The notes under the pieces were generated by a model. The model was given only the letters and a program-made list of their open reading frames with translations. It had not been told where the DNA came from and ran no database searches. This document shows, piece after piece, positions 1 through 64,000 of a DNA stretch of 64,000 bases (position 1 is the stretch's first letter; each line of letters opens with the position of its first letter). Origin of the DNA: Thuidium tamariscinum (lineage: Eukaryota; Streptophyta; Bryopsida; Hypnales; Thuidiaceae); NCBI GenBank assembly GCA_947034885.2, contig OX344751.2, positions 41,631,082 through 41,695,081 on the forward strand, in the 5' to 3' direction. Position numbers and translations under genes: made by a program.

Positions 1-120
1 TTATGACCTGGTTGGCACACAGCCATTGCACTAGAGTGAAGTCCAAGAAGAGTGTGTGGGAGGAACACTTGCTGTGAAAGCAGTAAATGTTATTTCCACA
101 TCACATCCAAACTGAATACT

Positions 121-140
121 AACCTGTTTTGTTTGTGCAG
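121..140 (+). other. Likely 3' splice acceptor before the transposase-like frame
   Basis: A pyrimidine-rich stretch ends in gtttgtgcag, 26 bases before the chosen ATG. The frame stays open between the AG and the ATG, so the protein could begin in an upstream exon. The bases before this (1-120) contain no convincing coding exon that I can support. Confidence 0.45.
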
Positions 141-166
141 TTTCAAGTGAAGAACCAGTGGGAGCA

Positions 167-3100
167 ATGGGAGGGGGGAGGACACAATGGGAACCCTGGT
201 ACAGGCTACAAGAGGATGGGAAAGTGGAATGCAAGTTCTGCAAAGCGAAGATTAGTTACCGCAAGGATCGCTTGCTTTTCCACTTGGGTTATAGACGAAA
301 TGACACCCTCCCCGGAGTGAGAATGTGCAACAAGGCCAGTGCAGCAGTGAAGGCTATGTTTTTCAATTGTGGGGGGAATGTTCCTACGGTCTCCGAAGAC
401 GAAGAGGAACATGATGTGGAAGTGACATCACCGTCATCGAATCCAACGAGGGTGGTACGTGATCAAGAATTACCCAATGCTTCAATCTCAATTAGTGGAG
501 GGGGAGGAAATACTTTGGGCCAAAATTCTCAAGTTCGATCATCAGAGGCGCCTGTCCCTTCTTCGACCCATAGTCGACCGCTGAGGCAATTATCCGTACA
601 AGAAGGGATGGACACATCCAAAAAGCAAGTACTAGACAAGAAGTGGGCAAAGTTTTTCTACGAAGCAAATATCCCATTCAATGTGGTGAGACACCCCGCT
701 TTTGTGGATGCCGTGAAATCAACCTCCGAGTCCAGAGTTCTTTACAAACCTCCACCTTACAATGCCATACGTACGAAGCTCATGACATCAACAAAGGAGG
801 AAGTGGCTGCACTGGTAGCGGAGAAGACAAAGGGGCCTATCCACAAGTACGGTGTCACTATATGTTCTGACGGATGGGACAATGTCAGCCATCGGCCATT
901 GATCAATGTAATGTTGTCGTGCACGAGTGGAGAAGTATTTTTGGGATCGGTGGACACTACAGGCGAAAGCAAAGACACTGTTTATGTGGCTAATCGCATG
1001 ATCGATTACATTGACGCGGTGGGGGGACAGAATGTGGTGCAAGTTTGTACGGACAATGCGCCAAACATGCGTTTGGCTGGTACTCAAATTACTCGCGAAT
1101 TCCCTCACCTATATTTCCAAGGTTGTTCCGCGCATGCACTTGACCTTCTACTTGAAGATTGGGGCAAGCAACTTTGGGTGGTCAAAATAGTGAAGAAAGC
1201 AAAATCAATCGTGAAATTCATTCGCACGCATCACATGCCACTCGCCATTTTCCGACGACATTCTCCTAACCTCATGTTGAAGAATCCCATTGAGACACGT
1301 TTTGCGACCATGTTCCTCATGATCGAGCGTTTGGCCGAGGTCAAGGAAGCCGTAGAATCTACAGTCCATGATCCGCAGTGGAACGAATATGTGAGGTCCT
1401 CGAACGCTGCAATACACAATAAGGCAGAAAAGGTTCGACGTAGGGTTCGAAAGGACGAGTTCTGGAGGAGGTGTCTCAACTTTGTGCATATGGTAGAGCC
1501 TGTGTTGGTGGCTCTTCGAGAGTTTGATGGAAAACATCCGGTCATGGGCAAAGCATGGATCGTGATGAAGAAGCTAGAAAAGCATGTTTTGGCTTTGAGG
1601 AATCGACCATTTTCATTGGAGGCAAATTATGCGGACCGTGTTGAATACGCGTTTTACGAACGATGGGATTTGATGAAGACTGATTTGCACTACGCAGCTG
1701 CCCTGCTCAATCCATTCCTCCTTGATGAAATTATACTAATAGACGATAACGAGGCAAAGGAGGCCATTCTTAGAGTACTACGCAAATTGGCAGTTGGAGG
1801 GTTGGGATATGCAGCCGCTTTGTTTGAGTACCAATCCTTTCGAGACCGCCGAGGCATGTTCGCTGGACTTCCCGATGTGAATACTTTGAATTTGGAGCCG
1901 CATGAATGGTGGGATCTTCTCGGAGCCGCTGCTCATACGCTTGCACCTATTGCAAGAAGGATCCTCGCACAAGTATGTTCCGCATCATCATGCGAACGCA
2001 ATTGGAGCATGTACTCATTTGTCCACAGCAAGTCTCGCAACAGATTGACATCTGAGCGCGCGGAGGAATTGGTTTACATTTATACCAATTCGAGGACTCT
2101 CAGGGAAAGGGGTGCGGCGGATGCAGCACGATGGTACACTGAGAACATGTTGTCCGAAGATTCCATGACAACCGAATCAGATGGCTTGGATCGTGGTTCG
2201 GTTATGTCAGACGCTAACAACGATGACTCAGACGACAGTTCCAATGGCGATGATGATCCACCATTTCGGCCTTTGGGTGAAAGGCAAGAAAGGGGTCCCC
2301 TAATTGACGAGTCCGTATTTGACTTTGATGGCGCAGATAATGATGGAAATGACCACGGGGGAGATGAGGATGGAAATGACAACGGGGGAAATGATGGCAG
2401 TCCGTCATGGATGCCACATACATCGATTGCGGGGTCAAGTGGTGGAAATCAAAACGAAGGGGTTGAAGCCCCACCTTCGCCGGTTATAGGGCCGATTGAA
2501 GAAGAAATGCGTACCCGGAGACATGAACATGTCGTTGTGGTAGAAAGACAAGGCGAAGATGAGGTCGTTGCCACAGATCCCCCAGTGGCGCGGAACACTC
2601 GTAGCCACAGATCCCCCATTGGTGTCGAGATAGACTTTCGCACATTGCGTCGAGACACGATCGGCGTGCGACCACAAGCGCCTAGCTTGGATGATCCACC
2701 CGTCCAAATTTCAGCACGGCCTTCATCTTCTAGAGTCCGCCCCAACCAAGAAACTCCATCAGTCGGTACACGATTGGCCGGTCTCTTCCCAACTCTAAAT
2801 ATGACCGAGCGAAGGAATGCACCTCCATCCTCAGAACAACCCGTTGCACCGCCTACACGCACTACTAATCGACGCCCGCGGCCACGTGAAGAAAGCCCTA
2901 CCAATGAACGAGTGAGTAGAAGAACACGTAGAAGGCTAAGAAGGGAAGAAGCGGCGAGTATACCATTTCTCCGCGAAGGTCTTCTCCCTGGACCGACGGG
3001 ACCCAGTGTGGATACCGCTGGAGATGGAGTAGGAGGGCGAACAATCCGCAGATTGGCTTCTATAGTAGGTGAAGGCTCAGACAGCCCTGACAACTCACCA

Positions 3101-3301
3101 AGCGAAGTCGGTAGGGCAACGTCCAATCATGATGATGAATCCATGGGTCCTAGTATAGGTGAAGATGGTGAAGTTCCGGGAGATAGTGATTATAGAGGGA
3201 CTCGTAGAGGTCCTCCACCTGCACCTCAAGACAATCAAGCAACCACGCGAGAGGCTGCTGCAAGGAGCATGGCTCCTAATCGTACACGTGCAAGACGTTG
3301 A
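167..3301 (+). CDS. hAT-superfamily transposase-like protein (BED finger, DUF659, hAT dimerisation)
   Basis: Long uninterrupted frame of 1044 aa from the ATG at 167. In-frame codons extend upstream to a likely splice acceptor (tttgtgcag ending at 140), so a short 5' exon probably lies before it. Near the N-terminus C22, C25, H39 and C54 resemble a BED-type zinc finger. A DUF659/RNase H-like core follows, with acidic residues in CSDGWD (D235) and CTDNAP (D296). The hAT C-terminal dimerisation block is around 585-650 with the signature SSCERNW (E610), so the three expected DDE-type acidic residues are present. Residues 660-1044 are a long low-complexity tail, Asp/Asn/Gly-rich then Arg/Pro-rich, which most hAT transposases lack. 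No hAT terminal inverted repeats or 8-bp target duplication are visible, but the left side may be outside the window. It could be an autonomous transposon or a domesticated derivative. Confidence 0.88.
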   Translation: MGGGRTQWEPWYRLQEDGKVECKFCKAKISYRKDRLLFHLGYRRNDTLPGVRMCNKASAAVKAMFFNCGGNVPTVSEDEEEHDVEVTSPSSNPTRVVRDQELPNASISISGGGGNTLGQNSQVRSSEAPVPSSTHSRPLRQLSVQEGMDTSKKQVLDKKWAKFFYEANIPFNVVRHPAFVDAVKSTSESRVLYKPPPYNAIRTKLMTSTKEEVAALVAEKTKGPIHKYGVTICSDGWDNVSHRPLINVMLSCTSGEVFLGSVDTTGESKDTVYVANRMIDYIDAVGGQNVVQVCTDNAPNMRLAGTQITREFPHLYFQGCSAHALDLLLEDWGKQLWVVKIVKKAKSIVKFIRTHHMPLAIFRRHSPNLMLKNPIETRFATMFLMIERLAEVKEAVESTVHDPQWNEYVRSSNAAIHNKAEKVRRRVRKDEFWRRCLNFVHMVEPVLVALREFDGKHPVMGKAWIVMKKLEKHVLALRNRPFSLEANYADRVEYAFYERWDLMKTDLHYAAALLNPFLLDEIILIDDNEAKEAILRVLRKLAVGGLGYAAALFEYQSFRDRRGMFAGLPDVNTLNLEPHEWWDLLGAAAHTLAPIARRILAQVCSASSCERNWSMYSFVHSKSRNRLTSERAEELVYIYTNSRTLRERGAADAARWYTENMLSEDSMTTESDGLDRGSVMSDANNDDSDDSSNGDDDPPFRPLGERQERGPLIDESVFDFDGADNDGNDHGGDEDGNDNGGNDGSPSWMPHTSIAGSSGGNQNEGVEAPPSPVIGPIEEEMRTRRHEHVVVVERQGEDEVVATDPPVARNTRSHRSPIGVEIDFRTLRRDTIGVRPQAPSLDDPPVQISARPSSSRVRPNQETPSVGTRLAGLFPTLNMTERRNAPPSSEQPVAPPTRTTNRRPRPREESPTNERVSRRTRRRLRREEAASIPFLREGLLPGPTGPSVDTAGDGVGGRTIRRLASIVGEGSDSPDNSPSEVGRATSNHDDESMGPSIGEDGEVPGDSDYRGTRRGPPPAPQDNQATTREAAARSMAPNRTRARR

Positions 3302-3682
3302 GAGCATCTAGGGAAAAAAATGTCTCCATGTCATCTTATGTAATATTGTGTAAGGCTGAATACCTTGCATGTGAAATTCGGCATTAATTATAAATACTAC
3401 ACATGCTTCCTGTGCTCATGTAGGGCGCATGGGTAGAAATTTTTTATCTTCACATGTCACAAATTCTACAACGCAACAACGGATCCATTTATGGATATTT
3501 GTCCCAAGAAATGGAAATATTTGCTTTGTCGTTTGCCATGTGTTCTATACTCTTAAATTTGGATTCATTCTTCGAAACTGGTTACCTACATGCTTGGATA
3601 TTTTGAGATCATTATGAATTTTGCCATGTACAAGAAAACAAATGTAATCTGGAATATGGAGAAAATGATTGAAAGTACTGAA
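3302..3682. other. 3' flank of the transposase-like gene
   Basis: AT-rich sequence between the stop codon and the first TTAA-flanked element. It probably contains the 3' UTR. I see no further coding region here; the 62-aa frame at 3429 has no recognisable features. Confidence 0.4.
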
Positions 3683-3686
3683 TTAA

Positions 3687-4605
3687 CCCCTAAAGGACCA
3701 AGAGTCCCCTCGGGGAACTTTAAGAATTAGGGCAAGTACTTGTGACTTCAATTTTTAATGAATTTTATTGAAATTTTCACATAAGATAAAAAAACTGATT
3801 AGCTCCGTGGAAATATTCATTTTTTTTCAATTGGTGACCGGGAGCAAAAGTTATGCCATCATAAACATTATTTTTATGTTGCCGGGCAGAAAAAAAATCT
3901 ACAGAAACTTCAAAATTAAAAAAATAATTTTTTTTCTTATAGATTATATTTTTGTCTACAAGTAAAGCTTTGATTCATTCCATTTGGATTAGTAATGTGA
4001 AAGTTATGAACAATCTTGTTTTTCGGGCAATCTAAGCATCTTCTTGAAAAAATAACTTCTAGGATTCATTTGTGAATGCAATTTCCACAATTTAAAAAAA
4101 AAAATTGTTGGACAAGGTTGATTTTGTTTTCTAGAACAATCTCACCATTGGGATTATTGTGTTTCAATTCCATCTATGAGATATTTGCAATTTAGTTTTT
4201 CTTTCAATCTTGGACCTACATCTACTTGACAATTTTTTAAAGAATGACAAAAAGTCTTTATTTTGTGAATTTTTTTTCCTAAGCTCTTAGCTCAATTTCT
4301 CAATAAAAAAATTTTAATTCAAGGTCTGTAGTGCAAAAAGATTACATAAATGGAGGACAAAGTCATTTGAAGTTGCAAACTAGTGTTTAAGAAAACTTTG
4401 TTTTCCAACTTTGAATGCTCATATCTTCCTATCTATACGGTCAAACTTCATGAAATTTTCACCACATCATCTTAGTTAAGTAAAGTTCAAGATCCTATGG
4501 TTAGATTCTAAAAATTTAGTTTTTTTTGTTTTTCATGGATGAATGGAACAAAAATGGCAGTTTTGAGTGGTTTTGGGTTGAAAAACGGCCGTGGTCCTTT
4601 AGGGG
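3687..4605 (+). mobile_element. piggyBac-like MITE, 919 bp, TTAA-flanked (copy 1)
   Basis: The ends are inverted repeats, CCCCTAAAGGACCA on the left and TGGTCCTTTAGGGG on the right. TTAA lies directly outside on both sides (3683-3686 and 4606-4609). TTAA target duplication with termini beginning CC is the hallmark of the piggyBac superfamily. The interior is AT-rich and non-coding, so the copy is non-autonomous. A second copy in reverse orientation lies at 36306-37220 and matches along its whole length by eye. Confidence 0.85.
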
Positions 4606-4821
4606 TTAACATGGCATTCAGTCCAAAATTTACGAAGGGACAGAACTACTCACAAATCCACTCACCGGAATCATACTCGAATGGAACAAAAAGATTTACA
4701 TATATTTATTTCAAAAAGGAGTTAGTACAAAATTCAGTGACGCAAAGTTCGTGGACTATACTGTGGTAAAAGCAAGTACTAAGGTACGTCTACGATTACA
4801 TTGCCACTAAAATACTATTCT

Positions 4822-6483
4822 CTAATCTTCATTCCTTGCTTGTTCTTGTAGAAGTACTTGCTCCTTGCGGGCCTCGCGGTAGCAATCAACGGGTGGAGTC
4901 CAAAATAAGGGGGCGCCACTAATTCGTCCCACGGCGTACGTTACCGTGCGTCGTTGTAGTGGGTCCTCTTTGCACAATTCGCCCAATGTGGCTTGAAATG
5001 TACCAAACGCTGTATGGTCGGGAAGCATTTCCGTATTTTCGCGGTCTTTCTTCCATATCTTCTCCGCAAGCTTCCCAACAGCATATCCGTCTGTATGTAT
5101 ACTAACACACGGTGCCCCATCTGCACGAGTGGGGGATACCGAAGTGCCCGCCTCTCCAGGAACATACATCAATTCAGGGGCCACCCACCAACGTTTCTGA
5201 CGTGTAGCCCGCATTTGGCTTGCACATTGAAACTGGTACAAAGAATGGGTTTCTTCATTGATACGACTAGCCATTCCCCAATCACATAGCCCAATCCACA
5301 CTGTTCGCCCATCATCATTCGGAAAATGCAACATGATGTTTTCTGGCGTGATGTCGTTGTGGAGCACCGAAGATTGTTGCACCGCATCCACGATGCAAAT
5401 TAACGCCCATGCAAGCTCGGTGCGGTTTCTACGATAAGCCAAGAGTCTTTTGGCTTCTTGCATCGTCTGTGGAGTTGCATGGTAGGCAAGCTCCCCGATC
5501 TCAGCATAATCTCGGTTTTTTTGGTCCAATGCGAACATGGCTCCCAATGTTCCTCCATTCCACCATTGAGAATAACACTCCATGGTCATGTCATTTATAG
5601 CAAAAAATTTTATGACCCCTGGATGATTACATGGACAAACCAAAGCCTCGATGGACAACTTCTCCCGCGACTTCTTCAATTGATCCACATATAGGGCTGT
5701 CTTGCCCGCCAATTCCATCATGGGGGGAATGTGCCTTGAATTTTGGAGGCTCACTTTACGCACCCTCCCGTGCCCCCCTTGTTTGTTGTGGCCTGACAAT
5801 GGAACCACCACCACTCCTCGTTCAAGAAATACCACTCCTCCCGCACCCGCTTGGCCTAGGGACAAGCTTTGGCTCTGCTGAAACCATGGGGCAGAGCGGA
5901 TATTGCTGGAAGACAGCGCTCGCATTGCGTCATGCCACCAATACACCTTTTTGTGCAACAAATGCAATGCTTGTTGCTTCGGCGCTACATCTCGTTTGAA
6001 GCCCTTTACCGATGCGGCGACTTGGGCGATGTTGAAAACACAAGTTTGCACTTGTTCGTCAAGCCAACGACGGAAGTGTTCCTTTGTGCGATCTTCAAGC
6101 CACTCATCCTCGCCCATTGTTGTCCAAAACATGTGGGTGAATTTTTTTTTAATTGTCTCCACCCCTTGCAATCCACGCGAGACGTAGGTCGTATTCAATT
6201 GAGCAATCGTATATTGCTCCAAAAAATCCAATGCCACTTCCTGCACTTTCCTGGTCGCAGCCTTCCTTGGCCAGTCGTCTGTATTTGTAGCCTTGTGCCT
6301 CCGCCTGCTCTTTTTTTTCTTGGCCCCCGAAGATTCTCCTCCAGCCGCACCACTGACCCCTTCTCCGGCCAATACTGCCTCTGATACGCAGTCAATGGAT
6401 TCTGGAGACTGCTCACCAACAGGATCTCCGATGCCTGAAAACCACTCATCAACCTTGCGCTTCGACGCACCTCGCCCGTCCAT
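4822..6483 (-). CDS. Divergent protein-kinase-like protein
   Basis: Single coding exon of 553 aa. The ATG (6481-6483) lies one base after a strong acceptor, tttttttcag, so a non-coding 5' exon is likely. Residues 50-65 are basic (KKKKSRRRHK) and could be a nuclear localisation signal. Residues 75-190 form an unrecognised, probably helical region. A kinase-like domain spans about 255-520: HNDITPEN in the catalytic loop (HRD becomes HND, D377 kept, N kept), CDWG in place of DFG (D401) and VAPELMY in place of APE (E437). I see no clear glycine-rich loop or VAIK lysine, so activity is uncertain and it may be a pseudokinase. It converges on the transposase-like gene and has higher GC than its surroundings. 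A TATA box at 6679-6685 supports transcription from the minus strand. Confidence 0.72.
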   Translation of the reverse strand: MDGRGASKRKVDEWFSGIGDPVGEQSPESIDCVSEAVLAGEGVSGAAGGESSGAKKKKSRRRHKATNTDDWPRKAATRKVQEVALDFLEQYTIAQLNTTYVSRGLQGVETIKKKFTHMFWTTMGEDEWLEDRTKEHFRRWLDEQVQTCVFNIAQVAASVKGFKRDVAPKQQALHLLHKKVYWWHDAMRALSSSNIRSAPWFQQSQSLSLGQAGAGGVVFLERGVVVVPLSGHNKQGGHGRVRKVSLQNSRHIPPMMELAGKTALYVDQLKKSREKLSIEALVCPCNHPGVIKFFAINDMTMECYSQWWNGGTLGAMFALDQKNRDYAEIGELAYHATPQTMQEAKRLLAYRRNRTELAWALICIVDAVQQSSVLHNDITPENIMLHFPNDDGRTVWIGLCDWGMASRINEETHSLYQFQCASQMRATRQKRWWVAPELMYVPGEAGTSVSPTRADGAPCVSIHTDGYAVGKLAEKIWKKDRENTEMLPDHTAFGTFQATLGELCKEDPLQRRTVTYAVGRISGAPLFWTPPVDCYREARKEQVLLQEQARNED

Positions 6484-6678
6484 TCTGAAAAAAAATATGC
6501 GATGGTAAAACCAAGGAATTAGGGTTCAGTACTCACAAATGTGAAAACTATCCCCCCTTCCTCAGCCGAGCCTCCTCGCAAGCACCCGCGCTCCCAAGCA
6601 AGGACTGCAACCAATCCAGGGCAAGAGAGCACCGTCAGAGCAGGAGAGACTCGTGCAGAGTGGGGGACCTGGCCCACC

Positions 6679-6685
6679 TTATATA
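6679..6685 (-). promoter_or_regulatory. TATA box of the kinase-like gene
   Basis: Read on the minus strand the sequence is actatataagg, about 195 bases upstream of the ATG. The GC-rich CCGTC array begins only a few bases further upstream, so the array abuts the core promoter. Confidence 0.6.
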
Positions 6686-6689
6686 GTCG

Positions 6690-7135
6690 TTGGCGAGCCG
6701 TCGCATGGACGGCCGATCCGTCCAAGGAACTCGAAAGCCGTCGAGGGGTGTCGGGAACTCCGAGACCGTCGAGGGGACGCGCTGAAGCCGTCGAGGGGAA
6801 TGTCGAGGACGATGAGGCCGTCGACGGGACGCACCCATCCGTCCCGGGAATTTCGAAGTCGTCGTGGGGACCGTCGAGGAATTGCGAGACCGTCGAGGGG
6901 ACGCGCTCGCCGTCCTCAGAATTGGGAAGCCGTCGAGGGGAATGTCGAGGACGATGAGGCCGTCGACGGGACGCACCCATCCGTCCCGGGAATTTCGAAG
7001 CCGTCCAGGAAACCGTCGAGGAACTGCGAGACCGTCGACAGGACGCACAAGCTGTCCTGGGAATTCGGGGGTCCGTCGTGGAACGAGGCCGTCCACGCGA
7101 CCCCACAGGGCGTCCCGGGAATTCTGAACCATTAA
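6690..7135. repeat. GC-rich CCGTC array 1 (upstream of the kinase-like gene)
   Basis: A dense series of CCGTCGAGG, CCGTCCAGG and related motifs in otherwise AT-rich DNA. A 75-bp segment at 6784-6858 recurs without change at 6926-7000 (offset 142). All six frames are largely open because the composition excludes stops, so the long overlapping frames here are not genes. It lies directly upstream of the kinase-like gene's TATA box. Confidence 0.85.
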
Positions 7136-7199
7136 GGGGATCGTCGGGGAAGCACAGGGCGGTGAAGATGCCAGCGAAGACTTAATGGCAAGCCTCGTG

Positions 7200-7310
7200 C
7201 AACTGAAATTCCTCTACAAGGTAATAAGGTAACAGGCCAGAAACCGCCCATCTAAGGGCTGACACTGAATTTTGAGAAGGTCAAAAACCCAGCCTAAAGC
7301 CCTTGCCCAA
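7200..7310 (+). repeat. Left-end fragment of a GGTA-type MITE
   Basis: The segment catctaagggctga-cactgaatttt resembles the left part of the TTAA-flanked MITE at 47927-48251 (catctaagggctgaaactgaattt). No matching right end is seen, so this is probably a truncated copy. Confidence 0.4.
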
Positions 7311-7325
7311 CCGAAGGTTTTAGGA

Positions 7326-7357
7326 TTTAGGGTTTAGGGTTTAGGGTTTAGGGTTTA
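7326..7357 (+). repeat. Interstitial telomere-type repeat
   Basis: Four perfect tandem TTTAGGG units plus a partial fifth. This is the plant telomere unit, here inside AT-rich sequence upstream of the kinase-like gene. It may come from break repair or act as a telo-box-like cis element. Confidence 0.9.
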
Positions 7358-8585
7358 AGTTCCTTTTTACTTTTGCGTAAATGAGGGTAAAATGTCTAGT
7401 TTAGTAATTTAATAACTTAAGAAGTGCATTATAATTTGTATTCGGTAATTGATCTTTATTTTCCTAGCGTCAATCTAATTTTGCAAATTTTGAAGTAATT
7501 AAAAGAAATAACATGAAATGATTAAACTTATTGGTTCTAGTCTAAACACATACCTCTTCGGTTGATGCGTATCCGTTCTCAGTTGTGTCGTCAAAAAGCT
7601 CTACTTCCTCCCTTTCCATCTAATTTCATTCTCCCCCGTAAATTTAGGAAATAGGAGCTAATTTTAATAATTTAATCCGGCTTAATTAGCATTTGCTATT
7701 TGATGGTCACACTATAACTCCTTGAGGAACTTAAATCATTTCCGTACAATGACTTTGCCTAAATCTAATTCAAGCGTACATACATCTATTTTACAAAATG
7801 GGGTCACATAAAATGCCTAATTGAATTCTTCAACCCAATTATATTGTTGTAACTTACTAGGAATCTAGGATGTTTTTTGGTATGAAAGATGTGCATATAG
7901 ATGTTTCCTACATATCTCCTCTTTGCAAATTAATGCTAATTCATCACCAATGTTTTATAATCAATTATCATGCTAAACCATGAGTTTTGAATGAAACAAT
8001 TCACCAAATACTGAATTTGACTTATGTGAAATCCACATTTGGTATGCTTGATTATATTATGCAAAATTTGTTTCAATGGCAGAATTGGATGATCCTAAAC
8101 TTGTTGGTGGGTAGTGTGTAATGTACACGGCTAAAATTTTACATTGCCTTCCAGTGCTTCATCTCATATCGAGAATGGCTGAAGTGATGGACCCTAAATT
8201 TTAGAAGTTGCCCTACGGATATGTAGGGATTTAAACTTCTCAATTTTAAATTCGGGAGCCATCCGACTAGGCATGTATTTTTTAGGAAATTAGATTAGTA
8301 CTACATGTACATATTAGTATATTACTATATTGCATAATATTCTGGTCATGTAGTCATGTACTCTACTTATGAGTTATGAAACTATGAGTTATGAAAGTAT
8401 AAGTGAATGGCGAGCACTAATTAGGAGTTTAGGACGGGGGCACTGGCAAGCAAGACTCCGTTAGTGGGCACCAACCAATTTTCAGAATTCAGACTCTTCT
8501 GCGGAACCCTAAACCGCTCTAATCCTCTCTTTGCCGAAGTGTATGATAAACCCTAGAAGAAAGAGTTAGAATTCCGCAAGTGTGT
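7358..8585. other. AT-rich intergenic sequence
   Basis: No coding frame, RNA gene or repeat with clear ends is visible in this stretch. Confidence 0.5.
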
Positions 8586-9000
8586 TAATGGTTTGAACCA
8601 AAAATACACGTCAAAGGGTTAAAAAAGTTACCCCAAAAAAATATAGAAAGGGTTTGGAAAGAAATTGTCGAGCCCTGTTCGAATAAAAAAAATGTGGAAA
8701 TGGGTTGGAAAAAAATGTGTTAATGGTTCAATTAAAAAAAATAGGGAAAAGGTTTGAATCCCCAAAATGGAAGTGGTGTGAATAAAGCAAAACGTTAATG
8801 GTTTCGGGTGTTGGGCAAAAATATATAGAAGGGATTTGGACCAAAAAATGGGTTAATGGATCGACTAAAAAAATATGGAAATGATTCGGTTTGGAAAAAA
8901 ATGTGGAAATGGTTTGAATAAAAAAAATGGGAATGGTTTGAATAAAAAAAATGGGAAAGGTTTGAATAAAAAAAATGGGAATGGTTTGAATAATAGACTT
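8586..9000 (-). repeat. A/T-rich tandem array, left copy
   Basis: Degenerate repeats of about 24-25 bases built around ggaaatggtttgaa followed by a run of A, alternating with variants containing ttaatgg. It is the reverse complement of the array at 14380-15600. The open frame on the minus strand (HSHFFYSN repeats) is only a translation of the array. Confidence 0.8.
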
Positions 9001-10577
9001 GGGGGTTCACCCCCTTTATCTTTTGGTAACCACGTGCGATAATGGGGTATTTAATGGGGGGGTATTTATGTCCTTCTCATGTTTTTTTCCCTCCCTATTA
9101 GTAGAATAAAGCTACCGGAGTGTATTTTAGAGTACCCTATTTTCTTTTGTAAATTCTTTGAAGGACTATTTTTGAACACCCTATTTTTTTTCTACATTTC
9201 ATAATTACAAAATATTGAGAAGATCAAAAACATTGTATACAAGGAAACATGTGAGCTTCAAGGATTTTGATGAACTAAGAACATGGTGAAACGCACAGCA
9301 TATGCTATCTATATGCCACTAAAGAGTTTGAAAATCAAAAATCAAAGCTACAACTATTTATATTTCACCATTTATAAGAAAACAAAGCACACAATAGAGA
9401 AATTAAACTATAGTATACAATCCTAATTAATGCAATATTTAAAACCAATTTAAAGGCACAAGAGCATATTCACATTCATTTATATAATAAGGAAAACTTA
9501 GGGAATTTAATAAGCCGATTGTGTTTAAAAACACAAGTATCAGTAAGTCTGCAAATCCATTCTAACATTTAAAATGAAGAAGTTCAAGGACCTCTTGCTC
9601 TCAAATCAACTATTATGGTAGGAAGCTCACACGGAGGTTAATAAACTATGCAGGCTTTTTTATCTGCTTAATAGGACTATAGGAGGGTCTGAAATCTGAA
9701 TTGGAAAGCTCATTGTGAGGAAACTAATTGTGGATTATATTGAAGCATGCTAAGATTTGATTTTTACTATATGAATGGATGGTTTTAGAGTTACAATGGA
9801 TTCAATCGTAACTAAGTGTACTTATAGGTGTCTACTAATTTTATTCAAAATAAAAAATGGTTGTTAAACTACCTTCTTTCAAATGTGAAATTGTTTTGAA
9901 ATAATGATTAATTGAAGAATTCATTTCAGATTTTGAAAGGGACACATTTAGAAACCATTTCAAACCATTTTTTACATGTTGCATTACTAGTTTATTCACC
10001 AAACCAGATTCTTTTAGAAACTGTGCATGTATAGATTTTCAAGGCTTACTGATCACAAATAGGGTCCTATGACAAATTGTGTTTGAAAATTAATAATTAA
10101 TTCAATTTTTCTTCCAAAAAATATGAAACAACTTGTATTAGATTCCTCATCTATTTCTCCTTGACTGAAAAATAAACTAAAAATATTTTCATCTAAAGAC
10201 ATACACGAAAAAGGCAAATCAACTCTTAATTTAAATAAGTGCAATCTTTGCCTCCTACCATGCATACATGGCTAACACACTTGTCACAATCATGAATCCC
10301 AAAAAAATTTAAAAAGAAATACAAGATCTGAATGAGTCACGCACTTGTCACAACCATGAATGAATCCCAAATTTTTTTAAAAAGAAATGCAAGCTGTGAA
10401 TGTTAACTCACTGAGCTCCAATAAAAATTACAGTATACAGGTACTGCATTGGCAATCTTCACCAGTTCACCCACATTAAAATTCTGCTGTCTTACAGCTT
10501 ATTGCATCTCAACTGCCTAAATGAATACCAATTGCGTAATTGGATCTTGGCTGTCTAATTGGATTCCACCTGCCTAA
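9001..10577. other. AT-rich intergenic sequence
   Basis: No supported gene. A short near-repeat (cacacttgtcacaatcatgaatcccaaa and its variant, about 10276 and 10340) suggests a small local duplication. Confidence 0.45.
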
Positions 10578-10604
10578 TTGAAATTCAGTATATATTGGGC
10601 CCAC

Positions 10605-10740
10605 CTATTGGGCCCGTCCAGGACCTGGGCAGGCCGTCACGGGGACGGAGAGCGTCCAGAAAACCGTCCAGGACCAGGGCAGGCCGTCACGGGGACGGAG
10701 GGCGTCCCTAAAACCGTCCAGGAAGACGGGCCTGTCGAGG
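10605..10740. repeat. GC-rich CCGTC array 2, left part
   Basis: Two units of about 55 bp containing gggcaggccgtcacgggg and the motif gcgtcc-gaaaaccgtccagg. The array continues at 10982 after a MITE insertion, where the same unit resumes in the same orientation. Confidence 0.8.
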
Positions 10741-10981
10741 ACGGCCAGGGAGGACTGACCCCTCTATTGCCCCTTTTTTACCCTTGTAGAAAATCCTGGA
10801 ATTTCTTTTATTTTTCACACAAATTCTTTTTTGCAAATTCTGAATTCTTATTTGGAATCAGAGACCTCGATTTAGCTAGGGGACGTGTTGAAATCTAAAA
10901 TTTAATCGGCACAAATTAGGGGGGAATTTTTTACATTTACCCTCCGGAGGGGCAATAGAGGGGTCAGTCCTCCCTGGCCGT
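10741..10981. mobile_element. 241-bp MITE inserted in the GC array
   Basis: Perfect terminal inverted repeats of 34 bp (left arm 10741-10774, right arm 10948-10981; ends acggccaggg and ccctggccgt). The loop is AT-rich, about 170 bases. The flanks CGAGG (10736-10740) and CGAGG (10982-10986) look like a 5-bp target duplication. A diverged relative with the same loop lies at 28350-28610. The superfamily is not certain. Confidence 0.78.
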
Positions 10982-11395
10982 CGAGGCCCTGGGCAGGCCG
11001 TCACGGGGACGGAGGGCGTCCAGAAAACCGTCCAGCAACACGGGCCCGTCCAGGACCTGGGCAGGCCGTCCACAACGAATTTGGCTGCGGGCCGGAGCGT
11101 CGACCTGTCCGGGCAGGCTGTCCACAGCGGAACAGTGGCCGTCCAAGACCACGGGCAGGCCGTCACGAAGAGCCATTTTTGGCCATCGAATTTGCAATTC
11201 GGCGGAGTAATTATGGATTTTCGAACTCATGAGTGTTTTCGAACTCGTTGACGGCGCCGGACCTGTGGACGGCCTCTGTGACGTCATCCCGAAGCTGTCG
11301 ACGGCCTCCCGAACCTCCGTCGACGCTCCCTGGACGCCCCAGCCGTCGATGGCCGTCCGCATCAACGGCTCCAGGTGGTGCATGGCGATGTGATT
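10982..11395. repeat. GC-rich CCGTC array 2, right part
   Basis: Continuation of the array interrupted by the MITE, with gggcaggccgtcacgggg units followed by looser CCGTCGACG motifs. It ends about 45 bases before the TATA box of the RING gene. Confidence 0.8.
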
Positions 11396-11437
11396 AGACA
11401 CAAATTAACACTCCTAACGAGGCTTGGTAATGGGGAG

Positions 11438-11444
11438 TATAAAT
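11438..11444 (+). promoter_or_regulatory. TATA box of the RING gene
   Basis: The sequence gagtataaatccc lies just downstream of GC array 2 and about 200 bases before the chosen start codon. This mirrors the arrangement at the kinase-like gene. Confidence 0.55.
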
Positions 11445-11645
11445 CCCAAATTCAGCCACAATTAACCTTGCTTTCTCTCTTGAGTTGCTCTGTCCTAGCT
11501 TGAAAAAAGCTTTGCATTGCAATTCGGGAGGAAGTCAAGCATTTGGCTATTGCTTTGCCACATTCCAGTTGCCCTCACGCAACAAGAGGCAGAGTATAGT
11601 CATCTGTACATACACATCCGTGTTGTGGCATTGTGTGCAGGTACT

Positions 11646-14009
11646 ATGGCCTTAAACCCACTAGAGATGGTAATACATGTGGAGAACCCCCCCATGGCAG
11701 AGAACCAGGAGGTGGTAGTTCCTGGAAATCACCCCCCAGTGGTAGAAAACCAGGAGATGGTAACCCATGAAGGTGAACCCCCACACAGGAGGCGTCGTGG
11801 GAACAGGAGCACTGTAGACTGGGCGACTTTCAACACTGGAGAAGTTTTGGCCGGGCACGGGTGGGAACAGGCGCTTGAGCCATGGACCCACACCACATGT
11901 CAGAGATACGTGGACTGGGCCCACATCAACCGCCATTTTCCACGGGAGAGAAATGAGACGCAAGTGCGATCTGGCGTTGCATTGATCAAGTATTGCGTAC
12001 ACCCAACGTTCAAGAAGCGGTTGACCGAGGTGGCATTGGCACTTTGGGGGACCCTCTCGAAGAAGGATGGGACCCTCGCATTGTGTCAAATGGCGTATGC
12101 GGAGGTTTTTTTGGGCAAGGACTTGGATTGGAACACGTATCCGGCTAAACAACGGGGCGGCCGTTTCCCTACTAAAAGCCGTAGAATTCCACCAAATCCT
12201 GAAGTGCAATTGGAAGGCGAAGGAGTGGCTGGGGCACAAGGGGACGAAGCGGCGGCCGCGGACCCCATGGAGGTCGACAATGCACCTCAAGGCGCCAACG
12301 AACAAAATCCGGTGGCTCCCGAATTGGAGGCGCCCATTGCCGGTCCAAGCGAGCCTATGCCACTCGCCATTCACCCAATTCCCCCGTCTATGACAATTAA
12401 TGAAGTATTTGGAGCAAATGGGGAATTAGAGGCATTACGTGCATTGGTGATTAAGCTGCGTGAGGATGGTGCAAAAGCTGAGCGAAGGCACGAGATGGAG
12501 GTACAAGCCCACAACGCACAAGTGAAGGCTTTGGAGGAAACGAATGCTAAGTTACTAGCAAGTAACATTGACTTGCTTGAACGTGAACGTCGCCAAAGCA
12601 CGGATGGCACTCCACCATTGGATGAGGTCGTGGAGCGGGCCACATATGGTCTAATTGAGCCAGCTGACCCATTGACGGTGCGCCGGGTGCGGCCTCATGG
12701 TATATTCCCAACACCACATTTTCGTGGTGAGAGTTCAAATGCGGCAACCCAATCAACAGATGCATTGGGCCAAGAGTTCATAAGCGTTGAGCGCGTGGCA
12801 TACGATGCCCTTGTGGCACGAGCGGAGCGTGCAGAGGGCGAGTGCAATGAGGCCAAGGCCAACATGGAGACTGTATCAGCGGCTTTGGAGGGACTACAAG
12901 ACGAGTTGGCATTTGTAAATGCCATGAAGGATAGATTGTTGCAACAAACGTCAACTACGAGGGAGCAAAAGTTGCTTGCCATGAGCAACATGAGATTGGC
13001 ATGCACTTTGGCTATGAACGAGGTCGCACAACTGCAGCGTGAAGTCAGGAGAATAGCTGCAGAATTTAGAGATGGTAGCCAACGTTATTTTGGCTTGACA
13101 TCGTGGGCCCGACTGGAGGATATGTTTCCAGTTACATTGCCCCAAAATCGCGATAATGCAAGCATTGATTGGGACGGGCATCCGCATCTAGACTTCCAAT
13201 TCAACACCGCGAGATATCGATACGGGCCTGTGGATAGAGAAGGCAATGCCCCCTTACTGTGGCCCATAGTTCCCGAGTTTGTGAAGGATGGAACGACGTG
13301 TACGATTTGCATGGAACCGTTTGGACCCGAAGGTGGATTTTGCCTTGGAACGTGTGGACATATGTACCACCCCGGATGTCTCATTCCGCACATGGTCACA
13401 AGAAAGCGGTGCGCACAATGCAAGGCTCCTTTGCACCGGCGGTTGTACGTCCAATTTGGGTTGGAGGATTACATGCCCCCACACTTCGAGTTGAACGAAG
13501 AGAACTTTCCTGGCGATGAGAATAGAGGGAGTTGGGGTAATGACATGATATGGATGTGGAAGTGGGGCCATGACAGTAGACACCTCGCCGTGCGCAGCGT
13601 GCAAGACATTCCGTGGAACGATGATGCGGAGATTACGGAGGTGTGCAAGAAGCTGATTAGTGCGGGCGATCCAGGGCGGCGAGTATTTTTTGGCCAACTT
13701 GCTGGTGGCCATTGGGACTTGGACCGACAAGAGTTCGTGCGCCAACCACATCCAGAGAATGTGGTTTTTGACTCCAGTGGAAATCCTATCGGAATACTCC
13801 AAGACATGGATCATGAGGCACAAATGAGGTTCATCGAAGACACTACGTTCAATGAGGTGCAAATGTTGTCAACCATTTCTTCCTACTTGCACGATCGATA
13901 TGATCGGACCGTAGTGGCTACGTTGAACAGTTTGCAATCTAGAGAAGGATTGCAAGATTTTTTGAGAAATAGTATAGGCAGAGGCATTGTAGAACCAGAA
14001 CAAGGTTGA
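11646..14009 (+). CDS. Coiled-coil RING-H2 protein, probable E3 ubiquitin ligase
   Basis: Single coding exon of 787 aa from the ATG at 11646. I chose this start because a splice acceptor (ttgtgtgcag) ends at 11640 and the frame upstream has no ATG. The N-terminal part (about 30-150) is an unrecognised domain rich in Trp and His. Two coiled-coil stretches are predicted by heptad pattern, from nucleotides about 12420-12600 and 12800-13075. A RING-H2 finger follows (13299-13430): CTIC, then CGHMYHPGC, then CAQCKAPL, giving the C-C-C-H-H-C-C-C ligand order. The last 190 residues hold no recognised domain. RING-H2 proteins usually bind an E2 and transfer ubiquitin; the substrate is unknown. It is flanked by two A/T arrays in opposite orientation. 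Confidence 0.82.
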   Translation: MALNPLEMVIHVENPPMAENQEVVVPGNHPPVVENQEMVTHEGEPPHRRRRGNRSTVDWATFNTGEVLAGHGWEQALEPWTHTTCQRYVDWAHINRHFPRERNETQVRSGVALIKYCVHPTFKKRLTEVALALWGTLSKKDGTLALCQMAYAEVFLGKDLDWNTYPAKQRGGRFPTKSRRIPPNPEVQLEGEGVAGAQGDEAAAADPMEVDNAPQGANEQNPVAPELEAPIAGPSEPMPLAIHPIPPSMTINEVFGANGELEALRALVIKLREDGAKAERRHEMEVQAHNAQVKALEETNAKLLASNIDLLERERRQSTDGTPPLDEVVERATYGLIEPADPLTVRRVRPHGIFPTPHFRGESSNAATQSTDALGQEFISVERVAYDALVARAERAEGECNEAKANMETVSAALEGLQDELAFVNAMKDRLLQQTSTTREQKLLAMSNMRLACTLAMNEVAQLQREVRRIAAEFRDGSQRYFGLTSWARLEDMFPVTLPQNRDNASIDWDGHPHLDFQFNTARYRYGPVDREGNAPLLWPIVPEFVKDGTTCTICMEPFGPEGGFCLGTCGHMYHPGCLIPHMVTRKRCAQCKAPLHRRLYVQFGLEDYMPPHFELNEENFPGDENRGSWGNDMIWMWKWGHDSRHLAVRSVQDIPWNDDAEITEVCKKLISAGDPGRRVFFGQLAGGHWDLDRQEFVRQPHPENVVFDSSGNPIGILQDMDHEAQMRFIEDTTFNEVQMLSTISSYLHDRYDRTVVATLNSLQSREGLQDFLRNSIGRGIVEPEQG

Positions 14010-14379
14010 ATACCTTCTGGTGATGAGTTAGGCCATTAGACGGATGTATAGTATATTAGTATTGTAAATAGTATTTGGCTATGACGACCATTTACGAGCG
14101 TTTGTTGCTCATGTTGCAAAAGTACATTTTTTGGGCAATGAAGCATTTTCATTTTTCTCGTACAACTGTATTGTTTGTTAAACACTTAAACTGAAAACTT
14201 AACCATGAACAAATGAAAAGAATACTCAATACGTTTGCTTGAAATGTATGTGCAACAAGTTCATTTAAATCCAATGCCATACTTTCACTTAAAGTAGATT
14301 TTGTAAGTTCACTTTTAAAAATTTCCAAAATTCTATTTTTTACATATGCCACAAGTATATATGCTTTTGTTTTTGATTC
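14010..14379. other. 3' flank of the RING gene
   Basis: AT-rich, probably the 3' UTR and polyadenylation region. Nothing else is recognised. Confidence 0.4.
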
Positions 14380-15600
14380 CCACCATTTCGAATTTTTTTA
14401 ATCAAACCATTAACCCAAGTTTTTCCCACCGCATTTTTCCACATTTTTTTTTTCCACATGTCAAACCATAACCATTTTTTTACCCTAACCCATTTCCATT
14501 TGTTAGATTCAAACCCTTTCCATATTTTAGATTGAACCCATTTCCATATTTTTATTAGTCGAACCATGAACACATTTTTTTAAACCATTTCTATATTTTT
14601 TTGTCGTCCACATTTCAAACCATCAACGTTCTTTTTTATTCAAAGCATTCCCATTTTATTGATTCAAACTATTTCCAATTTGAGCCTTAACCATTAAGGC
14701 ATTAACATTTTTTTTCCAAACCATTTCTAAATGTTTTTTATTCAACATTTCAAACCATTTCCATATTATTTTTAATCAAACCCTGAACACATTTTCTTTC
14801 CAACTTATTTCCATATTTTTTTTAGTCAAACCATTAACACATTTTTTTTCACGACCCTTTCTATAAGTTTTTTTCCAACCTTTCAAACCATTGCCTTTTT
14901 TTTTATTCAACCCATTTCCATATTTTTTTTTTATTCGAAGCATTTTCATATATTTTTTAGTCGAAACATGAACACATTTTTTTTCCAAACCATTTCTATA
15001 TTTTTTTGTATTCAACATTTCAAATTATTAACTTTTTTTTAATTCAAAGCATTTCCTTTTTCTTTTTCTTTGATTCAAACCATTTCCATATTTTTTTTAG
15101 TTGAACCATTAACCCATCTTTTTTCCAAACCATTTCTATATTTTTCTTTCTAACACCCTATACCATTACCGTTTTTCTTTACTCAAAACTTGGCCATTTT
15201 TTTACCCTAAACCATTTCCATATTTATTCTAGTCAAACAATTAACACATTTTTTCTCCAAACCATTTCTAAATTTGTTTTTCCAACATTTCAACCCATTT
15301 CCATATTTCTTTTAGTCAAACCCTAATCACATTTTTTTCCCAACCCATTTCCAAATTTTTTTGGTCGAGCCATTAACACATTTTTTTCCAAACCCTTTCT
15401 ATATTTTTTTTTCATTCAACATTTCAAACCATTAACGTTTTTTTTATTCAAACCATTTCCATAATTTTTTTATTCGAACAATTAACACATTTTTTTTCAA
15501 AACCAGTTTTACATTTTTTTTTATTCACAATTCCAAACCATTAACGTTATTTTCATTCAAACCATTTCCTTTTTTTTGATTCAAACCACCAAAACCTTTT
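14380..15600 (+). repeat. A/T-rich tandem array, right copy
   Basis: About 1.2 kb of degenerate repeats based on aaaccatttccatatttttt, alternating with gaaccattaacacatttttt and caaaccattaacgttttttt. Subunits are about 24-25 bases, with hints of a longer period of four or five subunits. It is inverted relative to the array at 8586-9000. It is satellite-like and non-coding. Confidence 0.85.
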
Positions 15601-15764
15601 TTTTAAATACAAAATATATATTATATTTAGACTATGGAAGGCCTAAAATACAAAACCATGGGAAATTATTTTTTGAGAGATGGTTAAACCTCATAGACTA
15701 ATGAGAAAATTTTGATTGCGAATATGAACTCAGACTTTTAAGTCTTACAAATAAAGAGTTCCAG

Positions 15765-16235
15765 TCCACGGAGCCCAGGCCGTCCATCCTGACCGTCGAC
15801 GGCACGGCCAGGCCGTCCATCGAACCCAGGCCGTCCAACCTTCCTCTCAATCCAAGCCGTCCTTCCCAAGCGTAGACCGTACCCAGACCGTCGATCTGGA
15901 GGCGTCCGTCCAGGCCGTCCACTGGACGTCCTGTCCATCGGGGCCGTCCATACCCCGCGAGCGGGGCCGTCCCCTAAAACCGTCCACCGGATCCGGACCG
16001 TCCGCAGAACCCAGAGTGTCCATCCAAGCCGTCCAGTCAGCCAGGACCGTCCATCGGAACTGTCCACCGAGCACGTCCTTCCAGGCCGTCCACGGAGGTC
16101 GTCCGTGAGGGCGTCCACGACCGCTGTCACGATTTTTCATCCTCTGTCGCGGATTCTGTCGTGAATTTCATCCTGACGGACGCTCGGCTCCCCGTCACGT
16201 CAGCGGACGGACATCCTGACGGACGGACGTGACGC
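15765..16235. repeat. GC-rich CCGTC array 3
   Basis: More than twenty CCGTC motifs, mostly in the forms ggccgtccat and gaccgtcca, ending in gacggacggacgtgacg. Unlike arrays 1 and 2, no coding frame follows it closely on either strand. It may be a remnant promoter array or simply part of the repeat. Confidence 0.8.
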
Positions 16236-16657
16236 GACGGAAGCAACCCTGTTCACAAGTCAATTTTTTTGACATATATCTTCACAAAAGTCTAATTTCA
16301 AAAGTCCTATCTCTTTGTATAGACTCATATAAATTTAGAGTTTGTTCATTTTTGTGATCACCATATATTGTTGTTGATCAACAACTAACTAACTAAATGA
16401 AAGGGACCAAGCTAGAATACTAGGACTTGAATTGGACCTGAGAGATTGAAAATAATTTGTACAAATTAAACATTCTTAACACAATTATTAATCATTTTCA
16501 CCAATAAGTTGATTGCAACCTGGTTGTTTATGAATTCACCATGAAAAAAATGGTAATCATAGAGTTTAGGTAGTTTACCATAATCCTCAATTGGACCATT
16601 CCCACCACACAAGTACGTACTACACTCTGTTTCATTGCCATGATGACATTCAACTCT
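16236..16657. other. AT-rich intergenic sequence
   Basis: No gene or repeat recognised. Confidence 0.4.
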
Positions 16658-16674
16658 TAAAACTCCGTAAGCTG

Positions 16675-16856
16675 CTGGTCCGCAATGACCCTAAACTACC
16701 GGATGATGGTCGTGAGGTACCCAAAGCGAATGCCGTGGTTGCGGGTTCGATCCTGGTGGTAGCAGGTTCTCTACCTAGCGTGAAAGCAGCCTCTCTTCCT
16801 GATGGACCCCTCGTAGTGTGTTTCCTCAACACGCTTGTGTCAAAAAAAATAAAAAA
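16675..16856 (+). mobile_element. SINE (tRNA-type) with target-site duplication
   Basis: An insert of 182 bp, flanked on both sides by the same 17 bases TAAAACTCCGTAAGCTG (16658-16674 and 16857-16873). A B-box-like GGTTCGATCC lies at 16744-16753 and an A-box-like tggtcgtgaggta near 16707. The 3' end is an A-rich tail. Target duplication, polymerase III boxes and tail together indicate LINE-mediated retrotransposition. The identical duplication suggests a fairly recent insertion. Confidence 0.85.
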
Positions 16857-16873
16857 TAAAACTCCGTAAGCTG

Positions 16874-17500
16874 TGAATATAATGTTGTTCGAGAATGATG
16901 AACAAGCATTAGAGAAAATATCGACTCTCCAGAGGGCCGTCTAACTTTGATAAGCCGGTCTATATAAGGATTTCTGTTTTAGCTTGATTTTTGTGTAAAG
17001 TGCCCAATTCCTGATCGGAGATGCGGTTCAACTTGTGTGAATATCTTCACTGCCACGCAAATTAAATATGTCAATTTTTACAGCTTTCATCCAATGAAGT
17101 TGAAGAGCTCATATTTCGAAGCTCTAATGTTTGGCTGCACTGTTGAGTGCATGACACTTGTCTGTCACAGCTATAGGAGAAATTTTTGCCTCATACTAAA
17201 TAAATGGAATGAGGATCCTTTTTGCCACTTCTTAGCGGCCCTCTAATGCAGTTGTCCAGATTTTCTCTAATGCAGTTGTTCCTCACACAAGAATTTCAGG
17301 CTAAGAGTGTAGCTTTCCAAAGTTTCATACTCAGTAAGAATTTTAGTCTAATTTCCCATTTGCACTAGCTGAAAATTCCCGTCAGTCAGTTAGCGAGGAT
17401 TCCACGCCTGTGCATGATCCCCATCGACGTTGGTCATCAGGACTTGGACGACTGGGACTTGGAATAGTGAGCTCGATCGACAATGACTCCCGAAAAACAC
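16874..17500. other. Upstream region of the pectate lyase gene
   Basis: Mostly AT-rich, becoming GC-richer towards the TATA box. No separate gene is supported. Confidence 0.4.
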
Positions 17501-17513
17501 TGAAACCGGGAGG

Positions 17514-17521
17514 CTATATAA
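17514..17521 (+). promoter_or_regulatory. TATA box of the pectate lyase gene
   Basis: The sequence ggctatataaccacg is followed about 30 bases later by a CT-rich leader typical of plant transcription starts. A long intron-like stretch separates it from the ATG: candidate donor ggGTACGTG at 17638, candidate acceptor gtgtgcAG at 18752 or ctgaccAG at 18778. Together they suggest a 5' UTR intron of about 1.1 kb. Confidence 0.6.
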
Positions 17522-18794
17522 CCACGCGTGGGTCGTCTCTTCCGCCTTGTCTCTCACCTCCTCTCTTCCCTTGGTGGGCTTGCTCGCTTCCGCGCGTCTC
17601 CGGCCCTGGCCGCTCCGATCGATCCTCTCGTTGTTGGGTACGTGCTTGGACTGCCCTTCTCCTCCTTGCGATCGACATCGTTTCGATCCAATCTCATGTA
17701 TGTTACTATGCATATGAATCGTTTCGGTTGTTCTCTTTTCGATTCACGGGGAGGGACGGGATCGGAGAGACGGAGACTGGTTATTTAGAATTGCATTGCA
17801 ACTTGCTCGTGCTATCTGGACGTGCATGTTTGGATGCTGTAGTATTACGACTGCATGTTGGCTTTTTGTGTTTGACGTTTGTGTGAACGGGAAACTCGAG
17901 TCCAACTCTGGCAAATTAGGACACGCCAATGAAGGTTCGATTTTCTGCCAAAAGTACGGTTTTAAATCGATAGGGGGACCAACTTTCCTCCGAAGGGCGT
18001 GCTTTGTACAGCGTGCCTGTAGGCCAGGCTACCCATTGATCGGAGAAGTTATGCCTGCGCGCTAGCCTGCTGTAATCTTGTCATCTCACGTTCGTCTAGC
18101 TCGTTTGTATACAGTTCAGGATGTTTAGATACGATGATGTCAAGGCTTCTGCTAACATGTTTCTTTAGTTCCTTGCTTTTGAAGTATGTGTTGTTTGGCG
18201 CCTTCAATTGTATTTCAGTATTGCGTAATTAACAAACCTGATTTCTGTCGAAGCTCGACGTACTGTATATGTACCTTTTCGGAAAGTGTTCCAGCCGGAG
18301 GATAGAGAGTCGATCCGGCGTCTCAGCTTGAACTGCTAACAGTCTTATCTTTTACGTATGCTATTCGATAGTCTTATCTATTACGTATGCGGTTCGATCG
18401 TACGTCCCCTGGTATCGTATCTCGATGCAGACGATGGATGTGTGAAGCATTTCCGGTCCTGTACATCGATCGGTGTTCCTTCGACCGGTGTTCGAGTCTT
18501 CTAACATAATCTGAAGTGCATTGGTTTACTACGAACATCTGACTGTCTTGAACTGAAGTGCCTTTAGTTCGATCAGCACAACATGATCTCTCTTTTCGCT
18601 AACGCCGCGAAAGTCTGGAACTAGCACTAACTGGTTTATCAATTGCTGGGGAAAGCTTTCAACTGCAGTAAGTACTGCCGATGTTCCTTCTGCAAATTAA
18701 AAAGCTACGACGGATTTACATTCAATCATGGAATCTACTTTTCGGTGTGCAGTGTGAGTTTCCCTGAGGACTGACCAGCTGGTCGGCAACGAAA

Positions 18795-21714
18795 ATGGTG
18801 ATCAACCGTTTGGCCTTCGTGCTGGGCTTGCTGGCAATAAGCGGAAGCTTGGTGCAAGCCCGTCGTTCCGTCGGCATGTATGGTGAAACCGATGCCTACA
18901 GAGGCGGGGAGAGCGACTACACATCCCGAGCATACGGTAGCACGGACCGGTACTACCGAGGCGGAGAGTATGACTACGCGGCGAAGTCGGATTACCGAGG
19001 CGGACACTACGACTATACGGCTAACTCGGAGCAGTACAGGAGCCGGGAATATGACTACCCTGCAAGCTTCGACCAGATGAATTCTGGTTACCCTGACTGG
19101 GATGTTGCGGAAGGGTCAGATCATCCCCAAACTTTTCATAACTTTTTTCCAACTTTCCCTTTCTCCTTTTTCTCTTTTCCCTTTTTCAGTAAGCAGTGCT
19201 TTTCTAATTTGTTACACATCTGATTTTTAGATTTTTTTTGTGTTCTTTTACAATTTTTTTTCCATCTTTGCCACCACAGATATTTAATAACCATAGTATT
19301 CTATTCATCAATATTAGTAAGCTTCAGGTTGTTCCCTTCTGTAACGCCTTTGATATGAGAACGTGTTTTTCTTGGAGGAAGTACTTTTAATGAAAGTTGC
19401 TTATGACACCTCTACTTTTGTGTTATGCAGCATGCAAAGGACCTTGCTAGAAAGCCTAGAATCTGTTTGATTAGAATACCATGACATGTGTATTTAAACT
19501 ACTGTGATTGAAATGTGTTGCTTTTAACCAGATCTTCTTTTCCTGGAGAGGATGAATTGAAGTCTCACAAACCTCACGACCAGTCGCCCCCTTCTGAGAA
19601 TCCCACACCCCCTTCGGATCCCACGCCGCCATCGGCACCGAATCAGGTGACTGGCAACCCTATCGACGATTGCTGGAGGAACGACCCCAACTGGTTCTAC
19701 CACCGCCAAGCGCTGGCGAGTTGCGCAATTGGTTTCGGCAAGAACGCCATCGGAGGCGCCGGAGGACCCATTTACATCGTCACCGACAACTCGGATGAGG
19801 ATCTCGTGAATCCCAAGGAAGGAACTCTGCGATACGCCGTCCTTCAGGATGTAAGTAACCACGTACTCTAAATACCACAGACTTCGATGAGTATATAGAA
19901 TTCCAGAGGGCAATGTTTTAGTTTTTGTACCAGCAGCAGATTATTTTCAATCAATTAGTATCAGTGCTGTTCCAGGTAGTACGTTGCTGGAACTGGTTAA
20001 TGCTCAGTACAGTTTCAGTAAGTTACCAAGCTTCGTTTTCAAAGCTTGGAATTGGGCTGTCTTTAGATCGGCAGGGTTTTGGTGCTTTGAAACATACAAA
20101 TTTCGGATACGTGTTCCCAGAATTGAAACCAAGATAGTTTTCCTGTGCAATATGAGGGTTATTAATTGTTATCAAGCATACCGGCAAACGTACGTAGCTA
20201 GTTAATTTCGTCGTTTGAATTCACCTGACATGCATGCATTCGATGTGTAATTGTCTCCATGCATGCAGGGTCCTCTGTGGATCGGGTTCGATAAGAACAT
20301 GACGATCCAGCTGACGAATGAACTGATCATGACGAGTTACAAAACGATCGACGGCCGCGGCTACGACATCCACATCTCCGGAGGCGCGGGCTTGACCATC
20401 CAGTTCGTAGGGCACGTGATCGTGCACGGCGTGCACATCCACGACTTGCACCCCACGGGCCCCGCCGTGATCCGCAGCAACTCCTCGCACGCCGGCCACC
20501 GCCTGGGCTCCGACGGCGACGCCATTAATATCTTCGGCTCCCACGACGTATGGGTGGACCACTGCTACTTTGCTCGTGGATCCGACGGCCTCGTGGACGC
20601 CATCATGGGTTCCACCTTCGTCTCGGTCACCAACAACTTCTTCGAGCAGCACGACAAGGTACGTAATCGGGAGCACGCATCGATCAGAGTTCATTTACGG
20701 ATGCTGATTGCGTGGGAAGCTCATTTGGATGTGTGTTTCGTAATGCACATGCTTGTTGCTGGTTTCATTGCTCGAGTCTTGCTATTCGTGACTGAAATCT
20801 GACGCTTGGACTTCTTGGAATGATCTTTCTTGCGGGTTTTTGGTAGAGTTTCAGGGTTGGTGGTTGGATGAGCGGATAATTGAGTGCAATACTAATTCTA
20901 AATTTGCAAAATGCTTGGATTTCATGTGACGAAACTGTTTTTTCAGGTCATGCTCTTCGGTGCCCACCCTTTCGATACCACTGACAACGACATGCAAATT
21001 AGTGTGGCCTTCAATTACTTTGCTCCAGGACTGATTGAACGCGTTCCGAGGTCTGTCACCATACCTTCGAGATCGATCATTCTCACTTTAACAATTCTTT
21101 GCGAACTTGCTTTAATTATTTTCTTCATCTCCAGCTTAACTTGCAGTATTGGTTCGAGTCTCTCCTCTAAACACCTAAACATGTACATTTCCAATGAGTT
21201 TCAGGTTACGCCACGGCCATGCCCACATCTTCAACAACTACTATGCCAGTTGGGGAGAATACGCAATCGGAGGAAGTGAAGGTCCAACGATTCTCAGCGA
21301 AGGGAACGTCTTCAACGCCCCAGATAGTCGCGACAAACAGGTAATCAACTACAGGCAAAATTTCAATTCCTAGCTTCTGCTCTCCACTCAAGTCTTCTTC
21401 AACACTTATTAAAATTCTCTCTTGTATTATGAACTTACTTATGCATCTCTTATTTTGCCGACTTGTGTGTGCAGGTTACCAAGAGAATCAACGATGGGGA
21501 TTCGTCTTTCAACGACTGCATGAACTGGAACTGGCAATCCGTCGGCGACAAGTTCTTCAACGGGGCGTACTTCGTGGCCGGGGGCGCTGCGCCAGGCTCG
21601 GCAATCTACTCCAAAGCCTCCAGCACCAACAAGATTGTCCCCGCGGAGATCGTGCCGGACGTCACCAGAAACGCTGGGCCTCTTCTGTGCCCTCCCTCTG
21701 GAAGCTTTTGCTGA
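18795..21714 (+). CDS. Secreted pectate lyase (PL1 family), six exons
   Basis: Exons 18795-19114, 19532-19850, 20269-20658, 20947-21050, 21205-21340 and 21475-21714. All junctions are GT-AG and phases agree, giving 502 aa. A signal peptide covers about residues 1-22 (hydrophobic, ending LVQA). Residues 23-107 are a Tyr/Gly/Asp-rich segment with YRGGEYDY-type repeats, then a Pro-rich linker rich in PPS. The catalytic PL1 domain follows, with [18 protein letters not shown] and the arginine motif RVPRLR next to [10 protein letters not shown] and YAIGGS. PL1 enzymes cleave de-methylesterified pectin by beta-elimination and need calcium, acting in the cell wall. The Tyr-rich extension is unusual for the family. 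Polyadenylation signals AATAAA lie at 21814 and 21904. Confidence 0.93.
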
Positions 21715-21813
21715 CTGCCTGTAACGAGATCGATTCAGTAGCTAGTCTGACCAAGCGAAGCCAAGCCATGATATTGTGAGCTTATCTGCAGCTTCTTCGG
21801 AGGAAGTTGATAG

Positions 21814-21909
21814 AATAAAATTTGGAGACTCATATTGAGCTTGGCTTGGATTTGCTGCTCAGCTAGCTAGGCCAGTGATTCTCAGTTGTAAGCTGTGAAC
21901 TTCAATAAA
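21814..21909 (+). terminator. Polyadenylation signals of the pectate lyase gene
   Basis: Two AATAAA hexamers, at 21814-21819 and 21904-21909, lie 100-195 bases after the stop codon. Confidence 0.5.
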
Positions 21910-22370
21910 TGTCACTCTATGTCAGTGACAATATAAAGCCATTTAATTTCCTTCTCGTTTTATGTAAGTGCGCCAGTTTGCAGCTTGTGTATATTTAGCA
22001 AGCTTGTTTTGAAAAGGTATCTTGCTCTCTGTGTATGTTGTATTGCATTTCTAAAATGATTTCTTTCACTATTTACACAGTGGGATCACATTCGAGATCA
22101 TAAATTCACAGTGACAAGCACTCGTGAACTTGAGATTAGTGTCGGGTGAAATATATATGTCTGTTTAGCAGTTTAGCTAGGTTATTTTGGAGACTGATAG
22201 AATAATGTCGAATTCAACAGAAGCCATTAATTATATAATTGTATGTAGGTTGGTTACTTTAGAGACTAACAAGATCATATATGGCAAATTTTATTGGAAT
22301 GACAATATATGTGATATGGCATTTTTAGACTTCATGGTCTTAGTCATAAAAAGTGACATGTAGCATAAGT

Positions 22371-22702
22371 GAGTGATTGCAAGAAACACCTATACTATTT
22401 GTTGTATTTTACAATAGTATTCATATTGATTTCTTTTTTAAGTACTTTAAAATTATAAAATTAATTTAAAATTTTTAAGAAAATATGATTTATGTATATG
22501 TACCTTTAAGATGAAGGTACCTATGGAAAGAAATGCATAGAAAAATTCTTTAAGTAAGAAAATTTGAAAAGTGCCAAACCTCAAGAAAATAGGAATTTTG
22601 ATGCTTAAATGAGTTAAAAATAGTAATAATAAGTGAATACAAAAAATAAAAATTGGCTATTTGTAACAACTTTATAGGGATGGTCATTCCTAAAAAAATT
22701 CC
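22371..22702 (+). mobile_element. ATTGCAAGAAACAC MITE, truncated copy
   Basis: It begins gtgattgcaagaaacacc and its interior matches the first third of the adjacent complete copy at 22703-23387. No right end is present. A reverse-oriented relative lies at about 43440-43720. Confidence 0.65.
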
Positions 22703-23387
22703 GGGTCGTTGCAAGAAACACCTACCAAAAAGCGTAGCGTTTTGCAATGTAGTCTTTTTTTTTTCGGGAGTACTTTAAAATTAGAAAAAAAAGTTTTAAA
22801 AAAAGTGAAAAATATGTTTCATGTATAAACCTTTAAGAAGAATATACCCTAGAAAGGAAAAGCATAGGAAAAATCTCTAAGTAGGAAATCCAGAAAAGTG
22901 CAAAATCTCATAAAAATTAGTACTTCGACATTTTAATTTGTAAAAAATAGGAAAATCAATTTTAAGAAAAAATAAAAATTGAACATTTGAAGAAAGTTGA
23001 TTTCAATGAGATTTGACCAAAGGAACGATCTTAGAACCATCATCAATGTTCAAAAATTGCGTGCCACAAAAAAAAATTTGTACTTATGTGGAGGACATAA
23101 AAAAACATATTTTTAGGATTTTTTTTGGAATTCATAGGTTTTACACCTATGCAAATAGACCATGAAAGTTTTGTCTTGAAATCATTAAATTTAGACACTG
23201 CGAATGTAATGATAACCATAAACGTAATTTTGTGACGCTCAATGAAAATGTTTTTTAAATATAAAATAATTTTTTTAAATTTTTGAAAAATAAGAGATCT
23301 AATAAACTTCAAGGTAGGTATGTTCAATAAAAATTTCATTTTCATTGGACTTAATCTCCAAAAGACAGGTGTTTCTTGCAATGACCC
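22703..23387 (+). mobile_element. ATTGCAAGAAACAC MITE, complete copy (subfamily A)
   Basis: Terminal inverted repeats: GGGTCGTTGCAAGAAACACC on the left, and the complement of its relative (ending ggtgtttcttgcaatgaccc) on the right. It is 685 bp, AT-rich and non-coding. The flanks TTCC on both sides may be a target duplication. Confidence 0.75.
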
Positions 23388-23470
23388 TTCCACCAAAATA
23401 ACATTTTATATATTTCAAAATACAAGTGCTCAGAAAGAAGATCGATCACTTTCAAGACTTCCACACCATA

Positions 23471-24199
23471 GGGTGATTGCAAGAAACACTTGTCCTTTTA
23501 TTGTCCTCTTGACCTTTACTAAATAATTTTTTGCTCATAACTTTTTCATCTTTTGTTTTTTTTACTTGAAATTTGAAATGAAGCTGCACACAAAAGTTTT
23601 ACATGTTGTGTAATATTTTCAGTTTTATTAAAATTATTTTACTATATTTTTAAATTTCTCCCAATTGGATGTCTACTTAGGTCATTTTGGGGGGTTTTAG
23701 CCCTATTTTTGACCCAATAAAGTGAATTTTGAGCTGAAAATTGGCATGCATGAACCTCTAGTATAGTTACACAATCACTAAGAAGATTTTTTGGAAATAT
23801 TAAATTGTCCAATTTCCACATGTGCTCAAAGTGTACTACCAAGGTACACTTGTACAAAACACAAAATATTTCTTTTGAAGATGAAATTTATTGGAGAAGA
23901 AGCATCTTTAAGTAAGGAAAAATAAATTTTATTATTATATTTTTTTGAATATTTTTACTATTTTAAAAAAATGAAACAAAAAAGTGTCTATTTTCATTGT
24001 ATATTTCATTGTCCTTTTTTGTGCATAAATTTTAGAGGTAAATTTTCTTAGGTCTGAATTTTAGGAGACATAATACTCTCATTGGTCTTCAAATTATCCA
24101 TATTTTATTTTATTTCAAAAAAATTATTCCAAAAGTCACAAGACTCATGGAAATAGGCCATTTTGAAACAAAACCGGTAAGTGTTTCTTGCAATGACCC
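23471..24199 (+). mobile_element. ATTGCAAGAAACAC MITE, complete copy (subfamily B)
   Basis: The ends are GGGTGATTGCAAGAAACACT and, inverted, aagtgtttcttgcaatgaccc. It is 729 bp. The interior differs from subfamily A but matches 35600-36299 (same orientation) and part of 57470-57770 (reverse orientation). Confidence 0.75.
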
Positions 24200-24554
24200 C
24201 ACACAAAATTAATACAAAATTAATTATTTTTACAATTCCTTTAACCATTAGATTCAAGTCTACTAGAAGACCATTTCATCCAAATTTCATCTCAAAATTT
24301 GTTTAAATTTGGGGTATCAAATAATACTAAAAACCTCCAAATTAGCAATTGTGAGATTCAATTGTGGTCTATTTTTGGATAGTACATTATTTTTGAAAAT
24401 TATTAAAAAAAATTAGGTAAGTTGTATGATAGTCATAAGTATCTTTTCTATAAATTTTGAACCAAGTAGAGCCAAAACTCAAAAGTTATGGTCAAAAAAT
24501 AGATCAGCATGTGACATGTGATGAAAAATAGTATAAGTATTTCTTGCAATCATT
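24200..24554 (-). mobile_element. ATTGCAAGAAACAC MITE, partial copy (subfamily C)
   Basis: It ends in gtatttcttgcaatcat, the inverted terminus of the family. The interior is the reverse complement of the copy at 42793-43075. It directly abuts the subfamily B copy. Confidence 0.6.
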
Positions 24555-27500
24555 GAAGTATAGATTTGAGACATCTTGGACAAGTATATATTGAATACTC
24601 TTTGGTCTAAGTTATAGATAAGCAAATAAAAAGGGCAAATGTTGTAGAATTTTTACCATTTTAATGAAATTCACAATATATTGAGCAATTTAAACATAGT
24701 TTAAGGTGTAAGAAACACTCATATGAGATGAATCTTAAAAAAAATTAATTAATTTTTTAATTATTTATTTAAACTATTTAATGACAAGAAACTATTCATG
24801 CAAATAGATTTTTTTCAAGTAAATAAGTGGAATGAGAATTCTTATCAATATATTAATTTTTTTGATAAGAATTTCACAAATTAAAAATTTCTATGTAGTA
24901 AAATAATAATACCTGAAATCTATGCCTAAATTATTACAAGTATGAACTACAAACTATCTTATAAATTACTACAAAAATATTTTAAAATTGTGGAGGATTT
25001 GAAAAATATATGAAATGTAAATTAATAAATTTCCATTGTTTTTTGGATGTTTTTAGATGAAAATTTAAGAAATGAAAATATTCAAAGTTATATTTTAGTC
25101 AATACTCAATACTTTTTACATCAACTATTTTTGAAATTTTTGAAATTTTTACCCAAAAATTAAAATAATTGTCATTCTACTCACTAAAAAACTAAATATT
25201 TAACAATCAAACTTCTTTGTTTCATTCTAAATAATTTTTGAAGTGTGGTTAAATTTATAAAAGCTATGATTTTGGAACTTAGTGTCTAAAATATTATTTT
25301 TTTCAAAGCACAATAGCATATATAGACCAACAAGGACAACATGAGCTTTTGAAATTATATCTTGAAAGTCACAAGAAAAAGTTTTCTGAAGATGATTAGA
25401 AAGATGATCTTCAAAATTAAATTTAAAGTTGTGGCATTACAATTCCATCAATATTCAAATCCTTCTAATAGATTTTCAAATAATAACTTGAGTTCATATT
25501 TGATTCTTTGAAGCTTAAGTCTTTTGCATTAACTTCCTGCAAATAAGTTACAAAGATCAATATTATTCTTTCAAAATATCAAAAATCTTCCAACTTTATG
25601 ACTCTTCAACCATTACATTGTACATTAAATATACTTTTGAAATAGATAGTATTTCATTTATTAAGTACTAATTCAATTTCAATCTCTTAAAATTACAAAA
25701 ACACTTGCAACTATGTACATATCACTTCTACTACTAATCACTAAAGTTCTTTCATGTTTAAACTTAAGAAGCCCCACGTTGCTTCAAAATATTTGTCTTC
25801 AAAGCAAGGTTGAAATTTTCATCTACATTTATATTTTCACATAGGAGCATGTAGTTCATATGTTAAAGTAAACCATCCTAAAAATCAAGAATAAGAACCC
25901 CTACCACTTGTAAGATCATTGTGCTTGGATTTCAAAAAGAAAGTATTTTCTACTTTCTTATATAGTTAGATTTCATCTTTGAATCTTTTTATCCAAAATT
26001 ATCTAGATCTTATAACTCGAAACTTTTTATAATATATTCAATACATTTAAAAAAAGATTTAAAATTTTTAGCAATTCTTTTTCATATTCATGCTAGAAAA
26101 AAATAATAAACAAAAAGAAATATTCAATGATTGAAATTTATTAATTATTAACAAATTTTTGATTATGGAATTGAAACTTTTTAATCCCAACAACTATAAT
26201 CATGTTGTAATGCTGTAATAAACAATTTACATTCTATGATTTTATTTTAACCCAAATATATTGAAAGTTTTATTACATAAAAGACTTGAAATTTTATTTG
26301 AAGGTAGAATTCTATAATTTTGTACAAACTAAAACTCCTCATAATATTCAATTCATTAATCAAATTGGAATGATTCACATATCTTTACAAAAATATCAAT
26401 TAAGAAATGATATTTAAACTTTTATTTTTTTTAAAAGTGATTTCTCTCAAACAGCCCTAATGCTTGGATCCTAAAAAACACTATATATTGTACAATAATC
26501 TTCATGAAAAGAGTCAAAAGGTACGAAATTTGTTTTTCTATGAAGCTACTCCTTGAACACATGTTGTGTAACTATTTGAAAGAAAATAAAATGAAGATTT
26601 CATTTGTAAATGGATGACCAAAAACGCTATATTGCCAAAAAATGCTATTCAATCCTTTAAAGGTTTATTTGTACATTGAAAAAAGATCTTACAATGCATA
26701 ACATTACATTCACAAATTCATTAAAAACTTTAAACTTTGTCTAATTTTTATACAAATTTAAATTTTCCTTATTTCTAATATCTTCTTGAATACTTTCAAC
26801 ACCAAGATATTCCTCTTTTTAACCAAAACATTTTATACGCTATAGCATGGTTTCTACTAATGCCAATTTTGACTCATGCTTATATTGTATCAACCTCAAT
26901 GGTTTGATAATTGTCGCATCAAATGGATAGAAGATATTAGTTTCCACCAAATTCATGCCAATCAATTCATCAATGTCATCTTCATATCAATAAGATGTTC
27001 CACTCCAACTTTGTTATTGCTTCTAATAGTTAGCAACAAAATCCACACAAACTTCTTCATATCTAACAACAAACTTCATTTTCTAGTAGATGAAGTTGCA
27101 AAGTTGGTGCAATATCTTTAGATGGTATCATTGCTTTAGAATGACAACACACATTCATTTGGTTGAATAATTAAATTTTCATTTATATTTTGCATGCTTC
27201 ACCTTTAAATATGGAGATAAATAGCTTCATTACTTTAGTATTGTTTCCTTTATATTTTACCCAAAATAAAAGAGACAAGTAGCTGCACTACTAAAGGCTT
27301 TGTGTCTACAAAAATGGCTTGTTTTTGGAATAAGGTCCTACTCAAACTTCTTCATCTGTTAGTAGCTTATCAATGCAAAACTACAAAGCATCTTATCAAT
27401 CACACCAATGTAACAAATAAACCATAGAAGTTTTGTAGAAGTTTTTTTGAGTGGATATGGAAACCCACTATAGTTGTATTTGTGAGTGAAAACTTGTCTT

Positions 27501-27567
27501 GTGTTTAATAGGTGGTAAATTTTATAATTTGTATTTTTTGTAGCAAAGTGAATAAACTTGGTTTCAA
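24555..27567. other. AT-rich gene-free sequence
   Basis: About 3 kb of very AT-rich DNA. The 81-aa frame at 26876 shows no recognisable family. I see no RNA gene or repeat with definable ends. Confidence 0.45.
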
Positions 27568-27571
27568 ATAA

Positions 27572-27724
27572 GGTAAACTACCCTATTATGAAAAAATGGG
27601 AAGAATCCATTGTCTGTAACATTATAATGGTGGTGTAAGTTTTAAAATTTTGAAATTACACCACCATTTCAATTTTGCTTATAATGAGCTTACTCCCATT
27701 TTGTCTCTAATGGGATAGTTTACC
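27572..27724. mobile_element. 153-bp MITE with GGTAAACT ends
   Basis: Inverted ends GGTAAACTACCCTATTA and GGTAAACTATCCCATTA (the latter read on the minus strand). Flanks ATAA and TTAT are one-base variants of TTAA. A second palindrome centred on aattacaccacc lies inside. Grouped with the other TTAA/GGTA elements of the window by termini only. Confidence 0.65.
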
Positions 27725-27728
27725 TTAT

Positions 27729-28349
27729 GAATTCAAAATTTCCATCCATGGTAAACATTCCTTTTGTCCAACTAGTAAGCTCCAAATTCTATCCCTCAAT
27801 GCTTTAAGTGTATTTTCAATCATAGTGCCACCAATACATGCATTTGAGAATGAGTAATCTATGTATAGATCCCTTAGATCCATGCAAAATCTCAAGTTTA
27901 GGCAGTGCCATTTAGGCATCCAAAATCCATATAGAAAGTATGAAATTTGAGCACATCTTGTGAATGTTGCCAACTCTGTCATTTCACATTATTTAAAAGG
28001 TGTGGCAACAATGAAATTTTAGAAACATGTTGTTCAACCTAAATATTCGCAATCTGGAAACTTGGCCCACTCAATGATCATTCAAAGTTTCATAGCGCTA
28101 AAGTGATCACTAAACGCATCATCAACACTACTATTTGTAGAAGCAATTAGAACAAGGTGCCTCACACAAGCGAGGACAAGCTAGCAAGGCTTCCAAATTA
28201 TTTATTTAGCTGCCACAAAGTTGTTCTATACAACACATTTATTGTGGAGTCAAAATGAAGAAACAAACTTTTTAGTAGGACATAAATTTTGCTTGATTTG
28301 GAGGATTTTAGAGGGACACAGGGAGTACTTAACAAATTTCAGCGTTTTT
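27729..28349. other. AT-rich intergenic sequence
   Basis: No supported gene. The 85-aa minus-strand frame at 27725-27982 has no recognisable family. Confidence 0.4.
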
Positions 28350-28610
28350 GCCAGTGGCCAAGCTCAAGGATCTGGGTGGATTGGCCCCCTCGCTCGACCT
28401 TACCATATTTTACCAGAAGTGCAATCAAAACAAAAAGGCCCCTAGTTTGGACCGTGATCACCCGTATTTACTTCACCCCTAGCTAATTTGGGGTCTTCGA
28501 TTGCAAATATGAATTCAAAATTTGCAAAAAAAAATTTGTGTGAAAAATAAAAAATTACAGCATTTTACCCAAGTGGCCGAGCGAGGGTCAGTTCTCCCTG
28601 CCCGAGCTCA
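28350..28610. mobile_element. Diverged copy of the 241-bp MITE
   Basis: Imperfect inverted arms: ggccccctcgctcgacc near 28384-28400, ggccgagcgagggtcag near 28575-28591. The loop between them, read on the minus strand, matches the loop of 10741-10981 (ttatttttcacacaaatt and gcaaatttgaattcatatttg-type segments). It lies in the promoter region of the SAM gene. Confidence 0.65.
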
Positions 28611-28839
28611 GGCATGTGCTGGTTATGCTTGTTCTCCCTTGTGGCAGCGTTGAGAGTGAAGGTGATATTAAAGAGGTTCTCGGAACCTCAGCGATACCCT
28701 GCGACAGACGCTGCGGCACGGCAACCGACGGCAACGTCGGTTTCGTCCCTCCCTCCAGTGCCATGGCACTCCCCCCAGCGTCGTGCCCCTGTCTTCCCCC
28801 GACGACCCACAGGCTCTTCACGCTCTTCATTACCAGCTT

Positions 28840-29195
28840 GGATTAGGGTTTCATTCCCTCACTCACGTACGGATTATCCCATTCTAAGCCTCCTCACATC
28901 GACTAACAACCAGTTCACCGAATCGAAGCCACCAATCGCAGACGACTTCGATCAAACACGAGTCGAGGTAGGTTTTTTTTATCCCTTCCTCTACTGCGCT
29001 GCGGATGTTGTAGAATGTGAAATTTCAGGAAAACGCATGAAGGGTTTCTTTCTTGTGGCGATGGTTTTGTGATTAGTTCATTGTATTGGTGGGAAGCAGA
29101 CAGAGAGAGTGTCTATCCGTCGAGTGCAGACGTGCAATCGGACCTGCCTGCGGGTGCCGGGGGGGGCAGGGTGCAGGCCAGGGAGACGGGGGTTG
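28840..29195 (+). promoter_or_regulatory. 5' leader of the SAM gene with telo-box and 5' UTR intron
   Basis: The sequence gattagggtttcattccc near 28844 contains the AGGGTTT telo-box common near plant transcription starts. A likely 5' UTR intron runs from the donor cgagGTAGGT at 28968 to the acceptor gaagcAG at 29099. The ATG follows in the second exon. Confidence 0.5.
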
Positions 29196-31944
29196 ATGTC
29201 TCAGCCACGCGTGACGGTCACCTTAGGGCGTGGCGGGAAGCGGGTAAGCGTTCTTTCTGCTATTCTGGAAATTTTGGCGGGCTGCAGTGAGCGTCGTGAA
29301 GGAGGTTGGGAGAGAATACAGGTTTTAGGGTTTAGGCTGTGTAGGTTTGGGGAGTTTCTGTTATGTGTCGGTGTTAATGTTGTGATGTGGTTGTTTCGAA
29401 TGGTGTTGTTAGTGGGTGGTTATGTTAACCCTAGTGACTGCTCCGTGTGTGATAGCCCTAAGTCCGTGGGTTCACGATTTTAAGCATTTTTTGGGGGTCT
29501 TATGTGATGTTATTAGGGGGTGAGTTGTGTAGTGTGTGCGGGCAAGTTAGTTTCTTTTCTTGCATTCTTGCGGTTCGTAAGAGTGGGAATCTCGTTAAGC
29601 CTGTTTTAAGATACTAGGATCTGGATCAGCCGTGAAATTGTGTTGCGGGTGGAGCTTGTTCGTTAGAGGTGTCTGCTATGTTAGTGTTTGGGATTAGGGT
29701 GATGGTTTTGTCTCACTGAGGAATTTGGTGACCGCAACACTTCAATGCGAGCGGCGAGGAAAATTCGTCCATGACATTTGAACTGATTTTCTGACCTCGA
29801 GGTGCTCATAAGAGTGATTGGATCAATGTCAAGACATTGGTAGTCAAGGGTTAGGTATCTAGGGTTCCAAGGAAATAATTTTGTGCGTGTAACGGATGGT
29901 GCACAACAGGTGCAGAGGCACGTGTCAGTTCCGACCGAGATGTATGCTGACCGCGCCAATGGAGAAAGAAATAGGAAGCGATCTATCAGGGACCGACTGG
30001 GTGGTTTATCTGAGCAAGTTAGTTCGGTGCCACAGTCAACTGGTGCCAAAAGGTAAGAGTCTTCCACGTTTGTGGAAGAAAATTAATCAGTTCATGTTCT
30101 TGTGAGAGTTTGTGAGTGAATTCTACTATATGCTCTTATGACAGGAATATTGACAGTTTTGATGCACTGTAGTTGTGTGGAATCTTAATATTTGACCAAC
30201 GTTCTGTTCATGTCCAGTTCTCCAATCCTTGAGGCGCATTTCTGGTTCTTGTTGACCGGTTTTGTACACGATTTTGAACGATGTGAATACTGGTTGCCAT
30301 GCTTTGAGCACTACTTCTTCATCAGATCACTCATTTTAAGAGCTGACTCATTGTTGACTGTTTGCAGGCAAAAAGATATTGAAGGCCAATGGAAACATGA
30401 CATGTTCTTTGACGAACGCGACGATGGTTCTCGTGGCCAATGTATCCTCTTATAGTCATTCTTCAATTTGTCTCATTGGACTACAAGCGTGAAATGTGTT
30501 GGTTCTGTAGCCTTTGCAGGATTGGTCGAAACATTACTTGGCTTGAGTTCCTGGTAACTCTTGGGTTTTGGCTTTATATGTTTCAGAGAATTCTCATGAG
30601 GTCACTGTATGAATCAGAAGTTTCAGAGCGTTGTTGTTGCAACCTTGATTTGAACTCTAAGCTGGTCGTTCAGGGAGTCAAGATCTGCGGTCGAAGCTGA
30701 CAAGATACGTTCCAAGGAATAGCAATAATGGGAAAGCAGGTGTTGTGGACTTACGGGATAAGTTGTCAGGCATCACAAGTCAGACTCCCCAAGCCACTAA
30801 AGTACAAGAAACTCCCAAAGCACAGCGGCGAGTAGCATCTGTGGTTTATAATAATAGCTCAACTGTTACACATCCTGTGGCCTCAACGACAGCTCCTGCC
30901 CCTGCCTCAGCTAGGCCAACTCCAACTGTTAAGAGACCTTCAAACGCTATGGTGCTGCATGCTAGTCCTTCTCTAAAGTCAATCTTGCGGTTTCATTTCT
31001 CTTTTCATTCTATGAAGAATGGTGGATGATGGGTTTGTACAGTAAATATTTTCTCCGTCTATGGGATGCTCTTTGCTCCTGTCCAAAGCGTGTGGACCTT
31101 TCAGTTTGTCTTGTAGTTCCTAACTGGTCGTTAGTTTAGCAGCGAGTTCTTGAACATGTTGGAGCAAGCTTCTTCTTATATATGCTGTTTTGTGGTAGGC
31201 TGAAGAGCAGACAGTGCGTACTCTTCTCCATTCGTTGGGACTCGAGAAATATGTGATAACTTTTCAAGTTGAGGAGGTAGTCATTCTGGGCTTGCAATAC
31301 TAGTTTGTACCCTTTCGATCTTACGAAGGAGCTTAGAATGTACAAATCCATCTACGGTGGTCAGATTTGCACTTGCATAGTTGATGTAACTTAGTCTAGC
31401 CTTTGTTCATTCCAATTCCGTCACACAACAAAATCAACATTTTGGTTCTTACAGGTCGATATGGCTGCTCTTCGGTACATGAGTGACAACGATCTGAAGG
31501 AGCTTGGTGTGCCCATGGTAAGTTTGATCGGACTCTGAATGTAACTGTTCGAGCTCTTACGCAGAAATTTAGTTGAGGTGACATCAATCGCATGAACTGT
31601 ATATACCGTAGACAAATTGCGATAGTTTCCACAGCTTTAATTAGATTCCAATCAGTTGGGAAATGCTACGCGTTACTTTTCCTCACAAAAGTAATTACTT
31701 TTGGGCGAGCCTGCTGTTGTGGCTATGGTATCTGCTGATTTCCTGACTTCATTTCCCTTCAGTGGGACTGAAACACGTTCTTCTGAATGCGGAGATGCCT
31801 CAAAAGGCGTCTTCAGTCATCTTTTGAGGTTGAAGCTGATTATAGAATGTTGAGTTAATCCTGCGTTTTGGTTTGATTTTTTTGTTGGTTTATCAGGGAC
31901 CACGGAAGAAGATTCTACTTGCAATCAGAGGCAAGGAGCAGTGA
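29196..31944 (+). CDS. SAM-domain protein, seven coding exons
   Basis: Exons 29196-29243, 29910-30052, 30368-30441, 30674-30951, 31199-31276, 31455-31517 and 31897-31944 give 243 aa; phases agree and the total is divisible by three. It begins MSQPRVTVTLGRGG, an N-terminus I recognise from a conserved plant SAM-domain family. Basic patches follow (RKRSIRDRLGG, DLRSKL, VVDLRDKLSG), then a Pro/Thr/Ala-rich linker. The C-terminal sterile alpha motif runs from TVRTLLHSLGLEKY through LKELGVPMGPRKKIL to the end. SAM domains mediate protein-protein or RNA contacts; the role of this family is not well defined. The end of exon 4 (ATG|GTGCTG) is the least certain junction. There is one domain and no sign of truncation. 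Confidence 0.85.
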
Positions 31945-32707
31945 TCAGTTCTTCAGAAGGTGCTCAAATAGATGCAGGCAGGTCAACGTAATGTCTTTAG
32001 CCCAACAATTGTGTCATCCATTTAAGAGACACAAAGATGAACGAGGAACTGGATGCTAGTACTTCGATCTCACTGTCGCAACGCCAACAAATGAATGTAC
32101 ACATTAGTCAGGGACTGATTAATGTGGGGTGTAGATCTTAGAGTGGAATGATTTCGTGGAAGACATTCCGATGTGGATAAGTGATCTAGATTAGTCCTTG
32201 TGTAGTGTTTTTTGTAATCTTGGCACTTTCCATCAAGCTTGTATTTGATTATTTTTGCTAATCTTAACCAGAGGCTTATGCTACCGTTTGTCAGCTACAA
32301 GTATATTCTAGTAACAGAGTATCAGTTTTTTGTGCATCTTTGTGATTAGCAACTAGGTAATCTCTACGAGAATCCTTAAATTGTTATGAATTTCCCCGAA
32401 CTGACTACTTCTGAGATTCTGGAATTGGTCATGGGTTTGGTCGAAGAGGGCTTGGGCTGGGTCATGCTGCCAGAAGTTTATGACTGCAAACAAACACAGC
32501 CCTCTCTAATTGCGCTGCCCTTGCCGTTAGGGCGAAGTTCTCTCGGTCAAACGTTTTCTTAAATTAAATTGTGTGGGCCAAACCTGAATTTTTCTTAGGG
32601 TCAAACCTGAATTTTACAGGGTTCTTGATTCTAAATGTCTTGGAGATGGACTAAGAAAGTAACATGTCAGGGTTAAGGGGTGAACATGTAGAAGTTGCTC
32701 TATGTCA
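31945..32707. other. 3' UTR of the SAM gene and intergenic sequence
   Basis: The first few hundred bases are probably 3' UTR. No other gene is recognised. Confidence 0.4.
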
Positions 32708-32797
32708 CTCCCTCCGTCCCTCTAAAAGGTTCCCAAATTCTTCCTGCAAACCGTGTAAATGAGCGTAATTAAGAAGCTTTTAGTTGGACAGAGGGAG
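32708..32797. mobile_element. Stowaway-type MITE, about 90 bp
   Basis: Ends CTCCCTCCGTCCCTCTAAAA and, on the other strand, CTCCCTCTGTCCAACTAAAA. CTCCCTCCGT is the diagnostic Stowaway (Tc1/Mariner) terminus. TA follows the right end; the left flank is CA, so the TA target duplication has one change. Confidence 0.85.
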
Positions 32798-32799
32798 TA

Positions 32800-33351
32800 T
32801 TAGATTTGTACACGCCATGGTAGACAGACTGGGAATCTGTAACTGCAGCTTGCGAGTTGAGAGGATTGCGTGTGCTGTACAGTAGAAATAGAGATGGTTG
32901 CGTCGGTTGGCCACATTGATTTTCAAAATCAAGAGATGTAAAATTAGCACATTGTGATGACGTAAATCAGGGAAGGTCAAATTTTCTATCACCAAAAACC
33001 CATGATGTGTCGGTCCCACTAAACAGAGATGTGAAACGGAGGCAGTGTCCATATGACTTACTCAAAATTTGGGACAACTGCGACATAAGTCAGTCAAGCT
33101 CCCCGTGTATAGCATATACCAGTCAAGTTGCAGAAATCAAATTTGCAGTTTAGGCTCAATTGCTGGAGGTTCAACTTTAAGTAGAACTGCATATATGGAC
33201 AAGCCAACCTCCCAACAGTTATTTGCAACGTTCAGGAGTGCCCTCTCACTGACCCAGAAATGCTATATCCAGGAACCGAGTCGACACATCTGCCTACTTC
33301 AAGAATTGACTCAATATTAGGGGACAACATTAAAACCACATTACAGCCAAT
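32800..33351. other. Intergenic sequence between convergent genes
   Basis: Contains the likely 3' UTR of the copper chaperone on the minus strand near 33150-33351. No other gene recognised. Confidence 0.4.
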
Positions 33352-34955
33352 TTACAGGACGGCAACTGCTTCTGCGGGTGCAGGTGGATTGGCAGGCTTG
33401 GCCGCGCTCTCATCACTCCAGAATGACGTAGCCTTTCCGGTCTTTGCGACGCGGTCCAGGACGACCTCAGGCTTGAGATTGCCCACGACTGTCACCTTCT
33501 GCTCCTTGATATCAATGTCGTAGCTTTTCACACCTACCAAATGCAACACTTTATAAGATACAAAGCACTGTATATTACCCTGAATACTACACTGCCTTCG
33601 AAATACAGCCCATCGAGGGAATGCAAATATGGTTCCGCAAATTGAAATATTCCAGGTACATGCGTCGGGGTTTAGCACAATACATGTCAAAACAAGATCC
33701 ACATGAAACTTTTCAAAATCTTCAGGGTGGCCCTTCATGAGAACCTCCAAATTAAGATCAGTAGTTGCTCAATATCAAGAAAGAAAGTAATTACCATCCA
33801 GTTTCCCGATGGCTCTCTTAACTGCTCCTACGCAACCCTGGCAGCTCATAGCCACCTTCAAAACCGTAGTCTGCATATCCAAGCATGAATGTTATGTTAC
33901 ATTTCATAAGAGGCTGTATACCGAGTGACAAAAACACTGCTGGGATAAACATTTATTCAATAGCGAGAAACTCAAAAGAGAAGCAAAACCTCATTGGGCG
34001 CAAATGAAGAAGCACTAAAAATCTCTCTACGGAACAGTGTTACGGGAACAGAATATTCCCGTTCTCTGAGTTCTATCAGCAATAGTCTTTCAATCTTTGT
34101 AATTGTACTGACTGCTTAACAATAGAGAAATTGGGAACAGAATCTGAAAAAATGCAGAGTAAGACAAGAAAAAAATGCAATTGAAGAAATTAGGGGGACG
34201 GAAATCTTCCGTCCTGCAGTAGTTAAGCTACTTCAATGCTAAAAGAATGTCAAATAGGGATAACTTGAAGTTCAACCACCAATAAACCATTCTAACTGTC
34301 GCATTTGATATATAAATCATGCATCCTTTCGTGCGCTGGAATCCTCATGATTTGCAAAAGAAGAATTACTAAAAATGTAACCCGTCTAATAATAGAAACT
34401 ATACTCTGCGCTTAAGAAACAAGAAGATGCGCTCATCTTAAAGCTGAGGAACAGAGTCCTTACAGCATAACATCAGATTTGGAAAAAACAAGGTGAAAGG
34501 ATAATCGAAAATTTGCGAGAATAGGCCTATTCCCTTCTCCTATAACTAAGCTACACAATCATAAAAGTATATCAAATAGGCCAATCGTAAAGTTCACAAC
34601 TCCTCAAACGAAACCGAAAGCAAATCTCGCCTCCTTACCCCCGAAATATGCACTACCTACACTAGAAATATAAGGTATCAAAAATATCGTCGAACAGCGG
34701 TACGATTAGAACAGAAATGCTACATAAGGCTACAAGACAGACCTCTATTCGCCATTCAACTCGTTCCCTAAACGAAACAAGTTTTCTAAAAAAACGAGAA
34801 AATCCGAAAACATACCATCAGGACTGGATACTTAATCCAAGTATCCGCACGCATGCGATCGATGGATCGATGGATCGATCCATCGACAAGAAAACCTAGA
34901 GCGCCATCCAAAACAAACAAAGCGGCGTGAATCGACGCGTACGTACCTCAGCCAT
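33352..34955 (-). CDS. ATX1-like copper chaperone (HMA domain)
   Basis: Exons on the minus strand: 34947-34955, 33795-33870 and 33352-33533, total 267 nt, 88 aa. Exon 1 encodes only MAE, followed by an intron of about 1.08 kb. The protein is a single heavy-metal-associated domain with the Cu(I)-binding motif MSCQGC (MxCxxC), then [24 protein letters not shown] and a short Ala/Pro tail. ATX1-type chaperones carry Cu(I) in the cytosol to P-type copper ATPases of the secretory pathway. The tail is shorter than in CCH-type plant homologues. A minus-strand TATA box lies at 35081-35090, about 130 bases upstream of the ATG. Confidence 0.93.
34853..34886. repeat. GATCGATG simple repeat and palindrome
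   Basis: Tandem gatggatc units with a perfect palindrome gatggatcgatccatc inside intron 1 of the copper chaperone gene, close to exon 1. No function is shown. Confidence 0.6.
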
Positions 34956-35080
34956 AGCGGACGTCGTTCTGCACCTTCAAAACTCGCGAGATTTGCACAA
35001 AAGACTCAAAAGCTCCACAAAAAATACTTCAGCAACAACAACTTGAAAAAACTCCGAACCACTCCAACGGTGATCACGAG

Positions 35081-35090
35081 ATTATATAGC
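35081..35090 (-). promoter_or_regulatory. TATA box of the copper chaperone gene
   Basis: Minus-strand sequence gctatataat in a locally GC-richer context, suitably placed for transcription of the gene at 33352-34955. Confidence 0.6.
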
Positions 35091-35599
35091 CTGCGGGGAG
35101 AGCTTCCAAATCCACAGAAAACATGTTGGGGAAAGGCCTTCCGAAAGATCTCTCGGACCCACTGGATGAACAGAGTTCACGCGGTTTGGTACTGATGTGG
35201 ATGAGGATTTGATGGATGAACGCTTCGGCGCACGTGGCATGTGGACTTCAGGATGTCAGTCAAGGGGGGCTTGGATTTGCAGTGCGTTGAAAGAAGTGTT
35301 GAATTTTACTGACGAAATTTTGTTACAAGGCGAAATTTCAGGAGGGATTTCCTGAAATATTGTTTTCTGATCATTTTCTATATTTATCAAATGATGGATG
35401 ATAATCATTGAAAATAGATGGAATTGTCAACTCGGTGAAGTCAACGAGGAAAGTTACTCCCTCTGTTTCACTAATTAGGTAGAATCTCTATTTCACTAAA
35501 AACTTTTATTTTTTGATTTTGACCATTTCGTAACAAGTTTTTCTTAAGTTTTTTGTGTTGAACGACCTGGTGAGGGCAAGTGAAACAATGTGGGTGTCC
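35091..35599. other. Upstream region with a possible Stowaway end
   Basis: The sequence taCTCCCTCTGTTTC at 35455-35469 looks like a Stowaway left end after TA, but no right end is visible. Otherwise nothing recognised. Confidence 0.35.
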
Positions 35600-36299
35600 T
35601 TTTTTCTGTCCCCTTGACCTTTAGGAGGTAGTTTTTTGCTCATAACTTTTGCATCTTTTGTTCATTTGACTTGAAACTTGAAATGAAGGTGCCTACAAAA
35701 GTTTTACATTTTTTGTAATTTTTTCAATTTTTTCAAAATTAGTTTACTATTTTTAAACTGCCCCTGATTGGGTGTCTACTTTGGCCATTTTGGGGGGTTT
35801 TAGTCCTATTTGACCCAAAAATGCAAATTTTGAGCTGAAAATTGGCATGTAAGGACCTCACCTAAAGTTACACAAGACCACAAAGAGATTTTTTGAAAAT
35901 ACTATATTGTTCAACCTCCACATGTCATCAAAGTGGCTGACTTTGCGCAAGTGTAGAGAATAGAATTTATTTTTTCCAAAGATGACATTTGTTGGAAAAG
36001 AAAGACCTTTACCTGGAGAAAAAATGGATATTTTATTTTCATTTTCTGAAGTTTTTTACTATTTTTACCAAATTAGTGAAGAAAGAGCTATTTTCATTGT
36101 ATTTTCTATTGTCTATAACATTTAGAGAAAACATTTCTTAGGTCCGAATTTCAAGAGACATAATATTTTCATTGCTCTTCAAATTATCCATATTTTTTTG
36201 AATTTAAAAGAAATTTATTTCAAAAGGTCACAGGACTCGCAGGACTCACTAATTTTGAGCCATTTTGAGCCAAAACCGGTAAGTGTTTCTTGCAACAAT
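35600..36299 (+). mobile_element. ATTGCAAGAAACAC MITE (subfamily B), left end decayed
   Basis: The interior matches 23471-24199 along most of its length, and it ends ggtaagtgtttcttgcaa. The left terminus is degraded. It directly abuts the TTAA of the piggyBac-like MITE. Confidence 0.7.
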
Positions 36300-36305
36300 C
36301 CTTAA

Positions 36306-37220
36306 CCCCTAAAAGACCACGGTTGTTTTTCAACCTAAAACCACTCAAAACTGCCATTTCTGCTCCATTCATCCATGAAAAACAAAAAAACAAATTTTTT
36401 AGAATCTAACTATAGGATCTTGTAATTTACATAACAAAGATCATGTGGTGAAAATTTCATAAAGTTTGACCGTATAGATAGGAAGATATGAACATTCAAA
36501 GTTGGAAAACAAAGTTTTCTTAAACTCTAATTTGCAACTTCAAATGACTTTGTCCTCCATTTTTTGCACTACAGTCTACAGACCTTGAATTTAAATTTTT
36601 TTCTATTGAGAAATTGAGCTGAGAGCTTAGGGAAAAAAATTCACTAAATAAAGACTTTTTTTTCATTCCTTAAAGAATTGTCCAGTAGATGTAGGTCCAA
36701 GATTGAAAGAAAAACTAAATTGCAAATATCTCATAGATGGAATGGAAACACAATAATCCCAATGATGAGATTCTTCTAGCAAACAAAATCGACCTTGTCC
36801 AACAATTTTTTTGAAAAATTGTGAAAATTGCATTCACAAATGAATCCTATAAGTTATTTTTTCAAGAAGGTGCTTAGATTGCCCAAAAACCAAGATTGTT
36901 CATAACTTTCACATTACTAATCCAAATGGAATGAATCAAAGCTTCACTTGTAGACAAAAATAAAATCTATAAGAAAAAAAAAATTAATTTTTAATTTTGA
37001 AGTTTTTGTAGATTTTTTTTTCTACCCAGCGACATGAAAATTATATTTAAGATGGCATAACTTTTCCTCCCGGTCACCAATTGAAAAAAAAAATTCCCAC
37101 AAAGCTAATTAGTTTTTCTATCTTATGTGAAAATTTCAAGAAAATTCATTAAAAATTGAAGTCACAAGTACCTGCCCGAATTCTAAAAGTCCCCTTAGAA
37201 GACTTTTGGTCCTTTAGGGG
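36306..37220 (-). mobile_element. piggyBac-like MITE, 915 bp, TTAA-flanked (copy 2)
   Basis: Reverse-orientation copy of the element at 3687-4605. Termini CCCCTAAAAGACCAC and GGTCCTTTAGGGG; TTAA at 36302-36305 and 37221-37224. Non-coding. Confidence 0.85.
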
Positions 37221-37372
37221 TTAAAAATACAACATTTTTTTGTTGATTATGTCATTGCACTATTCATCAACCAAAACAATGACACATTTTTGTTAATATA
37301 CACAAAATGCATAAAAACTTGCTAATGTTGTTAGTGCTAGTATCCAAATCAACAAAATTTAACAGAAAACTG

Positions 37373-40300
37373 TTAATTTGACCATTCATTTTCTACTAAT
37401 GAAGACAAACTCTCCACTTCCTTTGGCAAGGTCTTCAAGCTAGAACACCTTCTCAAATCAAGAGTGGTCAAGGAAGACAAGCTCCCCACTTCCTTGGGCA
37501 ATGTCTCCAAGCTTGAACACCAACTCAAATCAAGAGTGATCAAGGAAGACAAGCTCCCCACTTCCTTTGGCAATGTCTCCAAGCTTGAACAACCACTCAA
37601 ATCAAGAGTGGTCAAGGAAGACAAGCTCCCCACTTCCTTTGGTAATGTCTTCAAGCTTGAACAACCAATTAAAAGAAGCTTAATCAAGGAAGACAAGCTC
37701 CCCACTTCCTTTGGCAATGTCTCCAAGCTAGAACACCTTCTCAAATCAAGAGTGGTCAAGGAAGACAAGCTCCCCACTTCCTTGGGCAATGTCTTCAAGC
37801 TTGAACAACCAATTAAAAGAAGCTTAATCAAGGAAGACAAGCTCCCCACTTCCTTTGGCAATGTCTTCAAGCTTGAACAACCACTCAAATCAAGAGTGGT
37901 CAAGGAAGACAAGCTCCCCACTTCCTTTGGCAATGTCTCCAAGCTAGAACACCTTCTCAAATCAAGAGTGGTCAAGGAAGACAAGCTCCCCACTTCCTTT
38001 GGCAATGTCTCCAAGCTAGAACACCTTCTCAAATCAAGAGTGGCCAAGGAAGACAAGCTCCCCACTTCCTTTGGCAATGTCTTCAAGCTTGAACAACCAA
38101 TTAAAAGAAGCTTAATCAAGGAAGACAAGCTCCCCACTTCCTTTGGCAATGTCTCCAAGTGACCACACCAACGCAAATAAAGAGTAGTCAAGGAAGACAA
38201 GCTCCCCACTTCCTTTGGCAATGTCTCTAAGCTTGAACAATAACTCAAGTCAAGAGTGGTCAAGGAAGACAAGCTCCCCACTTCCTTTGGCAATGTCTCC
38301 AAGCTAGAACACCTTCTCAAATCAAGAGTGGCCAAGGAAGACAAGCTCCCCACTTCCTTTGGCAATGTCTTCAAGCTTGAACAACCAATTAAAAGAAGCT
38401 TAATCAAGGAAGACAAGCTCCCCACTTCCTTTGGCAATGTCTTCAAGCTCTCACACCAACTCGAATCAAGAGTGGTCAAGGAAGACAAGCTCCCCACTTC
38501 CTTGGGCAATGTCTCCAAACTTGAACACCAACTCAAATCAAGAGTGGTCAAGGAAGACAAGCTCCCCACTTCCTTTGGCAATGTCTTCAAGCTTAAACAA
38601 TCACTCAAATTAAGATTGGTCAAGGAAGACAAGCTCCCCACTTCGTTTGGCAATGTCTCCAAGCTTGAACAATCACTCAAATCAAGAGTGATCAAGGAAG
38701 ATAAACTCTCCACTTCCTTTGGCAATGTCTTGAAGGTAGAGCAAGAACTTAAATTTAATCTTAGTAGGATATTGCTTGATGCAAAGTTTCTTGGAATTTG
38801 TACAAGGAACTGAAGCCCTACTAGATCAAGAATCTTTAGTGTTGCACAAGTGCTACAAAGATTGGCTATTTTACCTTGCAAAATCCTTGCATCATTTTCT
38901 TCAATTGTTTGTGGTAATCTATATGAAGTTGTAGAATTTTCTATTACTATTGCCTCCAATTTAGAACAATATGAAGCAAATCGAAGTAATAAATTCAAGT
39001 TATCAATGTGTGCTTGATGTTTGTCAAAAGTATTCACTAAAATCAAGACACGAAGTTTTCCAAAATCAATATTTTGGTCTTTCTTGATTTTAGGAAAATG
39101 ATGGTTTTCATCTCCTTGCAAAGAAATGCCTTCAAGAACCTCAATATCCTGCATTCAAAAAAGTTTAGTTTAGATTTTCATCACATCTTTATATATAGAT
39201 TTCAAAAGACAATATATTTTCTCAAAAAATCCAATATACATCAAAATTCATGATTATAGGATGAAGAATTGAATATGAACTTGTATAATTACTAACTTTG
39301 CCCAAATGTAAAGAACAAAATTTTACATTTTTCTAATATCTCTTGTTCTAATAGAAAACTACCTCGCTTGAAAATTCCATTTCTGGTATCATTGATGCTC
39401 TCCAAATTCTTGTATTCTTGGCAATATTCCGTCCCATGTCACGAAGTTGATCATGCATTTCAAGAATGACACCATCTTTGTTGACCTTCAACAATGACAT
39501 GTCTATCAATCTCTCTAATTTATCCACAGGTAGGATGCCATCTTTTGACCACATGAACAAGATTGTTTCCTTTGATATGCCAGATGGATATACATCTCGA
39601 CAAAAAAAACAAGCCATGTCCAAAAACATCCCCTTTTCAACACCATCATTCAATCCATCATAGCTTAATTGCAAGGTGTTCCAAATCTTTTCATCATTGG
39701 TATCCAATTTCCTTCCTCTTGCCATCACTTGTAATGCTCGTTCCCAACTTCGCAACCTCACTTTGTTGCGAAGAAATGCACCCATCACTTTCAAGCTTAA
39801 AGGCAAGCCATTACAAGCTTTCACAACATTCTTACATAAGTCTTCAAAGTCCGGTGGTAAAGGAGCCACATTCCAAGAAAGGTGGGTAGTGAAAAGTGTT
39901 GTTGCTGCCTTTTCATTCAACAAATCAACATCCAACTTTCCTTCTTCGCATACAAAGGAACTGATCAAACTCCAATCGCGTGTCGTGATTATTATAGAAG
40001 AACCCAAGTTGCAAGCTTTTAGAAAGTCTAGAGGTACTACACCATGCACTTGAGCTTCATCCTTGATATCATCCAAAATTAAAAGAAGTTTCTTTTCATC
40101 CAAGAACAATTTCATCATGCGTTGAGCATCTTCAAGATTCTTGGGTATCTGATCATTTCCAAGATTGCGTAATATCTTGCACAATAAATCATATGAACTT
40201 TGATAATCTTTGCATTGTGCTACAAAACATGATGCATGGTATGAAGACTTCACAATTACATCATCAAAGATGGCTTTTGCAAGTGTGGTCTTGCCAATTC

Positions 40301-42466
40301 CACCCATGCCAACAATGCCGATATAATTTAGTTTCAAAAGCCCCTTGGCTTTGGATATATGATGATCTAAATCAACCAAAATTTCCTTTGGAGGTGCAAT
40401 TGGTCCATCCATCTATACAAATCCCAAAGGCATAATTAATAAATCAAACTTTCATTAGAATAATACAATATTTGTAAAAGAATGAATGTTGAGCACCAAA
40501 GACAACTACAAAAAAGCAAACATCACCAAATAAGTTTTATAGTTCATCAAGTTCATACCTTGGGAATATGGGCCATAGTGGACTTGGAATCTTCTAACTT
40601 CCCTTTTAGAAAGAACTTCTTTAAGCTTGTAAGCCTCTCACAAATTTCGGAAAATGGTGGACGTTGAAGAGGGTCTTCAGACCAACATTCTTGGATTAAG
40701 TTGGTCAACCCTTCACAATCCTTTGGCAAGTTTGGTCGCAAGCTTTTGTTGCTAGTACTACGTTTGCCTTTGCATTTCAAATCAAAGTATGGATTATTCC
40801 TTGACAAAATCTCTGAACATATTATAGCAAATGACCACACATCTGCTTGAAATGGATACATTGGAGTTTTACTTCCCTTCATCATTTCAGGGGCCCTATA
40901 TATTCCTGTTCCAATTGTATACTTTGATGGTTTAGGATTCTTTGGATTGGTGTACACGTACAATTGAGACATATCATAGTCTGTCACCTTGAATATGCGG
41001 CGACTAGGATTCTCTCCATATATTGGACTTGACAAGACATTACCAGGTTTCAAGTCAAGATGAGCAACTTGCATGTCATGAAGGTAACACACACCTTTAG
41101 CAATTTGATGCATGATGTCAATTGCAACATGGTAGGATAAAGGTTTTTTTGAGTTCTTCAATATGGTAAATAAACTAGTTTCCATTGGTTCCATCACCAA
41201 ATACATGTCACCAACTCCACCTTCCACACCATTTTCATCAATACATTTGGTAATCCCGCAACCAAGAAATTGGACAAGATTTGGATGGCTCAAGCCTGCC
41301 ATGATGCCAACCTCCTTGAGACACTTGTCAAAGAAACTAGGATCATCTTGAGAAGTGCTAGATCGTTTTCGAGAATTGTTGAAGAAACTTGAATCACCTT
41401 TCAACACTTTTGTGGCACATGCAAGACCCAACCAATTTGAATAATGCACACATGCATTGCTTCCTTCACCTGCATATTTGTTTAATTTTGGGATATTGAA
41501 ATGGTTTAAAACCTCCAAAGCATCCAAGTCCCCACCATCAACTCGATCCAAATTTCGGAGTCTCAACAAGAGATGTTGTGCCCTTTTATAATCATTGGAA
41601 CATCCTTCTGAAGGAACTTGTTCAAGTCTTGCCTTAAGTGCTTGTCCATCTTCAAAGAGTTGATTATAGGTAGCTGCATCAAATTGAATAGACAAGATAT
41701 TGTCTAATTGTCTTGAAGGGCAAAGCAGGTACATTTCACATGTTGTATCATAACAACACTTCAAATCAAGAAGTAACTCTCGAAAAGTTTCTTTGCTTTG
41801 GATTTGATAAACGGCTACATGACACCATTGAACTTGATTAGTGCAATTTTCCCCCACAATCTTGACTTTCCTTTGAAGGAAACACAATTCTTCAAAAATA
41901 GATTGGAACTTCATATCTTCACTAGCACTTGACAACATTTTTTCAATTCCCTTCATTGCCAATATGAGTTTGCGAAAAATATGTACACATTGATTTTTGT
42001 TCAAGGTTTGCATCTTTGAAGATGCTTCCATAGCCTTCAAGCATTTTTCAAGACTTAGTATATCCCTACATAGTCTTTTACAATGCTCCTTTTGCACTTG
42101 TAGGACATCCTTGTCTTTCCTGTAGATGATTCAACACCTATTGTTAATGAATTATTCACATGAAATAAATATAGAGCAGAAATAAAAAAGTTGACCAAAC
42201 ATGTTGTGCAAGAAAAACTTCTTAGAATACTAGTCACAAACTTCTTTCCTTATTGAAGGATGTATACAAATTCTATTAGGCGGTTGCATGTATAGAGATT
42301 GAAGATAGGATTGCTTATAGAACTCAAACTAAATAAACCAAAAAAGAACCCATACAAAGAGCTTTGTAAGATGAACAAAATTCTATTTCAACATGCATTC
42401 TTCAATCACTAGCACATTCTACAAAACATTCAATCTTGCTCACCGGATGAACCATGCAAAATCCAT
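37373..42466 (-). CDS. Kinase-NBS-LRR immune receptor (PNL class), four exons
   Basis: Minus-strand exons 42444-42466, 42119-40559, 40412-39363 and 39148-37373; all GT-AG, phases agree, 4410 nt, 1469 aa. Start ATG at 42466 (MDFAWFI). Residues 10-150 are helical, resembling the four-helix domain of MLKL-like proteins. A kinase domain follows (about 225-515): glycine-loop AGEGSNACV, lysine in CATKVLKG, HLDLKPGNVL, VTDYDMS in place of DFG, and YRAPEMM. HLD makes it non-RD and the DFG change makes activity doubtful. NB-ARC has the P-loop GMGGIGKTT (563-571), LLLILDD, IIITTRD, GLPLSLK and MHD. Exon 4 encodes 19 LRRs of 24 aa. NLRs sense pathogens in the cytosol and oligomerise on activation. Kinase-NBS-LRR proteins were described from mosses. 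Confidence 0.92.
37400..38760 (-). repeat. 72-bp tandem repeats encoding the LRRs
   Basis: Nineteen near-identical units of 72 bp, each encoding the pattern LPKEVGSLSSLTTLDLSxC. Units carrying IKLLLIG recur at positions 5, 9, 13 and 15, and ATLDLRR at 6 and 10, which shows higher-order duplication of about 288 bp. The antisense strand is open over most of the array (37464-38162, 38256-38813) simply because of the repeated codons. Confidence 0.92.
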
Positions 42467-42792
42467 GTAATTCCAAAAGATCGCCATTATGAAGAAGTGG
42501 GCCATTCGCACTAGAAAGCGCACCATTTTGTATAGCAAATGGAATTATATATTGAAATTCTAGAATAGCATCAAAACAAACCCAAATCAATTAGTCAAAA
42601 TATAGAAGCAAATGTGTACAAATAGGAACGTCCAAAGAAGTGTTCATATTAAAAAATATATGAAAAATAATCTCAAATAAAATAATATCTAATTTGTAAC
42701 CCTATTCTTTCACAAATTTAGTAGCACACAAGAATATAAAAGTTACAAGATACCACATTCTTATTCAATAGTTAGAGGCAAAAAATATGAAA

Positions 42793-43075
42793 TTGGATGA
42801 TTGCAAGAAGCATTTGTACTTTTTTCGTCACACGTCACATACTAATCTGTTTTTTAGCCATAACTTTAGCATTTTGGCTCCAAATGATTCAAAATCTGAA
42901 GAAAAGGTACTCATGACTATCAAACATTTTATCTAATTTTTTTTTTAATAATTTTCAAAAGTAATATACTATCCAAAAATAGACCCCAATTGAATGTGAC
43001 AACTGCCAATTTGGACAATTATAGTCCTATTTAGTACCCAAAAATACAAATTTTGAGGTAGAATTTCAATGGATA
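42793..43075 (+). mobile_element. ATTGCAAGAAACAC MITE, partial copy (subfamily C)
   Basis: It begins ggatgattgcaagaagcattt and is the reverse complement of 24200-24554 in its interior. No right terminus found. Confidence 0.55.
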
Positions 43076-43440
43076 CACTACAAAAAAGGGTGTAAATTAT
43101 TGTAGAGGGATGACTTAGGAACGACTAAATGTCCGGTTTGATTAAATAGTGATTGGGACCTCCATAATTGCACCAGTACTATGGAATTCACAAAGTCCTA
43201 GTCTTTCCTGAGTCGTCCCTACGACTTGTGGATGAAGAAACCTTAGATGCAGTTCTTAGTCGACTTTATTCTGTAAAATTTGGATGGGTAGTCTTCTAGT
43301 GGACTTGTACTTAATGGTTGAAGGACCTTTTTAAATAATTAGTTTTGTGTGGTACGGAAGTCTACAAAGTGAAATTTTTTCTATTTGTATTTTGAAATAT
43401 ATAAAAAGTTATTTTGGTGGGGTTTTGGATAAATGACCAT
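43076..43440 (+). mobile_element. Possible CACTA element left end
   Basis: The sequence CACTACAAAAAAGGGTG starting near 43077 resembles the CACTACAAGAAA terminus of plant CACTA transposons. Repeats of ggatgactta / gacgactt type follow, as subterminal repeats would. No right terminus was found, so this is tentative. Confidence 0.35.
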
Positions 43441-43720
43441 TTCTATAGAGTTGTTACAAATGGCTAGTTTTTATGTTTTGTATTCACTTATTTTGACTAA
43501 TTTAAACTAATTTAAACATCAAAGTATGTATTTTCTTGAGGATTAGCATTTTTCAAGGTCTCCTATTTAGATCATTTTTCTATGCATTTCTTTTCTTGGG
43601 TCCCTTCATTTTAAAGGTATATACCTAAGTCATAATTTTTAAATTAAAAAATAATAATTTTTAAATTTTAAAGTACACAAAAAGCAACAAATAATATAAG
43701 GATTTCTTAGAATCACCCAA
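43440..43720 (-). mobile_element. ATTGCAAGAAACAC MITE, partial copy (subfamily A)
   Basis: Reverse-complement relative of 22371-22702, recognised by shared interior segments such as gttacaaatggctagtttttat and tgcatttcttt. Its terminus is decayed. Confidence 0.5.
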
Positions 43721-46150
43721 TTATAATAAACTTTGTAAATATTGTAAGACCCATTATGTAGGTTATTTTTCAAAAGAATTATAGAAAATCATATGCAAGA
43801 CATTGCATTTGTCACGTAGAATTCAAATTATCTACTAAAAGATGGAAAAGACATACGCTAGTGGATTGACAATGATCATCATTAGCTTAGTTGTCATATC
43901 AACTTGGAAATGTTATCATACACAAATATATCATACTTTAAAGATAAGTGACACATTTGTCATTTTGTGAAAAAAAAGTCATGCACATTTGATAACCTTT
44001 TCAAATATGATGCAAAGGCAATAATGAATCAAGTTGAAGGAGATATGTATCATGGACTCATATCAATATAAAAGTAATCTTATTACTATTGTATACTTCA
44101 TTTCATGTCAAGTAAAAAACAAACTTACAAAGACAATATAAATACTTGCATACAATAATTCCATGAGAAAATGATTGACATTCTAAAGTACAAAACAATT
44201 GATAGTAGAAATTTCATTTCAAACCACAAGGAAGGAAGTCTTCATCATGACATTAATGTTTTTTGATGCCTATGATTCAAAAGCATATTGCAATATTCTC
44301 AAATCTTCAATACTATATTAGTTTGCATCCATCTATAGAATCTTTATCCAAATCTAAGATACTGAGGTAATTGACAACTTCAATCCATGAACATCCACTC
44401 TTCACCATTATCCAACAAAAGTTTGCACTAAATAGCATCAAGATTGTTACACTTGCATATATCTTCAAAGCTATTCCACTTCTATAATTTCCAAGTTCAA
44501 CTGTCCAAAATGAAATCAACATAGTAGTTGTCTAGTTTTCAACCATAACTTGTATTTAGGACAACAACATATCATAGTAGTTCACTCAAATTTACTTCAA
44601 AAACCTAAACTATGAATAGTTCAATCCAAGTTTTTGCTTATAGAAAGAGGTGGGGTCAAAATCAATATCAATATAGAAAGGCTATACAACTTTTGTCAAT
44701 TAAGTGCTAATATTCTTTCCAAATTGATCCAATGTTACAAATCTTCTTTCATAAAATGACAAATGAATTACACCTTACATGAGGATGTGCATTTCTAGAA
44801 TATGTAAACATAAGGTAGGAACACCCATAACCGTCAAAACAAGCAATTCAATAGAGTTCAAGGTATCTTATTCTAGAAAAAATATTTTTACAGTATTAGC
44901 AACTGAAAATCATGAATTTTCAAAAAAAAAAAGAATTTTTGGACAAGTCATCTAATTTCTGTGAATTTTCAAAATAGAACTCACTAGGACACTCTATACC
45001 ACACTCTAGTAAATCTACTTTGATTCCCACAACAAAATCTAAAACTTCAAATTTTATCAATCAAAATTAACAATAAGTGCCAATTTGGAGGTACTCTTGA
45101 AGACAATTTAAAGACACCCTACTTGGCAGTTATGGGTGCAGTAACAGTTATGGATGTTGCTATCTTAGCTAAAGAACTATGGTGATTGATTTCCTTTTAC
45201 ACATTCACATTCATGTTTTAATGTATAAAGTGCATGTAATGACAAGTGATGTCTTCCAATTGGAAGGCTAAACCTATATCATTCCCTAGTCTAAGATGGT
45301 TATATATCCTAAAGCAAAAGTACATATTGATTTCTTTAGTGGACCAACAAACAAACATTTTAAATATAGGATGCTTTCAAATCCTTATCATTTCAACGTT
45401 TAAAAATCATATCTACTTTGACAAGTTCAAAAAGAAGAATCAGAGAAGGTTGTATACAAATTCCAATTGTTGGCCCAAAAAATATACCTCAAGCCATCAA
45501 TACATGCTACAATGCAAACCCTAGGTACATAAACTATCATTTTATGATAAAAAAAACAAGGTTGGATGAACTCATGATTACCAATGGCTATACTAAAGTA
45601 ATTGTACATTCACATGATGTGTCATATCCTCCAATTGTAAGTAGAACAACTTACAATACAATTTACACATGCATTTAAAAAAAATCTCAACTTTCAAGGC
45701 AATTGAAAAAGACTTTCTATCTCAAACCATGTCAAAGATTACTTGGCAAATAGTTCCTTTCATATGGATTATAAACTTTTTGAAATACCTCTATTTTTCA
45801 ACAAATGAAATCATAGAAGGACAACAAAGTCTCCTACAATATCATTCTTTTCAATGCATGAATGTTTTTGAAATGAAAAAACTATTTTAGTTCATGCTTC
45901 ATCCATAGCCCTAGTGGGAAATTGTCATGAGAGGCCCCAAATAAATAAATTAAGAAGTCCTACTTTCACAACCACTCTTCTCCAAAATTCATATGCAAAT
46001 GTGTCCATAGCTATCAATGTGCACACTCCACATTGAGTAGCTTGGTGGGAGAACTAAATCCTCCATCCCTACAACCATGCCCAATTTTTTTCCCCCACAA
46101 CATTTGAACTAGTCATTTGTAGAGCCAAATTCTTCCATCAATTGGCAACA
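43721..46150. other. AT-rich gene-free sequence
   Basis: No supported gene. Frames here are short and without recognisable motifs. Confidence 0.4.
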
Positions 46151-47160
46151 GATCATTGCACACTATAGGTCCCAATGTGAGGGCGTTTTGTATTCAACAT
46201 ATTCAAACATGAAAGAGCTCCAACCCTCTATTGACACATACCTACACAACAACAACATCAAGGTAATGAAGCACAACTCTCGAGTATTGCCCTGAGAACT
46301 GCAATAGAACTGCAAGCACAGCCTGTTGTAGGCTACAAAACCCACTTGCAACAGAGGAGCCAAACACAAGAACGTATGAAAACTAAGAACACATGGAACA
46401 GCACTTACACTTGCAAGACGCAAAGATCTCACACACACGGTATCCCCAAACAGCACCCCAAGACTTGTTGCACTGCTTGTTCAAGTGCCACCCAAACCAA
46501 CCAAAGTTCGAAGCAAGTCTCCTGCAGAGAACCACGCTCCGACTCACACTTGGAAATGCATTTCAGAGCGCATACCTGACTGCCGTGAGGGTGAGAAGGT
46601 TCAACAGCAACAACTGAGGTCGTCTCTCTCGCTTGCAAGCTACACTCCAGCGAAGAAACGAGGCAGCAGCAACAGGGAAGAGCTTGGAAGGCAAGGACAA
46701 CGGAACAGGTCGTGGAAGAGAACAGGTGCCTCGTCTTCATTAACCTCCTTGGGTGCGTAAGCTTCAGCTCAGAGGACGGAGCTGCGGACACACGATGGCT
46801 CGAGAGCTGCCAGCAAAGAGATGGATAAACAAATGCAGAGATCGGAGGAGCAAGAGTGCGCTGCTTGAGGGGGTGGGGGAACCATGGGCTTCACCAGGCA
46901 GTGAAGAGCCGGCCGGCAGCCTCCTTCGATGGTGGGGTAGGGTAAGCTCAGTCAGGAGAGGCCAGTCTCGGTGATGCAGCCGTCCCACGTGAAGAGTACT
47001 GTGGAGTAAGAGACGTGAGGGAGACACCTCTCCGTTTCCCAAGGTGGGTACACGTTTCTCAAGGCCTTGGGGTGTGCACTGCCTTGGGGCGCTTCTAGCC
47101 TCTAGAAAGCTTTTTCAGTAAAGCTTCACCCTTGCTGGGTTTCAACTCCCAGGTGAGTAC
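46151..47160. other. Unassigned GC-richer island
   Basis: About 1 kb with clearly higher GC than its surroundings and several frames of 70-120 codons on both strands. None shows a domain I recognise. It could be a decayed gene, a non-coding exon region or a non-autonomous element. Confidence 0.4.
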
Positions 47161-47926
47161 ACTCGAAAGTGTCACACATTGGTACAGTGACTATTTACTA
47201 TTATAAAGTTGTTGAGATTCTCACTTAGTCTTGTCTGCAAGTGAAAGCACATTCCAATGCACAAAAAACAGGGCATTTGGATACATTATGAAATGACAGC
47301 CTCTTGAACTGGAAGCATTCCACTTGCTGAAGCCCATACTGCTTGCTCCTAGCTTGTCACCTGTTCCTCAGTTCAACTATTTACAATGGAGCAGAAAGGA
47401 AAAAAAACAGAGTAGTTCATAACAAGTCACCATAGCATGTACATGTAGGCTTGGCTTAGAGCTTGCTTGGACGTTTCTGTGCAGCCCGTTTAATACTTAT
47501 TACATTTCCTTGTCTCTGCAGTGAAGAAGCAGACGTCAGTTTTTTCTTGAGTTTTTGAAATGGGATTTCTTTGCAAGAGGCGGCAGTCTTTTGAATACAG
47601 AATTTTCAATGGACGCATACCAGCACCGAAGTGACAAGCGTGATTCAGTTTTGCCTTGGAGCGTACTTTACTCTTCTGGCACATTCAGAAGCGGAGTCGT
47701 ACAATAATGTAAATGCAGTTGCATTATATTCCAGAATTTTCACTGCCGTGACGTAAGCATACCAAAAAGTGCAGCTCTCTTTGTTGCATCCCAGAATCCT
47801 CCAAATAACTCCCATTTCCACTCAAAAGTAACCGTCCTGTGCCTGGGCACATGGAAATTTCTGCTTTTGGAGGCACCTGTCCGCATTCCCAATTTTCTAA
47901 AAATATGGTCGACGTTAGAGGGCTAA
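47161..47926. other. Intergenic sequence
   Basis: Nothing recognised apart from the start of the MITE at 47927. Confidence 0.35.
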
Positions 47927-48251
47927 GGTAGAAGGTCCTCTAATGGACCATCTAAGGGCTGAAACTGAATTTCAGGGAAGTAAAACTTCTAGAAATATTT
48001 TTCAGCAAATTTTCCTTGAAAGACAAGTAGAATTGACATCTAACCCAATTCATTTCATATTTTTTGGAGCTTTGTAGAATTTGTTATCAAATTTTGAAGT
48101 TGAAGTGGCATAGGGCTCTAAAATGGAGCATTGCCTAAAATGTACACAATTTTTACACCATTGAAGGCTATGAAAAAGAAATATGTACAAACTATCTACA
48201 TTTAAGATAGGGCTCCATTTCAATGCCCGCTCCATTTAAGGACCTCCTACC
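47927..48251 (+). mobile_element. GGTA MITE, TTAA-type, copy 1
   Basis: Ends GGTAGAAGGTCCTC and, inverted, ggacctcctacc. Flanks CTAA and TTAC are one-base variants of TTAA. 325 bp, non-coding. The interior (gaatttcag, ttttccttgaaagacaagt) is shared with 49198-49503. Confidence 0.75.
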
Positions 48252-49193
48252 TTACATCTTTTCCCTTCCCTGTTTGCAATTGTTGCACCAATCAACAAAA
48301 AAAAAAAAGGATGAAAAAACGTCAGAGTCAGCAACTTTCAACGCTTGTATTCAATGCATCGTCCAAAATATGGATGTCGAAGTTTGTTTCTAGAAGCGTC
48401 ATCTACACTTTGTGTACATAGCTGATTTTCTAGATGTTGGTCATGGGTCAAGTCTAGCTTCTGCCTTTCAAAATTCATAGTGATTTCAATTCAAGAAATA
48501 AAATTACCTATTTTTTTGCAATCCTCATTATTATTCTCAAATGTACCTTTGAAAATATTTGCTTTGCCTTGCACTACCCTAGATCATGTTCACATGTGCT
48601 CATTTTATCCATCATGGGTTCCTCTACGCTAATATTCTGGCTATCTCTATTAGCCTTAGAGAAATTCTCCTGATAAAATGTCGTCCCAAAACTATAATTT
48701 TCTGGGCGTGCCAAGAAAATAATTGAGAATTTTTTAAAGGAATTGCTGGTGTGCCTATACATTTGTTTGAATTTCCTTCAACAGGGTTTGGGGAGGTTTT
48801 GTTTTTTTTTCTTTTTAAAAAAAATACATGGACCGTTTCCATTGCAGAGGAAAAAGTACAAAGAACCAGAGGCAAGGGCCTCAGCAGAAAAACTTTTCTT
48901 TTCTTTTTTTCAAACTCAGATCAAAATCCCAACACCAAAATCAAACTAACAAGCAAATAGCAAAAGAAGACCCAACCAGTAAACCGACCTCGCACCAAAC
49001 TAACGCCCCACCACCAGCAAAGCCGGGGGAGTTTTTGTAAGCCAGGATGCTGGGAATTATCCCCAGTTGGTGGGGTTCCCCTTATTGAACTGGTTCCTCA
49101 AAATCCAACCAGTGTACCTACTCCTGGTATTAAATTGTTTTCTTAACCCTTCAAATTCTCAGCAACTTTCAAGGTGTTTTGGATCTCCATTTG
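48252..49193. other. Intergenic sequence
   Basis: Contains an A-rich tract near 48297 and mixed-composition DNA. No supported gene. Confidence 0.35.
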
Positions 49194-49197
49194 TTAA

Positions 49198-49503
49198 GGT
49201 AAGAGGTCCTATAATGGACCATCTAAAGGTTGAAACAGAATTTCAGGAAGGTAAAACCTCTAGAAATATTTTTCAGTAAATTTTCCTTGAAAAACAAGTA
49301 GAATTGACATCTAGCCCAAGTCGTTTCATATTTTTCTGAGCTTTTTTGAATTAGTTATCAAATTTTGAAGTTGAAAGGGCATATAGCTACAATGTACACT
49401 ATCAATACACTGCTGAAGGCTATGAAAAAGCAGCATGTACAACTACTGTACATTTGAGATAGGACACCATTTTAGAACCCGCTCCATTTAAGAGCCTTCT
49501 ACC
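49198..49503 (+). mobile_element. GGTA MITE, TTAA-flanked, copy 2
   Basis: Ends GGTAAGAGGTCCTA and, inverted, gagccttctacc. Exact TTAA on both sides (49194-49197, 49504-49507). Same family as 47927-48251. Confidence 0.82.
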
Positions 49504-49507
49504 TTAA

Positions 49508-52500
49508 GTTTTGAAAAGTTGGAGCTCAAAGGACAATGAGTCATTTTTAGGCAAAATTAACCATAAGTTCTTGTAGAAAGCCAAGTTCTCATTACTTCTA
49601 CAAAATTTGATTTCAATCCAACACAAGTTGTAAGATCATAATATAAAGTGAAGGTATCTTCAAAGAAATATATGTTTTGTTATTACTAAAATTGTGCTTT
49701 GACTGGCTCTTTTGGAGACGTAACATTTTTAAAAATTGGTATCATTTGTTCATCTTGAAGGTAATCAAGTTCCACACGCATGGAAACTAGTCTTGTATTC
49801 TTAAGACCAAAAATTAGTGAAAGAATGGCCTTGCAATGCTAACCACTTCATTCTTAAATTTCAAACAAGTATGACATAACTGAAAGACTTGTAACAAATT
49901 ATTTGAAGCCAAAGTTCAAGATTGTACATGGTAGAGAGAAAGAACACAAGAAAGAAACAGAGTAGAAACAAAATGTGAAAAACAGCTCAAATCCAAGTGC
50001 AAGATGTTTATTTTAGTAGTTTTCACAAGATATAGACCGAAAGAGGGGGAAAAAACATGCTTCTACCTCATTGGTTAGGATTCCCTATCTAATAACATCT
50101 TTGACTCTTTACTTCTAGACTATCAGCACTTTGAAAATTTTGTAAATTCACTAGTGAATCTTCTTCTTATAAATATAAATACACCACTTCATAGGTAACT
50201 TTATTGTTTTGAGAATGAACCCAAGAGTAAGTGACTTTTTACATTCCTAAGTCTAGATTGTTCAAATAACAAGTCAATCATATTATGGTCGATGAAAATT
50301 TTAAGGGTTAAAATTTAACCAATCTATTCTCATTTTTATTGTTTCCAATACTCTACTATGTAAGTCTTGATTTGATCATCCATCATCTATACCTTTATTC
50401 CTTGCCCTAAAGAATGACATAAATATTTGGCAACCAATGGATGAAAAAGAATCTTTGTATGTAGGATAAAAGTGCAACATTTTAAGTGAAAAGGAGTGAT
50501 CTAATATAATACTAACTTTCACTTCTATTGGGTGATTTCGACAATATCAAAATAGATGACTTCCATAGTCACTAGAGTTTGTCCTTCAAGGGTTAAGATA
50601 GATTGTTTGTTTGGTTTGATTTGTTTAATATTTTGAAATCTAAAAAATTGTGAGGCATCAAACAACACTTGTGATACCACTTAAAAGATCTTGGCAAGAA
50701 AGGATGCATGGACTTTGTTTTTTGGACCTTTGTATGGAAAGGATAGAATTTCAAAGATTTATATGAATTGATAAATAAAATTTAATTACCATTTTTTTTT
50801 TAAAATTTGTAACTTTCTTATTACATATGCAAATGCCACAAAACATAGCTTTGCACTCTTTTGTGCATAGAGTTTTCTATTTGAACTAAAAATGAAACCT
50901 TTTACACAACAAAAGCCCTTGTACTCCTTCCATTGCAAAAAGATATTTGAATTTCAAACTTTTATGAATTAAAAAAGTAAAAATAGTTTTTTATTTTTAT
51001 TTTGGCTCTAATGGTATAAGGCACACTGGTCTTTAAATTAAATTATCTTGGTTGTATTATTGTATTTAGGTAGTATATATATTTTTTCTTTAATTTGTTT
51101 AATATGCTGATATGTATTAAAATGTAAGGCATCTAACAACTTTCTTAGTGCCTTCAAAGCTTTTGGCAAGGAAGTGTACATGGTCTTTGATTTTGTAGCA
51201 TTTGGATCTACAATGTGGACATTGCACATTAAAATGCTACAAAACAAAAATTTATACTCTTCTATAAGGCATCTTAATAGCGGCTCTTTTAGTACTTCTC
51301 AAAAGCTCTTATCAAAGACTCAACGACTAGTGCATTGACTTTATTTCATGGTGTTTGGACCTCAATGTGGAAGTTATTGAATTTCAAAGTTCTTATTCAT
51401 CAAAAAAATAAATCTTTGCACTTCCTCTTATATAAAGCTTTCTATATGTTTGTATCAAGAATGCAACCTTTCACATTGCAACAAAGGCTTTTGCATTCTT
51501 TGGTTTACAAAAATATTGAAAATCAAGGTTTTATAAATCAAAAATTTAGAAAATTATTTTTACTTTTATTTTTGTTTTCAGCAACAAACAAGGCATACTT
51601 TTATCCATTATATTTTCCATGCTTGTAGAAATCATTGTAACCTTTCTTTTAATCCAAAAAAGATGCACCTATGACCATTACTGTGTTTATTCACTTGTTA
51701 CCATTTTCAACTAGATATGAATGAAAAAAATTGTATTTATTTTTCAAAGATGAAACAATATGTTCAATATAAGTAATAAAAAAGAATTAAATTTTGAGGA
51801 GGAAGATTTGTGATAATTGTGAATTTCTTTAGAAGAAATTGAAAAAAAGTCATATCAAATATAAAATATACTAAAAAAATCTCAAATTCTTACCATAGAT
51901 GTATATCACAAAATAAAACATTATGGTATAAACAAAAGTTATTTATTTACCATAACACTCTAAATTTTTTTAGATAAAAAATTTAGGTTATAGGTCCAAA
52001 ATTCATAATGCTATATAATATTGAAATTTATAGATTTTAAAAATTTCCAATTGGTGTAGAAATTGCAGGTTGTACACTTCATTTCATTAAGTGAATTCAA
52101 TTTACAAAAATATCAATTTATAGGTAAAATTCAAGTCAATAGTATATACAAGAAATGACCAAAATACACTACTTGATACACTATAAAGGTGGTCTATGGA
52201 TTAAACATCTTCCTCTTCTCCAAAAAGTTCAATGATGCTTCAATGAGGTAATTTGCATTGGTACTCACTAAAAATGTTTTTAAGCAACTTCCAAAAAAAT
52301 TTCGATGAAAAACATTTTATTCCATCATATTGTCTTATGTGAAGTCCTCTAAAGGATGACTTGCATTCTCAACAACATTTCAAGGTTCTAATGACCTTAT
52401 TTTAGGACAGTCTATTTGTCTATATTACACATTGATATTTGTTCTTTTCTAGCAAAGGCAAAGAAGATAATTTCAATACTTGTTTTATTGACATGGACTA

Positions 52501-52860
52501 CCTAAATGAAGTAGAATCAAGAGGCACAATATCCAATAAACACCCAATGAATGTTGGTGCTTAGGTGAGGTAGACAAGCCTATGACCACCTTGATGTGCA
52601 ATTTGACTATCTTCACACCAATTCTAAGAGGGGCACAAAGTTTCCAAAGGTGTGCACTTGTTTCACAAATCAAACCCAAATGGAGTTCTAATTTTCTATC
52701 AAAATTGTAATTTTTTTGAATTTTTGAAGTAGCAATTTTTCTTAAAATTCCAAAACTAAATATAGAGTAGAGGCATGAACATTTCATGAACAAGCCATAA
52801 CTCCACTCTCCTGTGTATACACTAATACTCAAGTGTTCACCAATGAAAGACTGACAGATT
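49508..52860. other. AT-rich gene-free sequence
   Basis: About 3.3 kb without a supported gene, RNA gene or repeat with definable ends. Confidence 0.4.
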
Positions 52861-53743
52861 ACCCGTTTTGACACGAATGCATCGAAATTATCATAAAAAT
52901 GAACAGATTTGCACGATGGGCTTGGTAGAATTGGGGCTAAAAAACACGGAGACGGAATTAGGCTGCTCTACCTCATGTAGATTTGGCAACAGTGGAGCGC
53001 ATTGCATCGAGACAGGTTGCAACTTCTCTGCCTGGAATGACCGACATGAACTCGAAGAAGCCGTCTGCCTTAATTTCACGACCATCTTGGCTTGTAGAAC
53101 TCACTTTCACATGTAGTAAGTTATTCCAAACAGATTATTGTTTGCAACTTCTAGTAGTGATAATTGTAAACGGAGGCTTGTCATTGTGACACTCTAACGA
53201 AAGAATTTAGTCTCTGTTCGGAGCAGGGTGCAGGCGAGCATTTTTGATCGAGAAGTTCAAGAACTGTCTTTTTTACCCAATAAAAATCCAATACCATGGT
53301 ATTGTGACGAGGATGCTGGAAATGCTTCCCCCAACAGTATTGATGCAAGGCACCAAAAACACTTAAAAAATGGCCTGTACCAATAATCAGTACCCCTATC
53401 CTTGGAATCGGCTAGTCTTTGCACTCCTCGGTACTCTACAATTTTATGCCCGGGGGTGACCGCATGTACTGTTGCACTCAACATTGTGTGTAGTGCCATC
53501 TTCTGAGAGGATAGTTGCACTCAACATTCAGATTTATATAGCAATCGTTGGAAATTTTGTAGTCGTTCATGAAAGTTGGCAAATCTAATTTTGTACTCAG
53601 TTTTGATTGTCACTATTTTGTACTATCTACTGTACAACTTGAAGTGCATTTTTCTAATTAATGTTACAAAGGAAATCATTCCATCTGCCCGAAACTGTTC
53701 AATTTCTACGGAAAAAAATCTTCCGCAAGTTTCCTCGATCTTA
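52861..53743. other. Mixed-composition sequence without a supported gene
   Basis: GC rises above the surroundings, and short frames of 60-90 codons occur, but no domain, signal peptide or splice pattern convinced me. Confidence 0.35.
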
Positions 53744-53865
53744 CAAACCCTTGCCGGGAATCATAAGGTTCCTTGAATTGAAATCCTCGAGAATAAAGAA
53801 TACTCAAACCCTTGCCGGGAATCATAAGGTTCCTTGAATTGAAATCCTCGAGAATAAAGAATACT
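53744..53865. repeat. Perfect 61-bp tandem duplication
   Basis: Two identical units, 53744-53804 and 53805-53865, each containing cttgccgggaatcataagg. Complete identity points to a very recent event, or to an assembly artefact. Confidence 0.9.
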
Positions 53866-54945
53866 CAAGACAGTCAAGAGAATCTTACTCTGTTGGAATG
53901 TACTGTACAGTGCCCTTCAAAGCAATTCTCAACAGAAAAGAGTGATTCTCAGCTTTGAGCGTGGAGACTACGTGACCCAGATGGTAGACAAGCGAAACAC
54001 ACGCACCTGAATTCTAGCATTCGTACGCGAAACCCAATTTCCCCGTGAGTTTCACGGAGGGTGTAGCTCATCGACAGGTTTAGTACAATTTTGGGATGGC
54101 CTCAATCAATACTGTCTCTCAAGACGAACCCCTTCACGCTTTGGGCATCTAGCGATCAAATTCTCATTCAGGAGCCACAGCCAGCGCGCAGAATTTCGAA
54201 CCTTGACACTCCATGAATCGATCGGTGCAGTACCATATCCGACTGAACTTCAAATTCTATACGAGATATATAATCTTTTGCAAATCGTTGAAGAGCCTCG
54301 ACACAGTTCACGTCATCAACATGAATGAATGATTAGAACTTCACAGTCTCACTTAGAAAGCGGTACATCGACAGTAACACTCCTCGATCACGGGCTACAC
54401 GAGTCAAGGTGCTTCAAATTCATCGTGACCTAGAATCTAGACCAACGAAATACCTGTGAACGGACATATCACTTGCAATCAAATTTCTGGACCACAGAAA
54501 CTTAATCACAGAACAAAACAGTACTGGTATGATCATAAACCCTGGTGCCATGGGTTCAAATACGACGGACAGATGCAAGAAATTGTGCATCGGCAAGGCT
54601 GATGCGTGGATGCAGGAAGGCATTGATCGAAGGCGGAGCGCGTTGGTGCAGCACCACCCCGATGACTGCTCCGCCGGATCAGATGAGGATTCCTCAGCAA
54701 TCTGATTTTCTGTTCGACTGTATCAGAGTTAACCCCTAAATGCCCAAGATCGACAACAGAATCTGGTGTTTCGAAACTAAATAAAACCTAACAAACTTGT
54801 TATTTTTAGTAGTTTATGTTTTTGAAGTTTTCTTCCTGAAGTCTAGTTTAGGCATAAAAACCCAATTGTGAAAATGATTGATTATGATTTTTGTATTCAA
54901 GGTTTTGTGCAAGGGTACCCATTGCAATCTTGATTTTCCATAGTC
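53866..54945. other. Mixed-composition sequence without a supported gene
   Basis: GC is moderate up to about 54730. At 54724-54745 ttaacccctaaatgcccaag resembles the terminus of the piggyBac-like MITE, but no partner end was found. Confidence 0.35.
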
Positions 54946-54949
54946 TTAA

Positions 54950-55169
54950 GGGAGAGGCACCCAATAGCATCCTTGTATCCAATACCGTCCGTTTCTACAG
55001 CACACAATCATTTCAGGCTATAAATGTAAGTAGGCAGTACATGGCTTATTTCTTTTGACCTAAAACAATAAGCAGTCTACAGTCCCCCTACATTTCTATT
55101 CTAGAATGAATGACTGACTTAGAAACGGACGGCATTGGGTACAAGGACGCACCATTGGGTGCCTCTCCC
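54950..55169. mobile_element. 220-bp TTAA-flanked MITE
   Basis: Inverted ends GGGAGAGGCACCCAATAG and, on the other strand, GGGAGAGGCACCCAATGG, extending as imperfect arms of about 48 bp to agaaacggacgg. Exact TTAA on both sides (54946-54949, 55170-55173). Non-coding. Confidence 0.85.
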
Positions 55170-55364
55170 TTAAGGGCTCTTGGAAATGAATCTCAAATGA
55201 ACTAGATCTTGGATACAAAATCACATTAGAAATTCATTTAAGAAAAATTGTAGAGCAAATTTTGAAAAGTTGTAAATTGATTTGGGTTAAATGCATTTTG
55301 GGCCCTTCAATCTTAAATCACACTAATTTATTGGATCTTTTTGGGAGGTGAAACATCTTCAAAT

Positions 55365-55615
55365 TTTTTCAGTAAATTTTCCTTGAAAGACAAGTGGAAT
55401 TGGCATCTATCTCATGTTGTTTCATAGTTATTGAAGCTTTGTGAATTTAGTTATGAAATTTTGAAGTTGAAATGGCATAGGGTTCTAAAGTCACCCACCT
55501 TCTAAAATGTACATCGCTTGTAAATTGCTAATTAAAGGCTATGAAAAAGCAACATATATGGATAGTGTTAACTCTAGGAGGTGGATCATTTTCGAGCCTA
55601 AGTACTTTTAAAAGG
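55365..55615 (+). mobile_element. GGTA MITE, diverged copy 3
   Basis: The interior matches 47927-48251 (ttttccttgaaagacaagt, gaagttgaaatggcatag, aaggctatgaaaaag). Its termini are no longer recognisable. Confidence 0.6.
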
Positions 55616-55619
55616 TCAT

Positions 55620-56777
55620 GCAAGTCCATGACCACTATTTTCAAGCCTCCCTCTTAACCAGCACTTTGTTTGTTGCCATTTTGCAACTTGAGACAAATTT
55701 TACATGTGAAGTCATGTGTCCACTACAAGTCATTAAATTTAAATTATTTGGGGGGTGAAATTTGAAATTCTTGTGAATTTTTTAAAAAAAATATCGAGAA
55801 GATTTGTATCAAATAGAGAATACAATAAAAAAAACTTGAAATTTTCACCATTGATGAACATCATAATGGATGACATTGTGGTATAAACCAATGTTATTGT
55901 ACACTCTAAAATTAGAAAATCAACAAATTATGGTTATAGATCAAAAGTTCATATTGCTGTAAGATATTGATTGAATTTATAAATCTATTAAGACTTCCAA
56001 ATGGAATAGAAATCACACTAGATAAGCTTCATATCATTAGTTGTATTCAAATCCAAAAAATATTATTTACATGGCTAAAGTTTGCACCAAGAATAATTAA
56101 CTAACAAGAAATAGCCAAAACACACTACAAACTTTAGGGTGATCCATGGATTAAGCATCTATTCTTCAAAAAATTTAATTTTACCACTATTCACAAAATG
56201 AGACATTTAAACCCTAAATGACGATGGAGTTGTTTTGCGGTCAATGGATGAGAGAGGCTTTTGTAGTACAGGACAGAACTGCAAGCATTCATCCTTGGAA
56301 TTAGGAGTAGAAAAGAAAAATCTTCTACAGTTCTTTGACTTCAAATGCAAACTTTTGGATTTTTTAATACCAATGATTCCCACGGTTTCAGAAAAGATGG
56401 TTTTGTGGGTGCCCCCCCCCCCATGGGTTTAGGGGTAAAACAAGCTAAATATTTGAATATCGGTTGGAAAGAGGAGAGGGAGTATGCCAGTTCAGCACCT
56501 GTGATTATGTCAAAATTTCGAAACTCTAAACGAGCTTTTGAACTGAACATGAATTGGAAAGAGGAGAGTCATTGTGACAATTCAGCACCTGTGATCATAA
56601 AGTGTTCACCCAAACAACAGGCCTACAGAAACGAATTGATACCATGAATGCCAACAAAAACGCACAAATCAGTTGCACCTGGAGATCTAAAACCTGCAGT
56701 CCAAAACGCATCCATCCATCCATTTTTCTGAATGAAAACTCACTCTGAAGATGCTTCATTTCTTCAATTTCACATAA
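55620..56777. other. Intergenic sequence with a C-tract
   Basis: No supported gene. A run of about 12 C at 56411-56422 sits in a context (aaagatggttttgtgggtg before, atgggtttaggggtaaa after) that resembles the C-tract near 57283. Confidence 0.4.
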
Positions 56778-56781
56778 TTAA

Positions 56782-57205
56782 GGTAGAACGACCTATTCCC
56801 GATCAAGGACCCATACCCAACCTATAGGGCTATATGGCTATTCCCAACCAAAGCTAGAAGAGATTTACAATCAAAGCTTTGAATGTACTTTTTCCCCATT
56901 TTCAAAGTTAGGACTAATAAGGTGATGGCACATATCCCAAAATGTCATAAAGTGTGTGGGAAATATCAATTGAGAAAGTAGTCTTGGCTATGATCCGAAT
57001 TAGAAGACTCTAGACATTGGCTATGGGCTCAAAGCACTTTTTGGCTTCTAAAAATCATAGTAATTTCAGTTTTGAGGATACAATTATGAAAAATATGCAA
57101 TCCCCATCTTTCTTATCTTGCTACATGGATAAAATTTGTATAGCCTCATATTCCTCATGATCTGTTCCGGAATTGCTTAAATGATCGGGTATAGGTGGTT
57201 CTACC
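56782..57205. mobile_element. 424-bp GGTA MITE with long inverted ends
   Basis: Inverted ends GGTAGAACGACCTATTCCCG and GGTAGAACCACCTATACCCG (minus strand). Flanks TTAA (56778-56781) and TTAT (57206-57209). The interior differs from copies 1-3, so only the termini are shared. Confidence 0.78.
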
Positions 57206-57469
57206 TTATCCTCTTCATGACCTTGAAGCAGTTGTCAACCAAATCTCCTTCTCTCATTCACAAAAGATAGTTTCTTGAATGCCCCCCCCCCCTGTGGTTT
57301 AAAGGTTAACTCTGCCCCTCAAGCTCTTTCTAGGTCCAAATGAAATATACACTGAAAATAGATACTTTAATGTTTGAATTTTTCTAAATAGTAAAAGAAT
57401 TCAAAAAATAATTTTTTTTTTCCAACTTAAAATACATGTTCTTCCTCAACCATTTTCATGTTTGGAAAA

Positions 57470-57770
57470 AATACATTGTGTCTCTACATCTGCATAAAGT
57501 GGTACACTTTGAGTACATGTGGAAGTTGAACAATTTATTATTTTAAAAAATCTCTTTGTGGGCTGAGGTAGACATCCAAATGAGGGATGTTTAAAAATAG
57601 AAAAATAATTTCAAAAAATTTCAAAAAATTACATAATGTCTACAACTATTATATGTAGTTTATTTTCAAGTTTTGTATGAAATGGAAAAACGACATAAAA
57701 GTTGTAAGTAAAAAACACTTGTTTAAGGCCAAAGGGAAAAAATAGGACAAGTGTTTCTTGCAATCTCCCA
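57470..57770 (-). mobile_element. ATTGCAAGAAACAC MITE (subfamily B), partial copy
   Basis: It ends ggacaagtgtttcttgcaat and matches the left half of 23471-24199 in reverse orientation. Confidence 0.6.
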
Positions 57771-59090
57771 ATAATGGATATTTAATGTGTGTATGTATTT
57801 ATTTCCTTCCAATATTTTCTCCCCTTCTTATTTGTAAATAAAAACCTACAAGTATGAATTTTTTTGTATCCTATTTTTTTTTAACTAGGTAGAAAGACTA
57901 ATTTTTAGCACCCTACTTTTTTTTAATACATTTTAGAGATATGGAATATTGAGAAAAATATAAACACCTTACAAAAGCAAGCATGTGAGTAACAAATTTT
58001 CTATAGCATTTGAATTAGCAATAAGATTTTCATAGTATTTGAACTAGTATTAAGTTTTCTATAGCATTTGAATTAGCATTGGATGTATAGAGTATGTATC
58101 ACCAACAATATACCATAGAAACAGTCATTGAAAACTAAAACAATGGCAAAAGTATACAATAGTAAAGAAAACAAACTCTAGAATATATAACACATGAACT
58201 ACAACATGCATTCAACAATCCTACACAATCCATAAAAGAAGAGTACACTAAAATATTAAAATGTCAAAAGTACAGTAATTTAATATACAAGTTGTGTTGA
58301 CAAACATACATATGAGTAGTTCCAACCCACCAAGGAATCTAAAATTTATAACTTGAAGGTTCACATACTAAAGTCATCCACAAATAGCAATTGTCACTGT
58401 ACAAATTACAATATGCTAAAAGAAACCAAAAATTAAGAGTAGATGAAATAACAGCCTATGGATTTCTACCATAATCCCCTAAAACACATTAGGGTTAGAA
58501 GCTATAGCTATCTACATTAGGAATAGCATGTCAACAACTAAAACAAGAGTAGAAATGTTGAAAAAATACAACAAACTTCAAAGAATACTACGTAAGTTCA
58601 AAGAGCATTTCCCACCAATTCGAAGAGCATTTCCCACTAGAACAAGTTTCCAAAGTTGGCGTAGAGCATTTCTACTAAACATGTCCAGAGCAGCTAATGT
58701 TTTGGACGTCAACATATTTGCAGAGACTTTCGCATGTTTGCTTAAGCAAGTTTCCAGAATTGAAAACAATGCTCCAAACATGTTTCGAAACGTCGCTTAA
58801 AACAAAAAACATTGCTATAAAGTGTTGCAAAACCCTCCAAATTGTAATAGAGTAAAGCCACATATACTCCTCCATGCAACACACAATTAACGATAACGGG
58901 GATGATATCCACTCTAAAAGCAAGCTACTACGAGGGGCACTGAAGCAACAACAAGAAGTTCTAGACTGCGAGTTGAAACCAACATGCTCCGAAGTGACAC
59001 AACCTGGAAATCCAAGAGCAAACTAAAGCAACCGCAGCTGCAGATCAAAGTACTCACCACCCTTTCTTTTCTATACAAATTTGGAAAGAT
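57771..59090. other. AT-rich sequence without a supported gene
   Basis: Three near-repeats of tttctatagcatttgaattagca-type sequence occur near 58000-58080. The 90-aa frame at 58528 has no recognisable domain. Confidence 0.4.
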
Positions 59091-59106
59091 TCGGAAAAAA
59101 AATTCT

Positions 59107-59395
59107 ACCAAAGATGTGGCCAGCGAATTGGAGGGGTAGAAAAACACCAAGGCCAAAACAGAACGCGATCCCAAGAAATCCCATGGCCCTTGGTGCCTGG
59201 CAACATCGCAATGCCCCCCAACCCCACCACGCACATCACCGTCGTCCCCATAAGCTCCACGGCGAACACCTGCCCCTCATTATAAACCAACGCCGCCATT
59301 CTTCCTCTTCTCAAGAACCGACGCAACTCAACACTCAACTCAACCCAATTAACTCTAAAAACCAACCATCGGGACACAGCCCCCTTAGAATTCAT
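59107..59395 (-). pseudogene. Aquaporin-like (MIP family) fragment
   Basis: On the minus strand, ATG at 59395 (or the internal ATG at 59299) leads to GQVFAVELMGTTVMCVVGLG, which resembles the first transmembrane helix of aquaporins. After a run of six G the similarity continues in another frame with GFLGIAFCFGLGVFLPLQ and FAGHIFG, like the second helix leading to the NPA loop. A donor-like GTAGAA follows. I found no following exon with an NPA motif. The frame change at the G-run could be a mutation or a sequencing error. The family call rests on my own reading of a short stretch. Confidence 0.4.
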
Positions 59396-59706
59396 TGCTG
59401 ATCAACAAGTACTATACAACGAAGCCACAAAACTCACACCGAAATCCACTTTGAATTCCTGTCGATCCAAATTCCTCAATCCTACATCCTACCTTGTAAT
59501 ATAAACGTAAATCTATCCCTCGTCTCCACACAAGATCTCTCTTCCTCTCGAACTTTTGCGATGAAAATCTGGAGCCAGCTAGGTGACAAGCGCAGGAAGC
59601 CCGCTAATGCTTGCATGGGGATACAACATTTCATAGATATTTATGCAACTCCAGACAAACCGATTCTGAACGTCGATGACAGTAGTATTCCACTACGTCG
59701 ATGAAG
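59396..59706. other. Upstream region of the aquaporin-like fragment
   Basis: GC-moderate sequence that could hold a former promoter or leader on the minus strand. No distinct signal is supported. Confidence 0.3.
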
Positions 59707-59709
59707 TTT

Positions 59710-60532
59710 CACAGGGGAGATAGGAGGCTTTCCCACTTGAGCAAGTGGGAAACCTCAAGATCTTTCCTTCTTGTCACCTCAGTGTAAGTGGGAAAATGAT
59801 TTTGCCATGTGGTAAATTAGGTCTAACAGGGAATACGTGAATGCTTTCCCATGGATGAAATTTTACCTTCGGGGAATTCATATACACTTTTCTACATGTT
59901 AAAATACTTCCCAAAAAAATGTGATTTTACCATGTCGTTCTTTGTTGTAGAAATTATCCCATAAGCATTGTCGTTGGTGAGACTCTCATGAAGTATAAGA
60001 GGCAAGTCTTTCTAGAGTAATTTCATGGAGTTCATGTGGTGATTACCTTATGGTATCCCCTCCATGGTGAATTTTGTTAAAATGGTGGTATTCCTTATGC
60101 CATTTTTCAAACCACATAGTTTGAACTTAAAACTAATATCTAAGAAATATATATATTTCAAACATCTAGGACACATGTAGATTTTCAAAATCTATGAAAC
60201 ACTTAGACTTCAGACCATGCATTTTGAAACATCTTGGACAAGTGTAGATTTCAGACATCTACAACACATATAGATTTCAAAAATCTATGGCAGTTTTAGA
60301 TTTCAGACCGCAATTCTCCATCTCCACATTTTCCCTCAAGGTATTCACTTCACAATTGTCCTCAAGGCATTCACTTCATAGTTTTCCTCAAGGTAATACT
60401 ATCATCATTTTACCTATTCATGAAATGGGAATGGTCCAATTTTTACCAGGCCTCATGAATGGAACGAAGAGGGAAAGACCAGGTAATTTGACTGGTTTTT
60501 TCCCGGAGGTAAAGGCTCCTATCTCCCCTGTG
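59710..60532. mobile_element. 823-bp inverted-repeat DNA element
   Basis: Inverted ends CACAGGGGAGATAGGAG on both strands, with weaker similarity further in (gggaaa and ggtaaa segments). TTT on both sides (59707-59709, 60533-60535) would fit a 3-bp target duplication. The interior is non-coding with short internal repeats (aaggcattcacttca). The superfamily is uncertain; a CACTA-like origin is possible. Confidence 0.65.
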
Positions 60533-60535
60533 TTT

Positions 60536-61105
60536 CTCTTTCGCATGCATTCCGTCCCCGAATTCCTCTCCTCTTGTCGTCGGCTGCATGATGTGAGTCA
60601 GCAGTGGGCGTGCTAGTGGTGTGCGTTCATCTGCGGCTAGTTCCATGGTGCCGAATCACCCCCTTCACCGCAGCAGCAGTCTCGAGGTTCAGGATCGATT
60701 TTGACGGAACTCAAGGAACATTCGTGCATACTTCTGGCTGATTCGTCTATGATATCCCGATTCCTGTGTGTGCATGTTTCGACGGGAAGATGCTGACTAT
60801 GATAGATGGGGGTGACTACAATACTTCTGAAAGTGTGAAATTGTGAAATTGGTGTTCGAAGTGCAGGCATTGTATGGGATGCTGCCAAATTTGCCCACTT
60901 GAGAGAGATGGAGACTTGGATCTATAAATCTTGTGTGTGTACACTTGGACTGTCTGGATTCTGGAAGTGTTTAGGAGAGTCACGGAAATTCATGGTATAT
61001 TACTTCTGGGGCATCCGCGAATGTCGTGGACACGAGATGGATGTAGACTTGCCTACTTGAAAGCTTCGGGAGAGCAAACGGGACGTCGGTTTTTAGGGTT
61101 AGGAC
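60536..61105. other. Mixed-composition sequence without a supported gene
   Basis: Moderate GC; open frames up to 89 codons without recognised motifs. Confidence 0.35.
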
Positions 61106-61290
61106 TTTGTAGAATTAGTTATGTAATTTTGAAGTTAAAATGGTACATGACTTTAAAATTGCCCACCTCTTTAAATGTACATTATCTATTCATTATTTAA
61201 GGCTGTAAAAAAACATGTATAAATAGTTTATATTTGAAGAGGTGGATGGTTTTAGAGCTTGAGCGCTTTTAGAACTTCTTCCTTTATATG
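61106..61290 (+). mobile_element. GGTA MITE, diverged copy 4
   Basis: The interior matches 47927-48251 and 55365-55615 (gaattagttatgtaattttg, aaatgtacattatc, aaggctgtaaaa). No clear ends. Confidence 0.55.
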
Positions 61291-61546
61291 GTGGTAATGA
61301 GGGTGATAATTTAGCTTATGTAATAAATCAAACACAATTAGAAAAAAATTATATATTTTTTGGGATATTCTTAGGGCGCTAACTATGAGACATTTATTAT
61401 AACTATGACTATGAGTTGTCTATATCAGATTGCACTAGTATGATATTTGAACATAGTTTGTGTGTTTAAAGTCACTTTGAAATTGTTCAATTGTTCAATT
61501 TTTAGAAACTAGGGAGCTAAGAACATAGCTACAAGCTTTTACTTAA

Positions 61547-62119
61547 TGTCATGGACATGCCATACTAGAGTTCACCCACACTCTACGGATTCCCGTGAGA
61601 CCTAGAATGGTATAGTATTAGTGGTTAATAGTTTAGAGTAACTTCTAGAAGGTTCTAGAATCTTTGACTAGTATCTAGAACTTCCCAATAGTTTCCGGAA
61701 GCTTCCACAAGCTTCCGTATAGTTCTTGTAGTTTACGGAAGCTTCCACAAACTTCTGGAAGCTTCCATACGAGTCTAGATGCCTCCGGAAGCTTCTATAA
61801 GCTTTCGGAAGGTTCCGCTTGACCTTCTTAGATTCCAGAAGCTTCCGGAAGGTCCCATAGGTGCTTCCTAAGGTCTCTAGGACGTTACTCCGGAAGTTTC
61901 CAGAAGTTTAGTATAAATAGAGAGTTGAGGGCTGTTGCTCTTCACTCTCTTCAACACGAGTTGTATCCCAAACTTGTATTGACTTTCTGTTATCAATACA
62001 TCTTCTAGTTCTCTCACTTTGAGTTGTAGTCTGAGTCACTTATGAGGAATCCCCTCACTTCTAGTCCAATCTTGTCCTTGTCTGATCTTAGTTCCGTCCA
62101 AGAGTTGTCGTCCGCGACA
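61547..62119 (+). mobile_element. Solo LTR, copia-like (fossil)
   Basis: 573 bp beginning TGTCATGG and ending CGCGACA, so TG...CA with a TGTC/GACA inverted end. CTTAA on both sides (61542-61546 and 62120-62124) is a 5-bp target duplication. A TATA-like tataaatagagag near 61912 and a following CT-rich stretch with ttatcaataca fit the U3/R/U5 layout of plant Ty1/copia LTRs. No internal region or second LTR is present, so this is the product of LTR-LTR recombination. The identical target duplication suggests a modest age. Confidence 0.78.
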
Positions 62120-62124
62120 CTTAA

Positions 62125-64000
62125 ATGACTTAGTCAAAATTGACCCCCAATATGTATAGGCCTTGATAGTTTGGATTGATATCTACAATCTCAGTTTTTG
62201 TATAATTTTTTATTTATTTTTAGATATGACAAATAGATAGTGTAGATTGGATTTCTAAAAATATAATTTTTCTTTCAAGCAATGCTTGGAAGAAAACGTG
62301 AGTTTTGCCACCCAAAGCAAAAATAGTTGAAATTGACAAGAAAAAATAACTCACTAGAATAAATTTTGTATTTAAACAATAATAGATTAGTTTCTTACAA
62401 AATATGTTCTATCAACATATAATGCTTTGATTTATTTTAGGTGTATTATTGATGCATGCAGGGGGGGGCAATGAGATTATTTTGTTGGAACATCAATCTC
62501 ATTAAAGTAATACAATTTTGGTGCCAAAAAATGTGACTTATTTGTACATAATAGCCTAAAATCTAGGACAAATATGTATTTATATTTTAGAGAAAACTAA
62601 GGGGTTCAAAAAAGTACCAAGGTATTGAAATATCATCAATTAAACAAAATTGATGTTTTGAAAAAATATAATAAGGGATTTGTTTTCAACTTGAATTTTG
62701 ATAATGACCCCTAAAGTCTAAAATGTTCAGATTACTTTCTAGTTTTTCATTGTAAGGATTGACTAATTTTTTAAAGTTTTGTCTTAAAGATATTAGCTTT
62801 TTAGGATTATTTCCCACCTTGTACTTCTACTTTTACTAAATGCTAACTTAAAGACTACAAAACTAATTTAGTATTTTTGAAAAATTGGGCAAAGTCTATT
62901 GAATTTATAATTTTGAATGTCTGATTAGAAAATCTTTAGTATGAATGCATGTGAAGTTACATGTAAAATTTTGATTCATGTCATTGCAATAAATATTGTA
63001 AGAGTTGTAAGTTTAAGAAAAGTCTCAATGTCAAAGTAGGCAACTCAAAATGCATTCTAAAAACAATTACTTAATTATGTTTTGTCGTTTAGATTCATAC
63101 TTATATAAAAAAATTGAATCACTCAATTCCTAATAATGAGATGAAAGATGTAAAGAGCTTTATTTTATTAGGCAATGATAGTAGAAAATGTATATGAAGT
63201 TGATTTTTGAACCCCATTTTAAAGAAATTCAAATTCAAAAACTATAGGATATTGTTTCCTAGGACATTCTCGCCTTTGGAATTTATAAATCTCAATTTCT
63301 TGTCAAAGTTATTAACAACTTAGTTTTTTCTTTCACCAATCACCACCTTCTTCTTTATAATTTTGTTAAAGATGAATATGAATGTGTATTTTTAATCCCA
63401 TTTTCTATGTATTTTCAAAACAATTTTTGAACAAAATATGGACTAAATCACATAAGTTATGGGACATGTGTTTTTTTGTTAAAAAAATAGAACTTAAGTC
63501 CCCATCGCACTAAATTTGTATTAGATGATGATTTTTACTTGAAAATTTTTAAATGATACATCCGATCTCAAGAATCTACCAACCCAAGCTTCCTTGCCAA
63601 GTTTATAGGAGTAATAGATTCTTTGTAGTATAGGATGAATGGTTCAATCACTAAGGATTTAGAAGTTAAATATTTAATTTAGTAGGACAATTTGTTGCCA
63701 AATTACTTCCAACAACTTTGTACACTTCAATTTGTCAATTAACACCATTCAAACAATACAAATACAAGATTCGCTTGTCTCCAATCAACTTGTCTTGAAT
63801 TTGGAGTTCACATTTGAGCTCACCCAAATGGCACCAATTACACACATCTAGTATACAAAATACAAACGCAAAAAACCTTTGTCTAAAATAAGTAGAGAAG
63901 CAAAATATTTATGTATTACCAAAAAAAAAATCATAGTAACAGATATACAAATGAAAGTTAAAAGTGCTCTAATTGAGAGCTAAAAACATGTACTACAACG
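62125..64000. other. AT-rich gene-free sequence
   Basis: No supported gene, RNA gene or repeat with definable ends to the window edge. Confidence 0.4.

Follow-up and report, generated by a model that had tools for sequence, protein, structure and literature searches.

A giant hAT transposon with kinase and RING genes in the moss Thuidium tamariscinum

Three genes within one 17-kb element

The window, a stretch of 64,000 nucleotides analysed as a whole, lies on contig C3 of the Thuidium tamariscinum genome (363 Mb, 19 contigs; C1, C3, C5, C6, C11 and similar labels denote contigs). Its left part encodes a transposase, a protein-kinase-like protein and a RING-H2 protein. These three genes are the cargo of one giant, recently mobile, cut-and-paste transposon of the hAT type that is 17,074 bp long and present in more than 100 copies genome-wide. 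The features of the locus are as follows.

822 bp before the window: left terminal inverted repeat CAGGGTTG (end comparison)
Upstream of the window: left-end CCGTC array, which also precedes the transposase gene (site profile)
1..16251, + strand: part of the hAT-type element inside the window (alignment to four other copies, ends, target site duplication)
83..140, + strand: probable intron in the transposase leader (by eye; TACTAAC branch-point-like word, GTGCAG acceptor)
167..3301, + strand: hAT transposase with DUF659 domain, 1044 aa (Pfam, Hermes alignment)
3683..4609: piggyBac-like MITE, a short element flanked by TTAA and bearing CCCCTAAAGGACC as inverted ends, nested between transposase and kinase genes (by eye)
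4822..6483, - strand: protein-kinase-like protein, 553 aa (Pfam, residue check)
6485..6536, - strand: probable intron in the kinase leader (by eye)
6678..7177: CCGTC array immediately 5' of the kinase gene, with 71/142-bp tandem units
7315..7357: telomere-like block of (TTTAGGG)n next to this kinase array
10600..11427: CCGTC array 5' of the RING gene, in part tandem with a 50-bp unit
11594..11640, + strand: probable intron in the RING-gene leader (by eye)
11646..14009, + strand: RING-H2 protein, 787 aa (Pfam, alignment, structure model)
13299..13421, + strand: RING-H2 zinc-ligand run C552, C555, C570, H572, H575, C578, C589, C592 (assigned by eye)
15760..16251: right-end CCGTC array (site profile, rotation test)
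16244..16251, - strand: right terminal inverted repeat CAACCCTG (end comparison)
16252..16259: right copy of the 8-bp target site duplication (TSD) TTCACAAG, with an identical copy directly before the left end

The three adjoining frames lie exactly where a preliminary description of this DNA had placed them. As it also stated, they are GC-richer than their surroundings (0.47-0.56 in 1-kb bins across the frames versus 0.31-0.41 in most bins between them) and start no more than 26 bases after a splice acceptor: the distance from ATG to the preceding acceptor AG of the introns predicted by eye is 26 (transposase), 1 (kinase) and 5 (RING) bases. The proposed transposase-, kinase- and RING-like identities were borne out by Pfam matches, with the RING just under its cut-off.

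The transposase matches PF04937 (2.6e-36, 125 bits, cut-off 34.7) and the hAT dimerization family PF05699 (Dimer_Tnp_hAT, 1.2e-9, 38.3 bits, cut-off 21.4). An N-terminal BED zinc finger, the part expected to contact DNA, scores 12.4 bits, below the cut-off of 20.6. The protein also matches four Hermes chains in a sequence search of the PDB at E 0.01. Residues D235, D296, C320xxH323 and E610 line up with Hermes (2bw3) in a weak alignment (E 2.8e-4 for the whole protein, with none of its stretches significant on its own), and we take D235, D296, E610 and the C-x-x-H motif to be the counterparts of the Hermes catalytic residues. D235, D296, C320/H323 and E610 are invariant in two relatives.

The kinase-like protein matches PF00069 (8.8e-9, 35.6 bits, cut-off 31.7) and is divergent; the PDB search at E 0.01 returned nothing matching it, and its N-terminal region is without a family match. 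It possesses K261, E279, HND377, DWG401 and APE, of which K261, E279, D377 (the catalytic Asp), D401 (the DxG Asp) and APE are the key residues of the kinase fold. All of them but the APE glutamate are kept in the aligned copy of a second, diverged family described below.

The RING protein scores 26.9 bits with PF13639 (5.7e-6), just below the cut-off of 27.3. All eight RING-H2 ligands are present, the finger aligns with RNF24 (2ep4), and the PDB search at E 0.01 matched three RING fingers. The N- and C-terminal regions have no family match, yet are conserved between families, and long helices are predicted for the middle in a low-confidence model. The AlphaFold models are poor (mean pLDDT 33.6 for the kinase and 42.3 for the RING protein). 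Both proteins carry the residues that activity would require. A scan of a viral contig collection, which reaches close relatives only, gave six pattern matches to the kinase, none of them confirmed, and no RING relative.

The preliminary description drew the block at 121-14009, which captured the genes but was too narrow: the unit extends from 822 bp upstream of the window start (L009:9179-10000) to window position 16251. We compared the window plus 20 kb of upstream sequence with copies on C5, C1, C6 and C11. The common block runs from -822 to 16251 in pieces at 94.6-99.6% identity that together cover the element, a likeness much greater than chance would give, and the flanks are unrelated. 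For the C11 copy the listed alignment pieces begin at -146, and its left end was found separately. The window element starts with CAGGGTTGTCTATCC and closes with CGACGGAAGCAACCCTG, which gives a perfect terminal inverted repeat of 8 bp; in the C6 copy the last base is changed.

The TSD of the window element, TTCACAAG, is a perfect 8 bp on both sides, and those of three other copies of this first family (ATGAAATG, GCATGAGG and ACCCCATT) are likewise perfect and 8 bp long. A matching TSD was looked for at the ends of the C1 copy, and none was found. Exact 8-bp TSDs therefore occur in five of the six elements examined (the window element, its four copies and one of the second family). The short inverted repeat CAGGGTTG is found at both ends of the window element, and the second family has the same. 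TSDs of 8 bp and such ends are features of hAT transposons. By its transposase, ends and TSD, the element is a member of the hAT superfamily. The window element has neither the CACTA ends nor the 3-bp TSD of CACTA (En/Spm) elements, and no MULE transposase, the enzyme of VANDAL/MULE elements, is among the Pfam matches of its three proteins. Nor is it a single-copy gene lacking inverted repeats and TSDs. The preliminary description had offered a domesticated transposase with partners as an alternative; this is unsupported, since a domesticated gene would not have many closely similar, TSD-flanked insertions.

The alignments of the C5 and C1 copies run through the TTAA-flanked element at 3683..4609. 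AT-rich repeats at 8676-8990 and 14.4-15.6 kb are alike and mutually inverted. In the second family, too, an array is accompanied by a telomere-like block similar to the (TTTAGGG)n block at the kinase array. The window also holds a kinase/NB-ARC/LRR cluster.

Copies, diverged families and constraint

A 401-bp transposase probe matched 40 scored places (of 156 candidates) at 99-100% identity, which was the first pointer to a mobile element. With up to two mismatches, the 22-base left end occurs 363 times and the 25-base right end 304 times genome-wide, and the reversed-pattern control gave 0 occurrences. These end counts are complete, whereas gene copy numbers from the genome searches, which rest on the best 40-150 matches, are lower bounds. 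To pair ends, we used all 100 listed exact right ends, a list that stops at C4:21.46 Mb, together with those 69 of the 100 listed exact left ends that lie up to this point. A listed right end was found for 47 of the 69, leaving 22 unpaired. The distances were 841-929 bp in 14 cases, 15.5-19.1 kb in 31, 20.7 kb in one and 32.7 kb in one. We thus distinguish two size classes, namely full elements and derivatives of 0.84-0.93 kb that retain both ends and are too short for genes.

The kinase and RING genes travel together. With short queries and deeper lists, and with eight second-family rows set aside from the kinase and RING lists each, a listed RING place lies no more than 20 kb from 128 of the 142 listed first-family kinase places; in 127 of these cases the two genes are on opposite strands, the arrangement seen in the window. 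In earlier, shorter lists, 48 of 78 listed kinase places had a listed RING within 20 kb, all on opposite strands, against a chance expectation of 0.49; 61 of the 78 had DUF659 and 42 had both. The search for homologues within 20 kb of each other and for shared flanks, proposed in the preliminary description, has thus been run. Instead of occurring singly and never together, the partners co-occur, and the other copies share the ends, lie in unrelated flanks and, in three of the four, have TSDs of their own. The suggestion that the trio forms one large mobile element holds, given the inverted ends, the TSDs, the hundreds of ends and the kinase-RING pairing.

Many copies are broken, as in any transposon family. 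Stops interrupt 27 of the kinase frames (78 listed) and 11 of the RING frames (57 listed). Of the four copies compared along their whole length, that on C6 has its transposase frame broken by an insertion and its RING frame by a stop, and that on C11 has a 13-bp deletion in the kinase gene. At locus L033 a first-family kinase is split by frame breaks into three pieces. Recent movement is suggested by copies that are nearly identical and have open frames.

The three proteins show modest constraint. Comparison of the window element with the C11 copy gave a pooled pN/pS of 0.45 (40 synonymous and 62 non-synonymous changes, Fisher p 1e-4). Gene by gene, the RING alone is clearly significant (pN/pS 0.40, p 0.002); for the transposase and the kinase alone, p is 0.055 and 0.079. 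Pooled values are 0.32 for the C5 copy and 0.36 for the C1 copy, and the C6 transposase stands at 0.71.

A complete element of the second family spans 21,108 bp (C11:9732127-9753234, locus L035). Its left end, CAGGGTTGTCTATCCCGACGTGA, has one difference in 22 from that of the window element, its right end is CAACCCTG, and its TSD, GATTGAAC, is a perfect 8 bp. The gene order is RINGb (-), RINGa (-), kinase (+), transposase (+) and RINGc (+). RINGb (757 aa) and RINGc (750 aa) are both open, whereas in the copy read the transposase has five stops, the kinase three stops and a frame change, and RINGa one stop. Identity to the window element is 51.6% for the transposase, 57.6% for the kinase and 47.4, 38.3 and 37.9% for the RING paralogues. 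After turning one element, the order RINGa-kinase-transposase is common to both families, with the transposase alone oppositely oriented; RINGb and RINGc are extra in the second family.

Other loci carry parts of the same set. At L034 (C11) the kinase adjoins the transposase, as at L035, and at C11:4.51 Mb and C11:8.36 Mb DUF659, kinase, RINGa and RINGb occur at spacings matching L035. Using second-family rows picked from several search lists, we found that none of the eight listed kinase places lacks a partner gene within 40 kb; DUF659, RINGa and RINGb all lie within 10 kb at only three of the eight (C11:4.51 Mb, C11:8.36 Mb and L035). Since the second family keeps the set in rearranged form at 38-58% identity, we conclude that the gene set is old and not a one-off capture.

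Six further listed DUF659 places were read in part. Loci L027 and L029 encode transposases 43% identical to that of the window, and the transposase was the only match in 21.2 kb each, with no kinase or RING even when RINGb and RINGc queries were included. For L036 (42% transposase) and L037 (39%), no kinase or RING was found within 6 and 5 kb. We did not adopt the 43% family (L027-L032) as a complete transposase-only element: the sequence covered reaches about 1.8 kb upstream of the transposase ATG, short of the left end. Cargo could lie further upstream, since the second-family kinase sits upstream of its transposase. The right end of the 43% family is CAACCCTG, placed where its two copies diverge.

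CCGTC arrays at the ends and upstream of the genes

In both families, arrays of the CCGTC type are found at the two ends and in front of each gene. In the window element, CCGTC/GACGG forms four islands. The longer word GGCCGTC occurs 17 times in the left-end island, 4 times in the one upstream of the kinase gene, 11 times in the one upstream of the RING gene and 7 times in the right-end island (39 in total) versus once in the other 14.7 kb. The left island contains 113-bp tandem units, and the left array varies between copies. TATA-like words were noted by eye between array and leader of the window copy, before the window, at 6679-6686 (-) and at 11438-11443.

We defined array regions as 1 kb upstream of each ATG plus 600 bp at the ends, the left region of the window element running from its end to the transposase ATG. 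These regions cover 21% of the window element and hold 98 of its 114 CCGTC sites; in the second family they cover 29% of the length and hold 102 of 138. In both families, no 5-mer is more strongly over-represented there than CCGTC. Rotating the sites equalled the observed concentration in 323 of 17,073 rotations for the window element and 322 of 21,107 for the second family, small shifts included, in a test that is not blind because the regions were first noticed as density peaks and the rule was fixed afterwards. In the second family CCGTC clusters at the two ends and in front of each of the five genes. One island is off-pattern: 14 of the 138 sites lie at V5 10751-11250, where the nearest gene start is about 1.6 kb away. 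Coding spans hold 15 of the 138.

The 43% family carries mainly GTCCGCGCCCTG-type repeats, which occur upstream of the transposase gene and at the right end with none between. CGCCCTG is found 16 times upstream of the transposase and five times in the 380-bp right end, and none was found in the 4.45 kb of coding and 3' DNA; the whole window element has three and the second-family element one. The 43% family also has CCGTC (seven in the 380-bp right end and three upstream), so a clean switch of motif would be too strong a reading.

Proposed mechanism and known systems

We infer that one DNA-binding protein encoded by the element, most likely the transposase, reads the CCGTC array. At the ends of the element the reader would assemble the transposition complex, and at promoters it would switch the cargo genes on or keep them unsilenced. 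The element would then be its own regulon. The transposase is favoured for this role because no other protein has so far turned up in the 43% family, where repeats occupy the corresponding positions, and because the 0.84-0.93-kb derivatives keep both ends without genes. The conserved N-terminal region of the RING protein is a second candidate. The roles of the other two proteins are proposed with less assurance: the RING protein may mark a host or element protein with ubiquitin, the kinase may phosphorylate the transposase, the RING protein or a host factor, and their combined action could allow the element to escape silencing or time its movement. Kinase and RING would thus be accessory factors of transposition. 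Taken whole, a mobile multi-gene hAT element with an array read by its own protein and with accessory kinase and RING proteins is probably the best explanation. We are distinctly more tentative about a further proposal, in which the array reader couples transposition to the regulon, kinase and RING-H2 ubiquitin ligase together make up a portable module for disarming host silencing, and reader and array co-evolve, so that each family would control mainly its own copies.

Kinase and RING could instead have been captured from the host by a plain hAT element and ride along without a role. Gene capture by plant transposons is reportedly frequent (review PMC13317346), and the stops in the listed kinase and RING frames would fit. 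We consider this improbable, however, because the same gene set recurs in two families at 38-58% protein identity, two of the three RING paralogues of the second family are open over 750 and 757 aa, pN/pS is below 1, and each cargo gene has an array-bearing upstream region of its own. It is somewhat less probable still that the RING gene originated as, or still is, a mobile unit of its own that inserted into a hAT element, which would explain its paralogues and the inverted AT-rich repeats beside it. RING relatives are indeed more numerous in a first look (983-1328 candidates versus 364-635 for the kinase), but the RING gene lies inside hAT ends in both families and 128 of the 142 listed first-family RING places have a listed kinase within 20 kb.

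The weightiest doubt concerns the arrays, which may be CpG-rich, methylation-prone or structural sequence spread by tandem duplication from one source and not binding sites at all. The tandem repeats in the left, kinase and RING islands and the variable left array speak for this possibility, to which we give a minor but real chance. Against it, the units differ between islands and families, yet CCGTC is the top word in both, and the related 43% family has a mainly different repeat in the same places. Segmental duplication of a domesticated cluster of host genes would account for three adjacent genes and for nothing further; the sharp ends, TSDs, unrelated flanks and hundreds of ends, short deletion derivatives included, rule it out for practical purposes.

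Few transposons are as well studied as hAT elements, which usually measure a few kb, encode one transposase and are regarded as one-gene machines. The moss elements resemble Ac, Hermes and Tol2 in their DUF659 and dimerization domains, C-x-x-H motif, catalytic acids, short inverted repeats and 8-bp TSD, but differ in spanning 17-21 kb with three to five genes. A literature search with a few terms, with subscription papers mostly outside it, found no hAT element with kinase and RING cargo, and we know of none; this is weak evidence that such an element is undescribed so far. Giant eukaryotic transposons with cargo, such as Starships and Teratorn, likewise move extra genes as one unit, but reportedly with other enzymes, at larger size and in other hosts.

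The closest working models are VANC/VANDAL and TNPA/En-Spm, although the moss element is a member of neither. In Arabidopsis, VANC binds a short motif that is dense in the non-coding parts of VANDAL elements, and the elements lose methylation (PMC5735166). The same source supports the likeness of a multi-gene plant DNA transposon with dense, often tandem motif arrays and another motif in related families. VANDAL belongs to another superfamily and has other genes, and array reading in the moss element is predicted from sequence. For En/Spm, PMC2613891 places TNPA on subterminal repeats and describes a repeated subterminal motif that diverges between CACTA families, large size (a 20.5-kb soybean element) and deletion derivatives moved in trans; the moss element is likewise large and has a repeated subterminal motif and deletion derivatives of its own. 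It differs from CACTA elements, with their CACTA ends and 3-bp TSD, in its hAT ends and 8-bp TSD, and unlike them it has arrays also at each internal gene.

A hAT lineage that has persisted for long, has conserved its kinase and RING cargo and uses one motif at promoters and ends would constitute a multi-gene, self-regulating form of hAT transposon. It would open two questions to direct testing: by what means DNA transposons evade silencing in early land plants, and whether the equipment of a transposon can include proteins whose task is to mark or modify others. If the element has moved as recently as its near-identical copies suggest, it could be studied in living tissue.

Genes beside the window element

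The window element, a 17,074-bp hAT-type transposon of the younger family, is inserted about 1.2 kb before a spliced gene (window 17400-21720) that resembles a pectate lyase when one exon frame is read by eye. A second locus lies further downstream:

window 37373-42031, minus strand: protein kinase, NB-ARC and leucine-rich repeats in adjacent frames

The leucine-rich repeats form a long series of nearly identical units, and the locus is a predicted kinase-NBS-LRR type resistance gene or pieces of one. This class of resistance gene is known from mosses.

Nested and repeated sequences

window 3683-4609: 0.9-kb element flanked by TTAA, with inverted ends (CCCCTAAAGGACC), nested in the hAT element (by eye)
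window 7315-7357: (TTTAGGG)n telomere-like block
window 8676-8990 and 14472-15604: AT-rich minisatellites of the CAAACCATTTCCATATTTTTT type, inverted relative to each other
L009:9344-9809 (DNA directly before the window): left-end array, with a 113-bp unit repeated in tandem
C11:9744303-9744323: (TTTAGGG)n block of the second, older family

Judged by eye, the nested element appears to be a piggyBac-like MITE, and alignments of the C5 and C1 copies to the window element continue through it. The minisatellites flank the RING gene on both sides. In both families the telomere-like blocks adjoin arrays of CCGTC-type sites between the kinase and RING genes. The left-end array of the C6 copy seems, by eye, to have about two 113-bp units fewer; this apparent difference in unit number resembles VANDAL arrays, in which repeat units are gained and lost (PMC5735166).

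Short derivatives and chromosomal distribution

Derivatives of 841-929 bp, containing little beyond the two element ends, account for 14 of the 47 paired ends among those listed genome-wide.

C1:21365676-21366547: example of a short end-only derivative
C11, loci L034, L035 and L038-L040: second-family concentration

These derivatives likely moved in trans. Contig C11 comprises 4.8% of the genome, and among the places listed it holds most of the old second family (kinase, 6 of 8; RINGa, 7 of 8; RINGb, 9 of 11). The young family is not concentrated there (8 of 142 listed places vs 6.8 expected). A possible reading is that C11 is a non-recombining or sex chromosome, on which old insertions are retained.
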